Shown: one piece after another, positions 1-64,000 of the stretch | Layout: every line of letters starts with the position of its first letter | How positions within the stretch are numbered: the first letter of the stretch is position 1 | Assembly (NCBI GenBank): GCA_023957155.1 | Contig: JAMLHK010000012.1 | Span: 106,273-170,272 of the forward strand | Source of the DNA: Chitinophagaceae bacterium | GTDB lineage: Bacteria > Bacteroidota > Bacteroidia > Chitinophagales > Chitinophagaceae | DNA: 64,000 bases | Direction: 5' to 3' | Made by a program: the position numbers and the translations under genes | The notes under the pieces: model-generated | Databases searched by the model: none | What the model was told of the DNA's origin: nothing | The model's input: only the letters and a program-made list of their open reading frames with translations

Positions 1-697
1 GAGTTAGCATATATCAACCATCCCCGGTAGGCTATTGGTCTGCACGCCGGTAAGTATTTATACTTATCGGGCAAAATCTACCGAAAAACGAAGGGAAAAA
101 CACATCTGCCGAATTAAGTTCCTTTAAGGGTAAATCTGTAGCATCTTTGTTATCGAATCATTAGGATAGATGATCAGGCAATAGTTAAACAGTAATAGAG
201 GTTGCTTAATAACTCGCCAAACAAAGTCACATTAACCCGGCACACCGGAATAATGACCAGTTTTAAAAAACTGGTTTTTTATTTTTACAACCTGTCCGAC
301 TTAAATCAGCAAATGATGAAAAAAGAAATCACTGATTTTGATAATTCATGCGTTAAGCATTTTAAGAATGGATAAGTCAGACTAAAATTTGGTCTGTCTG
401 CATACCGGCAGATAAGCTGCGTAGCAGCCCTAATATTTATAGGAAAAAATAGAGAAAAGTAAAAAGGCGCATGGTGCCGTAATATTAAAGCCGGTTTTAT
501 ACAGGTGGCTACCATTCCTGGTCAAAAAAACCAAATAGATATTCCTTTTTGTACGTAGGGATTAGTCGTAGCTGGTGTTTATGTTTTATAATTTATCGAA
601 CAATTTAATATTGCGCCGCGCTGCGGCTTAGAGAAATGTGTTGAAACCCTTGTGGCTGCTTTTTTATAACAGTCAGAACAAAGCAGAAGCCGCTCTG
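1..697. other. Intergenic region, no convincing gene
   Basis: I see no supported gene here. A short plus-strand reading frame from the window edge stops at a TAA near base 51-53 (last residues GYWSARR). It could be the tail of a gene lying outside, but it is too short to assign. A plus-strand terminator hairpin lies at 256-286. The stretch 300-697 is downstream of nrdA. Its only longer open frame (306-515, minus) has no initiation context and no recognisable domain. Confidence 0.5.
256..286 (+). terminator. Rho-independent terminator
   Basis: A 9-bp perfect stem (ACCAGTTTT / AAAACTGGT) with a 2-nt loop is followed directly by a T-run on the plus strand. It would end a plus-strand transcript whose gene lies left of the window. 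Confidence 0.65.
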
Positions 698-2374
698 CTA
701 TCCTTCACAACTTTTACAGGTCACCAGGCTGGTTACCAGCTCTTTTGAAACACTCTGGCTGCGTTGATAATACAACGATTTGATACCCAGCTTCCAGGCT
801 TCTATGATCAGCTTATTCACTTCTTTTATGGGTAGCGCAGAAGGAATGTTCAGGTTGAGACTTTGCCCCTGATCCACATACTTTTGCCGGATGGAAGCCT
901 GTTGTATAATTTCAAGCTGACTGATCTCTTTAAAAGTCTTAAACACTTCCTTTTCATGGTCGCTGAGCCCCTGCAGGTGTTGTACGCTGCCGTGATGTAG
1001 CATGATGCTCCGCCAGGTATCTTCATTGTCCATTCCTTTTTCTTCGAGCAATATCCGGAGATATTTATTCTGCCGCATGAAATTTCCTTTAGACAGTCCT
1101 GCCTTGTAATAATTACTGCTATAAGGCTCTATACCCGGTGAAGTTTGTCCGAGTATCGCGGAGGATGAAGTAGTGGGTGCAATGGCTAACAGGGTGGTAT
1201 TCCGTTTTCCGTAACCTTTCAACAGGGGAGGCTCCCCGTATATGTAGGCGAGATCCTGGGTGGCTTTTTCTGCACGTTCCCTGATATTGCCGAATATCTG
1301 GTGCGTCAGTTGTTTGGCCTGTAGCCCTTCAAAAGGGATCATATTCTTCTGCAGGTAAGAATGCCAGCCCAATACGCCAAGTCCTAACGCGCGATGATTC
1401 TTGGCGAACCGGTTGGCATTGGCGAGATAATAGCTGTCTTCTGTTTTTGCAATAAACTCCTGCATTACGGCATCCAGGAAAAAGACAGCCAGTCGCACCA
1501 AATCCGAATCTTTCCATTCATCATACAATTCCAGGTTTAAAGAGGAGAGGCAGCATACAAAAGATTCGTCTTCCTTGCTGGGCAGCATGATCTCAGAGCA
1601 AAGATTGCTGGCATTGATCACGTAATTATAGTCCTTATAAACCTGGGGTCTGTTCCGGTTCACATTATCCGTAAAAAATATATATGGTAAACCTTTTTGT
1701 TGCCGGCATTCCAGCAACAAGGCCCAGGTGTTCCGTTTTTCTACATCTCCGTCAATCATGTCGTGCATCCAGTAGTCGGGTACACATACCCCGAAGAAAA
1801 GATTTTGAATAGGGTGCCCGATATTCTTGATTTGCAAATACTCCTGTATATCCGGGTGATCAATGTCAAGGTAAGCTGCAAATGCCCCGCGCCGTACGCC
1901 TCCCTGGGAGATCGTATCCATAGCGGTATCGAACAGCCGCATAAAGCTTACCGCCCCGCTGCTTTTCCCGTTATCGGTTACTGCGCTGCCCCGTCCCCGT
2001 AGCTGCCCGAAATACCCGGAAGTGCCTCCTCCTAATTTGGTTTGCATGATTACCTCCCCGAGTTTATAGGTAATGCCTTCAATATTATCCGGAACATGTA
2101 CATTAAAACAGGAAATAGGTAATCCTCTTTCCGTACCCATATTGGCCCACACCGGGGAGCTCAGGCTCATCCAGCCCCGTTCTATCATCTCGATAAAGGA
2201 TTCCTTCAATTCGGGTTTGTACAGCCGCTGTGCCGCTGCCGAACAAACCCGTTCAATGGCTTTGTTTACCGTTTCTCCTTTAAGCAGGTATCCCCGGTTG
2301 AGATGTTGTTCGCTTTCCTCGTTTTTCCACCAGTACCTTTCGGTTACCGGCGCTGTAGCAAATATGCTTTCCAT
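698..2374 (-). CDS. nrdA: Ribonucleoside-diphosphate reductase, alpha (catalytic) subunit, short form
   Basis: Catalytic subunit of class I ribonucleotide reductase, which reduces ribonucleotides to deoxyribonucleotides in the cytoplasm together with NrdB. All the class I signatures are visible: the first redox cysteine in SCFNVHVPD, the active-site N-x-C-x-E in NLCSEI, the second redox cysteine in VCCLSSLNL, the radical-relay Tyr pair in SLYYQRSQ, and a C-terminal shuttle pair CKSC four residues from the end. The protein is 558 residues, against roughly 750 or more for E. coli-type NrdA, and lacks the N-terminal ATP-cone. It should therefore lack dATP on/off control through that domain (inference). 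It follows nrdB with a 20-base gap, so the two form one operon read from the cobalamin riboswitch. A weak hairpin overlaps the stop codon. Confidence 0.95.
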   Translation of the reverse strand: MESIFATAPVTERYWWKNEESEQHLNRGYLLKGETVNKAIERVCSAAAQRLYKPELKESFIEMIERGWMSLSSPVWANMGTERGLPISCFNVHVPDNIEGITYKLGEVIMQTKLGGGTSGYFGQLRGRGSAVTDNGKSSGAVSFMRLFDTAMDTISQGGVRRGAFAAYLDIDHPDIQEYLQIKNIGHPIQNLFFGVCVPDYWMHDMIDGDVEKRNTWALLLECRQQKGLPYIFFTDNVNRNRPQVYKDYNYVINASNLCSEIMLPSKEDESFVCCLSSLNLELYDEWKDSDLVRLAVFFLDAVMQEFIAKTEDSYYLANANRFAKNHRALGLGVLGWHSYLQKNMIPFEGLQAKQLTHQIFGNIRERAEKATQDLAYIYGEPPLLKGYGKRNTTLLAIAPTTSSSAILGQTSPGIEPYSSNYYKAGLSKGNFMRQNKYLRILLEEKGMDNEDTWRSIMLHHGSVQHLQGLSDHEKEVFKTFKEISQLEIIQQASIRQKYVDQGQSLNLNIPSALPIKEVNKLIIEAWKLGIKSLYYQRSQSVSKELVTSLVTCKSCEG

Positions 2375-2394
2375 TGATACTTTTTTTGATTGGT

Positions 2395-3369
2395 TTAAAA
2401 CAGGTCCTGGGCGGTAATGCTCTTATCGTGCTTGGTGTAATCTACCGGTCGTTTCGCAAAAAAATCATCCAGGCTGTTGGCAAATACTTCTTCTTCAAAC
2501 CACTTCAGGGGTTTGTATTGTTCTGTTGTAATATGATATACTGCGGGAACGCCTATTTTTTCAAGGCTTTCATCAACCCGGAACTGTATAAAATGAAGCA
2601 GGTCATCCCGGCGAATGATATCTAATTCTCCTGCCTCGAAAATCCAGTCAATAATACGTTCCTCCACCTGCACCGACTCCCTCACCATATTTCCAATATG
2701 CTTTATGGTTTCTTCATTCAGTACTTCGGGGTATTCTTCCCTGATTTTATTGATGAGATAAATTCCTGCATTCGCATGTACCTGTTCATCTATGGAAGTC
2801 CAGGCAATAATATTGCTGATATTTTTCATCCAGCCTTTGAACCGGGTGAATGAAAGGATGATGGCAAACTGGCTGAAAAGAGAAACGTTTTCAATTAAAA
2901 TGGTAAACAGTACCAATGCCATGCTGTATTCGCGCTTGTCCTCAGACCTGGTGGTACTTAATGCACGGGACAGGTATTCGATACGCTCTTTAATTACAGG
3001 CACTTCTATCAGCTTTTCAAATTCATTATTATACCCCAGCACTTCCACTAACCTGGAATACGCTTCGGAATGTCTGAACTCACATTCGGCAAAAGTGCTG
3101 CCCAACCCGTTCAGCTCCGGCTTGGGAAAGTGATGGTAAAGATTTCCCCAGAAAGATTTTACGGCAACTTCGATTTGCGCAATGGCAAGCAGGCTGCGCT
3201 TTACGGCATTACGTTCTTCCGGTCGGAGATGGGAATGAAAATCCTGGGTATCGGCCGTAAAGTCTACTTCGGAATGTACCCAGAACGTACGGTTAATAGC
3301 TTCGGTAAACTGGAGTATTTCAGGATACTCAAAAGGTTTGTAATTGATCCTCTTTTCAAAAAGTCCCAT
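2395..3369 (-). CDS. nrdB: Ribonucleoside-diphosphate reductase, beta (radical-generating) subunit
   Basis: Small subunit that houses the dimetal centre and the stable radical. In the 324-residue ferritin-like protein I see W30, E67, the first E-x-x-H (E97, H100) with the radical tyrosine four residues later (Y104), E160, and the second E-x-x-H (E195, H198). This is the full ligand set of E. coli-type class Ia/Ib NrdB, so it is not a Tyr-less class Ic enzyme. It is the first gene of the operon. The start (MGLFEKRINY) is about 110 bases downstream of the riboswitch. The NrdI and NrdE features of class Ib are not seen. Confidence 0.95.
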   Translation of the reverse strand: MGLFEKRINYKPFEYPEILQFTEAINRTFWVHSEVDFTADTQDFHSHLRPEERNAVKRSLLAIAQIEVAVKSFWGNLYHHFPKPELNGLGSTFAECEFRHSEAYSRLVEVLGYNNEFEKLIEVPVIKERIEYLSRALSTTRSEDKREYSMALVLFTILIENVSLFSQFAIILSFTRFKGWMKNISNIIAWTSIDEQVHANAGIYLINKIREEYPEVLNEETIKHIGNMVRESVQVEERIIDWIFEAGELDIIRRDDLLHFIQFRVDESLEKIGVPAVYHITTEQYKPLKWFEEEVFANSLDDFFAKRPVDYTKHDKSITAQDLF

Positions 3370-3477
3370 GACAAAAGATTTAAAAAATAATACCGGCCAG
3401 GCATGGCAAACAGGTGGTGCCTGATCAGTGGTTGTTCACGCCGCAATTGCTTTTCCGCCGAAAGCGATTACCGAAAT

Positions 3478-3685
3478 TATTCCGGCAGGTCTTCTGACTC
3501 TCCCGATTTTCTGACACCTTCCCGTCACGCTACGAGCGTAACAGTGGCTGTAGTTCCAGAAAATGCAATGCATAATACGCATCGGGATTACAGCTACGGG
3601 GATAGCTCCCGGTTTACACGGGATTCCCTTTTAATGAAAATTCGCCGATGGCGAACTTCAACCGGAACAGGATGTAAAATAAAAG
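3478..3685 (-). promoter_or_regulatory. Cobalamin (adenosylcobalamin-type) riboswitch upstream of nrdB
   Basis: Read on the minus strand, the segment shows the canonical order of conserved blocks: AAAAGGGAATCCCGTGTAAA, then GGAGCTATCCCCGTAGCTGTAATC, then GCCACTG, then GGGAAGGTGTCAG, and finally the B12-box AGTCAGAAGACCTGCCGG near 3481-3500. The aptamer ends about 110 bases before the nrdB start. That gap contains a CAGGCA/TGCCTG hairpin that could serve as the expression platform. Cobalamin would be expected to switch the B12-independent reductase off when a B12-dependent class II enzyme can work (inference from the known logic in Streptomyces and others). Confidence 0.9.
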
Positions 3686-3888
3686 ACTAAAATGTATTAC
3701 AGGCGGAATTGTTATACACCGGATGTTGAAAACCTGCCAAACCGGCTCCCCGTTTCGTTTTTAACTATATGCTTATTTCCGGCGGGCATAAAGCAGATGC
3801 TGAAGTATTTTTAACTGCAGCGGCCGGCAAAGTATAGAAAATATATTCCCCGGCAGGTGGCTTTTTTCCGGGTTTTATGAGTATATAG

Positions 3889-3923
3889 TTTGACTTTTGA
3901 CCTCCCCAAAAGGTATAATTTTG
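3889..3923 (+). promoter_or_regulatory. Bacteroidota-type promoter for the phosphatase cluster
   Basis: A TTTG (3889-3892, with a second at 3896-3899) precedes a perfect TAnnTTTG -7 element (TAATTTTG, 3916-3923), giving 23 or 16 bases of spacing. It lies about 100 bases upstream of the first phosphatase start at 4023 and has the right polarity. Confidence 0.5.
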
Positions 3924-4022
3924 ATTAATGGGAGGGGGATTAAAATATTCATCCTGCGGACAATGTGGTATAGCTTATTGAATAAGCTAACTTTGAACCC
4001 GCTTCTCCATAAAAAAATAAAT

Positions 4023-5120
4023 ATGAAAACAAAGACCATTTCCTGTTTTACACTGGCTTTATTTCTATGGTTTTCGGGCACTGCGCAAAATAAAATTGAG
4101 AATATTATTGTTGTTACAACCGATGGCTTACGCTGGCAGGAGTTTTTTAACGGAATGGATACAGCACTGGCTAATAATCCTGAATTTAACCAGAAGCAGA
4201 AAGATTATATTTACACTACTTACTGGGATGCTGATGCCGGGGAAAGACGTAAAAAGCTGTTACCGTTTATCTGGAGTACATTTGCTGCCAACGGGCAATT
4301 ATACGGTAACCGGGCTTATCATAATTATGTCAATACCGTTAATCCGTACTGGTTTTCTTACCCGGGGTATAATGAAATGTTTACCGGTTTTGCCGATACC
4401 GCCATCAATAAAAACAGCTATCCCGATAACCCGAACCTGAATGTGTTTGAGTTCCTGCATAACCAGCCCGGCTTTAAAAATAAAGTAGCGGCTTTCGGAT
4501 CCTGGGAAGCCTACAGGCGTATTTTACGAAAGAAAACCGCCGGCTACCCGGTTATTTCCGCTTTTGATACGATTGACTGGAAAGATGCCACGTATACCGA
4601 AAAGATGATCAATAAAATGAAGCTGGATTCGTATAAAGCCGAACAGGAAGAAGGCGCTATGGATGTGTTTACGCATTACCAGGCCATGGAATACCTCAAG
4701 ATCAGGCAACCTAAAGTATTATATATCGCATATCTCGAAACAGATGAATGGGCGCATAGCAGGATGTACAGGAGTTATCTTGATGCGGCTCATCATGTAG
4801 ATGCCTGGCTTCAGCAGCTCTGGAATTATGTGCAGAGTCATCCTGCGTACAGGAATAAAACGGCATTATTGATTACAACGGATCATGGCAGGGGAGATGT
4901 TAATAAGGTGCAATGGACAAGCCATGGCAGTAAAGTAACAGGGGCTGACCAGATATGGATTGGGGTAATGGGTCCGGGTATACCGGCCAAAGGAGAAGTG
5001 CGGACCTCAATGCAACTGTATCAAAGGCAGGTAGCTCAGACTATTGCTTCTTTGTTAGGAAAAACATTTTCGGCTGCCCACCCGGTGGCCCCGGCAATTC
5101 AACAAATTAAAGAGAAATAA
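4023..5120 (+). CDS. Secreted alkaline-phosphatase-superfamily hydrolase (paralogue 1)
   Basis: Exported phosphoesterase-like protein of the alkaline phosphatase/phosphodiesterase superfamily, 365 residues from the chosen start. I chose the ATG at 4023, not the upstream in-frame ATG at 3897, because it opens directly into a signal peptide (MKTKTISCFTLALFLWFSGTAQ) and 3897 lies in the promoter. Superfamily metal motifs are visible: TTDGLRW near the mature N terminus, the ETDEWAH segment, and TTDHGRG followed by a SHGS segment near the C terminus. It is closely related to the gene at 6780, from which it is separated by a GDPD/esterase gene. The exact substrate (phosphomonoester, diester or sulfate) cannot be told from sequence. 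Confidence 0.8.
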   Translation: MKTKTISCFTLALFLWFSGTAQNKIENIIVVTTDGLRWQEFFNGMDTALANNPEFNQKQKDYIYTTYWDADAGERRKKLLPFIWSTFAANGQLYGNRAYHNYVNTVNPYWFSYPGYNEMFTGFADTAINKNSYPDNPNLNVFEFLHNQPGFKNKVAAFGSWEAYRRILRKKTAGYPVISAFDTIDWKDATYTEKMINKMKLDSYKAEQEEGAMDVFTHYQAMEYLKIRQPKVLYIAYLETDEWAHSRMYRSYLDAAHHVDAWLQQLWNYVQSHPAYRNKTALLITTDHGRGDVNKVQWTSHGSKVTGADQIWIGVMGPGIPAKGEVRTSMQLYQRQVAQTIASLLGKTFSAAHPVAPAIQQIKEK

Positions 5121-5130
5121 ATAACCACCC

Positions 5131-6780
5131 ATGCGAAGAATCCTGTTTGTATTCCCTCTTTTCCTCTCCGTTTTCCTTTGCTTTGGCCAGCAGAAAGCAC
5201 CCTTGCCTGAAACGCAGTATAACCTGGCGGTAATTGCGCACCGGGGAGACCATACTCATGTGCCCGAAAATACACTTGCAGCCGTAAGAGCCGCTATTAA
5301 AAGCGGTGCAGATTATGTAGAAGTTGATCTGCGTACTTCTAAAGACGGTTACCTTGTTAACCATCATGATGGTACGGTGGATCGTATGACCAATGGTACG
5401 GGTAACATCAAAGACCTGACCCTGCAGGAAATAAAACGGCTGAAAGTTGCCGACAAAGAAAAACCGACAAAAAAAACATACCGTATCCCCACCTTCGGTG
5501 AGATATTGAAGGTATGTAAAGGAAAAATAAATATTTATCTTGATTTTAAAGATGCGGGCGTAGCCGAAACCTATAAGCAGATCCGGGAGGCGGGGATGGA
5601 AAGGCAGGTTGTGGTATATGTGAATAGTATATCGCAGTATAAGGAATGGAGAAAGACCGCACCGGCAATGCCTTTGATCCTCAGCGTCCCCAAAGAGGTA
5701 AAAACAAAAGATCAGCTTACCTTCCTGCTTGGGCAGGGAAGCATTGAAGTGCTCGATAATGTGTATGATAAGGAAATGATATCGGCTGCCAACGATGAAG
5801 GAGTAGCTGTTTGGCTGGATGTACAGAGCAAAGAGGAGAACCCTGAAATATGGAATGCTGCTTTGCAAAAAGGTATACAGGGTATTCAAACCGACAATCC
5901 CGGGGCGTTGATCGCTTATTTGAAGAAGGATGGGTTGCGGAATGGTATGGGGAAGAATCTTGCTAAGGAAGATCCTTATTCGAAATACAAAAAGAAAGCC
6001 TACAGGGAGTTTAAAAATGTAAAATATGGAAAGGCGCCCGGAGATGAAAATATGCTTGACGTATATTTCCCGAAAGATATGCCGGCTAATGCCAGGGTAA
6101 TTGTATACATACATGGTGGCGGCTGGACCCGTGGCGACAAAGGTGAGTTTCCGAAGCAACTGGTTGAGGAACTGGTTGGGAAAAGAGGCTACCTCGTTGC
6201 TTCCATAAACTATCGTTTGGTAAAAGACGGGAATGACCGTTTCCCTGCACAGATTGAAGATGTTAAAAAAGCGCTGGAGTTTATTTCGGGGAATGCCAAA
6301 AAATATGGCTATAACGGTAACGAATATGCGTTAATGGGAGGTAGTGCGGGGGCTCACCTGGCTATGCTGTATGCCTATGGCTATGATGAGAAGAAGCAGG
6401 TGAAAACAGTAGTTGACCTGTGGGGACCTACCGACCTTACCGACAAATCTGTACGTCCGGATGGAAGCGATGCGGATAAGACCGTGATTAATTTCCTCGG
6501 TGAAAAAGATGAAAACGCACCGATAGCTAAAGAAGCCAGTCCTGCTTACCACCTTACTAAGGAAACCGGGGTACCAACAATTTTATTTCACGGAGGTGAG
6601 GATCCGCTTGTAAAAGTGAGCCAGGCAGAAAACCTGTATAAAAAACTACAGGGACTGGGAATACCGGCACAGCTGGAAATTTACCCCGGGGAAAAGCATG
6701 GTGTCGGACCGGCTTCGGCTATTGATGTATTTAATAAAACCTTTTCATGGCTTGAAAAATATTATCCTTCCACTAAATAA
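5131..6780 (+). CDS. Secreted GDPD / alpha-beta hydrolase fusion
   Basis: A two-domain exported enzyme of 549 residues. A signal peptide (about 1-20, ending FCFGQ-like) is followed by a glycerophosphodiester phosphodiesterase domain (about 30-275). Its metal and catalytic residues are visible as AHRGD (37-39 region), PENT, VEVDLR and NHHDGTVDR. The second domain (about 295-545) is an esterase of the HGGG type: oxyanion motif IHGGGW near 327, nucleophile GGSAG near 405, an Asp in GGEDPL near 490 and a His in KHGVG near 523. GDPDs cut glycerophosphodiesters to glycerol-3-phosphate, so the esterase could remove acyl groups first (inference). It starts 10 bases after the preceding stop and overlaps the next start by one base, which supports an operon. 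Confidence 0.85.
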   Translation: MRRILFVFPLFLSVFLCFGQQKAPLPETQYNLAVIAHRGDHTHVPENTLAAVRAAIKSGADYVEVDLRTSKDGYLVNHHDGTVDRMTNGTGNIKDLTLQEIKRLKVADKEKPTKKTYRIPTFGEILKVCKGKINIYLDFKDAGVAETYKQIREAGMERQVVVYVNSISQYKEWRKTAPAMPLILSVPKEVKTKDQLTFLLGQGSIEVLDNVYDKEMISAANDEGVAVWLDVQSKEENPEIWNAALQKGIQGIQTDNPGALIAYLKKDGLRNGMGKNLAKEDPYSKYKKKAYREFKNVKYGKAPGDENMLDVYFPKDMPANARVIVYIHGGGWTRGDKGEFPKQLVEELVGKRGYLVASINYRLVKDGNDRFPAQIEDVKKALEFISGNAKKYGYNGNEYALMGGSAGAHLAMLYAYGYDEKKQVKTVVDLWGPTDLTDKSVRPDGSDADKTVINFLGEKDENAPIAKEASPAYHLTKETGVPTILFHGGEDPLVKVSQAENLYKKLQGLGIPAQLEIYPGEKHGVGPASAIDVFNKTFSWLEKYYPSTK

Positions 6781-7904
6781 TGACAGAGGTGATGTATAAA
6801 ATAATACTGCTTGCCGGGTGGCTTGCGCTGTATGGATGTTCTGCCGGGAATACTACCGGGGAAGAAGGTAAGATCGAAAACATAATCGTGATTACGTCTG
6901 ACGGCTTGCGTTGGCAGGAGTTATTTAAAGGCATGGATAGTCTTATAGCCGCCAACGGCAGTTTTAACCAGGGACATCGTGACAGTACGGAGATGTTCAA
7001 AAATTATTGGGACGATAATGAGCTGGAAAGAAGAAAGAAGCTGCTTCCGTTTTTCTGGGATACTATTGCGCAAAAGGGGCAGCTCTATGGAAATCGAACT
7101 TATGATAATAAAGTGGATGTTGCTAATCCGTATTGGTTTTCTTACCCGGGATATAGTGAAATCTTTACGGGCTATCCGGATACAGCGATTAATACAAACG
7201 GATATAAAGCTAATCCTCATATTACGGTACTGGAATACATTAATCAGCAGGAGGGATTTAAAGGGAAGGTAGCTGCTTTTGGTGCCTGGGGAGCTTTTGA
7301 TCGTATTCTGAATAAGGAGCGTTGCGGATTTCCGGTTGTGTCTGCTTTTAGCCCAACAGGCGGAGATCATCCGACACCTAAGGAAGAACTCATCAATGCT
7401 ATGCTAAAAAATTCCTATAAACCTTTTGGTCAGGGAGAATGCCTTGATGTGTTTACACATTATGCCGCTATGGAACATCTGAAAGAGAAGAAACCCCGTT
7501 TGCTTTTTATTGGGTACGGTGAAACAGATGAATGGGCGCATGCCGGAAGATACAGAGATTACCTTGATGCCGCAAAACAGGTGGATACCTGGATAAAGGA
7601 AATATGGGAGTTTATTCAAACCACTCCGCAGTACCGCAACAAAACAGCTCTTTTCATTACGGTGGATCATGGACGGGGTGATATCAACAAGGATCAGTGG
7701 ACAGGTCATGGCAGTAAAAGTGTGCAGGATTCTCATGAAATGTGGATGGCGGTGCTGGGCCCGGGGATACCTGCCAAAGGGGAAGTAAAAACACCCGGAC
7801 AATTGTACCAGAAGCAGTCGGCCCAAACCATTGCTTCTTTGCTTGGATTACATTACGAGGCGGAGCATCCCATAGCGGAGGAAATAAAAGAGATTAAGAA
7901 CTAA
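6780..7904 (+). CDS. Alkaline-phosphatase-superfamily lipoprotein (paralogue 2)
   Basis: Second copy of the phosphatase-like protein at 4023, up to 374 residues. The ATG at 6780 overlaps the previous TAA. An in-frame ATG at 6792 gives a cleaner lipoprotein signal (MYKIILLAGWLALYGC) and may be the real start. Unlike paralogue 1 it carries a lipobox cysteine, so this copy is membrane-anchored while the other is probably soluble. The same motifs are kept: TSDGLRW, GETDEWAH and TVDHGRG followed by GHGS. An alternating duplication with the GDPD fusion between the copies is the simplest history. Confidence 0.8.
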   Translation: MTEVMYKIILLAGWLALYGCSAGNTTGEEGKIENIIVITSDGLRWQELFKGMDSLIAANGSFNQGHRDSTEMFKNYWDDNELERRKKLLPFFWDTIAQKGQLYGNRTYDNKVDVANPYWFSYPGYSEIFTGYPDTAINTNGYKANPHITVLEYINQQEGFKGKVAAFGAWGAFDRILNKERCGFPVVSAFSPTGGDHPTPKEELINAMLKNSYKPFGQGECLDVFTHYAAMEHLKEKKPRLLFIGYGETDEWAHAGRYRDYLDAAKQVDTWIKEIWEFIQTTPQYRNKTALFITVDHGRGDINKDQWTGHGSKSVQDSHEMWMAVLGPGIPAKGEVKTPGQLYQKQSAQTIASLLGLHYEAEHPIAEEIKEIKN

Positions 7905-7926
7905 TTTTTAAGCGGCTTCATATCTT

Positions 7927-9213
7927 ATGATTTATTCACGTAAAAGTAAGGCCAGGGTTTGCGGGTATGCCGGCATGATAGGAATATGTCTTTTTTTTAG
8001 CATCATTGTTCATGCGCAGCCTGTAGCTGAAAATCCTTTTCCCCCGATGCCGGTACCGGACAGGATTGTGCTGAATGTTACGCAGGACCCTTCCTCTTCC
8101 ATTGCCGTTAACTGGCGTACATGCGATACCGTTAGAACCGGTTATATAGAGATCGCACCGTTAACGGCCGATCCGCGCCTTGCGGATAAGGCGTTGCGTA
8201 TCCCGGCAAAAAGCGAAGCCTTCCGGTTCGAAAATATTTCGGCTACCTATCATTCGGCAACCGTGCAGGGATTAACACCCGGTACATCCTATATGTACAG
8301 GGTGGGGAAGGAGCGGTATTGGAGTGAATGGTTTCATATTAAAACCGCCGGTAAGCCCGGTGATAAGCTCTCCTTTATATACCTGGGTGATGCACAGGTG
8401 GGATTAAAAACACTATGGCCCAGGGTAATCCGGTCTGCTTACGCTAAAATGCCCGAAGCCAGTTTGATTTTATATGCCGGTGATATTGTGAACCGGGGTA
8501 ATAATGACAGTGAATGGGGGGAATTATTTTATGGGGGAAGCTTTATTCACAGTACGATACCGGGGATGCATTCTCCGGGTAATCATGAATATGCCCGTAC
8601 GGGAGACACCCTTTCCGCTTTCTGGCGTCCGCAATTTTCATTGCCTGAAAACGGCCCGGAAGGATTAAAAGAATCCTGCTATTATACCGATGTACAGGGT
8701 ATGCGGTTTATTTCCATTAATTCATATCGTGTGGAAGAATCTGATGAGGATTTACAAAAGCAGCAAATCTGGGTGGATTCTTTGCTTCGAAATAATCCCA
8801 ACCAATGGACGGCTGTTTTGTTTCATCATCCGTTCTATTCCATCCGCCCGACACGGGATAATATCAGGATGAGAAATACCTTTAAGCCTTTGTTTGATAA
8901 ATATAAAGTGGATATCGTATTGCAGGGACACGATCATGCCTATGCACGGGGAATGCAGAAAATTGAAGGGGCTACACATAAGGAAAAGTCAGGAACCGTA
9001 TATATCTTATCGGTAAGCGGGCCAAAAATGTCTTCCGTATTTGAAGGCACCTGGATGGATGTGTCGGCAACATTTACGCAGCTGTATCAGCTGATAACGG
9101 TTGAAGGAAATACGCTGAGCTATAAAGCATACACCGCTTCTGGAGATCTGTATGATGCTTTTGATTTAGTAAAAAGAAAAGGTAAGTCCAATAAGCTGGT
9201 GGAAAAAAAATAA
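7927..9213 (+). CDS. Secreted purple acid phosphatase (copy 1)
   Basis: Metallophosphatase with the plant-type purple acid phosphatase layout. An N-terminal hydrophobic export signal (about 13-31) is followed by a fibronectin-like domain (DRIVLNVTQDP to WFHIKTAG) and the catalytic domain. The dimetal motifs are in order: GDAQ (D155), GDIVNRG (D186), GNHE (N219-H220), the FHHP segment and GHDHAYARG. It releases phosphate from organic esters outside the cytoplasm. Copy 2 follows after 58 bases in the same direction. Length 428 residues, typical of bacterial members. Confidence 0.88.
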   Translation: MIYSRKSKARVCGYAGMIGICLFFSIIVHAQPVAENPFPPMPVPDRIVLNVTQDPSSSIAVNWRTCDTVRTGYIEIAPLTADPRLADKALRIPAKSEAFRFENISATYHSATVQGLTPGTSYMYRVGKERYWSEWFHIKTAGKPGDKLSFIYLGDAQVGLKTLWPRVIRSAYAKMPEASLILYAGDIVNRGNNDSEWGELFYGGSFIHSTIPGMHSPGNHEYARTGDTLSAFWRPQFSLPENGPEGLKESCYYTDVQGMRFISINSYRVEESDEDLQKQQIWVDSLLRNNPNQWTAVLFHHPFYSIRPTRDNIRMRNTFKPLFDKYKVDIVLQGHDHAYARGMQKIEGATHKEKSGTVYILSVSGPKMSSVFEGTWMDVSATFTQLYQLITVEGNTLSYKAYTASGDLYDAFDLVKRKGKSNKLVEKK

Positions 9214-9271
9214 CCTGTCAGAAACAACACGTGTACATGTTTAATTATATCTCTTATCAGACCTGATTACC

Positions 9272-10555
9272 ATGAATTGTAAAATGAATCCTTCTTTTTT
9301 TGCGCATTGCACCCTTTGCGTTTTTATCTTATTAACAGGTGCAAAAGCACAGTCGCAGCCGGGTAATCTTTATCCTCCTTCTGCTTATCCCGACAGGATT
9401 GTATTGAATGTAACGGAGGATCCTTCCCGGTCTCTTGCGGTTAACTGGCGTACCCATGATAGTGTATTAACCGGAACAGCTGAAATTATGCCTGCGGTTT
9501 CCGAGCCGGCGGATGCGGTAAAAGCCGTTGCAACAAAGGCGGTAACGGAAACGGTTACCCATACCGGTATTGTAGCCAACTATCATTCGGTGGTATTCCG
9601 GGACCTGCAGCCGGGAACCCGGTATATGTACCGGGTGGGCAACGGTAATTTCTGGAGTGAATGGTTTCATGTAAAAACCGCCGGCAATCCGGGAGAGCCG
9701 TTTTCTTTTATCTATATGGGTGATGTACAGGCGGGTATGAGAACCTTCTGGCCAAGGGTTATTCGTGAAGCATATACTAAGATGCCGGATGCCAGGCTGA
9801 TCATGTATGCCGGGGATATCGTAAACCGGGGGCGTAATGATCATGAATGGGGTGAATTGTATTATGGTGGTGGATTTATTCATAGCACTATCCCCGGGAT
9901 GATGTCGCCCGGGAATCATGAACATGCCGATAATGAACAGGGGATCAATGAATTGACCGCTTTGTGGCGGCCCCAGTTCACGTTGCCCGAAAATGGTCCC
10001 CGGGGATTGGAAGAAACCTGTTATTATACGGATATACAGGGTGTGCGCTTTATTTCGCTGAACTCGCAGGCTATCTGGTTTGGTGGTGAGGGGATGCAAA
10101 AGCAGATGGACTGGTTAGAAAAGATCTTATCTGATAATCCGAATCAATGGACCTGTGTTGTGTTTCATCACCCGGTATATTCCGTAAAAGCTAACCGCGA
10201 TAATAAAAACCTGAGAGAAAACTTTCAACCGATATTTAATAAGTATAAGGTAGACCTGGTATTACAGGGGCACGATCATGCGTATGGAAGAGGGATGCAG
10301 AAAATTCCTATGCCGGACAATAAGGGCACATCACCCACTATGTATACCGTATCTATGAGTGGATCTAAAATGTACCAGGCTGATCAGCCTGCATGGGCGG
10401 ATAAAAGTGGCGGACATCTCCAGCTTTACCAGCTGATAACGGTTAATCGGAATAAGCTTTCCTATCGTTCCTATACCGCAACGGGTGAATTATTTGATGC
10501 CTTTGATCTGGTAAAAAGAAAAGGCAGAAATAACAAGATGATTGACCTGAACTAA
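9272..10555 (+). CDS. Secreted purple acid phosphatase (copy 2)
   Basis: Tandem paralogue of the preceding gene, 427 residues. The architecture is the same: a signal peptide ending AKAQ, a fibronectin-like N domain starting DRIVLNVTEDP, and catalytic motifs GDVQ, GDIVNRG, GNHEHA, FHHPVY and GHDHAYGRG. The N domains differ most (the 9480-9560 stretch is rich in Val/Ala/Thr), while the catalytic cores and the C termini (AFDLVKRKG) are nearly the same. This suggests duplication followed by change in surface recognition, which is an inference. Confidence 0.88.
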   Translation: MNCKMNPSFFAHCTLCVFILLTGAKAQSQPGNLYPPSAYPDRIVLNVTEDPSRSLAVNWRTHDSVLTGTAEIMPAVSEPADAVKAVATKAVTETVTHTGIVANYHSVVFRDLQPGTRYMYRVGNGNFWSEWFHVKTAGNPGEPFSFIYMGDVQAGMRTFWPRVIREAYTKMPDARLIMYAGDIVNRGRNDHEWGELYYGGGFIHSTIPGMMSPGNHEHADNEQGINELTALWRPQFTLPENGPRGLEETCYYTDIQGVRFISLNSQAIWFGGEGMQKQMDWLEKILSDNPNQWTCVVFHHPVYSVKANRDNKNLRENFQPIFNKYKVDLVLQGHDHAYGRGMQKIPMPDNKGTSPTMYTVSMSGSKMYQADQPAWADKSGGHLQLYQLITVNRNKLSYRSYTATGELFDAFDLVKRKGRNNKMIDLN

Positions 10556-10663
10556 CAGGCTGATTCGTTAAAGAAGGTATAACGCATGTAAAAATTCCCT
10601 TTAATTAATCAAATAGGCTTAATTTGTTCCCCAATATTTTATTAACAACAATAAATATATCTG

Positions 10664-12316
10664 ATGATGAAGTTTAAGTATTTTATTCATGGCCTGGTTA
10701 TGTTTTCATTTGTATTTATAGCACAGGCCCAGACTCCCAAAACTGCTTCTGTGGCGCCGCGGCCCAAAATCATAGTAGGCATGATGGTAGACCAGATGCG
10801 TTGGGATTATTTATACCGTTTTCAGGATCGTTATACGGAAGGCGGATTTAAAAGACTGGTAAGAGAAGGATTTTCCTGTGAGAACACCCTGATTGATTAT
10901 TCTCCCACTATTACCGCCTGTGGACATACCTGTGTATATACCGGCTCTGTTCCTGCGGTACACGGCATTGTGGGGAACGGCTGGTACGAACGGGCTATGG
11001 GTAAAGAGGTGGGATGCGTAGATGATGCATCCGTGAATCTTGTAGGAGCAACCCAGGGCGGAACAGGTCAATCACCTCATAATAACCTTTCAACAACCAT
11101 CACCGACCAGTTGCGTATCGCTTCAAACTTCCAGAGTAAAACGGTAGGTGTTGCTATTAAGGACAGGGCTTCTATTTTACCGGCGGGACATGCTGCTACC
11201 GCTGCTTTCTGGTATAATGGACAGGATGGCAATTTCGTTACCAGTACCTATTATATGCAGGAACTGCCGGAATGGGCTAAGCGCTTTAATGAAAAGAAAG
11301 TAGTGGATAGTTACTATAAGAACGACTGGAATACCCTGTATCCCATTAGCACCTATACGTTAAGCACTGCCGATGATAAGCCGTATGAGAATACGTCGAA
11401 TGGTGAAGCAAAACCTGTTTTTCCCCGTAACCTGAAACAATTTATAGGCAAGAACTATGGAGCGGTACGTACTACCCCTTATGGCAATACGCTGACATTT
11501 GACTTTGCAAAAGCAGCCATTGAAGGATATAATTTAGGCGGGGGAAAATTCACTGATTTCTTAGCCGTTAGCTTTTCCAGCCCCGATGCGATAGGGCACA
11601 CTTACGGCCCCAATTCTATAGAAGTGGAAGATAATTATCTGCGTTTGGATAAAGAACTGGCTGACTTCTTTACTTATCTTGACAAGCGGTTTGGTAAAGG
11701 TAATTATCTCTATTTCATTACTGCTGATCATGGTGTATCAGAATCTCCCGGCTTTTACCTGGAAAATAAAATGCCTTCGGGCGCCATCCTGGATACGGAT
11801 TTTTCCAAGGCCGTAACAGAAGGGTTGAAAGAGAAATACGGGGTGGAAAAGCCGGTGCTTTCTTTTGCCAATTACCAGTTGTATATGAACTGGGAAGCGT
11901 TTGATAAGAAAGGGATCAATCGCAGCGATGTGGGACGCACCATCAAAGAGATTCTGCTGAAAGCCCCCGGTATAGCCAATGTGTTGGAGAATGAAGGGTT
12001 AGGTACGGCCCCGATCCCCGAACACATCAGGTCTATGCTCATTAAAGGGTATAACATTAAACGCAGTGGCGACTATGTTGTCATTCCGCAACCTACCTGG
12101 AAGGGAGGAAATGTGAGAGGCGCTACTCATGGTACCTGGTATCCGTATGACGCACATATTCCATTGGTATGGATGGGATGGAAAATACAGCCGGGTCATA
12201 CCAACAGAGTAACCGGGATGGCAGATATTGCGCCTACGCTTGCGGCTTTACTGCGTATACAAATGCCCAGCGGAGCTATAGGTGAACCTATTAATGAAAT
12301 AACGGGAGGCAGGTAA
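10664..12316 (+). CDS. pafA: PafA-type alkaline phosphatase
   Basis: Exported phosphomonoesterase of the Elizabethkingia/Flavobacterium PafA family, 550 residues with a signal peptide ending IAQAQ. The residues that define PafA are in place by spacing: nucleophile Thr (T84 in PTITACGHT), Asn (N105 in GIVGNGW) and the Lys/Arg pair (K166, R168 in AIKDRAS). Metal-site segments VDQMRWD, SSPDAIGH and TADHGV follow, and GATHGTW lies near the C terminus. PafA enzymes are constitutive and not inhibited by phosphate in Flavobacterium (established). Whether that holds here is unknown. It lies 108 bases after the purple acid phosphatase pair and so probably has its own promoter. Confidence 0.92.
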   Translation: MMKFKYFIHGLVMFSFVFIAQAQTPKTASVAPRPKIIVGMMVDQMRWDYLYRFQDRYTEGGFKRLVREGFSCENTLIDYSPTITACGHTCVYTGSVPAVHGIVGNGWYERAMGKEVGCVDDASVNLVGATQGGTGQSPHNNLSTTITDQLRIASNFQSKTVGVAIKDRASILPAGHAATAAFWYNGQDGNFVTSTYYMQELPEWAKRFNEKKVVDSYYKNDWNTLYPISTYTLSTADDKPYENTSNGEAKPVFPRNLKQFIGKNYGAVRTTPYGNTLTFDFAKAAIEGYNLGGGKFTDFLAVSFSSPDAIGHTYGPNSIEVEDNYLRLDKELADFFTYLDKRFGKGNYLYFITADHGVSESPGFYLENKMPSGAILDTDFSKAVTEGLKEKYGVEKPVLSFANYQLYMNWEAFDKKGINRSDVGRTIKEILLKAPGIANVLENEGLGTAPIPEHIRSMLIKGYNIKRSGDYVVIPQPTWKGGNVRGATHGTWYPYDAHIPLVWMGWKIQPGHTNRVTGMADIAPTLAALLRIQMPSGAIGEPINEITGGR

Positions 12317-12320
12317 AAGC

Positions 12321-12390
12321 CTGCGGTCGGCACCGGAGGTCCAGACCGAAAAAAAAGCCAGCGATCGGTACCCGGAGGGGTCAGACCGCT
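12321..12390. repeat. Pair of GGTC/GACC palindromes after pafA
   Basis: Two imperfect inverted repeats lie just after the pafA stop: CGGTC (12324-12328) with GACCG (12344-12348), and AGCGATC with GACCGCT (12360-12390, one mismatch). Both loops hold a similar GGtACCgGAGG-like core, so they are members of one small palindromic family shared with 12536-12603. They may act as terminators or transcript stabilisers. Confidence 0.55.
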
Positions 12391-12394
12391 GAAG

Positions 12395-12507
12395 AGTGCT
12401 ATGTTAATTATAGCATGTCGCATTGTCCGCGTGAACAGGCAATTGTCAGTGAATTTATTCACCATTCACAAAATGATACAGCATGTTGTGGTTAACATAG
12501 CAATAGT
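12395..12507. repeat. MITE-like repeat, copy 1
   Basis: About 113 bases that begin AGTGCTATGTTAATTA and end GTTAACATAGCAATAGT, so the ends are inverted repeats of each other. The inside shares CAATTGTCAGTGAATTTATTCACC and ATTCACAAAATGAT blocks with the copy at 14453-14607. There is no open reading frame, which fits a non-autonomous miniature element. It sits between pafA and the GDPD gene. Confidence 0.6.
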
Positions 12508-12535
12508 ATTAACCAACTTATTCGTTCCGTTAAGC

Positions 12536-12603
12536 ATTACGGTCTGGCGCTGTTGCGTGCGACCGTAATGACTGCGGTCGGTACCGAAGGTCAGACCGCA
12601 GTC
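12536..12603. repeat. Two perfect hairpins of the GGTC/GACC family
   Basis: ATTACGGTC (12536-12544) pairs with GACCGTAAT (12561-12569). Immediately after it, GACTGCGGTC (12570-12579) pairs with GACCGCAGTC (12594-12603). The two back-to-back stems of 9 and 10 bp end about 30 bases before the GDPD start. They could be REP-like or a bidirectional terminator. The T-run after the second is weak. Confidence 0.6.
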
Positions 12604-12631
12604 TTAGCTTTTAAATTTCGGATTTCATTTT

Positions 12632-13492
12632 ATGTATATCAGGCGGATCTTTTTATTATTAGGTATTGTATGTTGTACGATCATTGCTGTTGGGCAATCA
12701 GCCTTAGACAGTATTCTCTATGACTTTCATTACCGCCCGGACAGGGTGCTGGTAGCTGCACATCGTGCGGAAAACCCCGGGTTGCCCGAAAATTCCATTG
12801 CAGCCATGAAAGAAGCCATGCGGCATGCGGTGGATATTATTGAATTAGATGTAAGGGAAACCCGGGATGGCGTAATGGTGATCATGCACGATAAAACGCT
12901 TGATCGTACCACTACCGGTAAAGGTCTTGTTGCGGATATGACCTATAAGCAACTGCAGCAACTGTATCTGCTGCATGACGGTAAACCGACAACAGAAAAG
13001 ATTCCCACCTTCAAAGAAGTGCTTGACCTGGTAAAAGGAAAGGTGATGCTGGATATAGATTATAAGGCGGAGGGTAAAAGAGCTGCTAAAACCACGACCA
13101 GAATGTTGCGGAAAAAGAAAATGGAAGGACAGGTACTATTTTTCCTGTACGACTATACCGATGCTCCCGCATTGAACCGCATGAATAAAAGAATACAGTT
13201 CATGACCCGTTCATACAATAAGGATGATGTGGATGGTATATTTAACCTGGGAATTAAAATTCCGGTGATACATGCGGATGATAAATTTTATTCAGATTCC
13301 CTGATGGGAGTGATCCGCGGTAAGGGTATCCGGCTTTGGATGAATGCGCTGGGAAAATATGATAAAATGGAAAGGGAGCAAAAGAACAGTGGATTTGATG
13401 CCTTGCTGAAGATGCGGCATACGAATATTATTCAGACCGACCTGTACGGGGAATTGCTGGCTTACCTGAGACAAAGAGGTTTACACCGGTAA
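12632..13492 (+). CDS. Secreted glycerophosphodiester phosphodiesterase
   Basis: Single-domain GDPD of 286 residues with a signal peptide (about 1-22). The TIM-barrel catalytic signatures are AAHRAENPGLPENS, IIELDVRETRDG and MHDKTLDRTTTGKG. The substrate is probably glycerophosphodiesters from phospholipid breakdown, releasing glycerol-3-phosphate in the periplasm. The usual HRG triplet reads HRA here (Ala for Gly), a mild departure. It lacks the C-terminal esterase present in the GDPD at 5131. It is the last enzyme of the phosphate cluster, separated from pafA by repeats. Confidence 0.88.
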   Translation: MYIRRIFLLLGIVCCTIIAVGQSALDSILYDFHYRPDRVLVAAHRAENPGLPENSIAAMKEAMRHAVDIIELDVRETRDGVMVIMHDKTLDRTTTGKGLVADMTYKQLQQLYLLHDGKPTTEKIPTFKEVLDLVKGKVMLDIDYKAEGKRAAKTTTRMLRKKKMEGQVLFFLYDYTDAPALNRMNKRIQFMTRSYNKDDVDGIFNLGIKIPVIHADDKFYSDSLMGVIRGKGIRLWMNALGKYDKMEREQKNSGFDALLKMRHTNIIQTDLYGELLAYLRQRGLHR

Positions 13493-13708
13493 GAACATAA
13501 AGAGCGGGTAAATTATCCCGGTTTCCTGTAAGCAATCTTATATAACAGCATAATATACAACAAAAAGGAAGCCCGGTTTTTTTCTAAGGGTTTTCCATGA
13601 GCTTTTAGCAACCGTTATCTCGGGGGATATTACCGTTCCCTCATCTTGCCTTTTAATAGTGCGGACAGAAAGGTATTTTCACTGAAAAGTCTGTTAAATA
13701 CCTTTTAT

Positions 13709-14281
13709 ATGAAATCATTCTTTATATCACTCATAGCTACTTTACTGATAACGGGCTGCAGCAAAAAGAAAGAAACGGGGGCGCTTTTATCAGAATCCTT
13801 TCCCCAAAAGGTAATTATGGTAATAGAGAAACCTAACGATGATCTTTTCTACGACTATCTCACCGCCCCGGGAAGTGTTGTGCGCCGTGCGGCAGTTGAC
13901 AAAACCGATGAAGCGGTAAAATATTTATTCAACTCAACTCATGCTCCGGAATGTGTCTGGATCGCTAACCTGGAGGGAAATCTCATCTATTTTCAGCTGG
14001 CTGCTGCTTCTAATACCTACCTGCAGGTGGCGCCCAACCGCCTGAGTGATGAATACATGCTGAGAGCTTCAGCAAAGAACAATGACCAGTCACATCTTTT
14101 CAGGAGGCATCATATAGCATTTCAGAACGGCATTAGAATAGTGGCCCTGGAAAGTGTAATGTACCCTGGATACTTTTTTTCCCGGGAAGGTGTAGTGGGC
14201 GAGAACAATGCCGTTAAGCTGGTTGAAAAGGCAGATCCAAAACAGGCTACCAAGGTAAGATGGTATGGAAGGCAGATGTAG
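13709..14281 (+). CDS. Lipoprotein of unknown function
   Basis: Start set at 13709, where the frame opens with a lipoprotein signal (MKSFFISLIATLLITGC). The upstream ATG at 13646 in the same frame would put 21 residues before it. The product is 190 residues and I do not recognise the family. The mature part alternates short strand-like segments (VWIANLEGNLIYFQL, TYLQVAPN, YMLRASAK, IRIVALES, YPGYFFSREG), reminiscent of a beta-trefoil or carbohydrate-binding fold, but no motif proves it. It is followed by a palindrome-rich gap. Confidence 0.6.
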   Translation: MKSFFISLIATLLITGCSKKKETGALLSESFPQKVIMVIEKPNDDLFYDYLTAPGSVVRRAAVDKTDEAVKYLFNSTHAPECVWIANLEGNLIYFQLAAASNTYLQVAPNRLSDEYMLRASAKNNDQSHLFRRHHIAFQNGIRIVALESVMYPGYFFSREGVVGENNAVKLVEKADPKQATKVRWYGRQM

Positions 14282-14317
14282 GAATTGTGATATAAACCTG
14301 TTCCACGTTGCCCTGAC

Positions 14318-14423
14318 GGGGTCTTCACCGCCAGATAACTATGTGAAGGGGGAGACCCCGGCGGATTATTTAGCACCAGGGTCTCGTGGCAGCCCGCAAT
14401 AGCCCTGAATGAAGACCCCGGTG
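14318..14423. repeat. Two hairpins with a shared GGGGTCTTCAC word
   Basis: GGGGTCT (14318-14324) pairs with AGACCCC (14353-14359), with a nested TTCAC/GTGAA. CACC-GGGTCT (14374-14384) pairs with AGACCC-GGTG (14413-14423). The opening word CTGACGGGGTCTTCAC recurs almost unchanged near 16372-16388, so this is a dispersed intergenic repeat. The location after the lipoprotein gene would suit a terminator or REP-type role. Confidence 0.5.
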
Positions 14424-14452
14424 CGACTTATTATGTGAGGCTTTGTGATACT

Positions 14453-14607
14453 AGTGCTATGTTAATTATAACATATCATATTGTCTTGGGAATAGGCAAT
14501 TGTCAGTAGTGAATTTATTCACCACTCACTACTCACTATTCACAAAATGATGCGACATATTATCCGAGGAAGCTTCAGTGATATAATTCAACAGTTAACA
14601 TAACACT
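14453..14607. repeat. MITE-like repeat, copy 2
   Basis: About 155 bases, starting AGTGCTATGTTAATTATAAC and ending GTTAACATAACACT, with inverted ends of about 15 bases. It shares internal blocks with the copy at 12395 but holds an extra CACTACTCACTATTCAC stretch and a longer right arm. The final bases supply the TAG stop (14606-14608, minus strand) of the neighbouring glycoside-hydrolase-like gene. Confidence 0.6.
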
Positions 14608-16252
14608 ATTTAATTACCGGAGGTTTTACGGACATATTAAATGCTTTTTGTGCATAATAGATTTCTGTTAACTCATTAAATGCAGCTTTTATTACTTCTC
14701 CTTCCAGTTTGCCGTTATGCTCATATATTTCCCGATCAATCAGTGCCCTCAGATATAATATACGCCAACGCCAGGATTTTAGTGTTTGGGCGCTTAATTT
14801 TTGTTCTGCCCGTTGTACAAGATCAAAAGCTTCGATAGCAGTTGCTTTAATTTGCTTTCGGTTGTGATTAGCTTCCAGTATTTCTATAACCCGACTTAAC
14901 TCATTTACCACATCAGGAGAATATTCATAAGCGATATACTCTTTTACAATATCGGAAGTTTGTCGGCTTCCCTCCCAATAAAGCTGTGCACAAATTACTT
15001 TATTCATATCCTCGTAAATGCCTTCTGAATAAGGAAAACCACCGGATACTTTATTATTCGTTTGGTTCCACAATCGTTGAAAGCGGTTAGTCAACGGATT
15101 AGCTCCGTATCCGCCCCAGGGCCACTGTCCCCACATACTGATCTCGGGAAAATTCAGAAGGGGCAATCCGCCAGGAACCCCCTTGTCCAAAGGATAGCGT
15201 GGAAAATCTTCATGAGCATCTGCCATAATATAGTTTAACCAGATTTTATCCTGGTTGAGAAATTTAGACAATCCTTCCCATTCACCCGCAGGTGGCGTAT
15301 CATACATCCAGGTAGATAAAATAATATTGACACCGGGGGATTTTTCCTGTGTGATAGCTGCAAGCTCTTTACATAATACGGGGTAACCACGGGCGCCCCA
15401 TGGCCAACATTGATCACAACCGCATCCCCCCTCATCGTAAGGCCAGAAAACAGCAAGATCTATACCCATATCCCTGAACTGATCTAACAGGTATGCCCAG
15501 TTTTCTTTCAGCAATAGTTTTGCCTGCTCATTCGAAGGATCCAGGTTTACTCCCAAATGTCCCCTCCTTCTCAAATCATCGGGTACCGGGGTATTCAGCC
15601 ATTCATTTTTTGTAAACTTAAAGCCCTGGTTAGGTACCTGCAATAAGCCCACCTTCATGCCACATGCTTTTGCAATACCCATGATTTGCCGGGACCGTGT
15701 GAGCGCTTTTTGTGCTTCCGCATCATAAAAAGAAGTATATTGCCAGGTTGCAAAATGAATGACAAGATGATTGATGCCCCATAATGCCATATCTTCTACA
15801 TATTTCTGTACCTCTTCAATGGGCGCTGCTTCATAAAAATTACCAAAATGCGTGGCGAAATACATTCCCCGTACCTTTCCCTTTGGGGCGGAAGTACCAC
15901 GCCACGTGCCGGGGGTGAACCCGTTTTTGTCGTAGCGGGAAGTCCTCAAAAACCTGCCAACGCCATACAGCACAGCGGCATCTTCTGCCGCGGATATTTT
16001 TACATGCGTTTTTGTTTTATCAGCAATATGGTACGATTCCGGATCCTTTGTTTGCTCTTTTGCCAATTCTATTGTAAACTGCGCCGATGCGTCTTTTACA
16101 ATTTTTACATCGGTTCTGCCCGTAATCTGTGCTGCCAGTATCCTGCCCGCATTTTTCATTACAATACCGGCATCTTCCGGCATGATGATCCTGACGGTTT
16201 GTACCTGGCTGAAACCTTGTAATGCAATAAAGGTTAACAGGAAGATTTTCAT
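14606..16252 (-). CDS. Exported glycoside-hydrolase-like protein (GH20/GH67-type N domain)
   Basis: About 548 residues from the ATG at 16252, which opens straight into a signal peptide (MKIFLLTFIALQGFSQ). An in-frame ATG at 16276 would add eight residues. The first 110 residues after the signal look like the zincin-like beta-N-acetylhexosaminidase/alpha-glucuronidase N domain (IKIS-type strands, then AAVLYGVGRFLR). A TIM-barrel-like part follows (GMYFATHFGNFYE, INHLVIHFATWQY, FWPYDEGGCGCDQCWPWG). The cysteine-rich YDEGGCGCDQC segment probably forms the active-site floor, and D or E there are candidate catalytic residues. A helical C-terminal domain ends the protein. Substrate unknown. The stop codon is contributed by the adjacent MITE-like repeat. 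Confidence 0.65.
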   Translation of the reverse strand: MKIFLLTFIALQGFSQVQTVRIIMPEDAGIVMKNAGRILAAQITGRTDVKIVKDASAQFTIELAKEQTKDPESYHIADKTKTHVKISAAEDAAVLYGVGRFLRTSRYDKNGFTPGTWRGTSAPKGKVRGMYFATHFGNFYEAAPIEEVQKYVEDMALWGINHLVIHFATWQYTSFYDAEAQKALTRSRQIMGIAKACGMKVGLLQVPNQGFKFTKNEWLNTPVPDDLRRRGHLGVNLDPSNEQAKLLLKENWAYLLDQFRDMGIDLAVFWPYDEGGCGCDQCWPWGARGYPVLCKELAAITQEKSPGVNIILSTWMYDTPPAGEWEGLSKFLNQDKIWLNYIMADAHEDFPRYPLDKGVPGGLPLLNFPEISMWGQWPWGGYGANPLTNRFQRLWNQTNNKVSGGFPYSEGIYEDMNKVICAQLYWEGSRQTSDIVKEYIAYEYSPDVVNELSRVIEILEANHNRKQIKATAIEAFDLVQRAEQKLSAQTLKSWRWRILYLRALIDREIYEHNGKLEGEVIKAAFNELTEIYYAQKAFNMSVKPPVIK

Positions 16253-16490
16253 AATTGCCGAATACATTCCTTTCATTTTTCCGGTGTTACGTTTTGTAAA
16301 GAGGGTAGTGTATCCTCTTGGGCTATGGTTGTATACTTTTTACTAAACTATTCAAAACAATACTTTCGTCCTGATGGGGTCTTCACAGCGAGGCATTTTA
16401 ACTGTAAAGTACCGTATCATAATTTCCCGCTGTGTGGGGCATGTTACAGAGAAGATATTATAATTTTTCCATAGGTTAAGAAACTGCTGA

Positions 16491-16540
16491 TTCCTGCCCT
16501 TTATGCCCAATTCCTGCCCTTTATGCCCAATTCCTGCCCA
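16491..16540. repeat. 20-bp direct tandem repeat, two and a half units
   Basis: The unit TTCCTGCCCTTTATGCCCAA occurs at 16491-16510 and 16511-16530, followed by a half unit at 16531-16540. It lies just downstream of the stop codon of the truncated gene at 16552 (minus strand). There are no spacers, so it is not a CRISPR array. Confidence 0.8.
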
Positions 16541-16551
16541 ATTAGCCGGAT

Positions 16552-17304
16552 TTATCGCCTTGATTTAAGGCGGTAAAAAGTTCCTCTACCTCTTGTACCT
16601 ATCTTCTCAATAAAATTTTCATTAGTCAAATATTGAAGGTCATTGGTGCTTTTACGCTTTGATACCTTAAAAATTTGCTGGTATTGAGAATTTGTTATGC
16701 TTCCATTTTCCTTAATAAACAAAAGAGTAGCTACAAAGTGCTCTTCCAAACCCAGGTTGATCAAATATTCTTCCGTGTAAATGTCTTTTAAGAAAATAAC
16801 GCTGATACCCCCTTGTTCTTCCTCTATTTTAGGTTCAGGCAAACCGGCCTCCGTACAGGCATCAATAATCTTGTTGGTTCCGCGTCCCCAGGATTCAATA
16901 TAGCCGGCCTTAAAGAAAACATTGGCAATATTTCTATTTCTGGGGTACGAGGAGTGCGCCTTTCTTAACTCTTCAACTGTTAATTCTTCCGGCAGGCTTC
17001 CCGGGTTCCAAAGATGCAGGCGATCATCATACACCCTAAGAAAAATATAGGTACTGGAATAATCCTTATGAATGATGGCGTTCAGCACAGCTTCTCTTAA
17101 TGCCGGTTCAGGGTATTCAAGGGGTTCCAAACGCTCCAATCCCTTATACGATATTGGCCGGATCAGGTATTTTGATTTTAATATCTCCATAACCTTATCT
17201 GCCATATCAAAAATGTTCGTTTCAACAATGTCCTGGAATAATAAATCGTGACTTGTTTTGCCAAATCTGCCGATTTTAAAACAGGCAGTGGGAGTAACTC
17301 CCAT
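16552..17304 (-). pseudogene. N-terminally truncated RecG/AlbA_2-type ATP-binding protein
   Basis: 250 residues that match the C-terminal half of the AlbA_2 (schlafen-type)/RecG-related family. Visible blocks are the IGRFGK segment, LLFQDIVETNIFDMADKVME, the helical EYPEPALREAVLNAIIHKDY, NPGSLPEELTVEEL, a GHKL-like ESWGRGTNKIID, and a winged-helix tail. Complete members have about 200 more N-terminal residues, including the DNA-binding AlbA_2 domain. Here the frame opens at MGVTPTACFKIGRFGK directly beside the ICE end. The most likely reading is a gene cut by the integration or by an older rearrangement. A functional short form cannot be excluded. Confidence 0.65.
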
Positions 17305-17578
17305 AAGATTTTTTAAAAAAAAAGATTAGTAAAAAGCAAAAGTAAGCAAAACGATTAAAACCGTTGCTATACAACGCTTTGTAAAAGAGTAGTCTTAGTT
17401 TGGAACTCGGTGTCCGATAGGTTTTGGGCTTGAAAACACAAGGTTAGGTTACTAATTCGTTACCGATTGACAAAGGTAACTAAATAGCTTAACTGATTAT
17501 ATTTCAGTGTTTTGCACCCTTTTTTATATTCCCTTGTAACTCAATGTAATTTAATTTTAAACATTAAACATTTGAGTT
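17305..17578. other. Probable left attachment junction of the ICE
   Basis: This 274-base AT-rich gap separates a gene that looks cut at its N terminus from the element's integrase. On the minus strand 17336-17345 reads TTACTTTTGC, one base away from the GTANNTTTGC core used by CTnDOT-family integrases. Only one end is visible, so no direct repeat can be confirmed. A TTTTGC-rich stretch near 17507 precedes the integrase and may include its promoter. Confidence 0.35.
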
Positions 17579-18907
17579 ATGGAGCAGACAAAAAAATCGA
17601 CGTTCAAACTGCTTTTCTACCTGAAAAAGAACGAACTGAAAAAGAACGGTAACGCACCGGTTATGGCACGTATTACCATTGACGGAACAGCCAAGACTTT
17701 GGGTACAAAGTTAGAAATTAACCCCAATAATTGGGATTTAAAGTACGGAAGAGTTGAGGGCAAAAGTGCAACAGCTTTAAGCATCAACCAAAAACTGGAT
17801 AACATACGTGGGCGTATCGACAAGATTTATGAAGATATGCTGAAGCACGAGGGTTTTGCGACCGCACAGAAAGTGAAACTTTCGTTTTTGGGTGTTGGCG
17901 TAATGGATGATGCCATATTGAAACTTTTCAAGGTTCAAAACGATGAGTTTGAAAATATGGTAGCAAAGGGCAAACGCACACAAGGCACTTATAATAAATA
18001 TATCACGGTTTACAATCATCTTACTGAATTTATAAGCGAACGATACCACAGGGATGATATGGCATTTCGGGAATTGACTGCCGATTTTATACGTGAATTT
18101 GATTTTTATCTCCGTATTGATAAAGGGTGTGCACATAATACGGTTTGGATTTACACAATGCCTGTCATAAGTTTAGTTAAGCTGGCGGTCAAGAAAGGTA
18201 TGATACGTGAAAATCCGTTTGAGGATTACGAAATCAGTATGGAAGAAACCGACAGGGGCTACATACTGAAAGAGGACGTAGAAAAGCTGATGATGTGTAA
18301 ACCTCTACACAAAAGATATGAGCTTGTAAAGGATATTTTCATTTTTAGTTGCTTTACCGGATTGTCTTACGTTGATATTAAAAAATTGACAAAGAATAAT
18401 ATTCAGTCTTTCTTTGACGGTCATCAATGGATTATCAGCCGAAGACAGAAATCAGATATTTCTTCCAATGTGAGGTTAATGGAAATACCTAAACGCATCA
18501 TTGAGAAATACCAGGGTACTACCCGAAATGAATTTATCTTTCCTGTTCCTACCAATGTAACCTGCAATAATCACGTTAAGAAACTGATTGAGGAAGCAGA
18601 AATTATTTCCGAACAAAAAGTAACCTTTCACACGGCAAGGCATACTTTCGGAACAATGTTTTTGACCGAGGGTGTACCACTTGAAAGCCTTAGCAAAATG
18701 ATGGGGCATAAAAATATCTCCACTACACAGATTTATGCTAAAATTACCAGCCAAAAGATTAGTAAGGATATGGATTTAGTAACCCCTAAATTTAAAACAA
18801 TGGAAGATGCGTTTCTTATTAAAATGGAACGGGAAGAAGTAGCATTGTTAAATACTCACAACGGAAAGACATCGAAAATTAAAAGTGTCGAAGAAATGAT
18901 GGTTTAA
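17579..18907 (+). CDS. int: Tyrosine recombinase (IntDOT-type integrase)
   Basis: 442 residues in three parts: an arm-type DNA-binding N domain (about 1-90), a SAM-like core-binding domain (about 110-215) and a catalytic domain. Active-site residues are K291 (QKSDISS), H351 and R354 (HTARH), H377 (GHKNI) and Y386 (QIYAKIT). The position of the first catalytic Arg is Ser (S263 in FTGLSYVDIKKL), as in CTnDOT integrase, where the missing Arg goes with tolerance of mismatched crossover sequence. It would integrate and excise the element. A strong terminator follows, so it is a single-gene transcript. Confidence 0.93.
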   Translation: MEQTKKSTFKLLFYLKKNELKKNGNAPVMARITIDGTAKTLGTKLEINPNNWDLKYGRVEGKSATALSINQKLDNIRGRIDKIYEDMLKHEGFATAQKVKLSFLGVGVMDDAILKLFKVQNDEFENMVAKGKRTQGTYNKYITVYNHLTEFISERYHRDDMAFRELTADFIREFDFYLRIDKGCAHNTVWIYTMPVISLVKLAVKKGMIRENPFEDYEISMEETDRGYILKEDVEKLMMCKPLHKRYELVKDIFIFSCFTGLSYVDIKKLTKNNIQSFFDGHQWIISRRQKSDISSNVRLMEIPKRIIEKYQGTTRNEFIFPVPTNVTCNNHVKKLIEEAEIISEQKVTFHTARHTFGTMFLTEGVPLESLSKMMGHKNISTTQIYAKITSQKISKDMDLVTPKFKTMEDAFLIKMEREEVALLNTHNGKTSKIKSVEEMMV

Positions 18908-18937
18908 ACATAGTATTTTCTTAACTAATCAAATTGA

Positions 18938-18962
18938 AGCAGGATTAAGTCCTGCTTTTTTT
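18938..18962 (+). terminator. Terminator of the integrase gene
   Basis: Perfect 7-bp stem AGCAGGA / TCCTGCT, a 5-base loop and seven T on the plus strand, 30 bases after the int stop codon. Confidence 0.85.
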
Positions 18963-19564
18963 ATGCCCATACTTTTTATAGCCAAAGCACATTTACTTTT
19001 CTCTCCTATTCCCTTTCTGTAAAAGAGCTTTCGGCTACTTCCGCAACAGAAGATTAAAAAATGTTGCCTTAGACTTCTCCCTCACAAAACAATTTTTCAA
19101 CCCTCTGTAAGTGTGGCTGCCAAAGCCACACGGTTAAAAAAAATATTTAAAAATCCAGCGAATTAGAAGTGTTATTTCAATTCACTGTGAACCATTTATC
19201 AATGCCATTTTCTCGGCTTCCACATTTTTTTAATTCAAAGAAGCCTGTATGCACTATTGTCCCATTTCAAGAGCAAAGGTATTTCCGTGTTCTTAACGCA
19301 TCACAAAGGTCAGGCAAGTTTGGAAAATAATCTCCACCCGTTGGGTAGTATTTTTTTCCAAAACCTTGGTGATGCTAAACACGAACCTTTTATGCTCGTG
19401 AAACGAAACATAGCATACTCCGGCTCTTTGGACGAATAAAAAAAATGTCAGTTGTGAAAATTAAAAACATTGAAAATGGTAATGAAACGAAACAGCACCT
19501 CCTCTCATTACCGAATAAATCAAAAAAAATTAAATCAAATATTAATCACTAAAAATCAACGAAG
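18963..19564. other. Intergenic region with two inverted repeats
   Basis: No convincing gene. GTGTGGCT/AGCCACAC forms a perfect 8-bp hairpin at 19111-19131 that is followed by A, not T, on the plus strand, so it is not a terminator. A larger nested palindrome lies at 19319-19362: TTTGGAAAA pairs with TTTTCCAAA, and inside it ACCC-gtt-GGGT forms a small stem. The placement between int and ssb would suit a site for excision factors or single-strand initiation. An open frame at 19257-19439 has no family and spans the palindrome, so I do not call it. Confidence 0.5.
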
Positions 19565-19957
19565 ATGAACATCACAGGAAGACTGACAAGAAATGCGGAA
19601 GTACGCACATTGTCGAACGAAAAACAGGTAGTAAACTTTTCCGTAGCGGTAAACGACAGCTACAAAAACAAGCAGGGCGAATGGGTAGAGCAAACCGCCT
19701 ATTTCGATTGCTCGTATTGGCGAACTCCCAATGTGGCAAAAATGCTCACAAAAGGGTGATTGGTAGAACTATCAGGCAGGGCAAGTGCAAGGGCGTGGAT
19801 AGGCAAAGACGGCGAAGCAAAGGCAGGTCTGAACTTTCACACTTCCGACATCAAACCGCTTGGAGGTAGTAAAAGAGCCGAAACTGCACAGGCTACCACA
19901 GGAACGAACGAGGGCAAGGCTACACCACAGGAAACAACGGATGACCTCCCATTCTAA
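19565..19957 (+). pseudogene. ssb: Single-stranded DNA-binding protein, interrupted by an in-frame TGA
   Basis: The whole 131-codon frame reads as an element-type SSB: OB-fold start MNITGRLTRNAEVRTL, the VVNFSVAVNDSYKNKQGEW core, FDCSYWR, then LVELSGRASARAWIGKDG, and an acidic DDLPF-type tail that recruits partner proteins. One codon, TGA at 19757-19759, splits it after residue 64 (AKMLTKG-stop). There is no frameshift, since both halves are in one frame. The stop is followed directly by TTG, so reinitiation of a C-terminal fragment is possible. If the stop is real, the OB fold is lost. A sequencing error is the alternative. Confidence 0.85.
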
Positions 19958-20001
19958 CAACAATCATTTAATCATTTTTCAAACATTAAAATTTTATCAA
20001 A

Positions 20002-21075
20002 ATGGCACATAATATCAATTTCAACGAGAGAACAGGACGTTATTCATTCTTTAGCGTTCAGCAGAAAGCGTGGCACGGCTTGGGGCAAATCGTGGAGCAA
20101 TACCCGACAAGCGAAGAAGCAATCAAATACGCAGGGTTAGATTACGAAGTGGTAAAATCCCCACTATTTACCAAAGGTTCGGGTATTATCGAAACAGCCA
20201 ACGGCATAGAGATAGGCAGTAACGAATTGGAAGTTCCTAATTACTTCGCCAACATACGCACAGATAACAATGCAGTATTGGGCGTGGTAGGTAAAGATTA
20301 CCACATTGTGCAAAACCGTGAAGCCTTTGCATTCTTTGACAGCATTGTAGGCGGTGGCGAGGGTATTCTCTATGAAACCGCAGGAGCATTAGGCAATGGA
20401 GAACGCATTTTCATCACAGCAAAATTGCCCGACTATATCCGTGTAGGCAATGGCGATGATGTAACAGAGAAATACATTTTCCTTACCACTTCGCACGATG
20501 GTAGCGGAAGTATTACCGCAGCGTTTACCCCTATCCGTATCGTTTGCCAAAATACTCTTAATGCTTCCTTACGAAATATGACCAATGTAGTCCGTATCAA
20601 ACACACTTCGGGAGCAAAACAGCGTATCGAGAACGCACACAAGATTATGGGGCTTGCCAATACGTTGAGCAACCAATTGGAGGGCATTTTCAACGAGTGG
20701 ACAAAAGTAAAGGTAACAGACCGAGAAGTAAGAAAGTTAATCCAATTGGCACTTTGCCCGAACAAGGAAACGCTTGACCTTATCAAAAAAGGTGCAGAAG
20801 ACGAAGTTTCCACCGTGTTCAAAAATGTGGTTGATGATGCTTTTTCCTATGCGATGATAAGCGATACCCAACAAATGGAAACAACCAAAGGCACATTGTT
20901 CGGGGCTTACAATGCGGTTACAGGCTACTATCAGAATGTAAGGAATTACAAAGACGATGAAGCCAAGTTGCAGAGTATTGTATTGGGCGGAACTGCCCAA
21001 CTCAAATCACAGAAAGCATTTGAACTATGCACAGGCTTTGCAATGGACGGTGCGGAAATCTTCAACCTTAATTAA
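20002..21075 (+). CDS. DUF932 phage/plasmid-like protein
   Basis: 357-residue member of the DUF932 (TIGR03299-like) family, common in the early region of Bacteroidota conjugative elements and in plasmids. Typical blocks are WHGLGQIVEQYPTSEEAIKYAGLDYEV near the N terminus, the VGKDYHIVQNREAFAFFD segment, and FTPIRIVCQNTLNASL in the middle. Function is not established. Linkage to ssb and anti-restriction genes suggests a role just after DNA entry (inference). Intact, with an A-rich leader sequence before the start. Confidence 0.82.
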   Translation: MAHNINFNERTGRYSFFSVQQKAWHGLGQIVEQYPTSEEAIKYAGLDYEVVKSPLFTKGSGIIETANGIEIGSNELEVPNYFANIRTDNNAVLGVVGKDYHIVQNREAFAFFDSIVGGGEGILYETAGALGNGERIFITAKLPDYIRVGNGDDVTEKYIFLTTSHDGSGSITAAFTPIRIVCQNTLNASLRNMTNVVRIKHTSGAKQRIENAHKIMGLANTLSNQLEGIFNEWTKVKVTDREVRKLIQLALCPNKETLDLIKKGAEDEVSTVFKNVVDDAFSYAMISDTQQMETTKGTLFGAYNAVTGYYQNVRNYKDDEAKLQSIVLGGTAQLKSQKAFELCTGFAMDGAEIFNLN

Positions 21076-21127
21076 ATAACCACAGGCTACCGCCTTAATC
21101 GGTGGTAGCCTATTAATAACATTCATT

Positions 21128-21604
21128 ATGGCTAATTGGTGCAACAATACGGTTTACTTCGAGGGAACACCCGAAGCACTTGGACAGATACAAAAGTTAT
21201 TCAATGCAATGACTGAAAAGTAAAGAACAGAGCAATGCGGACAACTGCCCGACTTTGTAGAAGACACAGACGGAGGTTATTTCTTCGACATCTGTCAAGA
21301 TTATGACGACACGTTTCAGTATGATACAAAATGGTCGCCCAATACCGAAGTTCTGAAAAAAATAGCAGAACGGTATAACGTGAATTTCACACAGGACTAT
21401 GAGGAATTGGGTTGCTTGGCATACGGTAGGGTAACATTTTCTGACAGGCTATTCACAGATATTTATTTGGAGGACGAGGACTTTCAAAAATTTGAGTATG
21501 ACGAAGAAAAAGACGAATGGTATTTCGAGGGCGAAACCTATGAAAGCGAATGGGAAATATTGGAAACCTTGTTGGAACGAAAAATTGAAAATCATCAACC
21601 TTAA
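21128..21604 (+). pseudogene. DUF1281-like protein, interrupted by an in-frame TAA
   Basis: A 159-codon frame starting MANWCNNTVYFEGTPEAL, the opening of DUF1281/YubB-type ferredoxin-like proteins of plasmids. Codon 32 is TAA (21221-21223). The frame then continues without shift through DFVEDTDGGYFFDICQDYDD and TKWSPNTEVLKKIAERY to TYESEWEILETLLER. A CAA-to-TAA change (Gln) is the simplest cause. The second half is open from 21224 and has an internal ATG at 21380, so a shortened product could be made. The function of the family is unknown. Confidence 0.8.
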
Positions 21605-21615
21605 AATCAAAGACA

Positions 21616-21954
21616 ATGGAAACAAAATCAATAGCCACAAAGTTTGTCCGCCACGATGTTCCCGAATTGGAAACGCTGAAATTTTCAACGGTCTATCAGT
21701 TAAGGGAAAAACTGAACAAGGGCGACAAGATGAACCGAACCGAAAAGAATTGGCTTGCGGAAGCGGTAAACCGAAATGCCTTTTTCAAAAGAGCCGTTCC
21801 CTTGCGTGGTTATCGGTTTGGGTTTGAAGATGTTTTGAAAACCTATGTAGTAAAGCAATACGGCAATTGGGCTGAATACAATGCCCCCGACAAAACAAGC
21901 CTTAGAAGCATTGTTTACGGCAGGATTGACCAAATAGCGGAAATCAGTAAATAA
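21616..21954 (+). CDS. Conserved hypothetical protein of the element
   Basis: 112 residues, basic and without export signal or membrane segment. It starts METKSIATKFVRHDVPELETLKFSTVYQLREKL and ends IDQIAEISK. I do not recognise a domain. Small proteins like this lie between DUF932 and PRTRC genes in Bacteroidota elements. It begins 11 bases after the DUF1281 remnant and the next gene follows by 10 bases, so it is part of the same early transcript. Confidence 0.6.
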   Translation: METKSIATKFVRHDVPELETLKFSTVYQLREKLNKGDKMNRTEKNWLAEAVNRNAFFKRAVPLRGYRFGFEDVLKTYVVKQYGNWAEYNAPDKTSLRSIVYGRIDQIAEISK

Positions 21955-21964
21955 CATCAGAGCA

Positions 21965-22168
21965 ATGAAAATAACAGATTTGAACGGTTGCCCCATTGAA
22001 GTAACCGACCTTGACGAAGCCATTAGAATTACGGCAGATTACAAGGAATACAGGCACAAGGACAAAAGTTTTTCCGAGTTCGACAAACAGCAAAAAGCCT
22101 ATTGGACGGATATGCACGAGAAACTGACAGCGATTAAAAAACAATTAAACGAAACTTCAAAATTTTAG
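21965..22168 (+). CDS. Small hypothetical protein of the element
   Basis: 67 residues, highly charged and probably helical in its second half (YKEYRHKDKSFSEFDKQQKAYWTDMHEKLTAIKKQ is read as scattered K/E/Q). No known domain. It starts MKITDLNGCPIEV and sits 4 bases before the PRTRC E gene, which suggests co-translation with that cassette. Confidence 0.6.
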   Translation: MKITDLNGCPIEVTDLDEAIRITADYKEYRHKDKSFSEFDKQQKAYWTDMHEKLTAIKKQLNETSKF

Positions 22169-22172
22169 AACA

Positions 22173-22799
22173 ATGAACGCAAATTTTTTCAATCAGATAC
22201 AGCAGTTGGACTTTACAGGAGTATTGCAACTGAACATTTCAAAAGGGATAGACACCAACCTAATTGTATCAGTGTTGCTCAACAACGAACAATGCGGAGA
22301 TAGTGCCAAAAACCTTATTTCCCCATTAACTTTTAACGCCACACCGCAGGAGTTTGACGAGGGATTTTTTGAGCAGATAACCACGCCTATACAAACCATT
22401 TCGGGCGTAATGGTGGATATGGAAAAATTCCTAAAACAAATGGAAGAAGTCAAAAAGCAGTCCGCAATGGAGAAAGAGAAAGCCGAGAAAGTCAAAAAGG
22501 AAAAAGAAGCCAAAGACAAGAAATACAAAGACGGTATCGCAAAAGTGGACGAACTCGAAAAAGAGGGCAAGTTCCGTGAAGCGTGGATTAAAGTTCCCGA
22601 TATAACCGAGTTCCCCGAAAAAGCGGACGAGATACGCAAACGCAAAACATCATTGTCAGACAAGTTTGCCACACCGAGCCTTTTCGGTGCAATGGAAGAA
22701 GCGACACCCAAACCGCCACAACAAGCGGAAGAAGTTACTGCCGATTATCCCATTGATGAAACATCAACAGGCGAAGACGAGGAAGAAACAAATTATTAA
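22173..22799 (+). CDS. PRTRC system protein E
   Basis: 208 residues. The N-terminal part (FNQIQQLDFTGVLQLNISKG to FDEGFFEQI) matches the PRTRC E family. A Lys/Glu-rich coiled coil follows (about 85-140, built on repeated KEK and EKV steps), then a Pro/Glu-rich acidic tail (EEVTADYPIDETS). The role is unknown. In PRTRC cassettes it always lies beside the C, B and ThiF genes, so it may be a scaffold or substrate of the conjugation system (inference). Confidence 0.75.
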   Translation: MNANFFNQIQQLDFTGVLQLNISKGIDTNLIVSVLLNNEQCGDSAKNLISPLTFNATPQEFDEGFFEQITTPIQTISGVMVDMEKFLKQMEEVKKQSAMEKEKAEKVKKEKEAKDKKYKDGIAKVDELEKEGKFREAWIKVPDITEFPEKADEIRKRKTSLSDKFATPSLFGAMEEATPKPPQQAEEVTADYPIDETSTGEDEEETNY

Positions 22800-22816
22800 C
22801 CATTAAAACGAACATT

Positions 22817-23035
22817 ATGTTATTAGCAACGCAATTACAACGAGTTTTTATACTCAAAGATAAAGGACAGGATGTAAGACTGACCGACCCCGAACCACGT
22901 TGGAGTGTGGAAGCCGTAATGAATTTTTACGCCAATATGTATCCGATACTCACAACGGCAAAAGTATCTGCACCGCAAATCAAGGATGATGCAGTAGAAT
23001 ACAAATTTGAAAGCGTAATGGGAACGAAAGGTTAA
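22817..23035 (+). CDS. PRTRC system protein C, ubiquitin-like (Prok_Ub family)
   Basis: 72 residues with a beta-grasp-like pattern: strand RVFILKDKG, strand QDVRLTDPE, a helix around SVEAVMNFYANMYP, then ITTAKVSAPQ-like and AVEYKFESV strands. The chain ends in a free C-terminal glycine after a small flexible tail (VMGTKG), the shape of a mature ubiquitin-like modifier. This family is described as prokaryotic ubiquitin-like (Prok_Ub) in PRTRC systems. The partner E2-like and E1-like genes follow within 2 kb. No protease is needed to expose the glycine. Conjugation has not been shown. Confidence 0.8.
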   Translation: MLLATQLQRVFILKDKGQDVRLTDPEPRWSVEAVMNFYANMYPILTTAKVSAPQIKDDAVEYKFESVMGTKG

Positions 23036-23052
23036 TCCAAAAATCAAAAACA

Positions 23053-24228
23053 ATGAATTATGAAACCACATATCATATCGGGAACTATCCAATTGCCCGA
23101 ACAGAAACGCCAACGGCAATTGCACCGACAGTTGGGCGAGTTCGCCCAATGGATGAAACGAAGCAAAGACGCAAACGAAGTGCGGAAAGACAAACAGAAA
23201 TCCGTTCCGATAGCAATGTTACCAATGGTTTTCTAAAATCAGCATTCCTGCCTAAACTGCAAACGGAGCAATCCGCACAGGCTTGTAAGAAAACATCAAA
23301 AACGGAGAGGGATTTTTACCAATCCCTTTCCAATCTTGCAGGGCATTTCCATATTGAGCCAATGCAGAGCAAAGATTTTGGTTTTCCCTACAATATGGTT
23401 TTGGCTATGTGGGATATGGACACCCAACTAAAATGCACCAATGCAAATTGGGACAGTTTCCGTTTGATACAGGATAGTAAGAAAACCTATTTTGTAAGTG
23501 AGGAAAAATTCGACACAGGTGCAACGCTGTATTACATTCCCATTGTTCCACTCTTTGAAATGTTGCACGACAAACAGCGGAAGCACACCGCACATTTACT
23601 GATTTCGGTTTGCAGTTATCTGTATCACATTGCCCATATCCCGTATTACAGGCAGGAAGACAGTTATCTCTATTGGCTGTATGAAACGCACAAAGATTGG
23701 GTAGAGTATGACGATGAAACGGAAGAAACAGAAAACTATAAAAGTGAATTGAGAAAAGCGGAAACCATTGGCGACAGGATTGAGCAGAAATTACACAACC
23801 GTATCAATCTGACGGTATTTGAACAGCGTTTGAGCCGTTTCAAAAGCCGTGATACATTCGACAGGGAATGTTGGCAAATGGCGTGTAATGCTTTTGCCTT
23901 ATATACCGAATACCCGATAGGAAGCATTTTCCGCAATGCACCTATACCCGAACAAGACCCCTATGCCGATGATTGCGAAAATGAAGTTATCGGAATGGAA
24001 AAGTATATTTCTTTTATCGCAGACACCAAAGGTTGGTTATATGAAAGCATTAAAGAAAGTATCAACAACGAGTTTAACGAATACGGAGCAATGGAAGAAC
24101 CGACCATTAACAAGCAATTTGACGGAAGCGAAATAACAGAAAACAGCCTTGATTTTGAGAAACGCCTATTTGAATTATTGGACGACCTGTCTTACTTATT
24201 GTATAACTATAAAACCACAGAGCAATGA
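23053..24228 (+). CDS. PRTRC-cassette protein (PRTRC F-like), start uncertain
   Basis: Up to 391 residues, no membrane segments. The body from about residue 75 (ERDFYQSLSNLAGHFHIEP onwards) looks like a folded, acidic cytoplasmic protein and ends LSYLLYNYKTTEQ. By position between C and B it should be the F member of the cassette, but I recognise it only by context. The first 60 residues (TYHIGNYPIARTETPTAI and so on) have odd composition and overlap a second frame that reads more like protein (23060-23236). Other in-frame starts are 23152 and 23362. The stop overlaps the start of the B gene. Confidence 0.6.
   Translation: MNYETTYHIGNYPIARTETPTAIAPTVGRVRPMDETKQRRKRSAERQTEIRSDSNVTNGFLKSAFLPKLQTEQSAQACKKTSKTERDFYQSLSNLAGHFHIEPMQSKDFGFPYNMVLAMWDMDTQLKCTNANWDSFRLIQDSKKTYFVSEEKFDTGATLYYIPIVPLFEMLHDKQRKHTAHLLISVCSYLYHIAHIPYYRQEDSYLYWLYETHKDWVEYDDETEETENYKSELRKAETIGDRIEQKLHNRINLTVFEQRLSRFKSRDTFDRECWQMACNAFALYTEYPIGSIFRNAPIPEQDPYADDCENEVIGMEKYISFIADTKGWLYESIKESINNEFNEYGAMEEPTINKQFDGSEITENSLDFEKRLFELLDDLSYLLYNYKTTEQ
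23060..23236 (+). CDS. Possible small protein overlapping the PRTRC F frame
   Basis: A 58-codon frame opened by ATG at 23060, one base out of phase with the longer gene and closed by TAA at 23234-23236. It starts MKPHIISGTIQLPEQKR, continues with a basic amphipathic helix (QLHRQLGEFAQWMKRSKDANE) and ends PIAMLPMVF. Its residue mix looks more natural than that of the other frame over the same bases. It may be a real small gene, or the original N terminus of the neighbour before a frameshift. Confidence 0.4.
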   Translation: MKPHIISGTIQLPEQKRQRQLHRQLGEFAQWMKRSKDANEVRKDKQKSVPIAMLPMVF

Positions 24229-24944
24229 ACAACGCAATCAACATAACCGAGAACTTCGGGACATTATACCACCCAAAATCCGCTTTGGTTTTCTATGAAG
24301 CCAAAGGCGAAGAAAGAAGAATGTATGTGGAGCATTTTGATATGGACAAGAACGGCAACCCAATCAATGCACACCCATTGACCGTAAGGGAAGCCGAAGT
24401 ATTGGCTAAGTCTTTACAGACCGATGAAGAAAAGAGCAAAGCATTTTTGAAGCCAAAGGGAATTTTTCCGACCAACATTCTGCACATCAATCCGAGTGAA
24501 ACAGGCACGGTGCTTTGGCATACCAAAGCACAGCAAAGGCAACTCTATTTTGTGGACAGTCTGGGCATACCCAACGGTAAGGCACAAACACCGCCAATAC
24601 TTTGGTTAGCGAGTAAAAGAGGACTTGTGGTCTTTGCCCTTGCAACGGACAAAAGACCGACAGAGAAAACGCCTTTGCATTACGCCCCGTTTTTCAACAT
24701 CTACGAAAAAGGCAATGTATGTATGGGAACGGTAAGCATTGACATCAAAAATTCCGCTTCGGTGGAAGAATTTACACAGGCTTGGGAACACTATTTTTTC
24801 AATTCCTATTTCAGCCATTCATTGTGCGAAAACTTGACAAAAAAGAACATTGTAAACCTTTGGAAAGACCTTATCAATACAGATAAACCCTTTCCAAAAG
24901 AAGCATTGAAAAAGAATAATAAAACCCTTAAAAATCTATTGTGA
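24225..24944 (+). CDS. PRTRC system protein B, E2-like (Prok-E2_D family)
   Basis: 239 residues with an E2 (ubiquitin-conjugating-like) layout in the second half. The segment HYAPFFNIYEKGNVCMGTV (152-170) places a cysteine (C166) in a context very like the catalytic region of eukaryotic E2s (HPN...G-x-V-C-L). C166 is the candidate thioester cysteine. The N-terminal half (YHPKSALVFYE, PLTVREAEVL) is PRTRC-B specific. The start overlaps the preceding stop (ATGA), and the following ThiF gene overlaps this stop, giving tight translational coupling of the F, B and ThiF genes. Confidence 0.8.
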   Translation: MNNAINITENFGTLYHPKSALVFYEAKGEERRMYVEHFDMDKNGNPINAHPLTVREAEVLAKSLQTDEEKSKAFLKPKGIFPTNILHINPSETGTVLWHTKAQQRQLYFVDSLGIPNGKAQTPPILWLASKRGLVVFALATDKRPTEKTPLHYAPFFNIYEKGNVCMGTVSIDIKNSASVEEFTQAWEHYFFNSYFSHSLCENLTKKNIVNLWKDLINTDKPFPKEALKKNNKTLKNLL

Positions 24945-25750
24945 TGAATACGGAAAAAACAGCAGTCCATTTTACGGACAACTATTTGATAAGTCCTACC
25001 AACCCGATTTCGGTAAACCTTATCGGAGCAGGTGGCACAGGCTCAAAAGCATTGACTGCCTTGTTAGAGATTAACGAGAGCTTGATAGCTTTAGGACACG
25101 CAGGTTTGTCCGTAAGGTTGTGGGATGATGATATAATCACAAGTGCCAATTTAGGCAGACAGCGTTTTTTTGAAAGTGAAACAGGATTGTATAAATCCGT
25201 TGCGTTAATCAATCGTGTAAACCGTTGTATCGGCACAAATTGGAAAGCCGAAAACAGAAAGTTTGAAAAGGACAGTTTCGGACGAATACCCGAAGAAGCA
25301 CAGGCAACCATTACCATTACTTGCGTTGATAATGTAAAGGCGAGGTTTGGCGTTGCTGAAATACTGAATATATTGGGCAACCGCAGAAATTACCGAGATA
25401 CGCCAAAGTATTGGTTGGATTTTGGTAACAGCCAACATACAGGGCAAGTCTTACTATCTACAATAGGAACGATTAAACAGCCCAATTCGGAAAAATACGA
25501 AACTGTGGCAAGCCTGCCATTTGTTACGGAAGAATTTGGGGAATTGCTGAAACAATCCGAAGAATTGGACAATACGCCAAGTTGCTCATTGGCTGAAGCA
25601 TTGCAAAAGCAGGATTTGTTTATCAATGCTTCATTGGCTCAAATGGGTTGTGATTTGCTTTGGGGTTTGTTCCGTTACGGAATGACCGAATACAGGGGAT
25701 TTTTTCACAACTTGAAAGACTTCCGCACCCACCCGATAAAAGTCGCCTGA
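24944..25750 (+). CDS. PRTRC system ThiF/E1-like adenylyltransferase
   Basis: 268 residues from ATG at 24944 (a GTG at 24941 is in frame too). E1/ThiF signatures are the nucleotide loop GAGGTGS (28-34), the acidic WDDDIITSANLGRQRFF block (60-76) with the Arg and Gln used in adenylation, and TCVDN (126-130). A cysteine in TPSCSLAEAL (C214) is a candidate for the thioester or acceptor site. It would activate the C-terminal glycine of the Ubl encoded at 22817 and pass it to the E2-like protein. Sequence supports the chemistry, but the target is unknown. It is the last gene before a bidirectional terminator. Confidence 0.88.
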   Translation: MNTEKTAVHFTDNYLISPTNPISVNLIGAGGTGSKALTALLEINESLIALGHAGLSVRLWDDDIITSANLGRQRFFESETGLYKSVALINRVNRCIGTNWKAENRKFEKDSFGRIPEEAQATITITCVDNVKARFGVAEILNILGNRRNYRDTPKYWLDFGNSQHTGQVLLSTIGTIKQPNSEKYETVASLPFVTEEFGELLKQSEELDNTPSCSLAEALQKQDLFINASLAQMGCDLLWGLFRYGMTEYRGFFHNLKDFRTHPIKVA

Positions 25751-25766
25751 CCTGAAAAATCGGGCG

Positions 25767-25810
25767 GCAAAAAGACACTCCCTCCCAATAGGTCGGGACA
25801 GTCTTTTTGC
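25767..25810. terminator. Bidirectional terminator between ThiF and receiver genes
   Basis: Perfect 10-bp arms GCAAAAAGAC (25767-25776) and GTCTTTTTGC (25801-25810), with an inner CTCCC/GGGAC pairing. The A and T tracts within the arms suit termination from either side, between a plus-strand and a minus-strand operon. Confidence 0.7.
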
Positions 25811-26028
25811 ATTAAAGCGGTGCAACCCCTTTGCCAAAATGTATGGCTTCGCACCGTCCTCACTTCACATTTTACCAAACAGGTTGCTATATTATTGCGT
25901 GGGATATTCATTATCCCATTTGTTGTTTTTAGCGGACTTCTTTTCTTTCCACATAAGCGACCAAAGAAAAGAAGCAAAAGAACGCCGCTTTGTTAGAACA
26001 GATATTTTGAGCTGTTATAATCGGTCGG

Positions 26029-26478
26029 TTAGTTATTGCTGAAATATTCCTGGGCAGTATTAGCTACTCCCACATTAAAATATCTTTTTCCATTGCATAC
26101 TCCCTCGATAGCTTTTTTTAAGTCGTCAGCATCGCTACCGATAAGCAGATAACTTTCAAAACCAATTTCTAAGAGAGTTTTTACCGTTTCATCTGCATCA
26201 ATATCACTATGGGCAATAAGTTTGATGTTTGGATATTTTGTTCTTAATTCCCGAAGCTGTGCAAGCACATTCCTGTCGTGAAAATCAAGGTCAATAATGA
26301 AGACTTTGGGAAGTGTCTTTAAAGTGGATAATTGAAATATTCCGTCCTCTATGTTTTCCGAACGGAACAATACATTAATTCCTGAAGCAACGAGGTCGTT
26401 GCTTGTCAAATCCAAAATTAGGCTCTTATCATTGATAAAGGCAATGCTGGTTTGGTCGAGATTGTTTACAGTGTCCAT
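26029..26478 (-). CDS. Orphan response-regulator receiver protein
   Basis: 149 residues forming one CheY-like receiver domain without an output domain. The expected phosphorylation segment is KVFIIDLDFHDRNV (D63 or D65), followed by the KLIAHSD strand near 86-92. The acidic pair usual near the N terminus is weak (ND at 16-17), so phosphorylation is uncertain. Such orphan receivers lie in the control region of Bacteroidota elements and could link to RteA/RteB-type signalling. It has a long structured leader (26479-26696). Confidence 0.65.
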   Translation of the reverse strand: MDTVNNLDQTSIAFINDKSLILDLTSNDLVASGINVLFRSENIEDGIFQLSTLKTLPKVFIIDLDFHDRNVLAQLRELRTKYPNIKLIAHSDIDADETVKTLLEIGFESYLLIGSDADDLKKAIEGVCNGKRYFNVGVANTAQEYFSNN

Positions 26479-26696
26479 AACTATTAATTTTAAAAGTTAG
26501 TGGCAAACTGCACTAAAAAGAAAGCGCAGGCAACCACACTTATTGGCATTAAGGCACTGGTACGCCTGACCCCCAAATAAGCGAGCGCCCACGCCTATGA
26601 CGTGAGCGTTCTTACTTATCTGTTCCGGGGTTTTAAAAATTACCAGTTTCTAATGCGGAACTTAAAGCAAAAACACTTTAAGATATTCTATATTTC
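26479..26696 (-). promoter_or_regulatory. Structured 5' leader of the receiver gene with a -7 element
   Basis: On the minus strand a perfect TAnnTTTG (TATCTTTG, 26702-26709) would start transcription near 26696, leaving a leader of about 215 bases before the ATG. Inside it, CGCTCACG pairs with CGTGGGCG (one mismatch, about 26585-26610), and CTTATTTGG pairs with CCAATAAG across a G/C-rich loop. The -33 TTTG is not seen. Bacteroides elements use leader attenuation elsewhere (tetQ-rte operon), so a cis-regulatory RNA is plausible but unproven. Confidence 0.4.
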
Positions 26697-26753
26697 AGAG
26701 GCAAAGATACTAAACTCGTTCCGATGCCGGAGCATAATAAGTGTAAAAAATGG

Positions 26754-27059
26754 CTATATTGTGCCGGGATTATTTGATATATAGTTCTGTTCCAAAATTT
26801 TCAGAATATCACTTTCCTTATAGATTATTTTGCCCCCAATCTGTATAAATGGCAGGATATTATCATCACGGTATTGCTGTAAAGTCCGTTTGCTGATATG
26901 CAGCAATCCGCACACATCTTCGCCCGAAAGATAAATTTCTCCGTTCATTACGGGGCGGTAGTTCTTCAGTATTTCTTCAATACGGTTTCTCAACCGTGTT
27001 ATCATTTCCTGATGGGCAATGATTTCTTCGGCTTCATTCGTCAGTAAATCCATAGTCAT
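26754..27059 (-). CDS. Excisionase-like HTH protein 2
   Basis: 101 residues: an N-terminal helical segment (TNEAEEIIAHQEMITRLRNRIEEIL) and a MerR/HTH_17-type winged helix (EIYLSGEDVCGLLHISKRTLQQYRDDNILPFIQIGGKIIYKESDILKIL is the folded part). Small proteins of this type act as excision (Xis) or regulatory factors in CTnDOT-like elements. The start lies inside the end of the upstream gene, a 26-base overlap, so the pair is translationally linked. A start at 27053 is possible. Confidence 0.72.
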   Translation of the reverse strand: MTMDLLTNEAEEIIAHQEMITRLRNRIEEILKNYRPVMNGEIYLSGEDVCGLLHISKRTLQQYRDDNILPFIQIGGKIIYKESDILKILEQNYISNNPGTI

Positions 27060-27354
27060 TTGTATTGTACGGTTGTCCGGCTTCGAGCAAAGCCTGTACG
27101 TCCGAGAGTTTGTAGTAATTCTTGCGGTTCAGTTTGGAGTAAGGCAGCAAGCCTTTGTCCTTGTAGGTTTGTAAAGTCCGTTTGGTAATGTTCATCATCA
27201 GGCACACTTCCTGGTTGTCGAGCCATTTCTCTTCCTTGAAAATCGGGGTATATCTCCGAGTGGCATTTTCAGTCAGTTCCAAAAGCTCCTTTATATCATT
27301 CTTCATTCCGTCCAATGCGGACTTCTGTACTGCGATAACTTCCATAGTTTGCAT
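27034..27354 (-). CDS. Excisionase-like HTH protein 1
   Basis: 106-residue paralogue-like partner of the following gene: a helical N region and an HTH_17 domain (WLDNQEVCLMMNITKRTLQTYKDKGLLPYSKLN onward). The Tyr-rich wing (RKNYYKLSDV) fits DNA contact. An in-frame ATG at 27345 also exists. Paired HTH genes in this position resemble the xis2c/xis2d arrangement of CTnDOT, where they drive excision and tra expression. The assignment is by analogy. Confidence 0.72.
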   Translation of the reverse strand: MQTMEVIAVQKSALDGMKNDIKELLELTENATRRYTPIFKEEKWLDNQEVCLMMNITKRTLQTYKDKGLLPYSKLNRKNYYKLSDVQALLEAGQPYNTNDYGFTDE

Positions 27355-27462
27355 TATTTTTCTGTGGAAGTCGAAGTTATAAAGGCTTTTTGCGGGGTTG
27401 GGAAAGGTTGCACCCGTTGGCTTTGAAAGGCAGTATTTGGCAGTTTACTTTTGCCACAAATG

Positions 27463-27500
27463 AAAAATCGGATAACTGTTTAGGCTATCCGATTTTGTTT
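27463..27500 (-). terminator. Terminator after the TIGR02391 gene
   Basis: Perfect 11-bp arms AAAATCGGATA (27464-27474) and TATCCGATTTT (27486-27496) with T-rich flank when read on the minus strand, directly downstream of the stop codon at 27502. Confidence 0.75.
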
Positions 27501-27501
27501 A

Positions 27502-28302
27502 TTATTTAAGTCCTGTTCTATAAGTGTTATCAAGTTTGTTGTGAATTATTGTTGCTACAACCAAAACTTCTGTCATTTGTGAGAGTTGGGTATCCTCCAA
27601 TATTTTTGGATTGTGGGCTTTAGGATTTCTGTACATAGAAAAAAAACCTTTACAAAAGTTTCCAAAGCCTTTATGCTCACTTTCCTCGCTTGGATTATTC
27701 AGAGTATTAAAAGCAAGCATAGGTCTTTTGTCTTTTCCTAATGCAAAACAATCATCAACTAAATCTGCTCCGTCTGAAGTATAGCCACTTTTTTGCCTAA
27801 GTCTTTCTGCGACACTTTTTGTAATCTCAAGTATAGCGTGAAAATAATTTTCTTTTAGCCATTCAGCTTCACAGTAAGGTAAAATTTCTGAATGAACCCC
27901 AATACCGTGTACTCTTTCTTTAATTTTAAGCGACCTGCTTTTAGCTTCTGAAATAGTTTTAGCCTTATCAACTTGTCGTGGTTGTCCACTTTTATCAATT
28001 TCTATCCCTTCGTAAACAAGTTTTTCATTGATGGTCGTTCTATCTTTTTCAAATTCGTCTTCAGAATTATATCTTTTAGGATTTAATAACCTAACTACAA
28101 ATGCCAATACATTATTTCCACATCTATCTTGTACTTGCCTTTCTTTTAAAGCATAAAATAACCTGTCTGTTTTGTTTGTACCATATTGAGATTGAGAAAT
28201 ACCAGCACCAGCTAAATGTTCTGTGATTTTGGTATGTGTCAGTATATTTGATATAATATCAGATATATTTCGTAGGGTTATGTCATCAAAGGATTTTGTC
28301 AT
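27502..28302 (-). CDS. TIGR02391 (Ymh) family protein, possible abortive-infection cargo
   Basis: 266 residues. The C-terminal half shows the TIGR02391 pattern: GFGNFCKGFFSMYRNPKAHNP, then a terminal helix (MTEVLVVATIIHNKLDNTY). The R-N-P-x-A-H motif is the family hallmark, shared with HEPN-like domains of defence proteins. The N-terminal part is unassigned. Members are often annotated as abortive infection or restriction-associated proteins, but the activity here is unproven. It stands alone between the HTH genes and the tra operon, with its own terminator, as a cargo gene would. Confidence 0.65.
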   Translation of the reverse strand: MTKSFDDITLRNISDIISNILTHTKITEHLAGAGISQSQYGTNKTDRLFYALKERQVQDRCGNNVLAFVVRLLNPKRYNSEDEFEKDRTTINEKLVYEGIEIDKSGQPRQVDKAKTISEAKSRSLKIKERVHGIGVHSEILPYCEAEWLKENYFHAILEITKSVAERLRQKSGYTSDGADLVDDCFALGKDKRPMLAFNTLNNPSEESEHKGFGNFCKGFFSMYRNPKAHNPKILEDTQLSQMTEVLVVATIIHNKLDNTYRTGLK

Positions 28303-28328
28303 TCTGCAATTTTTCTCTTTTAAACTAC

Positions 28329-28601
28329 TTAATTGGGTTTTTGTATTTCCACGTTTTGCTGTTGTTTTTCTTTTTTCTCACGGGAATATACCCACAACGA
28401 CAATAGTCCGAATATAATCAGTGCATACGCTATCCATTTGCCTACACGTTCTATAAATTTAATGAAAACCGACTTTTCGTAAGACGAAAAGCCCTCTGCT
28501 CCGGTGTCGCTTCGCCTGTAAAACTTCCGGCGGTTAATCCAATAACGAAGACCCAACCCCAAAACCAAGAATATTATTCCTATAACCAATGATGCCACCA
28601 T
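28329..28601 (-). CDS. Small membrane protein
   Basis: 90 residues with two predicted membrane segments (about 4-18 and 55-72), a basic linker (RRKFYRRSD) and a charged C-terminal tail (SREKKEKQQQ). No known domain. Such small membrane genes commonly follow the tra operon in Bacteroidota ICEs. Function unknown. Confidence 0.55.
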   Translation of the reverse strand: MVASLVIGIIFLVLGLGLRYWINRRKFYRRSDTGAEGFSSYEKSVFIKFIERVGKWIAYALIIFGLLSLWVYSREKKEKQQQNVEIQKPN

Positions 28602-28687
28602 AGCCCTTACTTTTAATTTTTACCGATGATAAATTTAAAAAATATTGATGAACCACTAAAATTATTCCTATGCGAATACGCTGAAAA

Positions 28688-28722
28688 CTAAAACGGCTTA
28701 TCGAAAAGATAAGCCGTTTGCT
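28688..28722 (-). terminator. Terminator of the traE-traQ operon
   Basis: Perfect 12-bp hairpin AAACGGCTTATC / GATAAGCCGTTT (28691-28719) with a 5-base loop. On the minus strand the stem is followed by TAGTTTTC. It lies just after the traQ stop at 28741. Confidence 0.75.
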
Positions 28723-28740
28723 CTGAATACATACACTAAC

Positions 28741-29193
28741 CTAATCACTACTGTTAAACTGAAAACTTATCTGCTTTTCGTTCCCAAAGTTGTCCGAAAT
28801 CCAAACCTCAAAGGATTGTGATACGGCAGAAGCGGAAGTATAATACAACCTGAACTGCTCTGTGGGCAATTGGTAAAAGTCGTTGGGCAGATATGGCGGT
28901 TCATCATAATACTGCAATGAGCCTTGTCCGTCAAACTGGAAGTAACGGAGGAAATACTGCGTGTTGCTGTAATTGCCTGTACGCTGTATGGTAATGCGTA
29001 TCTCAACGGTCTGCCCATTGGCAACATCTTTAGGTACAGGCATCACTTTTACCTCAAAAGGAAAATCGTTTTGTATTTCGAGTTCATCATCTTTGCTACA
29101 AGATACCAGCGAAACCGAAGCTGTGAGGATTGCCAAGAGTACATACACAGGCAGTAACTCCATTCTGAATTTACTGAATATTGCTATCATCAT
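28741..29193 (-). CDS. traQ: TraQ-like lipoprotein (DUF3872)
   Basis: 150-residue lipoprotein. The signal ends in a lipobox (ASVSLVSC), and an Asp/Glu-rich start of the mature chain (SKDDELEIQNDFPFEVKVMPVPK) is followed by an Ig-like beta domain that ends EKQISFQFNSSD. It matches TraQ of CTnDOT-type conjugation systems (DUF3872). The role in transfer is not defined. Start options are 29193 and 29163. Last gene of the operon. Confidence 0.75.
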   Translation of the reverse strand: MMIAIFSKFRMELLPVYVLLAILTASVSLVSCSKDDELEIQNDFPFEVKVMPVPKDVANGQTVEIRITIQRTGNYSNTQYFLRYFQFDGQGSLQYYDEPPYLPNDFYQLPTEQFRLYYTSASAVSQSFEVWISDNFGNEKQISFQFNSSD

Positions 29194-29201
29194 TCTACGT
29201 T

Positions 29202-29762
29202 TTAAAAGTTAAACCTTAATCCTACCCCTGCGGATGGTCGAAATTGCTCCAGGTCTGTACCCCATAAGACCTTTGTACGCCCTTGCAGGACTAACACAAA
29301 TCGGTCTGACAGGTAGGTTTCAAAGGTCAGCCGACCACCAGCACCATAAACGAAATTGTCCTCGTCCAATATTTTCGCCCCGTCATACAACATCGCTTCG
29401 CCCCGGTTGATGCTTTCATAACCGACTACACCTGTAAGAGCGGCGTTCAGCGTGATATTCTTGCGGGCATCGCCCAACAGGAAGAAACTATAACCACCCT
29501 CTGCGGTATAGGTTTCCTGCGGTATGCGGAGGTCTTTATAATCGTGGTATTGGTGCGTGTATTCCAATGCCCAAAGTTGATAATTGCCGTTCTTACCGTT
29601 TACGGTCATTGCTACATTGATATAATAGTCATTACCGATTTTATCATCGGACAGTACGCCTGTACTTACTTCTACGCCTTTCTGTTTGGGTAGCATTCTT
29701 TGTGCCTGTGTAACCGTGATGGCCATAAAGATGAGCATCACGGTATAGATATACTTTTTCAT
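29202..29762 (-). CDS. traO: Conjugal transfer protein TraO
   Basis: 186 residues with a signal peptide (MKKYIYTVMLIFMAITVTQA) and beta-rich repeats of outer-membrane porin type (for instance YHDYKDLRIPQETYTAEGGYSFFL, LTFETYLSDRFVLVLQGRTKVLWG). It ends with an aromatic residue (GLRFNF), as beta-barrel proteins do. TraO is part of the outer-membrane side of the Bacteroides conjugation apparatus. It starts 21 bases after traN. Confidence 0.82.
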   Translation of the reverse strand: MKKYIYTVMLIFMAITVTQAQRMLPKQKGVEVSTGVLSDDKIGNDYYINVAMTVNGKNGNYQLWALEYTHQYHDYKDLRIPQETYTAEGGYSFFLLGDARKNITLNAALTGVVGYESINRGEAMLYDGAKILDEDNFVYGAGGRLTFETYLSDRFVLVLQGRTKVLWGTDLEQFRPSAGVGLRFNF

Positions 29763-29783
29763 ATTATCTGCTTTAAAAGGTTA

Positions 29784-30683
29784 TTAAAATTTTAGGTGCA
29801 TATCGTTAATCAAACGAGCTTTGATTAAGTCGGAATTTTCTACCTGAAGCGTTTGATGTCTGCCGCCATTCTTCTCAAAAATCTCAATCAGCAATACCTT
29901 GTCATCGGCAATGGTAAATTGGTCAAGCAGGAATACATTTTGTTCGGTTGTCTTTCCGCTAATTCCGTCCAACGGTTTGTAAGTCCTAAGCGGTATCATA
30001 GGGCGTTCCTGTACTGCGGTACGTTTGGCTACTTTCTTATCTACCACTTTGAAATTCACAAAATCAATTTGGAAAGGCACGTTGGTACGGTTTCTCAATT
30101 CCGTATGGAAATAGTATTTGCCGTTGTGGATGTAAATGCCTTTCAGAATGAACTGTATTCCGAAACTCTTAGCCCCGATATGCTTTACAATACGCTTGTC
30201 CTTTTTATAAATGGTTTCCAAAAGCAAGCCTGCTAATGACGGAGAATTATTGCCCAATTCTTCAAAAAGCACATCGTTGCCATTGGCTTTATCCACTGCT
30301 TTTTGCATTGTAAGCAGGTCATAGCTCAATGCTTCCGGGAAGGAACTGTAATACACATTGAAGCTGTAAAAACGTCCGTCATTCGTGATAACAGAAAAGT
30401 TCGTTTCCGGCTCAAAATTCCTTACGGATGCTTTTACACGGAGTACATTTTCCGCATCTTCTGCCTTGCCTGCAATCAGGTATTCACTTCCCAAATCCAC
30501 ATAACGAATGGCGGTCGGGAAAATCAGGTGCGAAGTTTTATCGTAAGTAACTTCCATACGGTACGGTTCTATCTTGCCCAATGCAAGCGGTGTTTTTGCA
30601 TTTGCACTATCCTGTGCAAAGGAGGTTACGGCAAAGCCGATAGTCAGGGCGAATGCCCAAAAGGTTTTAAAAAGATTTTTCAT
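29784..30683 (-). CDS. traN: Conjugal transfer protein TraN (DUF4138)
   Basis: 299 residues with a signal peptide ending VTSFAQ. The DUF4138 core is visible (HLIFPTAIRYVDLGSEYLIAG, the strand-rich FSVITNDGRFYSFNVYYSS, and LRNRTNVPFQIDFVNFKV). TraN is a periplasmic/outer-membrane component and is thought to act like VirB9 in this type of secretion channel. It sits between TraM and TraO as in CTnDOT. Confidence 0.82.
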   Translation of the reverse strand: MKNLFKTFWAFALTIGFAVTSFAQDSANAKTPLALGKIEPYRMEVTYDKTSHLIFPTAIRYVDLGSEYLIAGKAEDAENVLRVKASVRNFEPETNFSVITNDGRFYSFNVYYSSFPEALSYDLLTMQKAVDKANGNDVLFEELGNNSPSLAGLLLETIYKKDKRIVKHIGAKSFGIQFILKGIYIHNGKYYFHTELRNRTNVPFQIDFVNFKVVDKKVAKRTAVQERPMIPLRTYKPLDGISGKTTEQNVFLLDQFTIADDKVLLIEIFEKNGGRHQTLQVENSDLIKARLINDMHLKF

Positions 30684-30707
30684 TATTTTATTTATTTGAG
30701 TTCAACA

Positions 30708-32045
30708 TTATTGTTTGGAAACAAGGAAGACTTGATGCCCTGTCTTCAGGGTAACTTTGGGTGTTCTTACCTTTTTGGCGAAATAGCCCGAAATGCCCTG
30801 TACCACGCCACGGCTTAAATCGGCAGCAACCTGTTGTCCGGCATTCTGCGTGAGCATTATGCTTGTTCCCGAAGTCTGGCTCATATTACCTGCCATTTCG
30901 GTAAGAGCATTCATTTCGGGCGAATACGGAACGTACAAGCCTTGCTGTCCGTCCAAATCGTAAATCGTAATATCAACCGGAATGATGTTGCCCTCTAATT
31001 CAATAGAAGTAATTTTAAGTTGTAAACGCCCTCCCTGAAATTTGGCATTAGCCGTTACAATTGTTCCTTTGGGAATGGTGCGGTTAGGCGTTTTGGCAGG
31101 TTCCAATAAACGTAATCTTACGCCCGTTTCGCCGATAACCGTCTGTGTTTCGTGAACACAGGCTTTGATACTGTTTTTTGGCTGTACCATTTGCTCAACG
31201 GAACCAGCAGTATAAAACCCCCGGTTTTTTGTTTCGCTCCAATCGGCTAAAAAATCACTATCGCTTGGCTCACGGTACAAGGCTGATACGGTGTTTTTCC
31301 TTGTAGGCGTAAACGCCACAAAATGCTCTTTTTGATTAGTAGCAGAAGCCCCTGAAGTTGTGCCATTGGCAGGTACGGCTTCTCCGGTGTTCGTAGTACC
31401 TTGCGGAAGATACTTTGCCGCCATCTGATACGATTTTTCCATCAATGCCAGTTGGTCATCAACGGTTGTAGGCTTAGGAACATTTCTGTCGGCTAATTGC
31501 TCTTTGAGTTCGTCCAACTGTCTGCGGAGTTCCATTGTTTCCGAATTGTCATCCTGATAAAATGAGCCTAATGTGCTTTGCATATTACGGTAACTGCTCA
31601 ATGCAGGATTGCCGTTTCTTCCTGAATTTCTGCCACTGCCATAGCTATTGCTTACCTCTTCTTCGGGTAATTCATCAATAGGCTCATCTTTGTTTTCGGT
31701 GTTCCAATAGTCAGAAAGTGTAGCTAAGGAATTACGCTTTTCCTGTGCCTTTCTTTCGAGCATTTCCTGTTCGTAAGCCTTGCCTTTGTCAGCAGGCATA
31801 CCTGCTCCGGTAGCTTGCGGAACTGCATCATTCAGCCCAATGTTCTCGATTTCCTTTTTGTCTGCGGACGGTTTAAATATGAGGTACATACAACCAACGA
31901 AGACAATCCCCATCAAACCAAAGATGAGTGGCTTTTTGAGCTTTTCTGCTTTGTTCTGTGTGCCGTATTGCAGCACATCAGCGGTTTCTTTCGGGTTTCC
32001 CTCCGTTACCCGAACAACCGATTTTTTGTTCTCATTTTCTTTCAT
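30708..32045 (-). CDS. traM: Conjugal transfer protein TraM (VirB10-like)
   Basis: 445 residues. A short basic cytoplasmic part precedes a single membrane segment (KPLIFGLMGIVFVGCMYLIF, about 38-57). A long, low-complexity periplasmic stretch follows, then a VirB10-like beta domain (RTIPKGTIVTANAKFQGGRLQLKI, PVDITIYDLDGQQGLYVPYS). It bridges inner and outer membranes in the channel. The start overlaps the end of traL by 14 bases. Confidence 0.85.
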   Translation of the reverse strand: MKENENKKSVVRVTEGNPKETADVLQYGTQNKAEKLKKPLIFGLMGIVFVGCMYLIFKPSADKKEIENIGLNDAVPQATGAGMPADKGKAYEQEMLERKAQEKRNSLATLSDYWNTENKDEPIDELPEEEVSNSYGSGRNSGRNGNPALSSYRNMQSTLGSFYQDDNSETMELRRQLDELKEQLADRNVPKPTTVDDQLALMEKSYQMAAKYLPQGTTNTGEAVPANGTTSGASATNQKEHFVAFTPTRKNTVSALYREPSDSDFLADWSETKNRGFYTAGSVEQMVQPKNSIKACVHETQTVIGETGVRLRLLEPAKTPNRTIPKGTIVTANAKFQGGRLQLKITSIELEGNIIPVDITIYDLDGQQGLYVPYSPEMNALTEMAGNMSQTSGTSIMLTQNAGQQVAADLSRGVVQGISGYFAKKVRTPKVTLKTGHQVFLVSKQ

Positions 32046-32316
32046 AAATCTGATTTTTTAAAATTGTTGATACTGTGTCCTGCAAGGCTGCCGGACTTTC
32101 TTTCTTTTTTAGGACAGGGTTTTCGATATGCTCAATGACCATATCATTGGACTTTCCTGCATCATACCATACTTTGAAGATGACCCCTGCGGTAAGCAGC
32201 AAATAGCCCACAAAAAAGTACAGCGTGTATTGATGCTGTTTGCCAATGGGCAATGCCCGCCAGCGTTTGTCCAACTTCTCGATATACCTGTCCATATTTT
32301 CCCTTAGTTTTTTCAT
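32032..32316 (-). CDS. traL: Conjugal transfer protein TraL (DUF3989)
   Basis: 94 residues with one transmembrane helix (HQYTLYFFVGYLLLTAGVIF) and a charged cytoplasmic N terminus (KLRENMDRYIEKLDKRWRAL). The size and topology match TraL/DUF3989 of CTnDOT-type systems. It is linked to traM by overlapping frames. Confidence 0.78.
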   Translation of the reverse strand: MKKLRENMDRYIEKLDKRWRALPIGKQHQYTLYFFVGYLLLTAGVIFKVWYDAGKSNDMVIEHIENPVLKKKESPAALQDTVSTILKNQIYERK

Positions 32317-32335
32317 ACTTTAATGATTTTGATTA

Positions 32336-32767
32336 TCACATTCCAAACCCTCTTTTTCGGGAAGAAAACTGTTGTTTGGGTGTATCCAGCACTTGGGCAA
32401 TGGCTTCTTTCCTTGTAGGAAGCGAACTTGTTGAGAGGTCTGTCAATTTTGATTGCTTCAATAATTGCCCGTACTGGTCTGTTCTTTCAATATTCATTTT
32501 CTGTACATCGAAAAGACCGTCTTCATACTTTACCCACATATTGCATTCAACCTTTGGCTTATCGTCACCATTCCATTGCAGGTAAGTTGTCAGCATCAGG
32601 ATGTTGGGCAACATCGGTTTATCCATTCCGTTTTTACAAGCCTCCAAAAACCTGCTGATGCTGTCTTTGATTTTGTCGGCATAGGCTGCCTCTGTTTGGA
32701 AATAACCATCGTACCCTTTATTGGTCAGGGTTTTTGCGAATGTGTCTAAATCAAGTGACTGTTTCAT
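32336..32767 (-). CDS. Hypothetical protein inserted between traK and traL
   Basis: 143 residues, soluble and charged, with no recognisable domain (starts MKQSLDLDTFAKTLTNKGYD, ends SSRKRGFGM). It is in the operon frame, 13 bases after traK and 19 bases before traL, so it is probably co-expressed. The classical CTnDOT tra order has no such gene here. A recent gain or an accessory factor is likely. Confidence 0.6.
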   Translation of the reverse strand: MKQSLDLDTFAKTLTNKGYDGYFQTEAAYADKIKDSISRFLEACKNGMDKPMLPNILMLTTYLQWNGDDKPKVECNMWVKYEDGLFDVQKMNIERTDQYGQLLKQSKLTDLSTSSLPTRKEAIAQVLDTPKQQFSSRKRGFGM

Positions 32768-32780
32768 ATCCCTTATTTTT

Positions 32781-33404
32781 TTAGCGTTCGATGACTTCTA
32801 TATCCCTGTTTTCTACCACCGAAAATTTTTCGATGTTAAAGCCCTGGGGATTGTTGTCGGAGCGAACGGAGTTTACGAGATAGCAGGAAGTAATCAGGTT
32901 ACGTCTGGTTACGTTGCTCGACCGGATAATGAATTGTTTGGCATAGGTTCGCACCGCATACGGATAGGTATTGAAGTTGCACACGACACTATCTACTTCT
33001 ATGCGTTGCTGTACGTTCCCCGAAATAATCCGGCTGTAATAGCCCTTTTCCGATAAGTCTTTGTAATAATCGAAAGCCGATTTGTCGGCAAGGTTGAATG
33101 CCCTGCTCATATTGCTTTCGATAGCATTTTTATCGGGAGCAAGCGTAAAGAAAAGCTCGTGAAAACGTCTGACGTGTTCCCTTGCTTCCACAGGTCGGTT
33201 GATACTTGCATCTTGCGATAAGGCAAGCATCAGGGATTTGCCATTATCCAGTACATAAATTTTCTGGCGTTGTTCGTCTGCAAAGCGGTAGGATTGCCAT
33301 ACGGCATATCCTACCACGCCAATGCAGAGAACGGCAAACACAATGGCATACAAACGTATCTGCCTAAAGCTGTTCTCTATATTTCTTAAAGTCTTAAATT
33401 CCAT
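32781..33404 (-). CDS. traK: Conjugal transfer protein TraK (VirB8-like)
   Basis: 207 residues with a membrane segment near the N terminus (LYAIVFAVLCIGVVGYAVWQSY, about 18-39) and a periplasmic domain of the VirB8/TraK fold (LSQDASINRPVEAREHVRRFHELFF). Ends KFSVVENRDIEVIER. VirB8-type proteins nucleate the inner-membrane complex. The position after traJ matches CTnDOT. Confidence 0.82.
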   Translation of the reverse strand: MEFKTLRNIENSFRQIRLYAIVFAVLCIGVVGYAVWQSYRFADEQRQKIYVLDNGKSLMLALSQDASINRPVEAREHVRRFHELFFTLAPDKNAIESNMSRAFNLADKSAFDYYKDLSEKGYYSRIISGNVQQRIEVDSVVCNFNTYPYAVRTYAKQFIIRSSNVTRRNLITSCYLVNSVRSDNNPQGFNIEKFSVVENRDIEVIER

Positions 33405-33425
33405 TTTTAAATGATTTGATTGTTT

Positions 33426-34421
33426 TTATTTCCCCATTAACTTGCCACCGATATTGCCAACTGCCGAACCTGTTCCTGCTCCGGCAATATTTCCTGTTTT
33501 CATTGCCGCTTGGTTTACATTACGGGTAAAGTTCCCTGCGCCTCCGGCTTGGATTACCCATCCTGTTACGGTCGGTATCGTGAAGTACCCGATGATGCCG
33601 ATAATCATAAAAATGATGTACACCGTATTGGAGGTATCGGGTATATAGGTCGGGTCAGCAAGCATTGCTATATCCCTTTCCAATATGAGGGATTGTATTC
33701 TTGCCAGCATAGAACTGAACAAATCCGAAACGGGAAGCCACAGGTAAACACTTACATACCGGGTCAGCCATTGCGTGAGCGTGGACTGAAAACCGTCCCA
33801 TACGCTTATCGCAAAGGCTATCGGCCCCAGTATGCTTAGGACTATCAGGAAAAATGTTCGTATGGTATCAATAACCAAAGCCGCCGCCTGAAAAAGTATT
33901 TCCAGCAGATTGCGGAACCAGTCCTTTATAGCTTTTTCTATCTTGTAGGCTTGCCTGTCCATATACATTCCCGCCATTGTGCCAATGTCGGACGGCGACC
34001 AACCGAGTTCGTCCAGTTTCTTATCAAACTCTTCGTCTGATACCATATAGGCGGTTTCGGGATTTCTGACCATTGCCTCATATTCCAACTGGTCTTTCTG
34101 CTGTTGCAGTTTGTTTAGGTCAAGCACCTGGTCGTCGAGTATTTGGTGGGTTCCTACAACCACCGGGCTTAGCACCGCATTGATGGTTCCCAATACAATA
34201 GTGGGAAAGAACATAATGCAAAGCCCCAAAGCGAACGGGCGCAGCAAAGGGAACATATCAATAGGTTCGGCACGGCTTAACGCCTGCCAAACCTTTAATG
34301 CCACATAGAACAAAGCCCCCAATCCCGCCAAACCTTTAGCCACTGCCGCCATATCTCCGGCAAGCGGCATCATATCATCGTAGAGCGAACGCAGGAGTTC
34401 GTGAAGATTATCCCATTCCAT
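33426..34421 (-). CDS. traJ: Conjugal transfer protein TraJ
   Basis: 331 residues, polytopic. Membrane spans are seen near 25-45 (GLGALFYVALKVW), 68-90 (FALGLCIMFFPTIVLG), 180-200 (AAALVIDTIRTFFLIVLSI) and 270-290 (YIIFMIIGIIGYFTIPTV), and the C-terminal part is Gly/Asn-rich. It matches TraJ of Bacteroides systems, a VirB6-like inner-membrane channel component. The stop abuts the traI start across 2 bases. Confidence 0.8.
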   Translation of the reverse strand: MEWDNLHELLRSLYDDMMPLAGDMAAVAKGLAGLGALFYVALKVWQALSRAEPIDMFPLLRPFALGLCIMFFPTIVLGTINAVLSPVVVGTHQILDDQVLDLNKLQQQKDQLEYEAMVRNPETAYMVSDEEFDKKLDELGWSPSDIGTMAGMYMDRQAYKIEKAIKDWFRNLLEILFQAAALVIDTIRTFFLIVLSILGPIAFAISVWDGFQSTLTQWLTRYVSVYLWLPVSDLFSSMLARIQSLILERDIAMLADPTYIPDTSNTVYIIFMIIGIIGYFTIPTVTGWVIQAGGAGNFTRNVNQAAMKTGNIAGAGTGSAVGNIGGKLMGK

Positions 34422-34423
34422 TT

Positions 34424-35056
34424 TTACCAGTATTTTTGGTTAGCAGTTCCGTAGAGTTCAAGCACTCTTTTGGCATCGTTTTTCTTTTTCGCTCTTAGGT
34501 AGCTTACAGAAATGTTCTTATTGGTGTAGTAGCGTACAAGGCTGTGGTAGTCCTTAACCTCTTTGTACACACGGTCAATAATATCCATACGCTCTTTGTC
34601 GTTCAGCGAAAGGCTTGATGCTGTTACAATCTGTTTGAGTTCTTTCAGCAGTTCGGCACTTTCATTCAGCAATGCAGAATAACCGTTGCCAATAGCTGTC
34701 AATTCCTGTGGCGAAAAATTGGGGTCGTTCATCATCTTGCCGAAATTCTGCACATACATTTCGGACACATCGCCTACCAGCAAAACAGTCTGTTGCACCT
34801 TACGGGCATCTTTCACAAGGTTGTTGATTGCTTTGAGCTTGTCGTAATACTCTTTGCCTTGCTCATACACTTTCTTCACTTCGTTGAAGTTCTTAATCAC
34901 ATTGCTCACGGTGGAAGAAGTCTGTACGATTTCGTTCGCACTGTTGAGAATACCTGAAGCCAGGTTTGCAGGGTCGGTTACAACCCATTGGGCTTTTGCG
35001 GACGGTGCTACGGCAAGCATAAGTGCCGTACACACCAGTAACATTACTTTTTTCAT
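34424..35056 (-). CDS. traI: Conjugal transfer protein TraI (DUF4141)
   Basis: 210 residues with a signal peptide (MKKVMLLVCTALMLAVAPSAKAQ) and a helical mature part with VirB5-like features (DPANLASGILNSANEIVQTSSTVSNVI). DUF4141 signature in CTnDOT TraI. Periplasmic, probably pilus-associated (inference from VirB5). Confidence 0.8.
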   Translation of the reverse strand: MKKVMLLVCTALMLAVAPSAKAQWVVTDPANLASGILNSANEIVQTSSTVSNVIKNFNEVKKVYEQGKEYYDKLKAINNLVKDARKVQQTVLLVGDVSEMYVQNFGKMMNDPNFSPQELTAIGNGYSALLNESAELLKELKQIVTASSLSLNDKERMDIIDRVYKEVKDYHSLVRYYTNKNISVSYLRAKKKNDAKRVLELYGTANQKYW

Positions 35057-35083
35057 TGTTCTTGAATTTTAAATTGTTAATGA

Positions 35084-37588
35084 CTATTGATTTGATTTAT
35101 CACGCCGTTGCATAGCGATATGCTTGATGGCGAGTTCGACGTTACCGTCCAGCTCTTGGGCGAGCTGCATCACTTCCATTTTTTCGGTTTCTTCGGTGGT
35201 GTAGGCTAAGTATTCTTCGAGGCTAACTTCGGTGGCATAGACTGCCGAGTTCGTACCACCTAAACCTATCCACACTTCTTTGTAAAGCCGTGAAGCATCG
35301 TTGTTCATATTGATGGAAAGTACCTGACCTTTTTCCTTGTCCGTAAGCCCCAACATCGCCTGTATATCATCAAACTTGTTCATATACTTCCGTTGGTCGA
35401 GCAGGATTTTACAATCGGAATTGTTGATGATGCTTTCCTTGACGATGGGCGACTGGATAATGTCGTCCACCTCTTGGGTCACGACTATCGCCTCCCCAAA
35501 AAATTTCCTCACGGTTTTAAACAAATACTTGATGTATTCTGCCATTCCCTCTTTGGCAATCGCTTTCCACGCTTCTTCAATCAAAATGAGTTTGCGAATA
35601 CCTTTCAGCCTCCGCATCTTGTTGATGAAGACTTCCATAATGATGATGGTGACTATGGGAAAGAGGATTTTGTGGTCTTTAATCGCATCAATTTCAAACA
35701 CGATAAAGCGTTTGGAAAGCAGGTCTAACTGCTTATTGGAATTGAGCAGATAATCATACTCGCCACCTTTGTAATAGGGTTCGAGTACGTTCAGGAAATT
35801 AGCAATGTCAAAGTCTTTTTCCCTTACCTGTTTTTCCTCCAATACCTTTCGGTAGTCGCCTTTCACATACTCATAGAAGCCGTTGAATGACGGATAAACA
35901 TCGTCCTGTTTGATACGTTCGATATAACCGCTTACAGCATTGGATAATGCCACTTCTTCCGAACGGGTTGGCGGTTCATCATCACGTTTCCAAAGTGTGA
36001 GTATCAAAGTCTTGATACTTTCACGCTTTTCGATGTCGAAAACGCCATCGTCTGTATAGAAAGGATTAAAGGCAATCGGGTTGTCTTCGGTATAAGTAAA
36101 GTAAACGCCGTCTTCGCCTTTGGTTTTTCCTTTGATGAGTTCGCACAAACCCTGATAGGAATTACCTGTATCTACCAACAGTACGTGTGCGCCCTGCTCG
36201 TAATACTGCCTAACCATATGGTTTGTGAAAAAAGATTTTCCCGAACCTGATGGCCCCAAAATGAATTTGTTGCGGTTCGTGATAATCCCCCGTTTCATCG
36301 GCAAATCCGATATATCCAAATGGATAGGCTTTCCGGTCAGTCTGTCCGCCATTTTGATACCGAACGGCGAGGACGAATTGTGGTAGTTTGTTTCTTCCGT
36401 AAAGAAGCACAAGGCGGGCTCTATAAAGGTGTAAAAACTTTCCTCACTCGGAAAATCGCCTGCATTTCCTGGCATCCCTGCCCAATACAATGTTGCTACG
36501 TCCGTTGTATTGTGGCGTGGCTTACATTCCATTAAAGCCAATGCACTACCACAGTCGTTTTTCAACTGTTTCAGTTCGTTCGGGTCTTCCGACCACGCCA
36601 TAATGTTGAAGTGCGCCCGAATAGACGACAGCCCGAAGCTGTGGGCTTCATTAAGGTATTTTTCAATCCACTCTTTATTGATTTGGTTGGCACGGCTATA
36701 CCGAGCCAAAGAGTGCATATTCCTTGCAGACTTTTCAAACTTTTGCAAGTTGTCTTCACTGTTATCCAGGAACAAATACTGATTGTAAATATGGTTACAG
36801 CTTAACAATAGCCCCACAGGTGCAGCGAACGATAAACGGCAATCGCTCCGGTCGGTGGACAATTTTTCAAAACGGGTATCAGCCGATACCGTTCCGGGCA
36901 GGTCGTCCGTATCGGATAAGGTATGCAGCGACAACCTTTTATTTCCGATACGGACTTCTTCAGCCCCCAATGCGATGTCCTGCATTGGGGTTCCTGTTTC
37001 TCTTGACAGCGTAAGGTATTGCTCTAACAATCCCTGACTTTCATCAGTGCCGATAATGTCATCTTCGGTCAATCGTCTAAGCGTTACAAAACCACTATCG
37101 TTTACAATACGCTCAAATTGAGCAACCGCCTCCATAAAGCGGTGTATCGTTTCCTTGCTCCTGATTTCCTTTGGTATCAGCGTACCTTTGCAAAGCGAAC
37201 TAAAGTTGCTTTGCATACGCATACGCTCTTTGGTTGTTTTCGTCAGGAACAGGTAGCAATAGTGGTTCAGAAATGGTCGCTCGTTGAAATGCCTTTGATA
37301 GCTTTTAGACAGGAAACTTTGGTCTTCCTGTGCTAAATCGGGAGCATAGTTTTCTTTGATGTACCAATCCTGCTTATGGATTACCGTAAAATCGGGCAAG
37401 GTTTTGATTGCCTTGTGCCAAGCGGAATGAACGGCTTCATATTCCGCAGATGCTACCGTAAACAGTTCCGGCAAGCGCACTTCAAAACAGGCGGTAATGT
37501 CTGCATCTTTGGAAAGGATGCAGTTGTTCTCTACTGCCAACAAAGGAAATTTGTTTTCCAGCGTTGTTGTTTTAGATACATTTCTCAT
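35084..37588 (-). CDS. traG: Conjugation ATPase TraG (VirB4-type)
   Basis: 834 residues. The N-terminal CagE/VirB4-like part runs to about 400. A P-loop GPSGSGKS (445-452) and a Walker B RKLILIEEAWKAIA follow in the C-terminal ATPase domain, with VTQEVDDIIQSP as sensor. It powers pilus assembly and substrate transport at the inner membrane. It is the largest gene of the operon and shares 4 bases with the downstream end of traF. No TraH-like gene lies between it and traI. Confidence 0.92.
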   Translation of the reverse strand: MRNVSKTTTLENKFPLLAVENNCILSKDADITACFEVRLPELFTVASAEYEAVHSAWHKAIKTLPDFTVIHKQDWYIKENYAPDLAQEDQSFLSKSYQRHFNERPFLNHYCYLFLTKTTKERMRMQSNFSSLCKGTLIPKEIRSKETIHRFMEAVAQFERIVNDSGFVTLRRLTEDDIIGTDESQGLLEQYLTLSRETGTPMQDIALGAEEVRIGNKRLSLHTLSDTDDLPGTVSADTRFEKLSTDRSDCRLSFAAPVGLLLSCNHIYNQYLFLDNSEDNLQKFEKSARNMHSLARYSRANQINKEWIEKYLNEAHSFGLSSIRAHFNIMAWSEDPNELKQLKNDCGSALALMECKPRHNTTDVATLYWAGMPGNAGDFPSEESFYTFIEPALCFFTEETNYHNSSSPFGIKMADRLTGKPIHLDISDLPMKRGIITNRNKFILGPSGSGKSFFTNHMVRQYYEQGAHVLLVDTGNSYQGLCELIKGKTKGEDGVYFTYTEDNPIAFNPFYTDDGVFDIEKRESIKTLILTLWKRDDEPPTRSEEVALSNAVSGYIERIKQDDVYPSFNGFYEYVKGDYRKVLEEKQVREKDFDIANFLNVLEPYYKGGEYDYLLNSNKQLDLLSKRFIVFEIDAIKDHKILFPIVTIIIMEVFINKMRRLKGIRKLILIEEAWKAIAKEGMAEYIKYLFKTVRKFFGEAIVVTQEVDDIIQSPIVKESIINNSDCKILLDQRKYMNKFDDIQAMLGLTDKEKGQVLSINMNNDASRLYKEVWIGLGGTNSAVYATEVSLEEYLAYTTEETEKMEVMQLAQELDGNVELAIKHIAMQRRDKSNQ

Positions 37589-37917
37589 AGGGCTTTCTGT
37601 TTAGGCGTGAACTTTAAATACCTGTGTACAGGCTTGCGGCAGATGATGTAGCGGGGATGCCTTTTATTCGCACCAATTTTCATTAGTCCGTGTTCGCCGT
37701 ACTTTTTGTTCAGTGAAAAGGTCTGCCACACAATGAGCGAAGCACCGCCTGCTCCGAGGAACAAGCAGACGTAAGAATTTACGCCAGCCATATACAGTAT
37801 CATCACGAGGATAAGCGTACCGAGCAACCCACCTGCGAAGATGAACAGGTATTGTGCTTTCAACCCTTTGAACTCAACCGTTCTTCCAATGCCTTTATTG
37901 ATATTGTAGTTACTCAT
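37585..37917 (-). CDS. traF: Conjugal transfer protein TraF (DUF4133)
   Basis: 110 residues from the ATG at 37917 (MSNYNINKGIGRTVEFKGLKAQ). The extra 25 codons upstream are in frame but match no family start. Two membrane helices (YLFIFAGGLLGTLILVMILYMAG and VCLFLGAGGASLIVWQTF) precede a basic tail (KIGANKRHPRYIICRKPVHRY). This is TraF/DUF4133, VirB3-like. It overlaps traG by four bases. Confidence 0.82.
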   Translation of the reverse strand: MSNYNINKGIGRTVEFKGLKAQYLFIFAGGLLGTLILVMILYMAGVNSYVCLFLGAGGASLIVWQTFSLNKKYGEHGLMKIGANKRHPRYIICRKPVHRYLKFTPKQKAL

Positions 37918-37928
37918 AAGGCAAAGGA

Positions 37929-38234
37929 TTAAAGGAAGAATGAACGCAGGATAGTAGCCGCTACGATTAAGAAAATACACGCACCAAACCACGAAGCCGC
38001 CGTTTTGCTCGTATCAGGGTCGCCCGAACTGAATTTGTTATACACCTTAACACCCCCTATTAAGCCCACGACCGCACCGATGGCGTAGATTAATTGGGTT
38101 GCGGGGTCGAAATAACTTGTTACCATTTGGGTAGCCTCGTTGATACCAGCCGAACCGTTTCCCTGTGCGTACGCACCAATTCCTGACAGCATTGCCACGG
38201 CTGCCAGCAAACCTTTTTTTCTTTGTTTTTCCAT
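37929..38234 (-). CDS. traE: Conjugal transfer protein TraE (DUF4134)
   Basis: 101 residues: a signal peptide (to AYAQ), a mature part with two membrane helices (LIYAIGAVVGLIGGVKVYNKF and ASWFGACIFLIVAATILRSFF). DUF4134/TraE, VirB2-like prepilin size and topology. It is the first gene of the traE-traQ operon and has a promoter candidate about 55 bases upstream. Confidence 0.82.
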   Translation of the reverse strand: MEKQRKKGLLAAVAMLSGIGAYAQGNGSAGINEATQMVTSYFDPATQLIYAIGAVVGLIGGVKVYNKFSSGDPDTSKTAASWFGACIFLIVAATILRSFFL

Positions 38235-38288
38235 AATTGAAACACATTAATTTGTTACTGTTATCCCGCACCTTGCGGGCTTTCGGGA

Positions 38289-38323
38289 CAAAGGTGTTTC
38301 GGAAATCAAAGGGGTATAACAAA
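38289..38323 (-). promoter_or_regulatory. Promoter candidate for the traE operon
   Basis: On the minus strand a TTTG (38320-38323) lies 23 bases upstream of CACCTTTG (38289-38296), one mismatch from TAnnTTTG. It is located between the terminator of the traA operon (38382-38416) and the traE start, where a promoter is required. Confidence 0.35.
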
Positions 38324-38381
38324 GTGGCAGTCAAAGGAATGATTTGGCAGTGAGTGGCGTTATAGTGAGATAGCAGAGCAT

Positions 38382-38416
38382 AAAAAAACGCCAACCATTT
38401 TACTGTTTGACGTTTC
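38382..38416 (-). terminator. Terminator of the traA-traD operon
   Basis: On the minus strand a stem AAACGTCAA / TTGGCGTTT (38386-38394 with 38407-38415, one G-T pair) is followed by a run of seven T. It lies about 20 bases after the stop of the gene at 38435 and separates the regulatory tra genes from the channel operon. Confidence 0.7.
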
Positions 38417-38434
38417 ATTTTCCGGTGCTACGAA

Positions 38435-38965
38435 TTACATTTTTCGACCTTTAGAATTGTTTTTATTTGACTGGATTGGTTGTTGTTTTTCGGTAGTTTT
38501 TTGCAGGTTCTTTTCAGCTTTGAGATTGCTTGCAATCAAACCGATAAGAAAGGTTTTTTTCCACGGTATTTGCTTTGCTTCAAACTGCAATTTTAAGCCC
38601 TGCTTTGCCAGTCCGTGTGTAAGTTCAAATCCGTATTGCCTGTTCCAGCCAATCCTGTCAAGCAATCTTTCAGATGGAAACCTCACAGCAATTAAATCTT
38701 TGGGAAGCTCTTTTATATTTCGATAGTCAGGTTCCTGAAATTCGTGTGTCTTAGGATTGTAGGGAATGGTATAATGCCTTTTGTCTTCATTATAGTAGTT
38801 CTCTATCTGCGAAAACACGATGCCTTTAGAAAGAAAATCATCTTTAGGTCTAAGCATATCCATCCGAATATCCACATAGAATGTATGCCCTGCAATATCT
38901 ATGATTGGCAACATTCCTTTATTTACCCGCATATCGTAGGCTTCCTGATTAAATTCATTTTCCAT
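38435..38965 (-). CDS. Conserved element protein of unknown function
   Basis: 176 residues from the ATG at 38965 (MENEFNQEAYDMRVNKG). The longer in-frame version up to 39121 overlaps traD and has no start context. Conserved-looking segments are MLPIIDIAGHTFYVDIRMDMLRP, YYNEDKRHYTIPYNPKTHEF and LPKDLIAVRFPSE, with a basic tail (NKNNSKGRKM). It resembles the N-terminal module of DUF3945/DUF4099-type proteins of Bacteroidota elements, a loose match. The basic tail suggests nucleic-acid contact. Confidence 0.55.
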   Translation of the reverse strand: MENEFNQEAYDMRVNKGMLPIIDIAGHTFYVDIRMDMLRPKDDFLSKGIVFSQIENYYNEDKRHYTIPYNPKTHEFQEPDYRNIKELPKDLIAVRFPSERLLDRIGWNRQYGFELTHGLAKQGLKLQFEAKQIPWKKTFLIGLIASNLKAEKNLQKTTEKQQPIQSNKNNSKGRKM

Positions 38966-38996
38966 ATTACCCTGTTTTAAAAAGACAAAGGGAAGT

Positions 38997-39632
38997 CTAT
39001 ACAAACTCCCCGATGTCAAAATCTCCCAAATCATTTTTCCGCAAAGTGGAAGAACCGGCTTCCGTTTCAGAAGTGAGTGTGCTATCCAAAAGCTCGGCAA
39101 TTTTTCGGGATGCACCCTCAATGGAATTTTCCAGCAGGCTGAATAATTTAGTTCCCTGTAATCTTTGAACTAATGCTACCGCTGTTTCCTTTTGGGATTG
39201 TTCCAAATTTTCTTTTTGGAGCAATGCCCCTACGGAGCTTAGTTCGTCATAGGTAACCCCTTGGGCAAGACTGTTATCGCCACCGGATATTCCATACCTG
39301 TTCCATTCTTCTTCCTCTTCCTCCAAATCAGGCATATTGCTGAAAACTTCGTCCAGTTCTTCCTGCGGAACTTGAATACCTACGTTTTCATTCTCGTCAT
39401 ATTCGATGTCTAAATTATCAGGGTTTATCTCTTGTTCCTCTATTTGGCTTTCGTTGGCACTGTTTGGCACTGAAAGGCTTCTTACAGGCTTGGGCTGCCC
39501 CATAATATCCGGCAGATTTGGGTTCACTTTTTCCTGCTTCGGCTTTTGTTCCGACCTTTTTTTAATAACAATCTTGTCCTGCAAAAGCAGGGCAATGACT
39601 ATCAGCAGGCATATCACAATTACTGTTTCCAT
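38997..39632 (-). CDS. traD: Conjugal transfer protein TraD-like
   Basis: 211 residues with one N-terminal hydrophobic segment (METVIVICLLIVIALLLQ) and a long acidic, helical cytoplasmic part (for example EEEEEEW, LEQSQKETAVALVQRLQG). It matches TraD of CTnDOT-type elements, a protein of unknown function (not the F-plasmid TraD coupling ATPase). It starts 3 bases before the stop region of the next upstream gene. Confidence 0.7.
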   Translation of the reverse strand: METVIVICLLIVIALLLQDKIVIKKRSEQKPKQEKVNPNLPDIMGQPKPVRSLSVPNSANESQIEEQEINPDNLDIEYDENENVGIQVPQEELDEVFSNMPDLEEEEEEWNRYGISGGDNSLAQGVTYDELSSVGALLQKENLEQSQKETAVALVQRLQGTKLFSLLENSIEGASRKIAELLDSTLTSETEAGSSTLRKNDLGDFDIGEFV

Positions 39633-39635
39633 AGC

Positions 39636-40073
39636 TTATAAAATGGGTTTGTACTTATCATTAAAACTCTTGGTAATCTGCTCGCCAAATTCCTGAAAAT
39701 GGTAATCAAGCAAATTGTCTAAGTAGGCGTAAATGGTTAGTTTATCTTCGCCTATTACCTGTACGATACGGGTTAGTTTTTCGTGAAAGTCCGGTCTGAT
39801 ATAAACCGTTTTTCCATCACGGGCATTGGTGTCCGCTCTTCTGAAAAAGATACTTTCATAATCGGTTTCGTTTGCCTTTTTAGCTCTGCTTTTTTCTTTA
39901 ACCACAGGTTTTTCCTTTGGCAATTCATCGGGCTTTATATCTTGTTTCTCCGGTTCTTCCGCAGGTTCCGGCGGAAGCTGTAACCCGTCCTTTTTAATGC
40001 CGTCCACCATCAGGTTCATCATCAGTTCCTCGTTAATATCTGGCGTGGCTTTTCTTTTATTATCTTTCTCCAT
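39636..40073 (-). CDS. DUF3408 protein (TraB/TraC-like)
   Basis: 145 residues: a charged, Pro/Glu/Lys-rich N-terminal half and a compact C-terminal DUF3408 domain (VYIRPDFHEKLTRIVQVIGEDKLTIYAYLDNLLDYHF is the conserved part). Proteins of this type follow the ParA-like TraA and probably bind DNA as its partner (inference from the ribbon-helix-helix look of the domain). 4 bases from traA. Confidence 0.72.
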   Translation of the reverse strand: MEKDNKRKATPDINEELMMNLMVDGIKKDGLQLPPEPAEEPEKQDIKPDELPKEKPVVKEKSRAKKANETDYESIFFRRADTNARDGKTVYIRPDFHEKLTRIVQVIGEDKLTIYAYLDNLLDYHFQEFGEQITKSFNDKYKPIL

Positions 40074-40077
40074 AAGG

Positions 40078-40845
40078 CTACAATTGAATGATTTTTAAAA
40101 ACTCATCTATGAACAGGTTTAACTGACAGGCTTTCATCAAACGTTCATCGGGAGGCATCACGGTTGAACGGAAAACGGTTTTGCTATCTGCTTCACTTTC
40201 TTTACGAAAACGGGTGCTGTTCTTGATTTGGCTTTGCATCAGGCTTAACCCCAATTGTTCGATAAGTTGGTTATACACATCATATAAGGGTGTGCTTTCC
40301 CTGCCGTCCACCTGGTTCCAAAACAGGTTAATGGTTTCTATGGAAGTTTCCCCTTTTTTCATAATCACATCCTGTAAAAGCTGCGTGAAAATGAGCGTAC
40401 TTTCCATTACCACACGGTCTGCCGTAATGGGCGTGAAAATGTGGTGCATTCCTGCCAGTGCTTTCAGGATGCCGGGCGTGTTCACGGTTCCAGGTAGGTC
40501 AAAGAATACCACATCAACCGGAACTGAAGAAGTGTTTACAAATTCGTGAGCCGCATCCAATACGTTATCCGCTTTATGCTGCATAATCGGATAGGCTTTT
40601 TTGTTAATGGTGGTAAATTGCTTATACGCCAGCTTTTTCAAAGCCTCATTTTCCATTACCATTGCCAAATCCCTCGTCTTCATTTTCATCAGGCTGTGTT
40701 GCGGAAAATCCGCATCAAATACGGCTACATTGTAACCTAAGCGATAGTGCATCGTACTCGCAACAAGCGTTGTAAATGTGCTTTTGCCTACACCGCCTTT
40801 TTGAGAAGAAAAGGCGATAAATGTTGTTTTGTGTTTTGCGTTCAT
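40078..40845 (-). CDS. traA: ParA-family ATPase TraA
   Basis: 255 residues with the deviant Walker A SSQKGGVGKST near the N terminus, VAVFDADFPQ and VVFFDLPGTVN, the marks of ParA/MinD ATPases. It is the first gene of the minus-strand tra operon and is divergent from the mob genes. ParA-like TraA may help partition or regulate the excised circle. A word-rich region just upstream (40880-41245) is a candidate site for it or its DUF3408 partner. Confidence 0.85.
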   Translation of the reverse strand: MNAKHKTTFIAFSSQKGGVGKSTFTTLVASTMHYRLGYNVAVFDADFPQHSLMKMKTRDLAMVMENEALKKLAYKQFTTINKKAYPIMQHKADNVLDAAHEFVNTSSVPVDVVFFDLPGTVNTPGILKALAGMHHIFTPITADRVVMESTLIFTQLLQDVIMKKGETSIETINLFWNQVDGRESTPLYDVYNQLIEQLGLSLMQSQIKNSTRFRKESEADSKTVFRSTVMPPDERLMKACQLNLFIDEFLKIIQL

Positions 40846-40879
40846 ATTTTTACTTATTTAATTATTTATATATCCAAAT

Positions 40880-41245
40880 ACCTATTTCCGTATATCCGCA
40901 GTTAGCTATGCACCACTGTATATAGGTTCATAGTTCTGTACAGCAATAGTCAGGTAAGCGAGTATGCGGCGAGTTATCTATATAGCCCAATACGCATTTA
41001 TATCCGTAGGCAGGTACGCCGGTACGCCGGTTCTTACCAACATACCTGCTTGCTTAGGTGCTTAAAACCCTATGTACTTAATCCCATAAACAGGTACTTC
41101 CGTCTGTACTTTTTTACATCTGCACAACTGCACATTTTTATATCGGTGCTTGCGTAGTTACGCTGTTACCTGCATAGCTATCTACGCTCTTATATCTGTT
41201 GATAGGCACAAAGAAATGCAGATATATAGGTGCTTTCATTAACGT
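40880..41245. other. Repeat-word region upstream of traA
   Basis: About 365 bases without a gene between traA and the oriT hairpins. Short TA-rich words recur at irregular spacing: TATATCCG (twice), TATATAGG (twice), TATATCGG, TATATCTG, CAGGTAC and CAGGTAA, and an exact GGTACGCC doublet near 41014. The pattern resembles iterated binding sites for a partition protein. I cannot show spacing or strand symmetry by eye. Confidence 0.35.
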
Positions 41246-41374
41246 GGCACTGTTTGGCGTTCAAAGGCAGTGTTTGGCACTGCCATACATTACAATCCTT
41301 TCGTAAAGAGTGGGTTACTTTGTAAAATGATTTTTATTAACGGATTTATGCAAAAGTCTTTTCACAAATCGGAG

Positions 41375-41514
41375 GGTAACAGGAACGGCATCGAGCCGTT
41401 TTTCCCCTGTTACATTTAATCCGTCCCGCAGGGCGGATTATTGTGTTCAACCGAACACGGCAAGTTGTGTTTTGAGGCACTCGAAACCGAGTTAGTGCCT
41501 CAAAACAACTTGCC
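41375..41514. other. Candidate oriT: four consecutive hairpins
   Basis: Four inverted repeats follow each other just upstream of mobA. GGTAACAG pairs with CTGTTAC with inner ACGGC/GCCGT (41375-41414). AATCCGTCC pairs with GGGCGGATT (41418-41439). GTGTTC pairs with GAACAC (41443-41458). A 21-23 bp palindrome GGCAAGTTG(TG)TTTTGAGGCACT / AGTGCCTCAAAACAACTTGCC spans 41459-41514. This density of stems, beside relaxase genes and without any ORF, is what a relaxosome site looks like. The nick site is not identified. Confidence 0.65.
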
Positions 41515-41577
41515 CTGCCGGGGGTTAAAAACACTCTCCGAAGTCGAGGTTTTGTGTGGATTAAAAATGGATTAGTG

Positions 41578-42015
41578 ATGAACGACAACAGTAACAAAAA
41601 ACAGAATAAGGGCGGACGGACACCTAAAACCGACCCAAGCATCCACCGCCACGTTTTCCGTCTTACAGACGAAGAAAATGCCAAACTTTTATCGCTTTTT
41701 GAAGCATCGGGAATGCCCAATAAAGCAAAGTTTATCATTTCTCTGCTGTTCAGTAAGGAAATGAAATCGGTCAAAATTGACAAAGGAACGGTTGATTTTT
41801 ATATGCGGCTGACTTCTTTTCACAGCCAGTTCCGTTCCGTAGGCGTGAATTACAATCAGATTGTGAAGCTGTTGTACCGTCATTTTTCCGAGAAAAAGGC
41901 AGCAGCATTTCTCTACAAATTGGAAAAACAGACGGCTGAAATGGCGGTGTTATGCCAAAAAATCATTCAGATAAGTGAGGAATTTGAAGCAAAGTATCTG
42001 AAAAAACAGCCGTAG
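41578..42015 (+). CDS. mobA: Mobilization protein MobA (relaxosome accessory)
   Basis: 145 residues from the ATG at 41578 (MNDNSNKKQNKGGRTPKTDP). A basic N terminus is followed by a ribbon-helix-helix-like DNA-binding region (HRHVFRLTDEENAKLLSLFEASGM) and a helical C part. The stop lies 2 bases before mobB. Such proteins bind oriT and help the relaxase nick (established for Bacteroides mob genes). The candidate oriT is 64 bases upstream. Confidence 0.8.
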   Translation: MNDNSNKKQNKGGRTPKTDPSIHRHVFRLTDEENAKLLSLFEASGMPNKAKFIISLLFSKEMKSVKIDKGTVDFYMRLTSFHSQFRSVGVNYNQIVKLLYRHFSEKKAAAFLYKLEKQTAEMAVLCQKIIQISEEFEAKYLKKQP

Positions 42016-42017
42016 AA

Positions 42018-43310
42018 ATGATAGCGAAAATTGGCAGAAGCGGAAATTTATACGGTGCATTGGCGTACAATCAGCTCAAAGTGGAGAATGAAAACGGGCA
42101 AATTTTGTTCGCTAATAAAATGATTGAAACCGCTAACGGTCATTATTCCGTTGTACAATTAGCTCAATCCTTTGCTCCTTACCTGATAGCCAACCGCAAT
42201 ACAGAAAAGCATACGTTGCATATTTCGCTCAATCCCGACCCGAAAGATACCGTTAGCGATGATAAGTTTCGGGAAATGGCACAGCAGTATATGCGGGAGT
42301 TGGGATATAGCGAACAGCCTTTTGTGGTATTCAAACATACCGATATTGACCGTACCCATATTCATATCGTATCGGTTTGCGTGGACGAAGATGGCAAAAA
42401 GATTTCGGACAAGTTCGAGAAAATGCGGTCTATGAATGTATGCCGTGAACTTGAAAGGAAACACGGATTGATACCAGCCACGGACAAGGAACATAAACAA
42501 AATGATAAGGTATTCCGTTCGGTGGATTATCGGGCTGGCGATGTGAAAAGTCAGATAGCTTCGGTAGTACGACACCTGCCGAACTATTATCAATACCAAA
42601 CTTTGGGAGAATACAATGCTTTGCTTTCCCTGTTCAATGTTACCGCCGAGAAAATCGAGGGAGAATTGCAGGGAAAGATGCGGCAGGGATTACTGTATAT
42701 TCCTTTAAATGAAAAGGGCGACAGAGCCGGACACCCGTTCAAGGCTTCCCTGTTCGGAAAAAATGCAGGGCTTCCGGCTTTGGAATTGCATTTTGCGAAA
42801 TGCAAAACGGATTTGAAAGACCACCCCACCAAGCAGACTTTAAAAGCAGCCGTTACCATTGCCCTAAAAGCGACATCAGACGAATTGAGCTTTAAAAAAC
42901 AGTTAGGTGGGCAAGGTATCAATGTTGTAGTACGCAGAAATGATACTGGACGGATATACGGCATTACGTTTATAGACCACAACTCAAAAACCGTTTGGAA
43001 CGGTTCTCGTTTGGGTAAGGAGCTTTCTGCAAATACCTTTAATGATTATTGGAACAACAACATCAAGCCTGACATTAAGGAACGTGATGAGCCGCAGGTT
43101 AAAATATCCCGGTCAAAGGACACCGAAGATTTACCTGCTGAAGAACCACATCATTTGTTCGACTTTCTGAATACTACTGAAAAACACGAAGACGGTTTGA
43201 TTGAAGCATTGGGCGGTTTGCTACCCGAAGCCCAGGGCGAAGATTACGAGGAACAGGACTTTGCTAACAAGATGAAGAAGAAACGCAAACGCCAAAGAGG
43301 TCAGAAATAG
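42018..43310 (+). CDS. mobB: Relaxase MobB
   Basis: 430-residue relaxase/mobilization nuclease. The metal-binding three-histidine motif is clear: HTDIDRTHIHIVS (H107, H114, H116), preceded by HTLHISLNP (H65, H68). The catalytic Tyr is expected near the N terminus (Y12 or Y17). It would nick oriT and pilot the single strand into the recipient. A basic Lys/Arg tail (KKKRKRQRGQK) ends the protein. Follows mobA after 2 bases. Confidence 0.9.
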   Translation: MIAKIGRSGNLYGALAYNQLKVENENGQILFANKMIETANGHYSVVQLAQSFAPYLIANRNTEKHTLHISLNPDPKDTVSDDKFREMAQQYMRELGYSEQPFVVFKHTDIDRTHIHIVSVCVDEDGKKISDKFEKMRSMNVCRELERKHGLIPATDKEHKQNDKVFRSVDYRAGDVKSQIASVVRHLPNYYQYQTLGEYNALLSLFNVTAEKIEGELQGKMRQGLLYIPLNEKGDRAGHPFKASLFGKNAGLPALELHFAKCKTDLKDHPTKQTLKAAVTIALKATSDELSFKKQLGGQGINVVVRRNDTGRIYGITFIDHNSKTVWNGSRLGKELSANTFNDYWNNNIKPDIKERDEPQVKISRSKDTEDLPAEEPHHLFDFLNTTEKHEDGLIEALGGLLPEAQGEDYEEQDFANKMKKKRKRQRGQK

Positions 43311-43411
43311 TAATCAGCCAAATACTGCCACACAACGCCACTGGCTGCCACTTTCTTATAGCCACTCGGCACAGCCTTTAAATTCACGCCCGAACATTAA
43401 AACTTAAAATA

Positions 43412-45412
43412 ATGCAGGGAGAAGACGATTTAAGAGGGCTTGCCAAGATAATGGCTTTTATGCGGGCAGTCAGTATTCTTTTGGTGCTGATGCACCTTTA
43501 TTGGTTCTGCTACGGTTTCTTTTTAGAACGTGGGTGGACGTTGGAAGTAATCAACAAAATACTGGGCAATTTCGACAGAACGGCAGGTTTGTTCTCACAT
43601 ACCTTATACACCAAAGCATTTGTTTTGGTTTTGTTGGCTTTGAGTTGCTTAGGGACGAAAGGCGTAAAGAATGAGAAGATAACTTGGTCTAAAATTTATG
43701 TGGCTTTGGGCATAGGTTCTGTACTGTTCTTTCTGAACACCCCATTATTAAAGCTATCTCCGGTAATTGGTACATTTCTATATATCCTCACTATCTCGTT
43801 AGGTTATATTGCCTTATTGATGGCAGGGGTATGGATGAGCCGATTGCTCCGTACCAACTTGATGGACGACGTTTTCAATAACGAAAATGAGAGCTTCCAA
43901 CAGGAAACCAAGCTGATGGAAAATGAATATTCCGTCAACCTGCCCACTAAATTTTACTACAAAGGCAAATGGAACAACGGTTGGATAAACATTGTAAATC
44001 CTTTCAGAGCATCAATCGTGTTGGGTACTCCGGGTTCGGGTAAATCGTATGCTATCGTGAACAACTACATTAAGCAGCAGATTGAGAAAGGCTTTAGTAT
44101 GTACATCTACGATTTCAAGTTTGACGACCTTTCTACCATTGCCTACAATCATTTGCTGAAACACCGGGACAAGTACAAAGTTCAGCCGAAATTTTACGTG
44201 ATAAATTTCGATGACCCACGCAAGAGCCACCGTTGTAACCCGCTTAATCCCGACTTTATGACGGATATTTCAGATGCTTACGAAGCGGCATATACTATAA
44301 TGCTGAACCTCAACAGGTCGTGGATACAGAAGCAAGGGGATTTTTTCGTGGAAAGCCCAATTATATTGCTTGCAGCAATAATTTGGTATCTGAAAATCTA
44401 TGAGGGTGGTAAGTATTGCACATTCCCGCACGCTATTGAATTGCTGAATAAGAAATACGCAGACGTGTTTACTATTCTCACATCTTATCCCGAATTGGAA
44501 AATTATCTATCTCCGTTTATGGATGCGTGGCAAGGCGGCGCACAAGACCAGTTACAAGGACAAATCGCATCGGCAAAAATTCCGTTATCAAGAATGATTA
44601 GCCCGCAACTGTACTGGGTAATGACAGGCGACGATTTCACGCTCGACATCAATAACCCGAAAGAGGCAAAGATTTTATGCGTAGGCAATAATCCCGACCG
44701 ACAAAATATCTATTCGGCAGCTTTGGGTTTGTACAATTCAAGAATTGTAAAACTGATTAATAAAAAAGGACAGCTAAAAAGCTCCGTTATCATAGATGAG
44801 CTGCCCACAATTTATTTCAGGGGACTGGACAATCTTATCGCAACAGCGAGAAGCAATAAGGTAGCGGTATGTTTGGGCTTCCAGGACTTTTCGCAATTAA
44901 CGAGGGATTACGGCGACAAAGAGAGTAAGGTAATACAGAATACGGTTGGTAATATATTCAGTGGGCAGGTGGTTGGAGAAACGGCAAAAAGCCTATCGGA
45001 ACGCTTCGGTAAAGTATTGCAGAAACGCCAAAGTATGACGATTAACCGCAACGATAAATCTACTTCAATTTCTACCCAATTAGACAGCTTAATTCCGGCT
45101 TCCAAAATATCTACGCTCACACAGGGGATGTTTGTCGGTTCTGTTTCCGATAATTTTGACGAACGCATTGAGCAAAAGATATTTCACGCTGAAATCGTGG
45201 TAGATAGTGAAAAGGTCGCTGCCGAAACAAAAAACTATCAGAAGATACCGCAAATCTTATCCTTTGTTGATGAGAACGGAACAGACAATATGAAACAAGA
45301 AATAGAAGCTAATTACAGGAAGATAAAATCAGACATTCGGCATATTGTGGGACGTGAAATGGAAAGAATTAAAAACGACCCGAATTTGCAGCACTTGACA
45401 CAACAAGGATGA
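43412..45412 (+). CDS. mobC: Type IV coupling protein MobC/TraG-like ATPase
   Basis: 666 residues. Membrane segments at the N terminus (about 20-40, 68-80, 98-112 and 120-140), then a P-loop GTPGSGKS (205-212), Walker B SSVIIDELPTIYFRG and the Q-loop-like GFQDFSQLTRDYG. It links the relaxosome to the Tra channel and pumps DNA. In Bacteroides elements this protein is named MobC. It starts about 100 bases after mobB, so a separate ribosome start is used. Confidence 0.9.
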   Translation: MQGEDDLRGLAKIMAFMRAVSILLVLMHLYWFCYGFFLERGWTLEVINKILGNFDRTAGLFSHTLYTKAFVLVLLALSCLGTKGVKNEKITWSKIYVALGIGSVLFFLNTPLLKLSPVIGTFLYILTISLGYIALLMAGVWMSRLLRTNLMDDVFNNENESFQQETKLMENEYSVNLPTKFYYKGKWNNGWINIVNPFRASIVLGTPGSGKSYAIVNNYIKQQIEKGFSMYIYDFKFDDLSTIAYNHLLKHRDKYKVQPKFYVINFDDPRKSHRCNPLNPDFMTDISDAYEAAYTIMLNLNRSWIQKQGDFFVESPIILLAAIIWYLKIYEGGKYCTFPHAIELLNKKYADVFTILTSYPELENYLSPFMDAWQGGAQDQLQGQIASAKIPLSRMISPQLYWVMTGDDFTLDINNPKEAKILCVGNNPDRQNIYSAALGLYNSRIVKLINKKGQLKSSVIIDELPTIYFRGLDNLIATARSNKVAVCLGFQDFSQLTRDYGDKESKVIQNTVGNIFSGQVVGETAKSLSERFGKVLQKRQSMTINRNDKSTSISTQLDSLIPASKISTLTQGMFVGSVSDNFDERIEQKIFHAEIVVDSEKVAAETKNYQKIPQILSFVDENGTDNMKQEIEANYRKIKSDIRHIVGREMERIKNDPNLQHLTQQG

Positions 45413-45457
45413 TTTTTACAAAATATTTTGACAACTATTCTCTAAGCTCAAATAATA

Positions 45458-45473
45458 ATCGTAATATTGCGAT
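45458..45473. promoter_or_regulatory. ArsR operator
   Basis: ATCGTAATATTGCGAT is a nearly perfect 16-base palindrome (one mismatched pair) with central AATATT, 17 bases before the arsR start. Placement between a TTTG (45427-45430) and the start codon fits repression by the ArsR protein it precedes. Confidence 0.65.
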
Positions 45474-45490
45474 ATTAAAATACACTTACA

Positions 45491-45817
45491 ATGGGTGCTA
45501 CAAAAACAGACCATTTTACAGAACAGCAAAACCAGATTGCAACCATCGCAAAAGCGTTGGGACATCCGGCAAGAATAGCCATTATTGAATACTTACTAAA
45601 AGTTGATGCCTGTATATGCAGTGATATTGTGGATGAATTGCCATTGGCACAACCCACCGTTTCACAGCATTTAAAGGAATTGAAAAACGCTGGGTTGATA
45701 AAAGGAAACATTGAAGGTAACGCAATTTGCTATTGCATTGATGAAAAAACATTCAACATACTGAAAGAATATTTTGGAAAAATCATTCTTACCGTAACCA
45801 ATCAAAAATGTTGTTAA
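45491..45817 (+). CDS. arsR: ArsR-family metalloregulator
   Basis: 108 residues with a winged helix (ELPLAQPTVSQHLKELKNAGLIKG). A Cys pair lies in the DACICSDIV helix region, where ArsR-type sensors bind As(III), and further cysteines (CYCIDE, NQKCC at the end) could join. It would repress its own operon through the palindrome at 45458 and release when arsenite binds (family knowledge). 18 bases before arsM. Confidence 0.85.
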   Translation: MGATKTDHFTEQQNQIATIAKALGHPARIAIIEYLLKVDACICSDIVDELPLAQPTVSQHLKELKNAGLIKGNIEGNAICYCIDEKTFNILKEYFGKIILTVTNQKCC

Positions 45818-45835
45818 CTCGATAAATAAAATACA

Positions 45836-46675
45836 ATGAACAATAACGAAGAAATCAAAGAAATGGTAAGGCAGAAATACAGCGAAATAGCCTTACAGGA
45901 CAAAGACACCAACGCTTCATCCTGTTGCGGTGCAGGCGGTTGCAGTACAGAAGTCTATAACATTATGAGCGAAGATTACAACGAACTTAACGGTTACAAT
46001 CCCGATGCCGATTTAGGTTTAGGATGCGGTTTGCCTACACAGTTTGCAAAAATCAAAAAAGGCGATACCGTTATTGACTTAGGCAGCGGAGCCGGTAACG
46101 ATTGCTTTATAGCCAGAGCCGAAACAGGCGAAACCGGCAGAGTAATTGGCATTGACTTTACCGAAGCAATGATTGACAAAGCCCGTACCAATGCAGAAAA
46201 ATTAGGGTTTAAAAATGTAGAGTTTCGGCAGGGAGATATTGAGAAAATGCCCGTTACCGCTAATGTGGCAGATGTAGTGGTAAGTAATTGCGTATTAAAT
46301 CTTGTACCGGATAAGCAAGCGGTTTTTGCGGAAATATTCAGAGTATTAAAACCCGGCGGACATTTCAGCATTTCAGATATTGTCGTTACCGGAACATTGC
46401 CCGAACAAATAAAAACAGCAGCAGAAATGTATGCAGGATGCGTAGCAGGAGCAATAGATAAAGACGAATATATAAACCACATTACACAGGCAGGATTTAA
46501 CAACGTAACCATCCAGAAAGACAAACCCATTATTGTACCCGATGATATTTTAAAAAACTATCTGAACGATGAAGAAATAGCACTTTACAAATCCAATGCT
46601 ACTATCATTCGCAGTATAACCGTATATGCCGAAAAACCGGAGAGCTGTTGTACACCTAATTCGGGATGTTGCTAA
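45836..46675 (+). CDS. arsM: Arsenite S-adenosylmethionine methyltransferase ArsM
   Basis: 279 residues. SAM-binding motif DLGSGAGND (81-89) and IGIDFTEAM. Three cysteines at the conserved places C64 (GLGCGL), C152 (VSNCVLN) and C202 (YAGCVAG) match the As(III)-binding trio of ArsM, and the 50-residue gap between the last two equals that of the Cyanidioschyzon enzyme. An N-terminal SSCCGAGGC and a C-terminal SCCTPNSGCC add cysteine-rich ends. It methylates As(III) to volatile or less toxic forms. It is the second gene of the ars operon. Confidence 0.92.
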   Translation: MNNNEEIKEMVRQKYSEIALQDKDTNASSCCGAGGCSTEVYNIMSEDYNELNGYNPDADLGLGCGLPTQFAKIKKGDTVIDLGSGAGNDCFIARAETGETGRVIGIDFTEAMIDKARTNAEKLGFKNVEFRQGDIEKMPVTANVADVVVSNCVLNLVPDKQAVFAEIFRVLKPGGHFSISDIVVTGTLPEQIKTAAEMYAGCVAGAIDKDEYINHITQAGFNNVTIQKDKPIIVPDDILKNYLNDEEIALYKSNATIIRSITVYAEKPESCCTPNSGCC

Positions 46676-46694
46676 ACACTAAAACACAATCAAA

Positions 46695-47306
46695 ATGTAT
46701 AAGAATTTAGTTGAAACAATAAGCAAAGTTGTCAACTTCCAGAATATCAGTGAAGAACGTAAAACCATATTACAACCGCTGATAGATTTTGTACAGCAAA
46801 AAACAGACAATAAGCTGGAAATAAATATCAATTTCATTTGTACCCATAATTCCCGTAGAAGCCATTTATCACAGGTTTGGGCACAGGTAGCAGCATATTA
46901 TACAATACCGGATGTACATTGCTATTCGGGCGGTACAGAAGAAACGGCACTATTTCCGAAAGTGGCAGAAACATTGACTAATCAGGGTTTTAGCATCTTC
47001 AAAATTGCAGATACTAATAATCCTGTATACGCCATAAAGTACAGCGATAATGCTTTGCCTGTAATTGGTTTTTCCAAAAAATACGATAGCCCTTTCAACC
47101 CCGTATCGGCGTTTGCCGCTATTATGACCTGTTCGCAGGCAGACGGCGGATGCCCTTTTATTGCAGGAGCAGAAAAAAGAATACCTGTCACATTTGAAGA
47201 CCCTAAAAGCTCAGACGGTACACCGGAGCAATCAAAAGTATATGCAGAAAGAAGTTTGCAGATAGCTACCGAAATGTTTTATGTCTTTTCAGAAGTCAGT
47301 CAATAG
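46695..47306 (+). CDS. Low-molecular-weight phosphatase-like protein, possible arsenate reductase
   Basis: 203 residues with the phosphatase loop C-x5-R as CTHNSRR (C49, R55) after strand NINFI. It is the LMW-PTP/ArsC fold common after arsM in Bacteroidota. A second cysteine-containing segment (IMTCSQADGGCPF) may supply the resolving residues used in thioredoxin-type arsenate reduction. Arsenate reduction is inferred from context. An anti-protein-phosphotyrosine activity cannot be excluded. No Acr3/ArsB pump follows. Confidence 0.75.
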   Translation: MYKNLVETISKVVNFQNISEERKTILQPLIDFVQQKTDNKLEININFICTHNSRRSHLSQVWAQVAAYYTIPDVHCYSGGTEETALFPKVAETLTNQGFSIFKIADTNNPVYAIKYSDNALPVIGFSKKYDSPFNPVSAFAAIMTCSQADGGCPFIAGAEKRIPVTFEDPKSSDGTPEQSKVYAERSLQIATEMFYVFSEVSQ

Positions 47307-47375
47307 AGCTCCAATTAATTTTATTTTGAACAATTTCAAATAACACACTTATACCAAACACGTTACAATTTTAAT

Positions 47376-47383
47376 TAACTTTG
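47376..47383 (+). promoter_or_regulatory. Perfect -7 element abutting the GTG start
   Basis: TAACTTTG matches TAnnTTTG exactly. It ends 5 bases before the GTG at 47389, so the transcript would begin within a base or two of the start codon. No TTTG is found at the usual distance upstream. Confidence 0.4.
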
Positions 47384-47388
47384 CCTCA

Positions 47389-47784
47389 GTGAAAAAAGCA
47401 CTCGCCATATTGTTTTTGGTTACTTATACGTTTTCAACAACTGAATTGTACCAGTTGCTGAAATTGCCCGTATTGGTAGAGCACTTTTTTGAGCATAAAG
47501 CCAAAAATTCCGAAATGTCGTTTTGGGATTTTATGGTGCTTCATTACGACGGCAACCACCTGGAAAACCATCCGCACGATGACGATTATGAGCAAGACCA
47601 GAAGTTGCCTTTTATGGCACACACCAATGTGCCGAGCTACTGTTTTGTACATACACCGCCTTTCCGGTTCGAAATAAAAAATAAACTTTACCAATGTCCG
47701 AAGCAGAAAATGCCGGCATTTGACGAAAATTATACAGCTAACGACTTCCTTTCTTCTATCTGGCAGCCTCCCAAATCCTGTTAA
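47389..47784 (+). CDS. Exported His/Asp-rich protein of unknown function
   Basis: 131 residues from a GTG start, with an N-terminal hydrophobic segment (KKALAILFLVTYTFST). The middle is rich in His, Asp and Glu (HYDGNHLENHPHDDDYEQDQ), a metal-binding look, and cysteines lie in YQCPKQK and the terminal KSC. It stands upstream of the CusA-like operon. Small His-rich periplasmic proteins in this place may bind the exported metal (inference). Confidence 0.6.
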   Translation: MKKALAILFLVTYTFSTTELYQLLKLPVLVEHFFEHKAKNSEMSFWDFMVLHYDGNHLENHPHDDDYEQDQKLPFMAHTNVPSYCFVHTPPFRFEIKNKLYQCPKQKMPAFDENYTANDFLSSIWQPPKSC

Positions 47785-47970
47785 TTTTTTTGGATTGATT
47801 GAATTGAATTTGCTTTTGCACGGGCATCAGCTATTTCCCCTATAGGAAACAGAGATGCTTTGCAGAGAGATACGTTCTGTTCAACCCGCTATGCTTTTCA
47901 GGCGGCACGGTAAGACCGTGTTGTACCTGTAATTCATTTATTCCATGAATATTAACAGAATATAATAATT

Positions 47971-50900
47971 ATGTTACATAAAATCATTGAGTTTTCCATA
48001 CGGAATAAACTCATTATCGGGCTGTTTACCTTAGCCCTGGCCGGCTTTGGAATTTACGAAGCCACCAAACTTCCCATTGATGCCCAACCCGATATTACCA
48101 ACAACCAGGTGCAGGTTATTACGATAGCCCCTTCGCTGGGAGCGACTGACATTGAGCGGTTAGTTACTTTTCCCATTGAGCAGGCAAACAGCAATATCAA
48201 CGGCATTACCGAAATCAGGAGTTTTTCCCGTTTTGGTTTGTCATTAGTTACCATTGTTTTTGATGACAATACCGATGTCTATTGGGCAAGGCAGCAGGTG
48301 GCGGAGCGTCTGCAAAACGTTCGGAGCGAAATTCCCGAAGGCGTGGGAACGCCCGAGCTGGGACCCATCTCTACGGGGCTGGGCGAAATTTACCAATACA
48401 TGGTACGCCCCGAAAAAGGCTACGAAAATAAATACGATGCCACCGAATTACGAACCATACAGGATTGGATTGTCCGCAGGCAGTTGCTGGGCGTAAAAGG
48501 CGTGGCAGAAGTCAGCAGTTTTGGAGGAAAGCTGAAACAGTATGAGATAGCCGTCAACTCCAACAAGCTGCAATCGCTCAACCTCACGATTAACGATGTC
48601 TTTGCCGCATTGGAAAACAACAACCAGAATACCGGCGGTGCGTATATCGAAAAAGGGCCAACGGTACTGTATATCCGAAGTGAGGGATTAATAGGCAATA
48701 AGGAAGATATCGAAACCATTTCGGTTACTTCTACTTCAGACGGTATCCCTGTATTGCTGAAAGACGTTGCTGAAGTAAAAACCGGACACGCTACCCGTTA
48801 TGGAGCAATGACCTACAATGATGAGGGCGAGGTATCGGGAGCTGTGGTAATGATGCTGAAAGGAGCCAACAGCAATGAGGTTATCAAAAACGTGAAAGAG
48901 CGGATTAAAACCATACAGAAGACCTTGCCCGAAGGCGTGGTCTTAGAGCCGTTTTTAGACCGTACCAAAATGGTCAATAACGCCATCGGCACCATTGAAA
49001 AAAACCTTGCCGAAGGTGCGTTGATTGTCGTATTCGTGCTGGTGTTGTTTCTCGGAAATTTTAGGGCAGGTTTGCTGGTGGCTTCCGTTATTCCGCTGTC
49101 CATGCTTTTCGCTATCATTATGATGAATTTATTTGGCGTAAGCGGCAACCTGATGAGCCTCGGAGCATTGGATTTCGGGCTGATTGTGGACGGAGCCGTC
49201 ATCATCGTTGAAGCAGTGCTGCACAGGCTGCATCACGGCAAAAAGTTCGGAGCTGTTAGCAGTGTTTCACAAAAAGAAATGGACAGCGAGGTAGGCTCGT
49301 CCGCTTCCAAAATGGTCAGCAGTGCCGTATTCGGGCAAATCATCATTCTCATTGTTTACCTGCCCATTTTCACACTGGAAGGCATTGAGGGAAAAATGTT
49401 CCGGCCAATGGCACAAACCGTTGCTTTCGCACTGATTGGGGCATTCATCCTCTCCCTCACCTATATACCGATGATGAGCTCGCTGGTTTTGAGTAAGAAA
49501 ACAAAGCATAAGCCCAACTTTTCCGATAAGATGATGCGGCGTTTGGAAAAGCTGCACCATTTTACGCTCCAAAGCGTATTGCAATTCCCCAAAATGGTGA
49601 TTGCTGTCGTGGTTGCTTTATTTATGATTGCCGTATTTATTCTTTCGCGATTGGGCGGCGAATTTATTCCCGCATTGGAGGAAGGCGATTTTGCGGTAGA
49701 CACAAGGGTTTTAACAGGAAGCAACCTGCAAACCACCATTGATTATACTCAAAAAGCTGCCCATATCCTGAAATCGCAATACCCCGAAGTAGAAAAAGTA
49801 GTAACCAAAATCGGCAGTGGTGAAGTGCCCACCGACCCGATGCCGATGGAAGCCAGCGATATGATGGTGATACTGAAAGATAAAAAGGAATGGACATCCG
49901 CCAAAACCTTTAATGAGCTTGCCGAAAAAATGGGTAAATCCTTAGAAGCCGTTCCGGGCATTAGTACAGGCTTTCAGTTTCCCGTACAAATGCGTTTCAA
50001 CGAGCTGATGACCGGAGCCAGACAGGATGTGGTCTGCAAAATTTTCGGAGAAGATTTGGACAGCCTGTCTGATTACGCCGGCCGTTTTGGCGACATCATC
50101 AAAACGGTAAAAGGAGCACAGGATGTATATATCGAACCCATTACCGGAATGCCGCAGGTTATTATAAAGTATAACCGGGCAGGTATTGCACAATACCGTC
50201 TGAATATTGCTGCAATCAACAAAGCGGTAAACACGGCATTTGCAGGGCAAAGCACCGGAAAAGTATATGAAGGCGAGAAACGGTTTGATTTGGTGGTTCG
50301 TTTAGATGAAAATCAACGGGAAAGGCTGGAAGATATTCGCAACCTGCTCATTCCCCTCGCCAACGGCAACCAGATACCCTTATACCAGTTAGCCGATGTT
50401 TCGATACAAAACGGTCCGGCACAAATCCAGCGGGAAGATGCCAAAAGAAGAATTGTGGTTGGTTTTAACGTTCGTGGCCGGGATGTGCAAAGTATAGTGA
50501 ACGAATTGCAGGGCAAAGCCGAAAAGCAACTGAAATTGTCTCCCGGATATTATGTTACTTACGGAGGAGCGTTTGAAAACCTCAACAAAGCGAAAGACCG
50601 CCTGATGATAGCCGTGCCCGTATCGCTGGTGCTGATTTTTTTGTTGCTGTATTTCGCCTTTCACTCCGTAAAGCAAAGCCTGCTGATATACAGTGCCATT
50701 CCGCTTTCCGCAATCGGCGGCATATTTTTTCTGGCATTAAGAGGAATGCCGTTCAGCATCAGTGCCGGAGTGGGTTTCATTGCTCTGTTCGGAGTGGCGG
50801 TATTGAACGGAATTGTGCTCATTGCCGAATATAACCGTTTACGGCAGTCGGGAGAAAACAGCCTTACCCATATTGTGCTCAAAGGAACCCATACAAGGCT

Positions 50901-52293
50901 TCGCCCGGTGCTGATGACGGCTTTTGTAGCTTCGCTGGGCTTTTTGCCAATGGCGGTCAGCAACGGAGCCGGAGCAGAAGTGCAAAGACCTTTGGCAACC
51001 GTAGTGATTGGCGGGCTGATGATAGCCACATTCCTGACGCTTTTTGTATTGCCTGTACTGTACATTCTTTTTGATAAAATGGACTTTTTAAAGTTGAAAC
51101 CGGGTAAAAAAAGTGCAGCCGTTATGGTCTTCCTTTTGATGAATGTTTCGGCATTTGCCCAAAACATTACGTTAAATGATGCCGTGGAAATGGCGGTTAA
51201 AAACAACCTGTCTGCAAAGAGCAAAACCCTGTTGGCAGAATACTATGAAAAACGTATGGCAACGGGAACCAATATACCGCAAATGGCGGTTACCTCTGAA
51301 TTTGGACAAATAAACAGTGCTACAACGGACAACCGGTTCGGCATATCGCAATCCGTTAATTTCCCTACAGTGTACAGCAACCAGAAAAAGCTCCTGAAAG
51401 AAGAATGGAACGCTGCTGTTATTGTCGTTAATCTCAATAAGATTGAAATCCGGAAAACTGTTACCGGACTGTTTTACCATATTCTGGTATTGCGGGAAAA
51501 AGAAAAAGTACTGAACCGGTCGGATGGAATGTATGCGGGGTTCCTCGAAAAGGCAAATCTCCGTTTTGAAAAAGGAGCCAGCAACCTGCTCGAAAAAACA
51601 GCAGCCGAACTGCAACGGGAAAATATTGCCATTCAGTTAAAATCGTTGGCAAACGAAATAGAGCTGGCTAAAATACAAATGCAGTTATTGCTCAATACCG
51701 GAATACGGTATGAGCCTGTTTCCGATAATATCGTTATGGAAGCGGATTTGCACGATATAAGAATGGATTTGAACAGCCATCCGGCAATACAATTATCGGC
51801 TCAGGAAATTGAAAAAGCCAAAGCCGGTGTGAAGCTCGAAAAATCGAAGCTGCTGCCCAACCTGTCCGTTGGTTATTTCAACCAGAGTTTCAAAGACCTG
51901 AACAATAACCGTTTCAGCTCGGTAGAAGTCGGCGTAGGTATCCCTGTTTTTCACAAAGCACAAAAGGCACAAATCAAAGCCGAGGAACAAAAAATACGGT
52001 TTACGGAAAATGAGCTGGCATACCAGAAAGCACAGTGGCAGAACGGTTATGAGGCAGCAGCACAGCAGCTGCAGGCACAGCAGGAGATGGTGGCAACTTA
52101 CCGGCAAAAGCAATTGCCACGGGCAGAGCAGGTGTTTAAAACCGCTCAGGAACAGTTTGCTGCCGGCGAAATCAATTACCTCGACTGGGTAATGCTGAAT
52201 AATCAGGCCATTCAAATCCAGAGCGATTATTACAATGCCGTTATGCAGCTTAACCAGAGCATTATCAATATTCAATACTTCATTTCAAAATAG
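47971..52293 (+). CDS. CusA/CzcA-type heavy-metal RND pump fused to a TolC-like outer-membrane protein
   Basis: 1440 residues. The first about 1035 form an RND heavy-metal exporter (HME family): 12 membrane segments, the proton-relay region GALDFGLIVDGAVIIVEA, and the ends typical of CusA/CzcA. From about 1045 a second hydrophobic stretch (KKSAAVMVFLLMNVSAFAQ), which reads like a signal peptide, leads into an outer-membrane efflux domain (ITLNDAVEMAVKNNLSAKSKTLLAEY to the C terminus). Such fusions are known in Bacteroidota. Substrate Cu/Ag or Cd/Zn/Co cannot be told. The adaptor gene follows after 8 bases. Confidence 0.9.
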   Translation: MLHKIIEFSIRNKLIIGLFTLALAGFGIYEATKLPIDAQPDITNNQVQVITIAPSLGATDIERLVTFPIEQANSNINGITEIRSFSRFGLSLVTIVFDDNTDVYWARQQVAERLQNVRSEIPEGVGTPELGPISTGLGEIYQYMVRPEKGYENKYDATELRTIQDWIVRRQLLGVKGVAEVSSFGGKLKQYEIAVNSNKLQSLNLTINDVFAALENNNQNTGGAYIEKGPTVLYIRSEGLIGNKEDIETISVTSTSDGIPVLLKDVAEVKTGHATRYGAMTYNDEGEVSGAVVMMLKGANSNEVIKNVKERIKTIQKTLPEGVVLEPFLDRTKMVNNAIGTIEKNLAEGALIVVFVLVLFLGNFRAGLLVASVIPLSMLFAIIMMNLFGVSGNLMSLGALDFGLIVDGAVIIVEAVLHRLHHGKKFGAVSSVSQKEMDSEVGSSASKMVSSAVFGQIIILIVYLPIFTLEGIEGKMFRPMAQTVAFALIGAFILSLTYIPMMSSLVLSKKTKHKPNFSDKMMRRLEKLHHFTLQSVLQFPKMVIAVVVALFMIAVFILSRLGGEFIPALEEGDFAVDTRVLTGSNLQTTIDYTQKAAHILKSQYPEVEKVVTKIGSGEVPTDPMPMEASDMMVILKDKKEWTSAKTFNELAEKMGKSLEAVPGISTGFQFPVQMRFNELMTGARQDVVCKIFGEDLDSLSDYAGRFGDIIKTVKGAQDVYIEPITGMPQVIIKYNRAGIAQYRLNIAAINKAVNTAFAGQSTGKVYEGEKRFDLVVRLDENQRERLEDIRNLLIPLANGNQIPLYQLADVSIQNGPAQIQREDAKRRIVVGFNVRGRDVQSIVNELQGKAEKQLKLSPGYYVTYGGAFENLNKAKDRLMIAVPVSLVLIFLLLYFAFHSVKQSLLIYSAIPLSAIGGIFFLALRGMPFSISAGVGFIALFGVAVLNGIVLIAEYNRLRQSGENSLTHIVLKGTHTRLRPVLMTAFVASLGFLPMAVSNGAGAEVQRPLATVVIGGLMIATFLTLFVLPVLYILFDKMDFLKLKPGKKSAAVMVFLLMNVSAFAQNITLNDAVEMAVKNNLSAKSKTLLAEYYEKRMATGTNIPQMAVTSEFGQINSATTDNRFGISQSVNFPTVYSNQKKLLKEEWNAAVIVVNLNKIEIRKTVTGLFYHILVLREKEKVLNRSDGMYAGFLEKANLRFEKGASNLLEKTAAELQRENIAIQLKSLANEIELAKIQMQLLLNTGIRYEPVSDNIVMEADLHDIRMDLNSHPAIQLSAQEIEKAKAGVKLEKSKLLPNLSVGYFNQSFKDLNNNRFSSVEVGVGIPVFHKAQKAQIKAEEQKIRFTENELAYQKAQWQNGYEAAAQQLQAQQEMVATYRQKQLPRAEQVFKTAQEQFAAGEINYLDWVMLNNQAIQIQSDYYNAVMQLNQSIINIQYFISK

Positions 52294-52301
52294 AAAAAAC
52301 G

Positions 52302-53432
52302 ATGAAATATATAACAGTCATTTTTGTTTTTATTATCCTTTCAGGATGCGGAAACAAAGAACAAGCAACCACCGCAGCAGCATCGGCGGATGCGGAAAAC
52401 GTCCTTCAGCTTTCGGATGCGCAACTGAAATCATTTGCCCTTTCATCCGTAGGCATACAGGAAAAGAACATTACGCAAACCCTCAAACTCAACGGTAAAG
52501 TTGATGTGCCGCCACAAAATCTGGTGTCGGTAAGCAGTGCATTGGGCGGTTATGTAAAATCAACCCGATTATTGCCCGGAATGCACTTTAAAAAAGGGGA
52601 AGTTATTGCCGTAATGGAAGACAACCAGTTTATCCAGCTGCAGCAGGATTACCTTACGGCAAAAGCACAACTGCAAAATGCGGAAGCGGAATATCTTCGG
52701 CAGAAAGAGCTGAACCAGAGCAAAGCCAGCAGCGACAAAGTGTATCAGCAAGCCAAAGCCGATTATCAGACTTTGCAAATCAGCGGGAAAGCATTGGCGG
52801 AAAAACTGCGTTTAATCCACATCAATCCCGAGCAGGTTTCAGTGAGCAATATTCGCCAGACGGCCAATATTTATGCCCCTTTTAACGGATTTGTAGCACA
52901 TGTTTTTGTCAATGTGGGCAAATACGTTTCGCCATCCGATGTGCTGTTTGAGCTGGTAAACCCCAACGATTTACATCTCAACCTGAAAGTATTTGAAAAG
53001 GACTGGGATAAAATTAAAACCGGTCAGCCACTGCTGGCTTATACAAACACCAATACCGAAAAAAAGTATCGTGGCGAAATTATCCTGATTGGTAAAAATA
53101 TCAGTAGTGACAGAGCTCTTGAAATTCACGCCCATTTTAAAGAAGACGATGGAAAGCTGATACCCGGAATGTATATGAACGCCGAAATAGAAATTCCTGA
53201 AAGCAGGGCTTGGGTACTTCCCGAAGAAAGCGTGGTATCGTTTGAAGGCAAACAATATGTGTTTGAAATACTGGATAAAAACCGGTTTAAAATGATAGCC
53301 ATACAAACAGGCAATACCGGCAACGGCTGGGTAGCCATTATGAATGGTGATGAACTGAAAAGCAAAAATATTGCCCAAAAAGGAGCCTATACCTTACTGA
53401 TGGCATTAAAAAACAAAGCGGAGGAAGAATAA
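52302..53432 (+). CDS. RND periplasmic adaptor (CusB/CzcB-like) lipoprotein
   Basis: 376 residues. Lipobox FIILSGC gives a lipid-anchored membrane-fusion protein. The barrel-sandwich hybrid and hairpin regions are visible (VSVSSALGGYVKSTRLLPGMHFKKGEVIAVMED then long helices LQNAEAEYLRQKELNQSKASSDK, and SNIRQTANIYAPFNGFVAHVFVNVGKYV). It links the pump to the outer membrane part of the fusion. It overlaps no gene, but a tight 8-base gap suggests one operon. Confidence 0.88.
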   Translation: MKYITVIFVFIILSGCGNKEQATTAAASADAENVLQLSDAQLKSFALSSVGIQEKNITQTLKLNGKVDVPPQNLVSVSSALGGYVKSTRLLPGMHFKKGEVIAVMEDNQFIQLQQDYLTAKAQLQNAEAEYLRQKELNQSKASSDKVYQQAKADYQTLQISGKALAEKLRLIHINPEQVSVSNIRQTANIYAPFNGFVAHVFVNVGKYVSPSDVLFELVNPNDLHLNLKVFEKDWDKIKTGQPLLAYTNTNTEKKYRGEIILIGKNISSDRALEIHAHFKEDDGKLIPGMYMNAEIEIPESRAWVLPEESVVSFEGKQYVFEILDKNRFKMIAIQTGNTGNGWVAIMNGDELKSKNIAQKGAYTLLMALKNKAEEE

Positions 53433-53481
53433 ATCCTTTCTCAACAAATGATTATTTTTAAATATTTATATCCAATTACTT

Positions 53482-55986
53482 ATGTCCTATAATATTCCCG
53501 ACCATCTGAAAGGTCTTAATGATAGCGAGGTAGCCGCTTCACGAAAGCAATACGGCTATAACCAGATAGATGCAGTCCACAAAAGTTCCGCATTGGAACT
53601 GCTCCTGAACATACTGAAAGAGCCGATGCTGATATTGCTTTTCGCCATTTCAGTTATTTATCTCATCATAGGCGATTATGGCGAAGCCTTGTTTATGTTT
53701 CTTGCCATCGTGGCGGTTTCCGCTATTTCATTTTATCAGGACAACCGCAGCAAAAAGGCATTGGAGGCGTTGGAAAAGCTGAATGAACCGTTGAGCAAGG
53801 TTATCCGGAATGCACAGGTAGTTGAAATTCCGACCAATGAAATTGTTGTTGGCGACCTCTGCATTACCGAAGAAGGAAAAATGATTAATGCCGATGGCAG
53901 GATTATACACAGCAACGATTTTTCTGTTAATGAAGCTTCCTTAACCGGCGAAAGCTTATCTGTATTCAAAAGCAGCGAAAGCGAAGACCGGAATATTTAT
54001 AGCGGAACCTTAACCGTATCGGGATTAGCCGTTTTTGAAGTAGAGAAAATCGGGAAAGCAACCCGTCTTGGCAAAATCGGTATTTCTATTTCGGAAATAA
54101 AAGAAGAAGCCTCGCCTTTGCAGCTTCAAATCCGCAGGTTTGTAAAAGCAATGGCTATTATAGGTATCGTTATTTTCGGAATGGTATGTGTTTTTAGTTA
54201 TTATCACACAGGAAACTTAACGGACAGCCTGCTCAACGGGCTTACGCTGGCCATGTCTGTTCTTCCCGAAGAAATTCCGGTGGCATTTACCACTTTTATG
54301 GCATTGGGTGCGTGGAAGCTGATGCGTGACGGCATCATCGTCAAACGAAGCAGCATCGTGGAAACCCTGGGAAGCACAACAGTTATCTGCACCGATAAAA
54401 CCGGAACCATTACCGAAAATACGATGCAGCTGAAGCATCTTTACGATTACCGTTCGGATAAGGTTTTCGATGAGAATGATTTTGGCGATGCCGCACTGTC
54501 CACACTGATTGACTATGCAATGTGGAGCAGCGAGCCCGTGCCTTTTGACCCGATGGAAAAAACCCTGCACAAAGTATATGAGCAAACACAATCCGGTGAC
54601 GAGCGGAAACGGTTTCAAATGATACACGAGTATCCGCTGGACGGCAAACCTCCAATGATGACGCACCTTTTTGAAAATGCCGAAAAGCAGCGGATTATTG
54701 CGGCAAAAGGTGCACCGGAAGCTATTCTGAATGTTTCTGTGCTTTCGGAGAACGAAAAAAATAAAATACGGAATATCATTAAAGCATTAGGACAACAGGG
54801 CTTCAGGATTTTGGGCGTAGCCCAATCGCATTTTGAAGGTGATAATTTTCCTGCAAAACAGCAGGATTTCAGGTTTGATTTTCTGGGTTTGACAGTATTC
54901 TACGACCCTCCCAAAAAAGGTATTCAGGAAGTTTTCCGTCATATCTACGATGCCGGAATAAAGGTAAAAGTGATTACCGGTGATAATACCGATACCACCA
55001 AAAGCATAGCCGCACAGGCAGGCATTACCCATACAGCCGAAGCAGTAGAGGGCAAAGACATTATGGCGTATTCGGAAGAGGAGCTTTTGCAGGCAGCCGA
55101 AGAAAAAGTATTGTTCACGCGGATGTTTCCCGATGCCAAGCTGGCAGTAGTGAACGCTTTAAAAAAGAAAGGCGAAGTGGTGGCGATGCTGGGTGACGGC
55201 GTGAATGACGGTCCGGCACTGAAAGCCGCCCATATCGGCGTGGCAATGGGCAACAAGGGAACGGAAATAGCCAAAGCCGCCGCAGCCTTAGTGATTACCA
55301 ATGATGATTTAGGCAAGCTGATTACCGGCATTGCATCCGGCAGAAGGATTTATGCCAACATCAAAAAAGCCGTTCAATACATCATTTCCATTCATATCCC
55401 GATTATCCTCACTGTTTCCCTGCCGTTATTTCTGGGTTGGGTGTTCCCGCAGATATTTACACCGGTGCACGTTATCTTTTTAGAGCTGGTAATGGGGCCT
55501 ACCTGCTCCATAGTGTATGAAAACGAACCGATGGAAAAGAATACGATGCGGCAAAAGCCAAGAAAAATGACAGATACGTTCCTGAACTGGAAAGAGCTTG
55601 GGATAAGTATTGTTCAGGGACTGGCAATAACCGCAGGCGTATTATCCGCATACCAATATACGGTGCAAAACGGAGGAAATGAAGAACAGACAAGGGCAAT
55701 GGTTTTTACTACGTTGATTTTCGCCAATATTTTATTGAGCCTCGTAAACCGTTCCTTCTATTACAGTATGCTGGAAAGTTTTAAGAACAGGAACAGCCTG
55801 TTTGCCGCCGTTACCGGTATTACCCTTATCCTGCTTTTTGCCATATTATATATTGAACCTTTAGCCGGTTTTTTCCGCTTAACCGGATTGAATGGGGCGG
55901 AATTAGGCACGGCGATAGGTATAGCTTCCCTGTCGGTATTGTGGTTTGAAGCATATAAATGGGTGAAACGGATGAAAAAAGTATAA
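53482..55986 (+). CDS. Cation-translocating P-type ATPase
   Basis: 834 residues. N-terminal cation-ATPase domain (PDHLKGLNDSEVAASRKQYG), actuator TGES (LTGESLSVF), the phosphorylation site DKTGT (D305, in VICTDKTGTITEN), VITGDNTDTT and the hinge MLGDGVNDGPAL. Membrane helix 4 has PEEIPV, as in P2-type pumps of bacteria rather than the CPx motif of heavy-metal P1B pumps. It lacks N-terminal metal-binding CxxC. The exported ion is unknown (Ca2+, Mn2+ or other). It starts 49 bases after the adaptor gene and may be co-transcribed. Confidence 0.88.
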   Translation: MSYNIPDHLKGLNDSEVAASRKQYGYNQIDAVHKSSALELLLNILKEPMLILLFAISVIYLIIGDYGEALFMFLAIVAVSAISFYQDNRSKKALEALEKLNEPLSKVIRNAQVVEIPTNEIVVGDLCITEEGKMINADGRIIHSNDFSVNEASLTGESLSVFKSSESEDRNIYSGTLTVSGLAVFEVEKIGKATRLGKIGISISEIKEEASPLQLQIRRFVKAMAIIGIVIFGMVCVFSYYHTGNLTDSLLNGLTLAMSVLPEEIPVAFTTFMALGAWKLMRDGIIVKRSSIVETLGSTTVICTDKTGTITENTMQLKHLYDYRSDKVFDENDFGDAALSTLIDYAMWSSEPVPFDPMEKTLHKVYEQTQSGDERKRFQMIHEYPLDGKPPMMTHLFENAEKQRIIAAKGAPEAILNVSVLSENEKNKIRNIIKALGQQGFRILGVAQSHFEGDNFPAKQQDFRFDFLGLTVFYDPPKKGIQEVFRHIYDAGIKVKVITGDNTDTTKSIAAQAGITHTAEAVEGKDIMAYSEEELLQAAEEKVLFTRMFPDAKLAVVNALKKKGEVVAMLGDGVNDGPALKAAHIGVAMGNKGTEIAKAAAALVITNDDLGKLITGIASGRRIYANIKKAVQYIISIHIPIILTVSLPLFLGWVFPQIFTPVHVIFLELVMGPTCSIVYENEPMEKNTMRQKPRKMTDTFLNWKELGISIVQGLAITAGVLSAYQYTVQNGGNEEQTRAMVFTTLIFANILLSLVNRSFYYSMLESFKNRNSLFAAVTGITLILLFAILYIEPLAGFFRLTGLNGAELGTAIGIASLSVLWFEAYKWVKRMKKV

Positions 55987-56022
55987 TACGACCAGTAAAA
56001 TACTAATATGTAAGGTAAAAAG

Positions 56023-56068
56023 TTTGGTGGGATAGAAAACATCCGTACCTTTGTTAGCGAATACTAAC
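56023..56068 (+). promoter_or_regulatory. Promoter and TetR operator of the efflux operon
   Basis: TTTG (56023-56026), 19 bases, then TACCTTTG (56046-56053) forms a perfect Bacteroidota promoter. GTTAGcgaataCTAAC (56053-56068) is an inverted repeat placed at the transcription start, an ideal site for a TetR repressor encoded 28 bases further on. Confidence 0.7.
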
Positions 56069-56095
56069 TAACTTTTTTAGAGGCAAAAGATTAAT

Positions 56096-56686
56096 ATGGA
56101 AAAGTTTACCGACAGACAGATAGAAATAATGGAAGCCGCAACCGCCCGAATTGATAAATACGGTATTCAAAACCTGACTATCAAAACTTTGGCTTCGGAT
56201 ATTGGCTTATCCGAACCGGCATTATACCGGCATTTTAAAAGCAAAAATGATATTTTGCTTGGCTTGCTCAATTACTTCATAACAGGAATGAAAAACCGCA
56301 TCAGCAACATTCCTGTAAAATCGGATGCAACGGCAGGAGATGAATTGAAAGCTATTTTCCATTCGCAACTCCAAACGTTTACCGATAAACCTGCAATTGT
56401 AAGCGTAATTTTTGCCGAAAGTATTTTTCATTACGATGAGGGATTGACCAAAAAGGTTTCAGAAATAATGGACTTAATGCACCAATATGTCAAAGCAAAC
56501 ATTGAAAAGGGACAAAAAGCAGGACAATACGGTAAACTGATAAATGTTTCCACGCTGACCACTATCATACTTGGCGGTATGCGGTTTACGGTTTTGAAAT
56601 GGAAGCTTTCGGGACATAAATCCAATCTCGTAAAAGACGGGAAAGCCGTATTGGAAGCAATTTTAAAAATGATTGAAAACAAATAA
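56096..56686 (+). CDS. TetR/AcrR-family repressor
   Basis: 196 residues. The N-terminal HTH (LTIKTLASDIGLSEPALYRHFKSKNDILLG) is classical TetR. The C-terminal ligand domain is helical and specific. It heads the operon and would repress it at 56053-56068, lifting on binding of the pumped compound. Confidence 0.88.
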   Translation: MEKFTDRQIEIMEAATARIDKYGIQNLTIKTLASDIGLSEPALYRHFKSKNDILLGLLNYFITGMKNRISNIPVKSDATAGDELKAIFHSQLQTFTDKPAIVSVIFAESIFHYDEGLTKKVSEIMDLMHQYVKANIEKGQKAGQYGKLINVSTLTTIILGGMRFTVLKWKLSGHKSNLVKDGKAVLEAILKMIENK

Positions 56687-56698
56687 ATAATTCAAAAT

Positions 56699-57154
56699 AT
56701 GAAAAAGACAATTTTATTGGGGTTGAGCGTATTTCTTTTTTGGAGTTGTAATAACAGTTCCGAAAAGTCAGCTACGCACCAGCAGGAAGAAACCCACGCA
56801 ACGCATCATCACGAAGAAAGTTCAGAAGCTATCGAGCTGAACAATGGTGAAAAGTGGGTAGTGAACAACGAAATGAAGCCTTTTGTATCGAAGGGTGCTG
56901 AATTAGTGTATGTGTATGTTCAGGAAAACAAAACAGATTTTAAGGAATTAGCAACACAACTGAAAGACCAAAATAATCAACTCGTAAAAAGCTGCTCAAT
57001 GAATGGCAAGAGCCACGATGAGCTGCACAAATGGCTGCATCCGCATCTGGAGTTAGTGAAAGAATTAGAAAATGAAAGCAATGCAACAAAGGCAAGTGAA
57101 ATAATAGCTCAACTTCAATATTCTTATCTACAATATCATAAGTATTTTAATTAA
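56699..57154 (+). CDS. His-rich lipoprotein of unknown function
   Basis: 151 residues with lipobox VFLFWSC. The mature N terminus is His/Glu-rich (THQQEETHATHHHEESSE), typical of a metal-holding segment, followed by a helical C-terminal region (LKDQNNQLVKSCSMNGKSHDELHKWLHPHLELVKELENE). Family not recognised. It is 12 bases downstream of the repressor gene and therefore in the efflux operon. Confidence 0.6.
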   Translation: MKKTILLGLSVFLFWSCNNSSEKSATHQQEETHATHHHEESSEAIELNNGEKWVVNNEMKPFVSKGAELVYVYVQENKTDFKELATQLKDQNNQLVKSCSMNGKSHDELHKWLHPHLELVKELENESNATKASEIIAQLQYSYLQYHKYFN

Positions 57155-57171
57155 TCAAAAATTTTTCAAAA

Positions 57172-57732
57172 ATGAACCCTTTACGAAAATTTACAATTTT
57201 TCACAGATTATTACACTGGATAATGGCAATTGCGATGCCCGTTTTATTCATTACGGGATTTTTAAGAATGTACTGGATGAATAAAAACAGTATTGTGGCA
57301 ACAATACAAAGTAAAACATCTGCTGTTTCTAAGGAACAAATGACGGAAATTGCCAAAAGCATTCGTGAGCCAATGTGGCAATGGCACGAAGTATTTGCCC
57401 ACGTTATGATATTCGCTTTTTTAGCAAGAATAATTTATATGGTAATAAAAGGTATTCGGTTTCCCAATCCTTTTAAAAGTAACCAACCGTTAAAAGAACG
57501 CTTACAAGGATTTACATACATCTATTTCTATGCTTTTGTATTTATTTCTGCGGTTACGGGTGTTTTCATTGAGAAAGAACTTTTTACAGAATGGAAAGAA
57601 GGGATTGAAACGGTTCATAAATGGGGTATTTATTGGTTCCCGATATTTATCATTTTGCATGTTGTGGGAATTGCAATCGCAGAATTTTCAACTAAAAAAG
57701 GAATTACTTCCAGGATGATAGGAGGAGATTAA
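57172..57732 (+). CDS. Membrane cytochrome b561-like protein
   Basis: 186 residues with four transmembrane segments (about 14-31, 68-86, 112-128 and 155-175) and the histidines of the di-haem cytochrome b/b561 type: H11 and H15 in TIFHRLLHW, plus the HEVFAHVM and ILHVVG segments. It would carry electrons across the membrane. Presence in a drug/metal efflux operon is unusual. A redox function in detoxification is possible (inference). Confidence 0.7.
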   Translation: MNPLRKFTIFHRLLHWIMAIAMPVLFITGFLRMYWMNKNSIVATIQSKTSAVSKEQMTEIAKSIREPMWQWHEVFAHVMIFAFLARIIYMVIKGIRFPNPFKSNQPLKERLQGFTYIYFYAFVFISAVTGVFIEKELFTEWKEGIETVHKWGIYWFPIFIILHVVGIAIAEFSTKKGITSRMIGGD

Positions 57733-57773
57733 ATAAACGAAAATGATAAACAATAAAAAAAATTTACCCAATT

Positions 57774-59102
57774 ATGTTAGTGAATACTCACAAACTTATC
57801 TTCATTCTGCTGATATTTATCGGGTGGAATACCGTTCAGGCACAGGAAGTATGGACACTGAACCAATGTATTGATACAGCACAGGTATATAACAAAACCC
57901 TGCAAATCAACAGAAACCATATCAGCATCGGTGAACAAAGGGAAAAAGAAGCAAAAGCCAATCTCATTCCGAAGGTTACAGCCAATGCAGATTACAAATA
58001 TTTTATGGAATTGCCCACCCAATTAATGCCAATGAATGCACTCAACTCACAAGCACCCGAAGGGCAGTTCAGGGATTTGCAATTCGGTGTTCCGCACAAT
58101 ATCAATGCAAATGTGCAGTTGACGATGCCTCTATACAATCCGCAGGTTTACGGAGCAATCGAAAACTCAAAAATTGCCAATGAACTCACACAGCTTCAAT
58201 ATCAAAAATCAGAAGAACAGGTTTTGTTTGACATAACAACGCTGTATTACAATGCTCAAATCCTCAAACATCAATTGGATTTTTTGGAAAGCAACCTGAT
58301 AAATACTCACAAGCTGTTAAAGAATATGGAATTGTTGAAAGAACAGCTATTGGCAATAGGAACAGATGTAAGCAAAGTAAAATTACAGGCAGAGCAGCTA
58401 AGCACACAAAGAGAAAATGCCAACAACAAATATATTTCCATTTTGAACGCACTGAAACTGAATATCGGCATTTCATTGGAGCGAAACATTACTGTTGTTT
58501 CTGAAATTGAGCAGAAAATAGTAGCCGAAAATAATACAGGAGATATATTGGATTTGAAAATTATTCAGACACAAAACAAGCTGTTGAATATCGAACTAAA
58601 CACATTAAATAAATCGAGGTTTCTGCCCTCGCTGAATTTGATTGCTTCTTACGGAACAACAGGCTTTGGCTACGATAAAACACCAAATGATTTTCTGAAA
58701 TTTTATCCTATCGGTTTCGCAGGTTTGCAGTTAAGTTACCCGTTATTTAACGGTACAGTTACACAACGAAAAATCAATCAAAAAAAATTAGAGATAAGTA
58801 ACAACGTATTGCAGGCTCAACTGATTGGCGATAAAAACAAAATGGAAATTGAAAATGCCATCCGTCAGAGAACAATCGCCCAAAACACCATTGCCAATAC
58901 GGAAAATCAAATTGATTTAGCCAAAACAATCTATGAACAAACCATTCTGCAACAAAAACAAGGAACGGCAAGCTTGACTGATGTTTTATTGGCTGACAAT
59001 GCTTTGCGTGAAGCACAACAAAATTACCTGAACGCAGTCATTGACTTTCTGAAAGCTGATTTAGAACTCAAAAAAATAACGGGAACAATTAAAAACAAGT
59101 AA
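57774..59102 (+). CDS. TolC-family outer-membrane efflux protein
   Basis: 442 residues with a signal peptide ending TVQAQ and two TolC repeats of long helices (QTQNKLLNIELNTLNKSRFLPSLNLIASYG; the second begins LEISNNVLQAQLIGDKNKMEI). It forms the outer-membrane duct for the RND pair that follows 2 and 12 bases later. It is distinct from the TolC-like part fused to the CusA pump. Confidence 0.87.
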   Translation: MLVNTHKLIFILLIFIGWNTVQAQEVWTLNQCIDTAQVYNKTLQINRNHISIGEQREKEAKANLIPKVTANADYKYFMELPTQLMPMNALNSQAPEGQFRDLQFGVPHNINANVQLTMPLYNPQVYGAIENSKIANELTQLQYQKSEEQVLFDITTLYYNAQILKHQLDFLESNLINTHKLLKNMELLKEQLLAIGTDVSKVKLQAEQLSTQRENANNKYISILNALKLNIGISLERNITVVSEIEQKIVAENNTGDILDLKIIQTQNKLLNIELNTLNKSRFLPSLNLIASYGTTGFGYDKTPNDFLKFYPIGFAGLQLSYPLFNGTVTQRKINQKKLEISNNVLQAQLIGDKNKMEIENAIRQRTIAQNTIANTENQIDLAKTIYEQTILQQKQGTASLTDVLLADNALREAQQNYLNAVIDFLKADLELKKITGTIKNK

Positions 59103-59103
59103 G

Positions 59104-60153
59104 ATGAAAAGAATAATCTGGATAATAGCAGGAATCGCAATCGTTGGTTTGGTGATATTCAAATTGGCAAGCAATAAAAAAATAACAGAAAGCAAGGTAT
59201 ATCAATTCGACAAAGAAAAACCAATTTCAGTAGAAGTGGATACCATTCGTTTAAAGTATTTAGACGATGAAAACACATACACAGGAACATTTGAGCCGAA
59301 CAGGGAAACAAAAATCAGTGCGGAAACACAAGGTAAAATCAATGCCGTTTTGGTAGATGTGGGCAGTTATGTTCAACAAGGACAAATACTCATTCAATTG
59401 GATAATTCTTTGCTGAAATTGCAATTACAATCGGTTGAAGTACAAATTGAAGGCTTGCAAGACGATGTAAATCGCTACACCATTTTAACAGAAGCCGATG
59501 CTGTTCAGGGTGTGCAATTAGAAAAGGCAAAATTGGGGTTGAAATCTGCCAAAGTTCAAAAAGCCACTTTACAGGAACAAATCAATAAAACGACCATCAA
59601 AGCTCCTTTTAATGGCGTGGTAACAGCAAAATTGAGCGAGGTTGGAGCCTTTGCAGCACCGGGAGTTCCACTCTTGCAAATCACAGATATAACTACTTTA
59701 AGATTTACGGTCAATATTCCCGAAAATGATTTGGTGCAATTCCAAAACAATCAAACTTACGAAATCAGTGCTGATGTTTATCCCGGCATTTCCCTTTCGG
59801 GTAAAGTAACAATGACAGGAAGTAAAGCCAATATGGGCAATAGTTTTCCTGTACAGTTTCAGGTTGCCAATACCAATCAGTCAGATATTAAATCGGGAAT
59901 GTTTGGGAAAGTAAGATTGTCCGCAAGCAAAACGGGACAGGGTATTGTCATTCCATCTTCTGCCATTATAAACAATGAAAATCAGGCACAAGTTTATGTT
60001 GTGAAAAACGGAAAAGCTGTTTTGCAAACAGTCACAACTTCAAAAAACATCGGCAATAAAACGGTTGTTTCAGACGGCTTAAATCAGGGCGACATCGTGA
60101 TAACAAGCGGTTTTATCAATCTGTTTGACGGAGCGAATATTACAACTAAATAA
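59104..60153 (+). CDS. RND periplasmic adaptor (membrane fusion protein)
   Basis: 349 residues. N-terminal membrane anchor (IIWIIAGIAIVGLVIF, no lipobox), a barrel-sandwich start (AETQGKINAVLVDVGSYVQQGQILIQLDNS), helical hairpin, and TIKAPFNGVVTAKLSEVGAFAAPG as the second half. The tail ends TSGFINLFDGANITTK. It is 1 base after tolC, a tight operon. Confidence 0.88.
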   Translation: MKRIIWIIAGIAIVGLVIFKLASNKKITESKVYQFDKEKPISVEVDTIRLKYLDDENTYTGTFEPNRETKISAETQGKINAVLVDVGSYVQQGQILIQLDNSLLKLQLQSVEVQIEGLQDDVNRYTILTEADAVQGVQLEKAKLGLKSAKVQKATLQEQINKTTIKAPFNGVVTAKLSEVGAFAAPGVPLLQITDITTLRFTVNIPENDLVQFQNNQTYEISADVYPGISLSGKVTMTGSKANMGNSFPVQFQVANTNQSDIKSGMFGKVRLSASKTGQGIVIPSSAIINNENQAQVYVVKNGKAVLQTVTTSKNIGNKTVVSDGLNQGDIVITSGFINLFDGANITTK

Positions 60154-60164
60154 AATCAGCGAAA

Positions 60165-63100
60165 ATGAATATTACAGAAATATCAATCAAACGTCCCTCG
60201 CTGATTATTGTTCTTTTCAGCGTGTTTGCCTTGTTGGGAATTATCGGCTATAAAAATTTGAGCTATGAATTAATGCCCGATTTTAATCAGCCTGTTGTAG
60301 TAATTAAAACAGTTTATCCCGGAGCAGAACCCAATGAAGTGGAAACTTCCGTTTCCCGAAAAATTGAAGATGCACTTTCCAATTTGGAGGGTGTAGATTA
60401 TTTGGTAACAAAATCATTGCCCAATGCTTCAATCATCATTGCCAATCTAAAATATGGTACGGATTTGGACAAAACAATGCAGGATGCTCAACGCTACATT
60501 GACAATATCCGAAAGGATTTACCAAAAGATATTCAAAATCCGGTAATGAGCAAGGTGTCGCCAAATGATTTGCCGATAATGTCGGTAAGTGCTACAAGCA
60601 ATTTAGAGCCGACAGAATTTTATCAAAAAATGAAAGACGATTACCTGCCACAAATTCAACAGCTAAAAGGAGTGGCAGAAATAACCATTTTAGGTGGTGA
60701 AGAACGGGAAATTCAAATTAAAGTAGATAAGGAAAAACTGAAGCTCTATAAAATTTCTTTGTATCAGGTAGTGGAAGCCGTCAATCGTTCGGGGATTGAT
60801 TTACCTGCCGGAAAATTACAAACCGATACAGAAAATAATTCGGTGCGGTTGGTAGGCAAATTCAACACCATTAAGGATATTCAGAATGTTCAAGTCGCAA
60901 TGCCTTTTCCAAACAGCCCTGTTTATGTGAAAGATATTGCGGAAGTAACAGACGGTATTAAAGAAATTACTTCTTACAGCCGTTACAACGGTAAAAACGG
61001 TATTGGTTTAATGATTAAAAAACAAGGCGATGCCAATGCCGTTGATGTTTCAAAACTGATTAGGGAAAAATTTCAGTCCATTGAAAAACAAAATGCCAAT
61101 GCAGATGTAAAATTTGTAGTTACGGACGACAGCACCGATAACACCATTGCAGCCGTTAATTCGGTGGTGTTTGACTTGATTTTAGCCGTTATTTTAGTGT
61201 CGTTGGTAATGTTACTTTTCCTGAGAAGTTTCAGAAACTCATTGATTGTTTTGGTTGCCATTCCTACTTCCTTAATTACCGCTTTTGCCGTGATGTGGCT
61301 TTTGGGTTATACGCTCAACCTGATGACTTTGCTTGCAATGTCTTTAATCATCGGTATTTTGGTGGACGATGCTACCGTAGTTTTAGAAAATATCCAACGT
61401 CATTTGGATATGGGTAAAGAAAAAAGAACGGCAGCTATGGACGGAAGAATGGAAATCGGTTTTTCGGCATTGTCTATTACATTGGTTGATGTGGTTGTGT
61501 TTCTGCCGATTTTATTCTTACAGGTTTTTGTTGCCGATATGCTCAAACAATTTTCGGTAGTGGTTATCACATCTACGCTTACAAGTTTATTGGTAGGTTT
61601 TACTTTAACGCCTTGGCTGGCTTCACGCATCGGAAAAAAAGAAGATTTGCAGCCGACTAATTTCTTCAATCGTTTTTTGCTTTGGTTTGAACATCAGTTA
61701 GACAAATTTATTAATTGGTATGGCAAAACGCTGAATTGGGTTTTACATCACAAACTCATTTTTACAGCATTTGTTTTGCTTCTTTTTGTAGGAACGGCAG
61801 CAATGATGAAGCAGGGAATTATTGGAAAGGAACTCATTTCCACAGGCGACCAGGGGAAATTCCGTTTGGCATTAGAGTTTGATAAAAGCACTTCCATTCA
61901 GCAAAACAATTTGGTTTCAGAAAAAATAGAAAACTATATTTTGAAGCAACCCGAAGTTTCAACTGTTTTCAGCAATGTAGGCGGACCAAGCACAGGTATC
62001 GGAAGTTTGGGAGTTGGTTCTGCCAATAAAACCGAATTTACTATTCAGCTAAAATCCAGGAAAGAAACAAATAATCTTTCTACCGAAACCTTTATGCGAA
62101 AATTGCGAACTGATTTGCAAAAAGAATATTCAGGCATCAATTTTTCAATGATAGCATTAGGCTTAATTCCACGTTCTGCACCGATAGAAATTACATTAAG
62201 CGGAAGCGACTTAGACCAGGTAATGCAGACAGGTAATGACTTAAAAACAGTCATTGAAAAAATACCTGGAGCAGATAATGTGCGGCTTTCGGTAGAAGCA
62301 GGAAGCCCTGAATTAAAAGTCATTCCTGACAAAGACAAAATGCAGCGTTTAGGATTGAACACGGCTTATGTGGGAATGAATTTGCGTACCGCTTTTACAG
62401 GAAATGACGATGCCACTTTAACGGAAAACGGAACAGAATATCCTGTACGGATTTGGTTGGATAAATTCAGCCGTAAAAATTATGATGATGTAAACCAACT
62501 CAACATTATAAATCCAATGGGCATTCCGATTGAAGTTTCACAGTTTGCAACTATTGAAAGAGATAATTCGCCTTCGCTTTTAGAACGAAAAGACCGACAA
62601 CCTGCCGTTACATTAACTTCCGATGCACTCGGCAGACCTTCGGGAACAGTAGCAGACGATGTAGTGGCATATCTCAAAAACAATCCCTTACCAAACGGCA
62701 TACAAATGACTTGGGGAAGCGATATTAAACGGCAAAACGACAGCTTCGGGGCTTTGGGTTCAGTATTGCTGATTTCATTCTTACTGATTTATTTGATTAT
62801 GGTAGCCTTATACGACAGTTACATTTATCCTTTTGTTGCCTTATTTGCCATACCCGTTGCAGCTATCGGAGCATTTTTAGCCTTGAATTTATCGTTAAGC
62901 AATTTGAGCTTATTTGCTTTGCTCGGCTTGATTATGTTAATGGGATTGGTAACAAAAAATTCCATCTTGATTGTGGACTTTACCAACCAACTGAAAGCGG
63001 AAGGAAAACATTACAAAGAAGCATTGATTACCGCAGGAAAAGAACGTATGCGACCCATTTTAATGACGACTTTATCAATGGCAATAGGGATGTTGCCCAT

Positions 63101-63254
63101 AGCATTAGCCAGCGGAACAGCAGCCGAGTGGAAAAACGGATTGGCTTGGGTAATTATTGGCGGTTTGCTTTCTTCATTGGCATTGACGGTTTATTTAGTG
63201 CCAATGGTGTATGACGTGGTGGATAGTCTGAAAGCAAAATTTAAAAGGGAGTAG
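60165..63254 (+). CDS. RND multidrug-type efflux pump (HAE-1 family)
   Basis: 1029 residues with the RND layout (two large periplasmic loops, 12 membrane helices). The proton-relay acidic pair in helix 4 is GILVDDATVVLENIQRH, as in AcrB. Porter loop VAVAMP-like blocks and VFSNVGGPSTGIGS are visible. HAE-1 pumps export hydrophobic compounds. Loss of the DFGxxVD heavy-metal motif separates it from the pump at 47971. It ends the TetR-controlled operon. Confidence 0.9.
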   Translation: MNITEISIKRPSLIIVLFSVFALLGIIGYKNLSYELMPDFNQPVVVIKTVYPGAEPNEVETSVSRKIEDALSNLEGVDYLVTKSLPNASIIIANLKYGTDLDKTMQDAQRYIDNIRKDLPKDIQNPVMSKVSPNDLPIMSVSATSNLEPTEFYQKMKDDYLPQIQQLKGVAEITILGGEEREIQIKVDKEKLKLYKISLYQVVEAVNRSGIDLPAGKLQTDTENNSVRLVGKFNTIKDIQNVQVAMPFPNSPVYVKDIAEVTDGIKEITSYSRYNGKNGIGLMIKKQGDANAVDVSKLIREKFQSIEKQNANADVKFVVTDDSTDNTIAAVNSVVFDLILAVILVSLVMLLFLRSFRNSLIVLVAIPTSLITAFAVMWLLGYTLNLMTLLAMSLIIGILVDDATVVLENIQRHLDMGKEKRTAAMDGRMEIGFSALSITLVDVVVFLPILFLQVFVADMLKQFSVVVITSTLTSLLVGFTLTPWLASRIGKKEDLQPTNFFNRFLLWFEHQLDKFINWYGKTLNWVLHHKLIFTAFVLLLFVGTAAMMKQGIIGKELISTGDQGKFRLALEFDKSTSIQQNNLVSEKIENYILKQPEVSTVFSNVGGPSTGIGSLGVGSANKTEFTIQLKSRKETNNLSTETFMRKLRTDLQKEYSGINFSMIALGLIPRSAPIEITLSGSDLDQVMQTGNDLKTVIEKIPGADNVRLSVEAGSPELKVIPDKDKMQRLGLNTAYVGMNLRTAFTGNDDATLTENGTEYPVRIWLDKFSRKNYDDVNQLNIINPMGIPIEVSQFATIERDNSPSLLERKDRQPAVTLTSDALGRPSGTVADDVVAYLKNNPLPNGIQMTWGSDIKRQNDSFGALGSVLLISFLLIYLIMVALYDSYIYPFVALFAIPVAAIGAFLALNLSLSNLSLFALLGLIMLMGLVTKNSILIVDFTNQLKAEGKHYKEALITAGKERMRPILMTTLSMAIGMLPIALASGTAAEWKNGLAWVIIGGLLSSLALTVYLVPMVYDVVDSLKAKFKRE

Positions 63255-63291
63255 TTCAACATTACATTGTATAACAAAATGGCTCTATGTA

Positions 63292-64000
63292 TGGAAGGTT
63301 TTTATAACAAAACACTAAGCAAATTAGAAATGGCAATCAAAGAATTAGAGATTGATGCTAATAATCCTTTACAGCGGATTGAAACCATAATATCTAAGAT
63401 TGTTAGCTGCCTGTCTGAAGTAAAAAAATACGTGCTGAAAGAGGGGTTTAAAGATTTGGAAGAAGAAGTTTATTTTTTTAAGTATCAGAAGCCTGTTATC
63501 GTTGCCAAACTCATTTATTACAATACTATTTATAAGATAGAAGCCAAAAAACCTTTCGGCGGAAAGCAGGTTATGGAAGCTTGTTTGAATGAAAAATTGG
63601 TAAAGCTGAAAAGGTTCAGTGACGGCAACATTGAATTTCTTAAATATTACTGGACAAACAGCACCTATCTTGACCACAAATATTTTGTACGTGGACAGCA
63701 CGACATCAAATTAAGTTTAGATACTATTTTTTTTGAAACAGACCATAGATTTTCTACCTCTCACGATTATAAGGTAGCAAAAATAATCGCAAATGACAGA
63801 CTACAGATTTACCTTGAAGAACAGCTAAATAGTAATACTAAAATAGAAGAGGGTTCTGAAAGCTCCCCTCTGAATTGGACAGGGAGCAAAACTGCATTAA
63901 CCGAGTTGATTTATGCACTGTATTCGCAAGGTGTATTTGGTAATGCAGACATAAAAGTCATCGCCAAAACATTTGAAAACACATTCAATATCAGCTTGGG
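63292..64000 (+). CDS. rteC: RteC-family regulator, cut by the window edge
   Basis: At least 236 residues, open to the last base of the window. Start at 63292 (MEGFYNKTLSK) or 63280. The N-terminal helical part (KLEMAIKELEIDANNPLQRIETIISK) and the terminal SPLNWTGSKTALTELIYALYSQGVFGNADIKVIAKTFE are the RteC signature. In CTnDOT, RteC activates the excision operon and is itself controlled by the RteA/RteB two-component pair. Neither partner is in the window. It is placed after the cargo, not beside tetQ as in CTnDOT. Confidence 0.85.

Follow-up and report, generated by a model that had tools for sequence, protein, structure and literature searches.

Layout and genomic setting of the cassette

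The window, a stretch of 64,000 nucleotides from a Chitinophagaceae bacterium, carries a cassette encoding a ubiquitin-like protein (C), an E2-like protein (B) and an E1-like adenylyltransferase (ThiF) (Table 1). The original prediction presented these as three adjacent genes making up a minimal cassette. However, C and B are separated by a 391-aa ORF, F, and by a 58-aa ORF, S, nested in its 5' end, and E, S and F also belong to the cassette. The range originally marked, 22173..25750, opens with a further gene, that of PRTRC_E. The start/stop overlaps proposed for B and ThiF were found (ATGA at 24225-24228 and TGATG at 24942-24946), although the partner of B is F rather than C.

Table 1. Features of the cassette, in window coordinates
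Feature	Position	Strand	Evidence or remark
PRTRC system protein E (opens the cassette)	22173..22799	+	PF19556 7.5e-72; TIGR03741 41.9 bits, cut-off 37.95
C, 72-aa ubiquitin-like modifier, PRTRC_C / Prok_Ub	22817..23035	+	PF14454 1.1e-27; TIGR03738 7.9e-17
Codon of Gly72, the free C-terminal residue of C	23030..23032	+	Gly in 176/176 unique aligned C sequences
F, 391-aa ORF	23053..24228	+	conserved part from about 23233, downstream of the S stop
S, 58-aa ORF lying within the 5' end of F, in the -1 frame with respect to it	23060..23236	+	HMM, codon periodicity
B, E2-like, Prok-E2_D	24225..24944	+	PF14460 2.8e-36; E2-fold matches, model residues about 67-235
Codon of B Asn158, position of the E2 HPN Asn	24696..24698	+	227/227 unique sequences
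Codon of B Cys166, predicted thioester cysteine	24720..24722	+	227/227 unique sequences
ThiF, E1-like adenylyltransferase	24944..25750	+	TIGR03736 1.2e-68; PF00899 4.5e-09; GTG at 24941 as alternative start
ThiF ATP loop GAGGTGS, residues 28-34	25025..25045	+	G28, G30, G31 and G33 in 225/225
Codon of ThiF Cys214 (PSCS), candidate E1 cysteine	25583..25585	+	222/225 unique sequences

The order E-C-(S)-F-B-ThiF recurs across loci. C and B lie beside ThiF in 224 of the 239 ThiF loci with at least 3.8 kb of upstream sequence, and the recurrent order is more than chance. The element is conjugative, as had been supposed: integrase, TraM, TraJ, TraG, relaxase and coupling protein genes were all found with Pfam. 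On this element the cassette adjoins SSB and DUF932 genes, and on several plasmids it adjoins ParB, dnaN or SSB genes. A dnaN-like neighbour is present in 6/20 loci of the plasmid-plus-window set, 6/127 viral-contig loci and 1/107 Bacteroidota genome loci; the corresponding figures for SSB are 4/20, 1/127 and 91/107. These are counts without a background, and the link to replication that they suggest, together with ParB, is a lead only. A search against PHROGs gave no match.

The ubiquitin-like modifier and its predicted enzymes

C has 72 residues and ends, as predicted, in VMGTKG with a free glycine. It passes the PRTRC_C model (TIGR03738, 61.2 bits; cut-off 45.95), and its AlphaFold2 model (pLDDT 83.6) has strands and a helix in beta-grasp order. 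The fold check originally called for thus gave a beta-grasp-like predicted structure with modest match scores: Foldseek with the model returned no match at E<=0.001, and a sequence search of solved structures returned two chance-looking matches. By its predicted fold and its C-terminal glycine, C has the features of a ubiquitin-like modifier; its terminus is Lys-Gly, not Gly-Gly.

Cys166 of B lies in the expected context, NIYEKGNVCMGTV. B scored just below the cut-off of the PRTRC_B model (TIGR03737, 129.7 bits; cut-off 131.45) and well above that of Prok-E2_D (PF14460). In the fold search, the 50 matches listed were E2/UEV entries, except one with an unclear title, and a CdnG-E2 chain was among them; a sequence search of solved structures with B found nothing. 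B is predicted to adopt an E2/UBC fold with a cysteine preceded by the HPN-motif asparagine. ThiF (268 aa) scored 231.1 bits on PRTRC_ThiF (TIGR03736; cut-off 144.75) and carries the E1 adenylation motifs, including the predicted GAGGTGS, LGRQRFF and VDN; its conserved Cys214 is a candidate E1 catalytic cysteine, judging from the alignment. Families, residue conservation and predicted folds agree with the Prok_Ub, E2-like and E1-like identities originally given to C, B and ThiF.

A ThiF paired with a beta-grasp protein is the classic sulfur-carrier arrangement, and the nearest known relatives of our ThiF are ThiF profiles. In a pathway of this kind (ThiS/MoaD-like), ThiF would turn C into a biosynthetic thiocarboxylate and B would be no conjugating enzyme. 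Against this stand the E2-like B itself, with Asn158 and Cys166 kept in all 227 unique relatives, the Lys-Gly rather than Gly-Gly terminus of C, a cassette without a sulfur-metabolism gene, and the separation of this operon type from sulfur pathways by Iyer et al. in 2006 (PMC1779556), all of which make a sulfur-carrier role improbable.

The enzymes of the cassette might alternatively serve anti-phage or anti-plasmid defence, modifying invader proteins by the same chemistry as in Bil and CBASS type II. The distribution of the cassette is mobile and patchy, Bil is assembled from comparable components (Ubl, E2, JAB and E1, according to the available text of PMC11354881), and our ThiF gave weak matches to PADLOC E1-E2 models (best 5.6e-4). 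However, C, B, E and F had no PADLOC match at E<=1, and the neighbouring genes, SSB and DUF932 on the element and ParB, dnaN or SSB on several plasmids, look more like core replication or establishment genes than a defence island, in observations made without a background. We consider defence an unlikely role.

JAB absence, the tail of C and the nested S ORF

The absence of a JAB gene, already remarked upon for this stretch, holds in a wider search: Prok-JAB (PF14464) had 0 matches in the window's own genome (88% complete), whereas the same search was positive in 8/14 control genomes. The PRTRC_A model likewise had 0 matches in this genome and 0 in 295 genomes of the class; it was positive in 6/6 plasmids annotated with A and in 0/8 without A. 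One of these eight, L205, has a sub-cut-off Prok-JAB match elsewhere in its record (17.1 bits, E 9e-4). Two RadC genes lie on other contigs; that RadC might replace the JAB was judged unlikely on the available part of PMC5512222.

The JAB was predicted in 2006 both to trim and to remove the modifier, and the Bil JAB trims its modifier, according to the available text of PMC11354881. Across loci, residues past the glycine of C were present in 72/77 unique loci with PRTRC_A vs 0/126 without detected PRTRC_A, absence meaning for most loci that no JAB was found in the fetched stretch rather than in the whole genome. By count, this association is almost perfect (Fisher p 2e-49), with loci that are related by descent; in this analysis the tail of L205 was set to 0 by eye (its alignment stopped early and its C ends STNG). 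Complete plasmid records gave the same picture, with a tail in 5/6 carrying A and none in 8/8 lacking it. On the tree there were about 4 changes of JAB state, and the association across loci is accordingly suggestive; because the loci are related and the well-supported branches hold 1 independent pair, we claim no significance from the tree. The proposal that a missing JAB fits an already processed modifier thus gains real support from the tails, over few independent changes, and the association makes the 2006 trimming prediction testable.

F occupies the slot where Iyer et al. placed a 'novel alpha-helical protein'. NCBIfam gave nothing for it at E<=1, and Pfam a single match well under the cut-off; against annotated PRTRC_F profiles it scored 20.8 vs a shuffled maximum of 17.2, at a probability of 0.8%. 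S had no match in plasmids and none near cut-off in NCBIfam; its HMM matched in 108/160 loci examined, and within S the codon periodicity follows the S frame. In all 108 pairs the frame relation of S and F is identical (-1 at the S stop), and the reading-frame constraint switches exactly at the S stop. Over S, the amino acids read in the F frame show no greater conservation than those of the third frame. These observations would fit F arising from S through programmed -1 frameshifting, the two being one protein rather than overlapping genes. However, an F-frame ATG is present in 108/108, with the frame open across the whole of S in 98, and in 78/95 unique loci it precedes the S ATG by exactly 7 nt. 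The F frame over S was open in 87/94 unique cores vs 44.6 expected under synonymous shuffling, compared with 16 vs 13.8 for the third frame; the window's own sequence was uninformative in this test (probability 1.0 under shuffling). In addition, no stimulating RNA fold was found downstream of the site (z 0.14), and no classic slippery heptamer was seen at the site by eye. Frameshifting is thus the less likely reading, and rather unlikely in itself, compared with overlapping genes. When silent sites of S were compared with those of C, B, F and ThiF, S showed no more than a slight deficit, and we accordingly regard the N-terminal stretch of F over S as open but hardly constrained.

We also considered that there are two editions of one tagging system, a JAB form that cuts a Ubl-tail fusion and a JAB-less form that encodes C and S separately. 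On this view S would correspond to the tail that is released in the JAB form and would have a function instead of being waste; as no cutting would be needed, the tagging would be one-way. JAB-less loci occur in Bacteroidota and on some gammaproteobacterial and Deinococcus plasmids. A small ORF follows C in 118/126 JAB-less loci, but also in 48/77 JAB loci. A C-terminal pattern is common to S (13/24) and one tail class (6/19) and present in 23/2041 ORF ends, although it was picked post hoc. Profile comparison of S with the tails, from which the slot ORFs of L208, L236, L170, L172, L174, L175 and L067 were left out, gave no support (score 7.0 vs a shuffled maximum of 8.8), and we hold the idea of two editions to be doubtful.

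Proposed mechanism and relation to known systems

Taken together, the cassette, carried by a Bacteroidota conjugative element, is probably a machine for E1-E2-Ubl conjugation whose modifier is ready for use as made and for which no remover is encoded. ThiF would adenylate the free Gly72 of C, which would be handed via Cys214 of ThiF to Cys166 of B, and B would join it to a target's amino groups, perhaps aided by F, S or E. C would need no trimming, because it is made without residues past the glycine, and since the element has no known remover (no PRTRC_A JAB), the modification would run in one direction, barring the action of another protease. If working, it would place ubiquitin-like conjugation on common gut and environmental conjugative elements and large plasmids. 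The JAB-less form is also the simplest edition to rebuild, with three proteins, no maturation step and no encoded remover, so that conjugates of the mature modifier should be easy to catch; a reconstruction expressing the annotated genes only would miss the nested S ORF.

The cassette shares adenylyltransferase and beta-grasp folds with the ThiF/ThiS and MoeB/MoaD sulfur carriers, but differs in its dedicated E2-like partner and Lys-Gly ending. In CBASS type II (Cap2 E1-E2, Cap3 JAB), a C-terminal glycine is conjugated via E1 and E2 cysteines, as described in the available text of PMC10097602, and the PRTRC ThiF profile matches Cap2 structures; in the window, by contrast, E1 and E2 are separate proteins, there is no JAB, and a small Ubl takes the place of the cGAS-like enzyme as modifier. 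Bil (BilABCD: Ubl, E2, JAB, E1) has the same kinds of enzymes; as reviewed in the available text of PMC11354881, it is marked by a BilA with two Ubl domains, the JAB BilC and a BilD with two adenylation domains, whereas here C is a single Ubl, ThiF is short and there is no JAB, and neither C nor B matches a PADLOC model.

The cassette is not new as a type: row 6d of Iyer et al. 2006, with B. thetaiotaomicron listed (PMC1779556), is the 'PRTRC system' of NCBI. Systems of this type, for example on pHG1 of Cupriavidus necator (L206), share with the window the gene order E, C, B, ThiF, a variable gene separating C from B, and carriage on mobile elements. The window differs in having no PRTRC_A JAB, a C ending exactly at the glycine, a nested S ORF, and an F recognised neither by NCBIfam nor by profile comparison with annotated PRTRC_F. 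PRTRC_ParB stayed under its cut-off of 278.6 in this genome, where the best score, from another contig, was 99.3 bits; the controls L206 and L212 scored 801.7 and 396.7. The missing PRTRC_A counts against a full PRTRC system, not against a likeness in working. The available text of papers on PRTRC (PMC10434189, PMC7466150, PMC3826726) reports no functional test, in a search that covered mainly freely available literature; a further hit, PMC6436695, was false, the match in the text seen being the plasmid name pRtrCIAT. Within the literature searched, what is new is the form that combines the absence of PRTRC_A and PRTRC_ParB with an F outside the NCBI models.

Gene content of the operon and its element

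The window (G000:C4:106273-170272, within a 4.61 Mb Bacteroidota genome) carries a compact operon with the gene order E, C, F, B and ThiF, and with the small ORF S located within F. Pfam matches were obtained for C, the 72-aa ubiquitin-like (Ubl) protein ending in glycine (PF14454), for B (PF14460), E (PF19556) and ThiF (PF00899); C, E and ThiF also matched their PRTRC families, with B falling narrowly below its cut-off. Thus, the Ubl, E2-like and E1-like identities assigned to C, B and ThiF in the original prediction hold. The description of these three genes as adjacent had to be corrected: F, with S inside, separates C from B. The cassette is surrounded by genes of a conjugative element, including a tyrosine integrase, TraM, TraJ, TraG, a relaxase and a coupling protein.

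Features of the operon and the surrounding conjugative element (window coordinates)
Feature	Position	Strand	Remark
Tyrosine integrase	17579-18907		conjugative element around cassette
SSB-like ORF	19565-19957		upstream of cassette; in-frame stop at 19757-19759
Operon E, C, (S within F), F, B, ThiF	22173-25750	+	
F	23053-24228	+	391 aa
S	23060-23236	+	58 aa; no Pfam-type name found
Metal-related region	45836-63254		downstream part of element

An SSB-like ORF, intact or not, is present in 91 of the 107 Bacteroidota genome loci. Judging from ORF translations, the metal-related region would encode an arsenite-methyltransferase-like protein, heavy-metal efflux systems (RND, P-type ATPase-like) and regulators.

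The nested ORF S and the start of F

In the initial set of 160 loci, 108 carried a recognizable S, positioned between C and the conserved F region. Relative to F, it occupies the -1 frame in all 108, and the F frame reads on through the S stop. Variability by codon position tracks the S frame as far as its stop codon and switches to the F frame immediately thereafter. Over the last 40 codons of S, amino acids change about half as often in S as in the F frame, where the rate equals that of the unused third frame; hence, S is the constrained reading in this stretch. The F frame is open across S in 87 of 94 unique cores versus 44.6 expected, an excess that is not an independent count because the loci are related, and the third frame is open as expected. 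Furthermore, an F-frame ATG is located exactly 7 nt upstream of the S start codon in 78 of 95 unique loci. The simplest reading is that S and F are two overlapping genes starting nearly together, with the N-terminal stretch of F left free.

The boldest point, that S is the tail of C (residues beyond its glycine) encoded as a separate gene, meets with mixed evidence: similarly shaped small ORFs also follow C in more distant JAB-less loci, but in the control comparison small ORFs come after C in 48 of 77 loci with JAB too.

The JAB peptidase and the tail of C

On betaproteobacterial, Xanthomonas and sphingomonad plasmids, the genes run E, C, F, B, A, ThiF. A (PRTRC_A) combines DUF2016 with Prok-JAB, and its H-x-H...S-x-x-D motif is present in 87/87 unique copies. 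In the window, B directly abuts ThiF. Profile searches detected no PRTRC_A in the window's own genome, in 295 genomes of the class or in eight complete plasmid records (Bacteroidota, Pseudomonas, Aeromonas, Aliivibrio, Shewanella, Glaciecola, Deinococcus), with 6/6 control plasmids positive. Iyer et al. reported that every E1 not fused to JAB had a neighbouring JAB gene, and enter B. thetaiotaomicron under this operon type (PMC1779556). The present loci show that this rule is not general.

Counting unique loci, C continues past its GTKG-type end in 72 of 77 that carry A and in 0 of 126 that lack it. Among complete plasmids with A, C extends beyond the glycine by 3 (L002, L202), 61 (L003, L214), 5 (L206, pHG1 of Cupriavidus necator) or 0 (L204) residues; in those lacking A, C stops at the glycine in all (L205, L207, L208, L211, L212, L213, L004 and L209, the last judged by eye). 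Such an association is predicted from a JAB that trims the modifier, and both trimming and removal were predicted for JAB by Iyer et al. (PMC1779556). Phylogeny alone could also yield much of the association, because the ThiF tree (107 rows) contains about four changes of JAB state and one independent pair on well-supported branches.

The tails themselves (loci L251-L297 and related) can be sorted into a number of dissimilar classes; one has a ..CPLLDEEVAFINALHARYCPQPK-like end and another terminates in ..VLP. The classes appear exchanged among otherwise similar C proteins.

Distribution, possible role and relation to known systems

PRTRC_ThiF scored above the cut-off in 16 of 395 genomes sampled across the phylum, at 21 places, one of which has three in-frame stops, and PRTRC_C was found in 8 of 58 relatives. 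Decaying ThiF copies were noted at G277:C1:1280488-1281267, G375:C8 and G347:C68: one has three in-frame stops, one is in two pieces and one is a 62-residue remnant with a stop. In named genomes, the best 80 of 482 relatives were retained, with ThiF identity reaching 89%; viral contigs yielded 47, then 80 of 283, and ThiF matches were present in 374 plasmid records. Where 3.8 kb or more of upstream sequence was at hand (239 ThiF loci), same-strand C and B accompany ThiF in 224. The remaining 15 include L050, with a PRTRC ThiF and neither B nor C detected, and four cyanobacterial plasmids (L217, L210, L215, L216) with B-, A- and ThiF-like genes, where C was not detected by profile and a small upstream gene may be a more distant modifier. 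Locus L129 keeps B and F alongside ThiF, with E, C and S not detected.

Neighbours of the cassette in the window and/or its relatives include SSB, DUF932, ParB or dnaN genes, which, counted without a background comparison, hint at a role in DNA replication or establishment. On plasmids L208, L212, L214, L216 and L217, a gene for the DNA polymerase III beta subunit (sliding clamp) lies a few kb from the cassette. The clamp is a possible candidate substrate; PCNA undergoes modification in eukaryotes, and this would be a parallel case.

The operon is real, intact-looking and conserved. Its type had already been described before this analysis, whose strong additions are the revised set of genes and the association between the tail and A. 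The cassette is a relative of PRTRC, recognized as such by C, E and ThiF and borderline for B, but not by A, ParB or F, and is therefore called a JAB-less variant of this known type, here with a nested extra ORF. By analogy, it would work like a small E1-E2-Ubl conjugation pathway. Among known systems, CBASS Cap2 is described as a bacterial E1 and E2 able to conjugate a C-terminal glycine (PMC10097602), and Bil as a set of Ubl, E2, JAB and E1 with trimming by JAB (review, PMC11354881).
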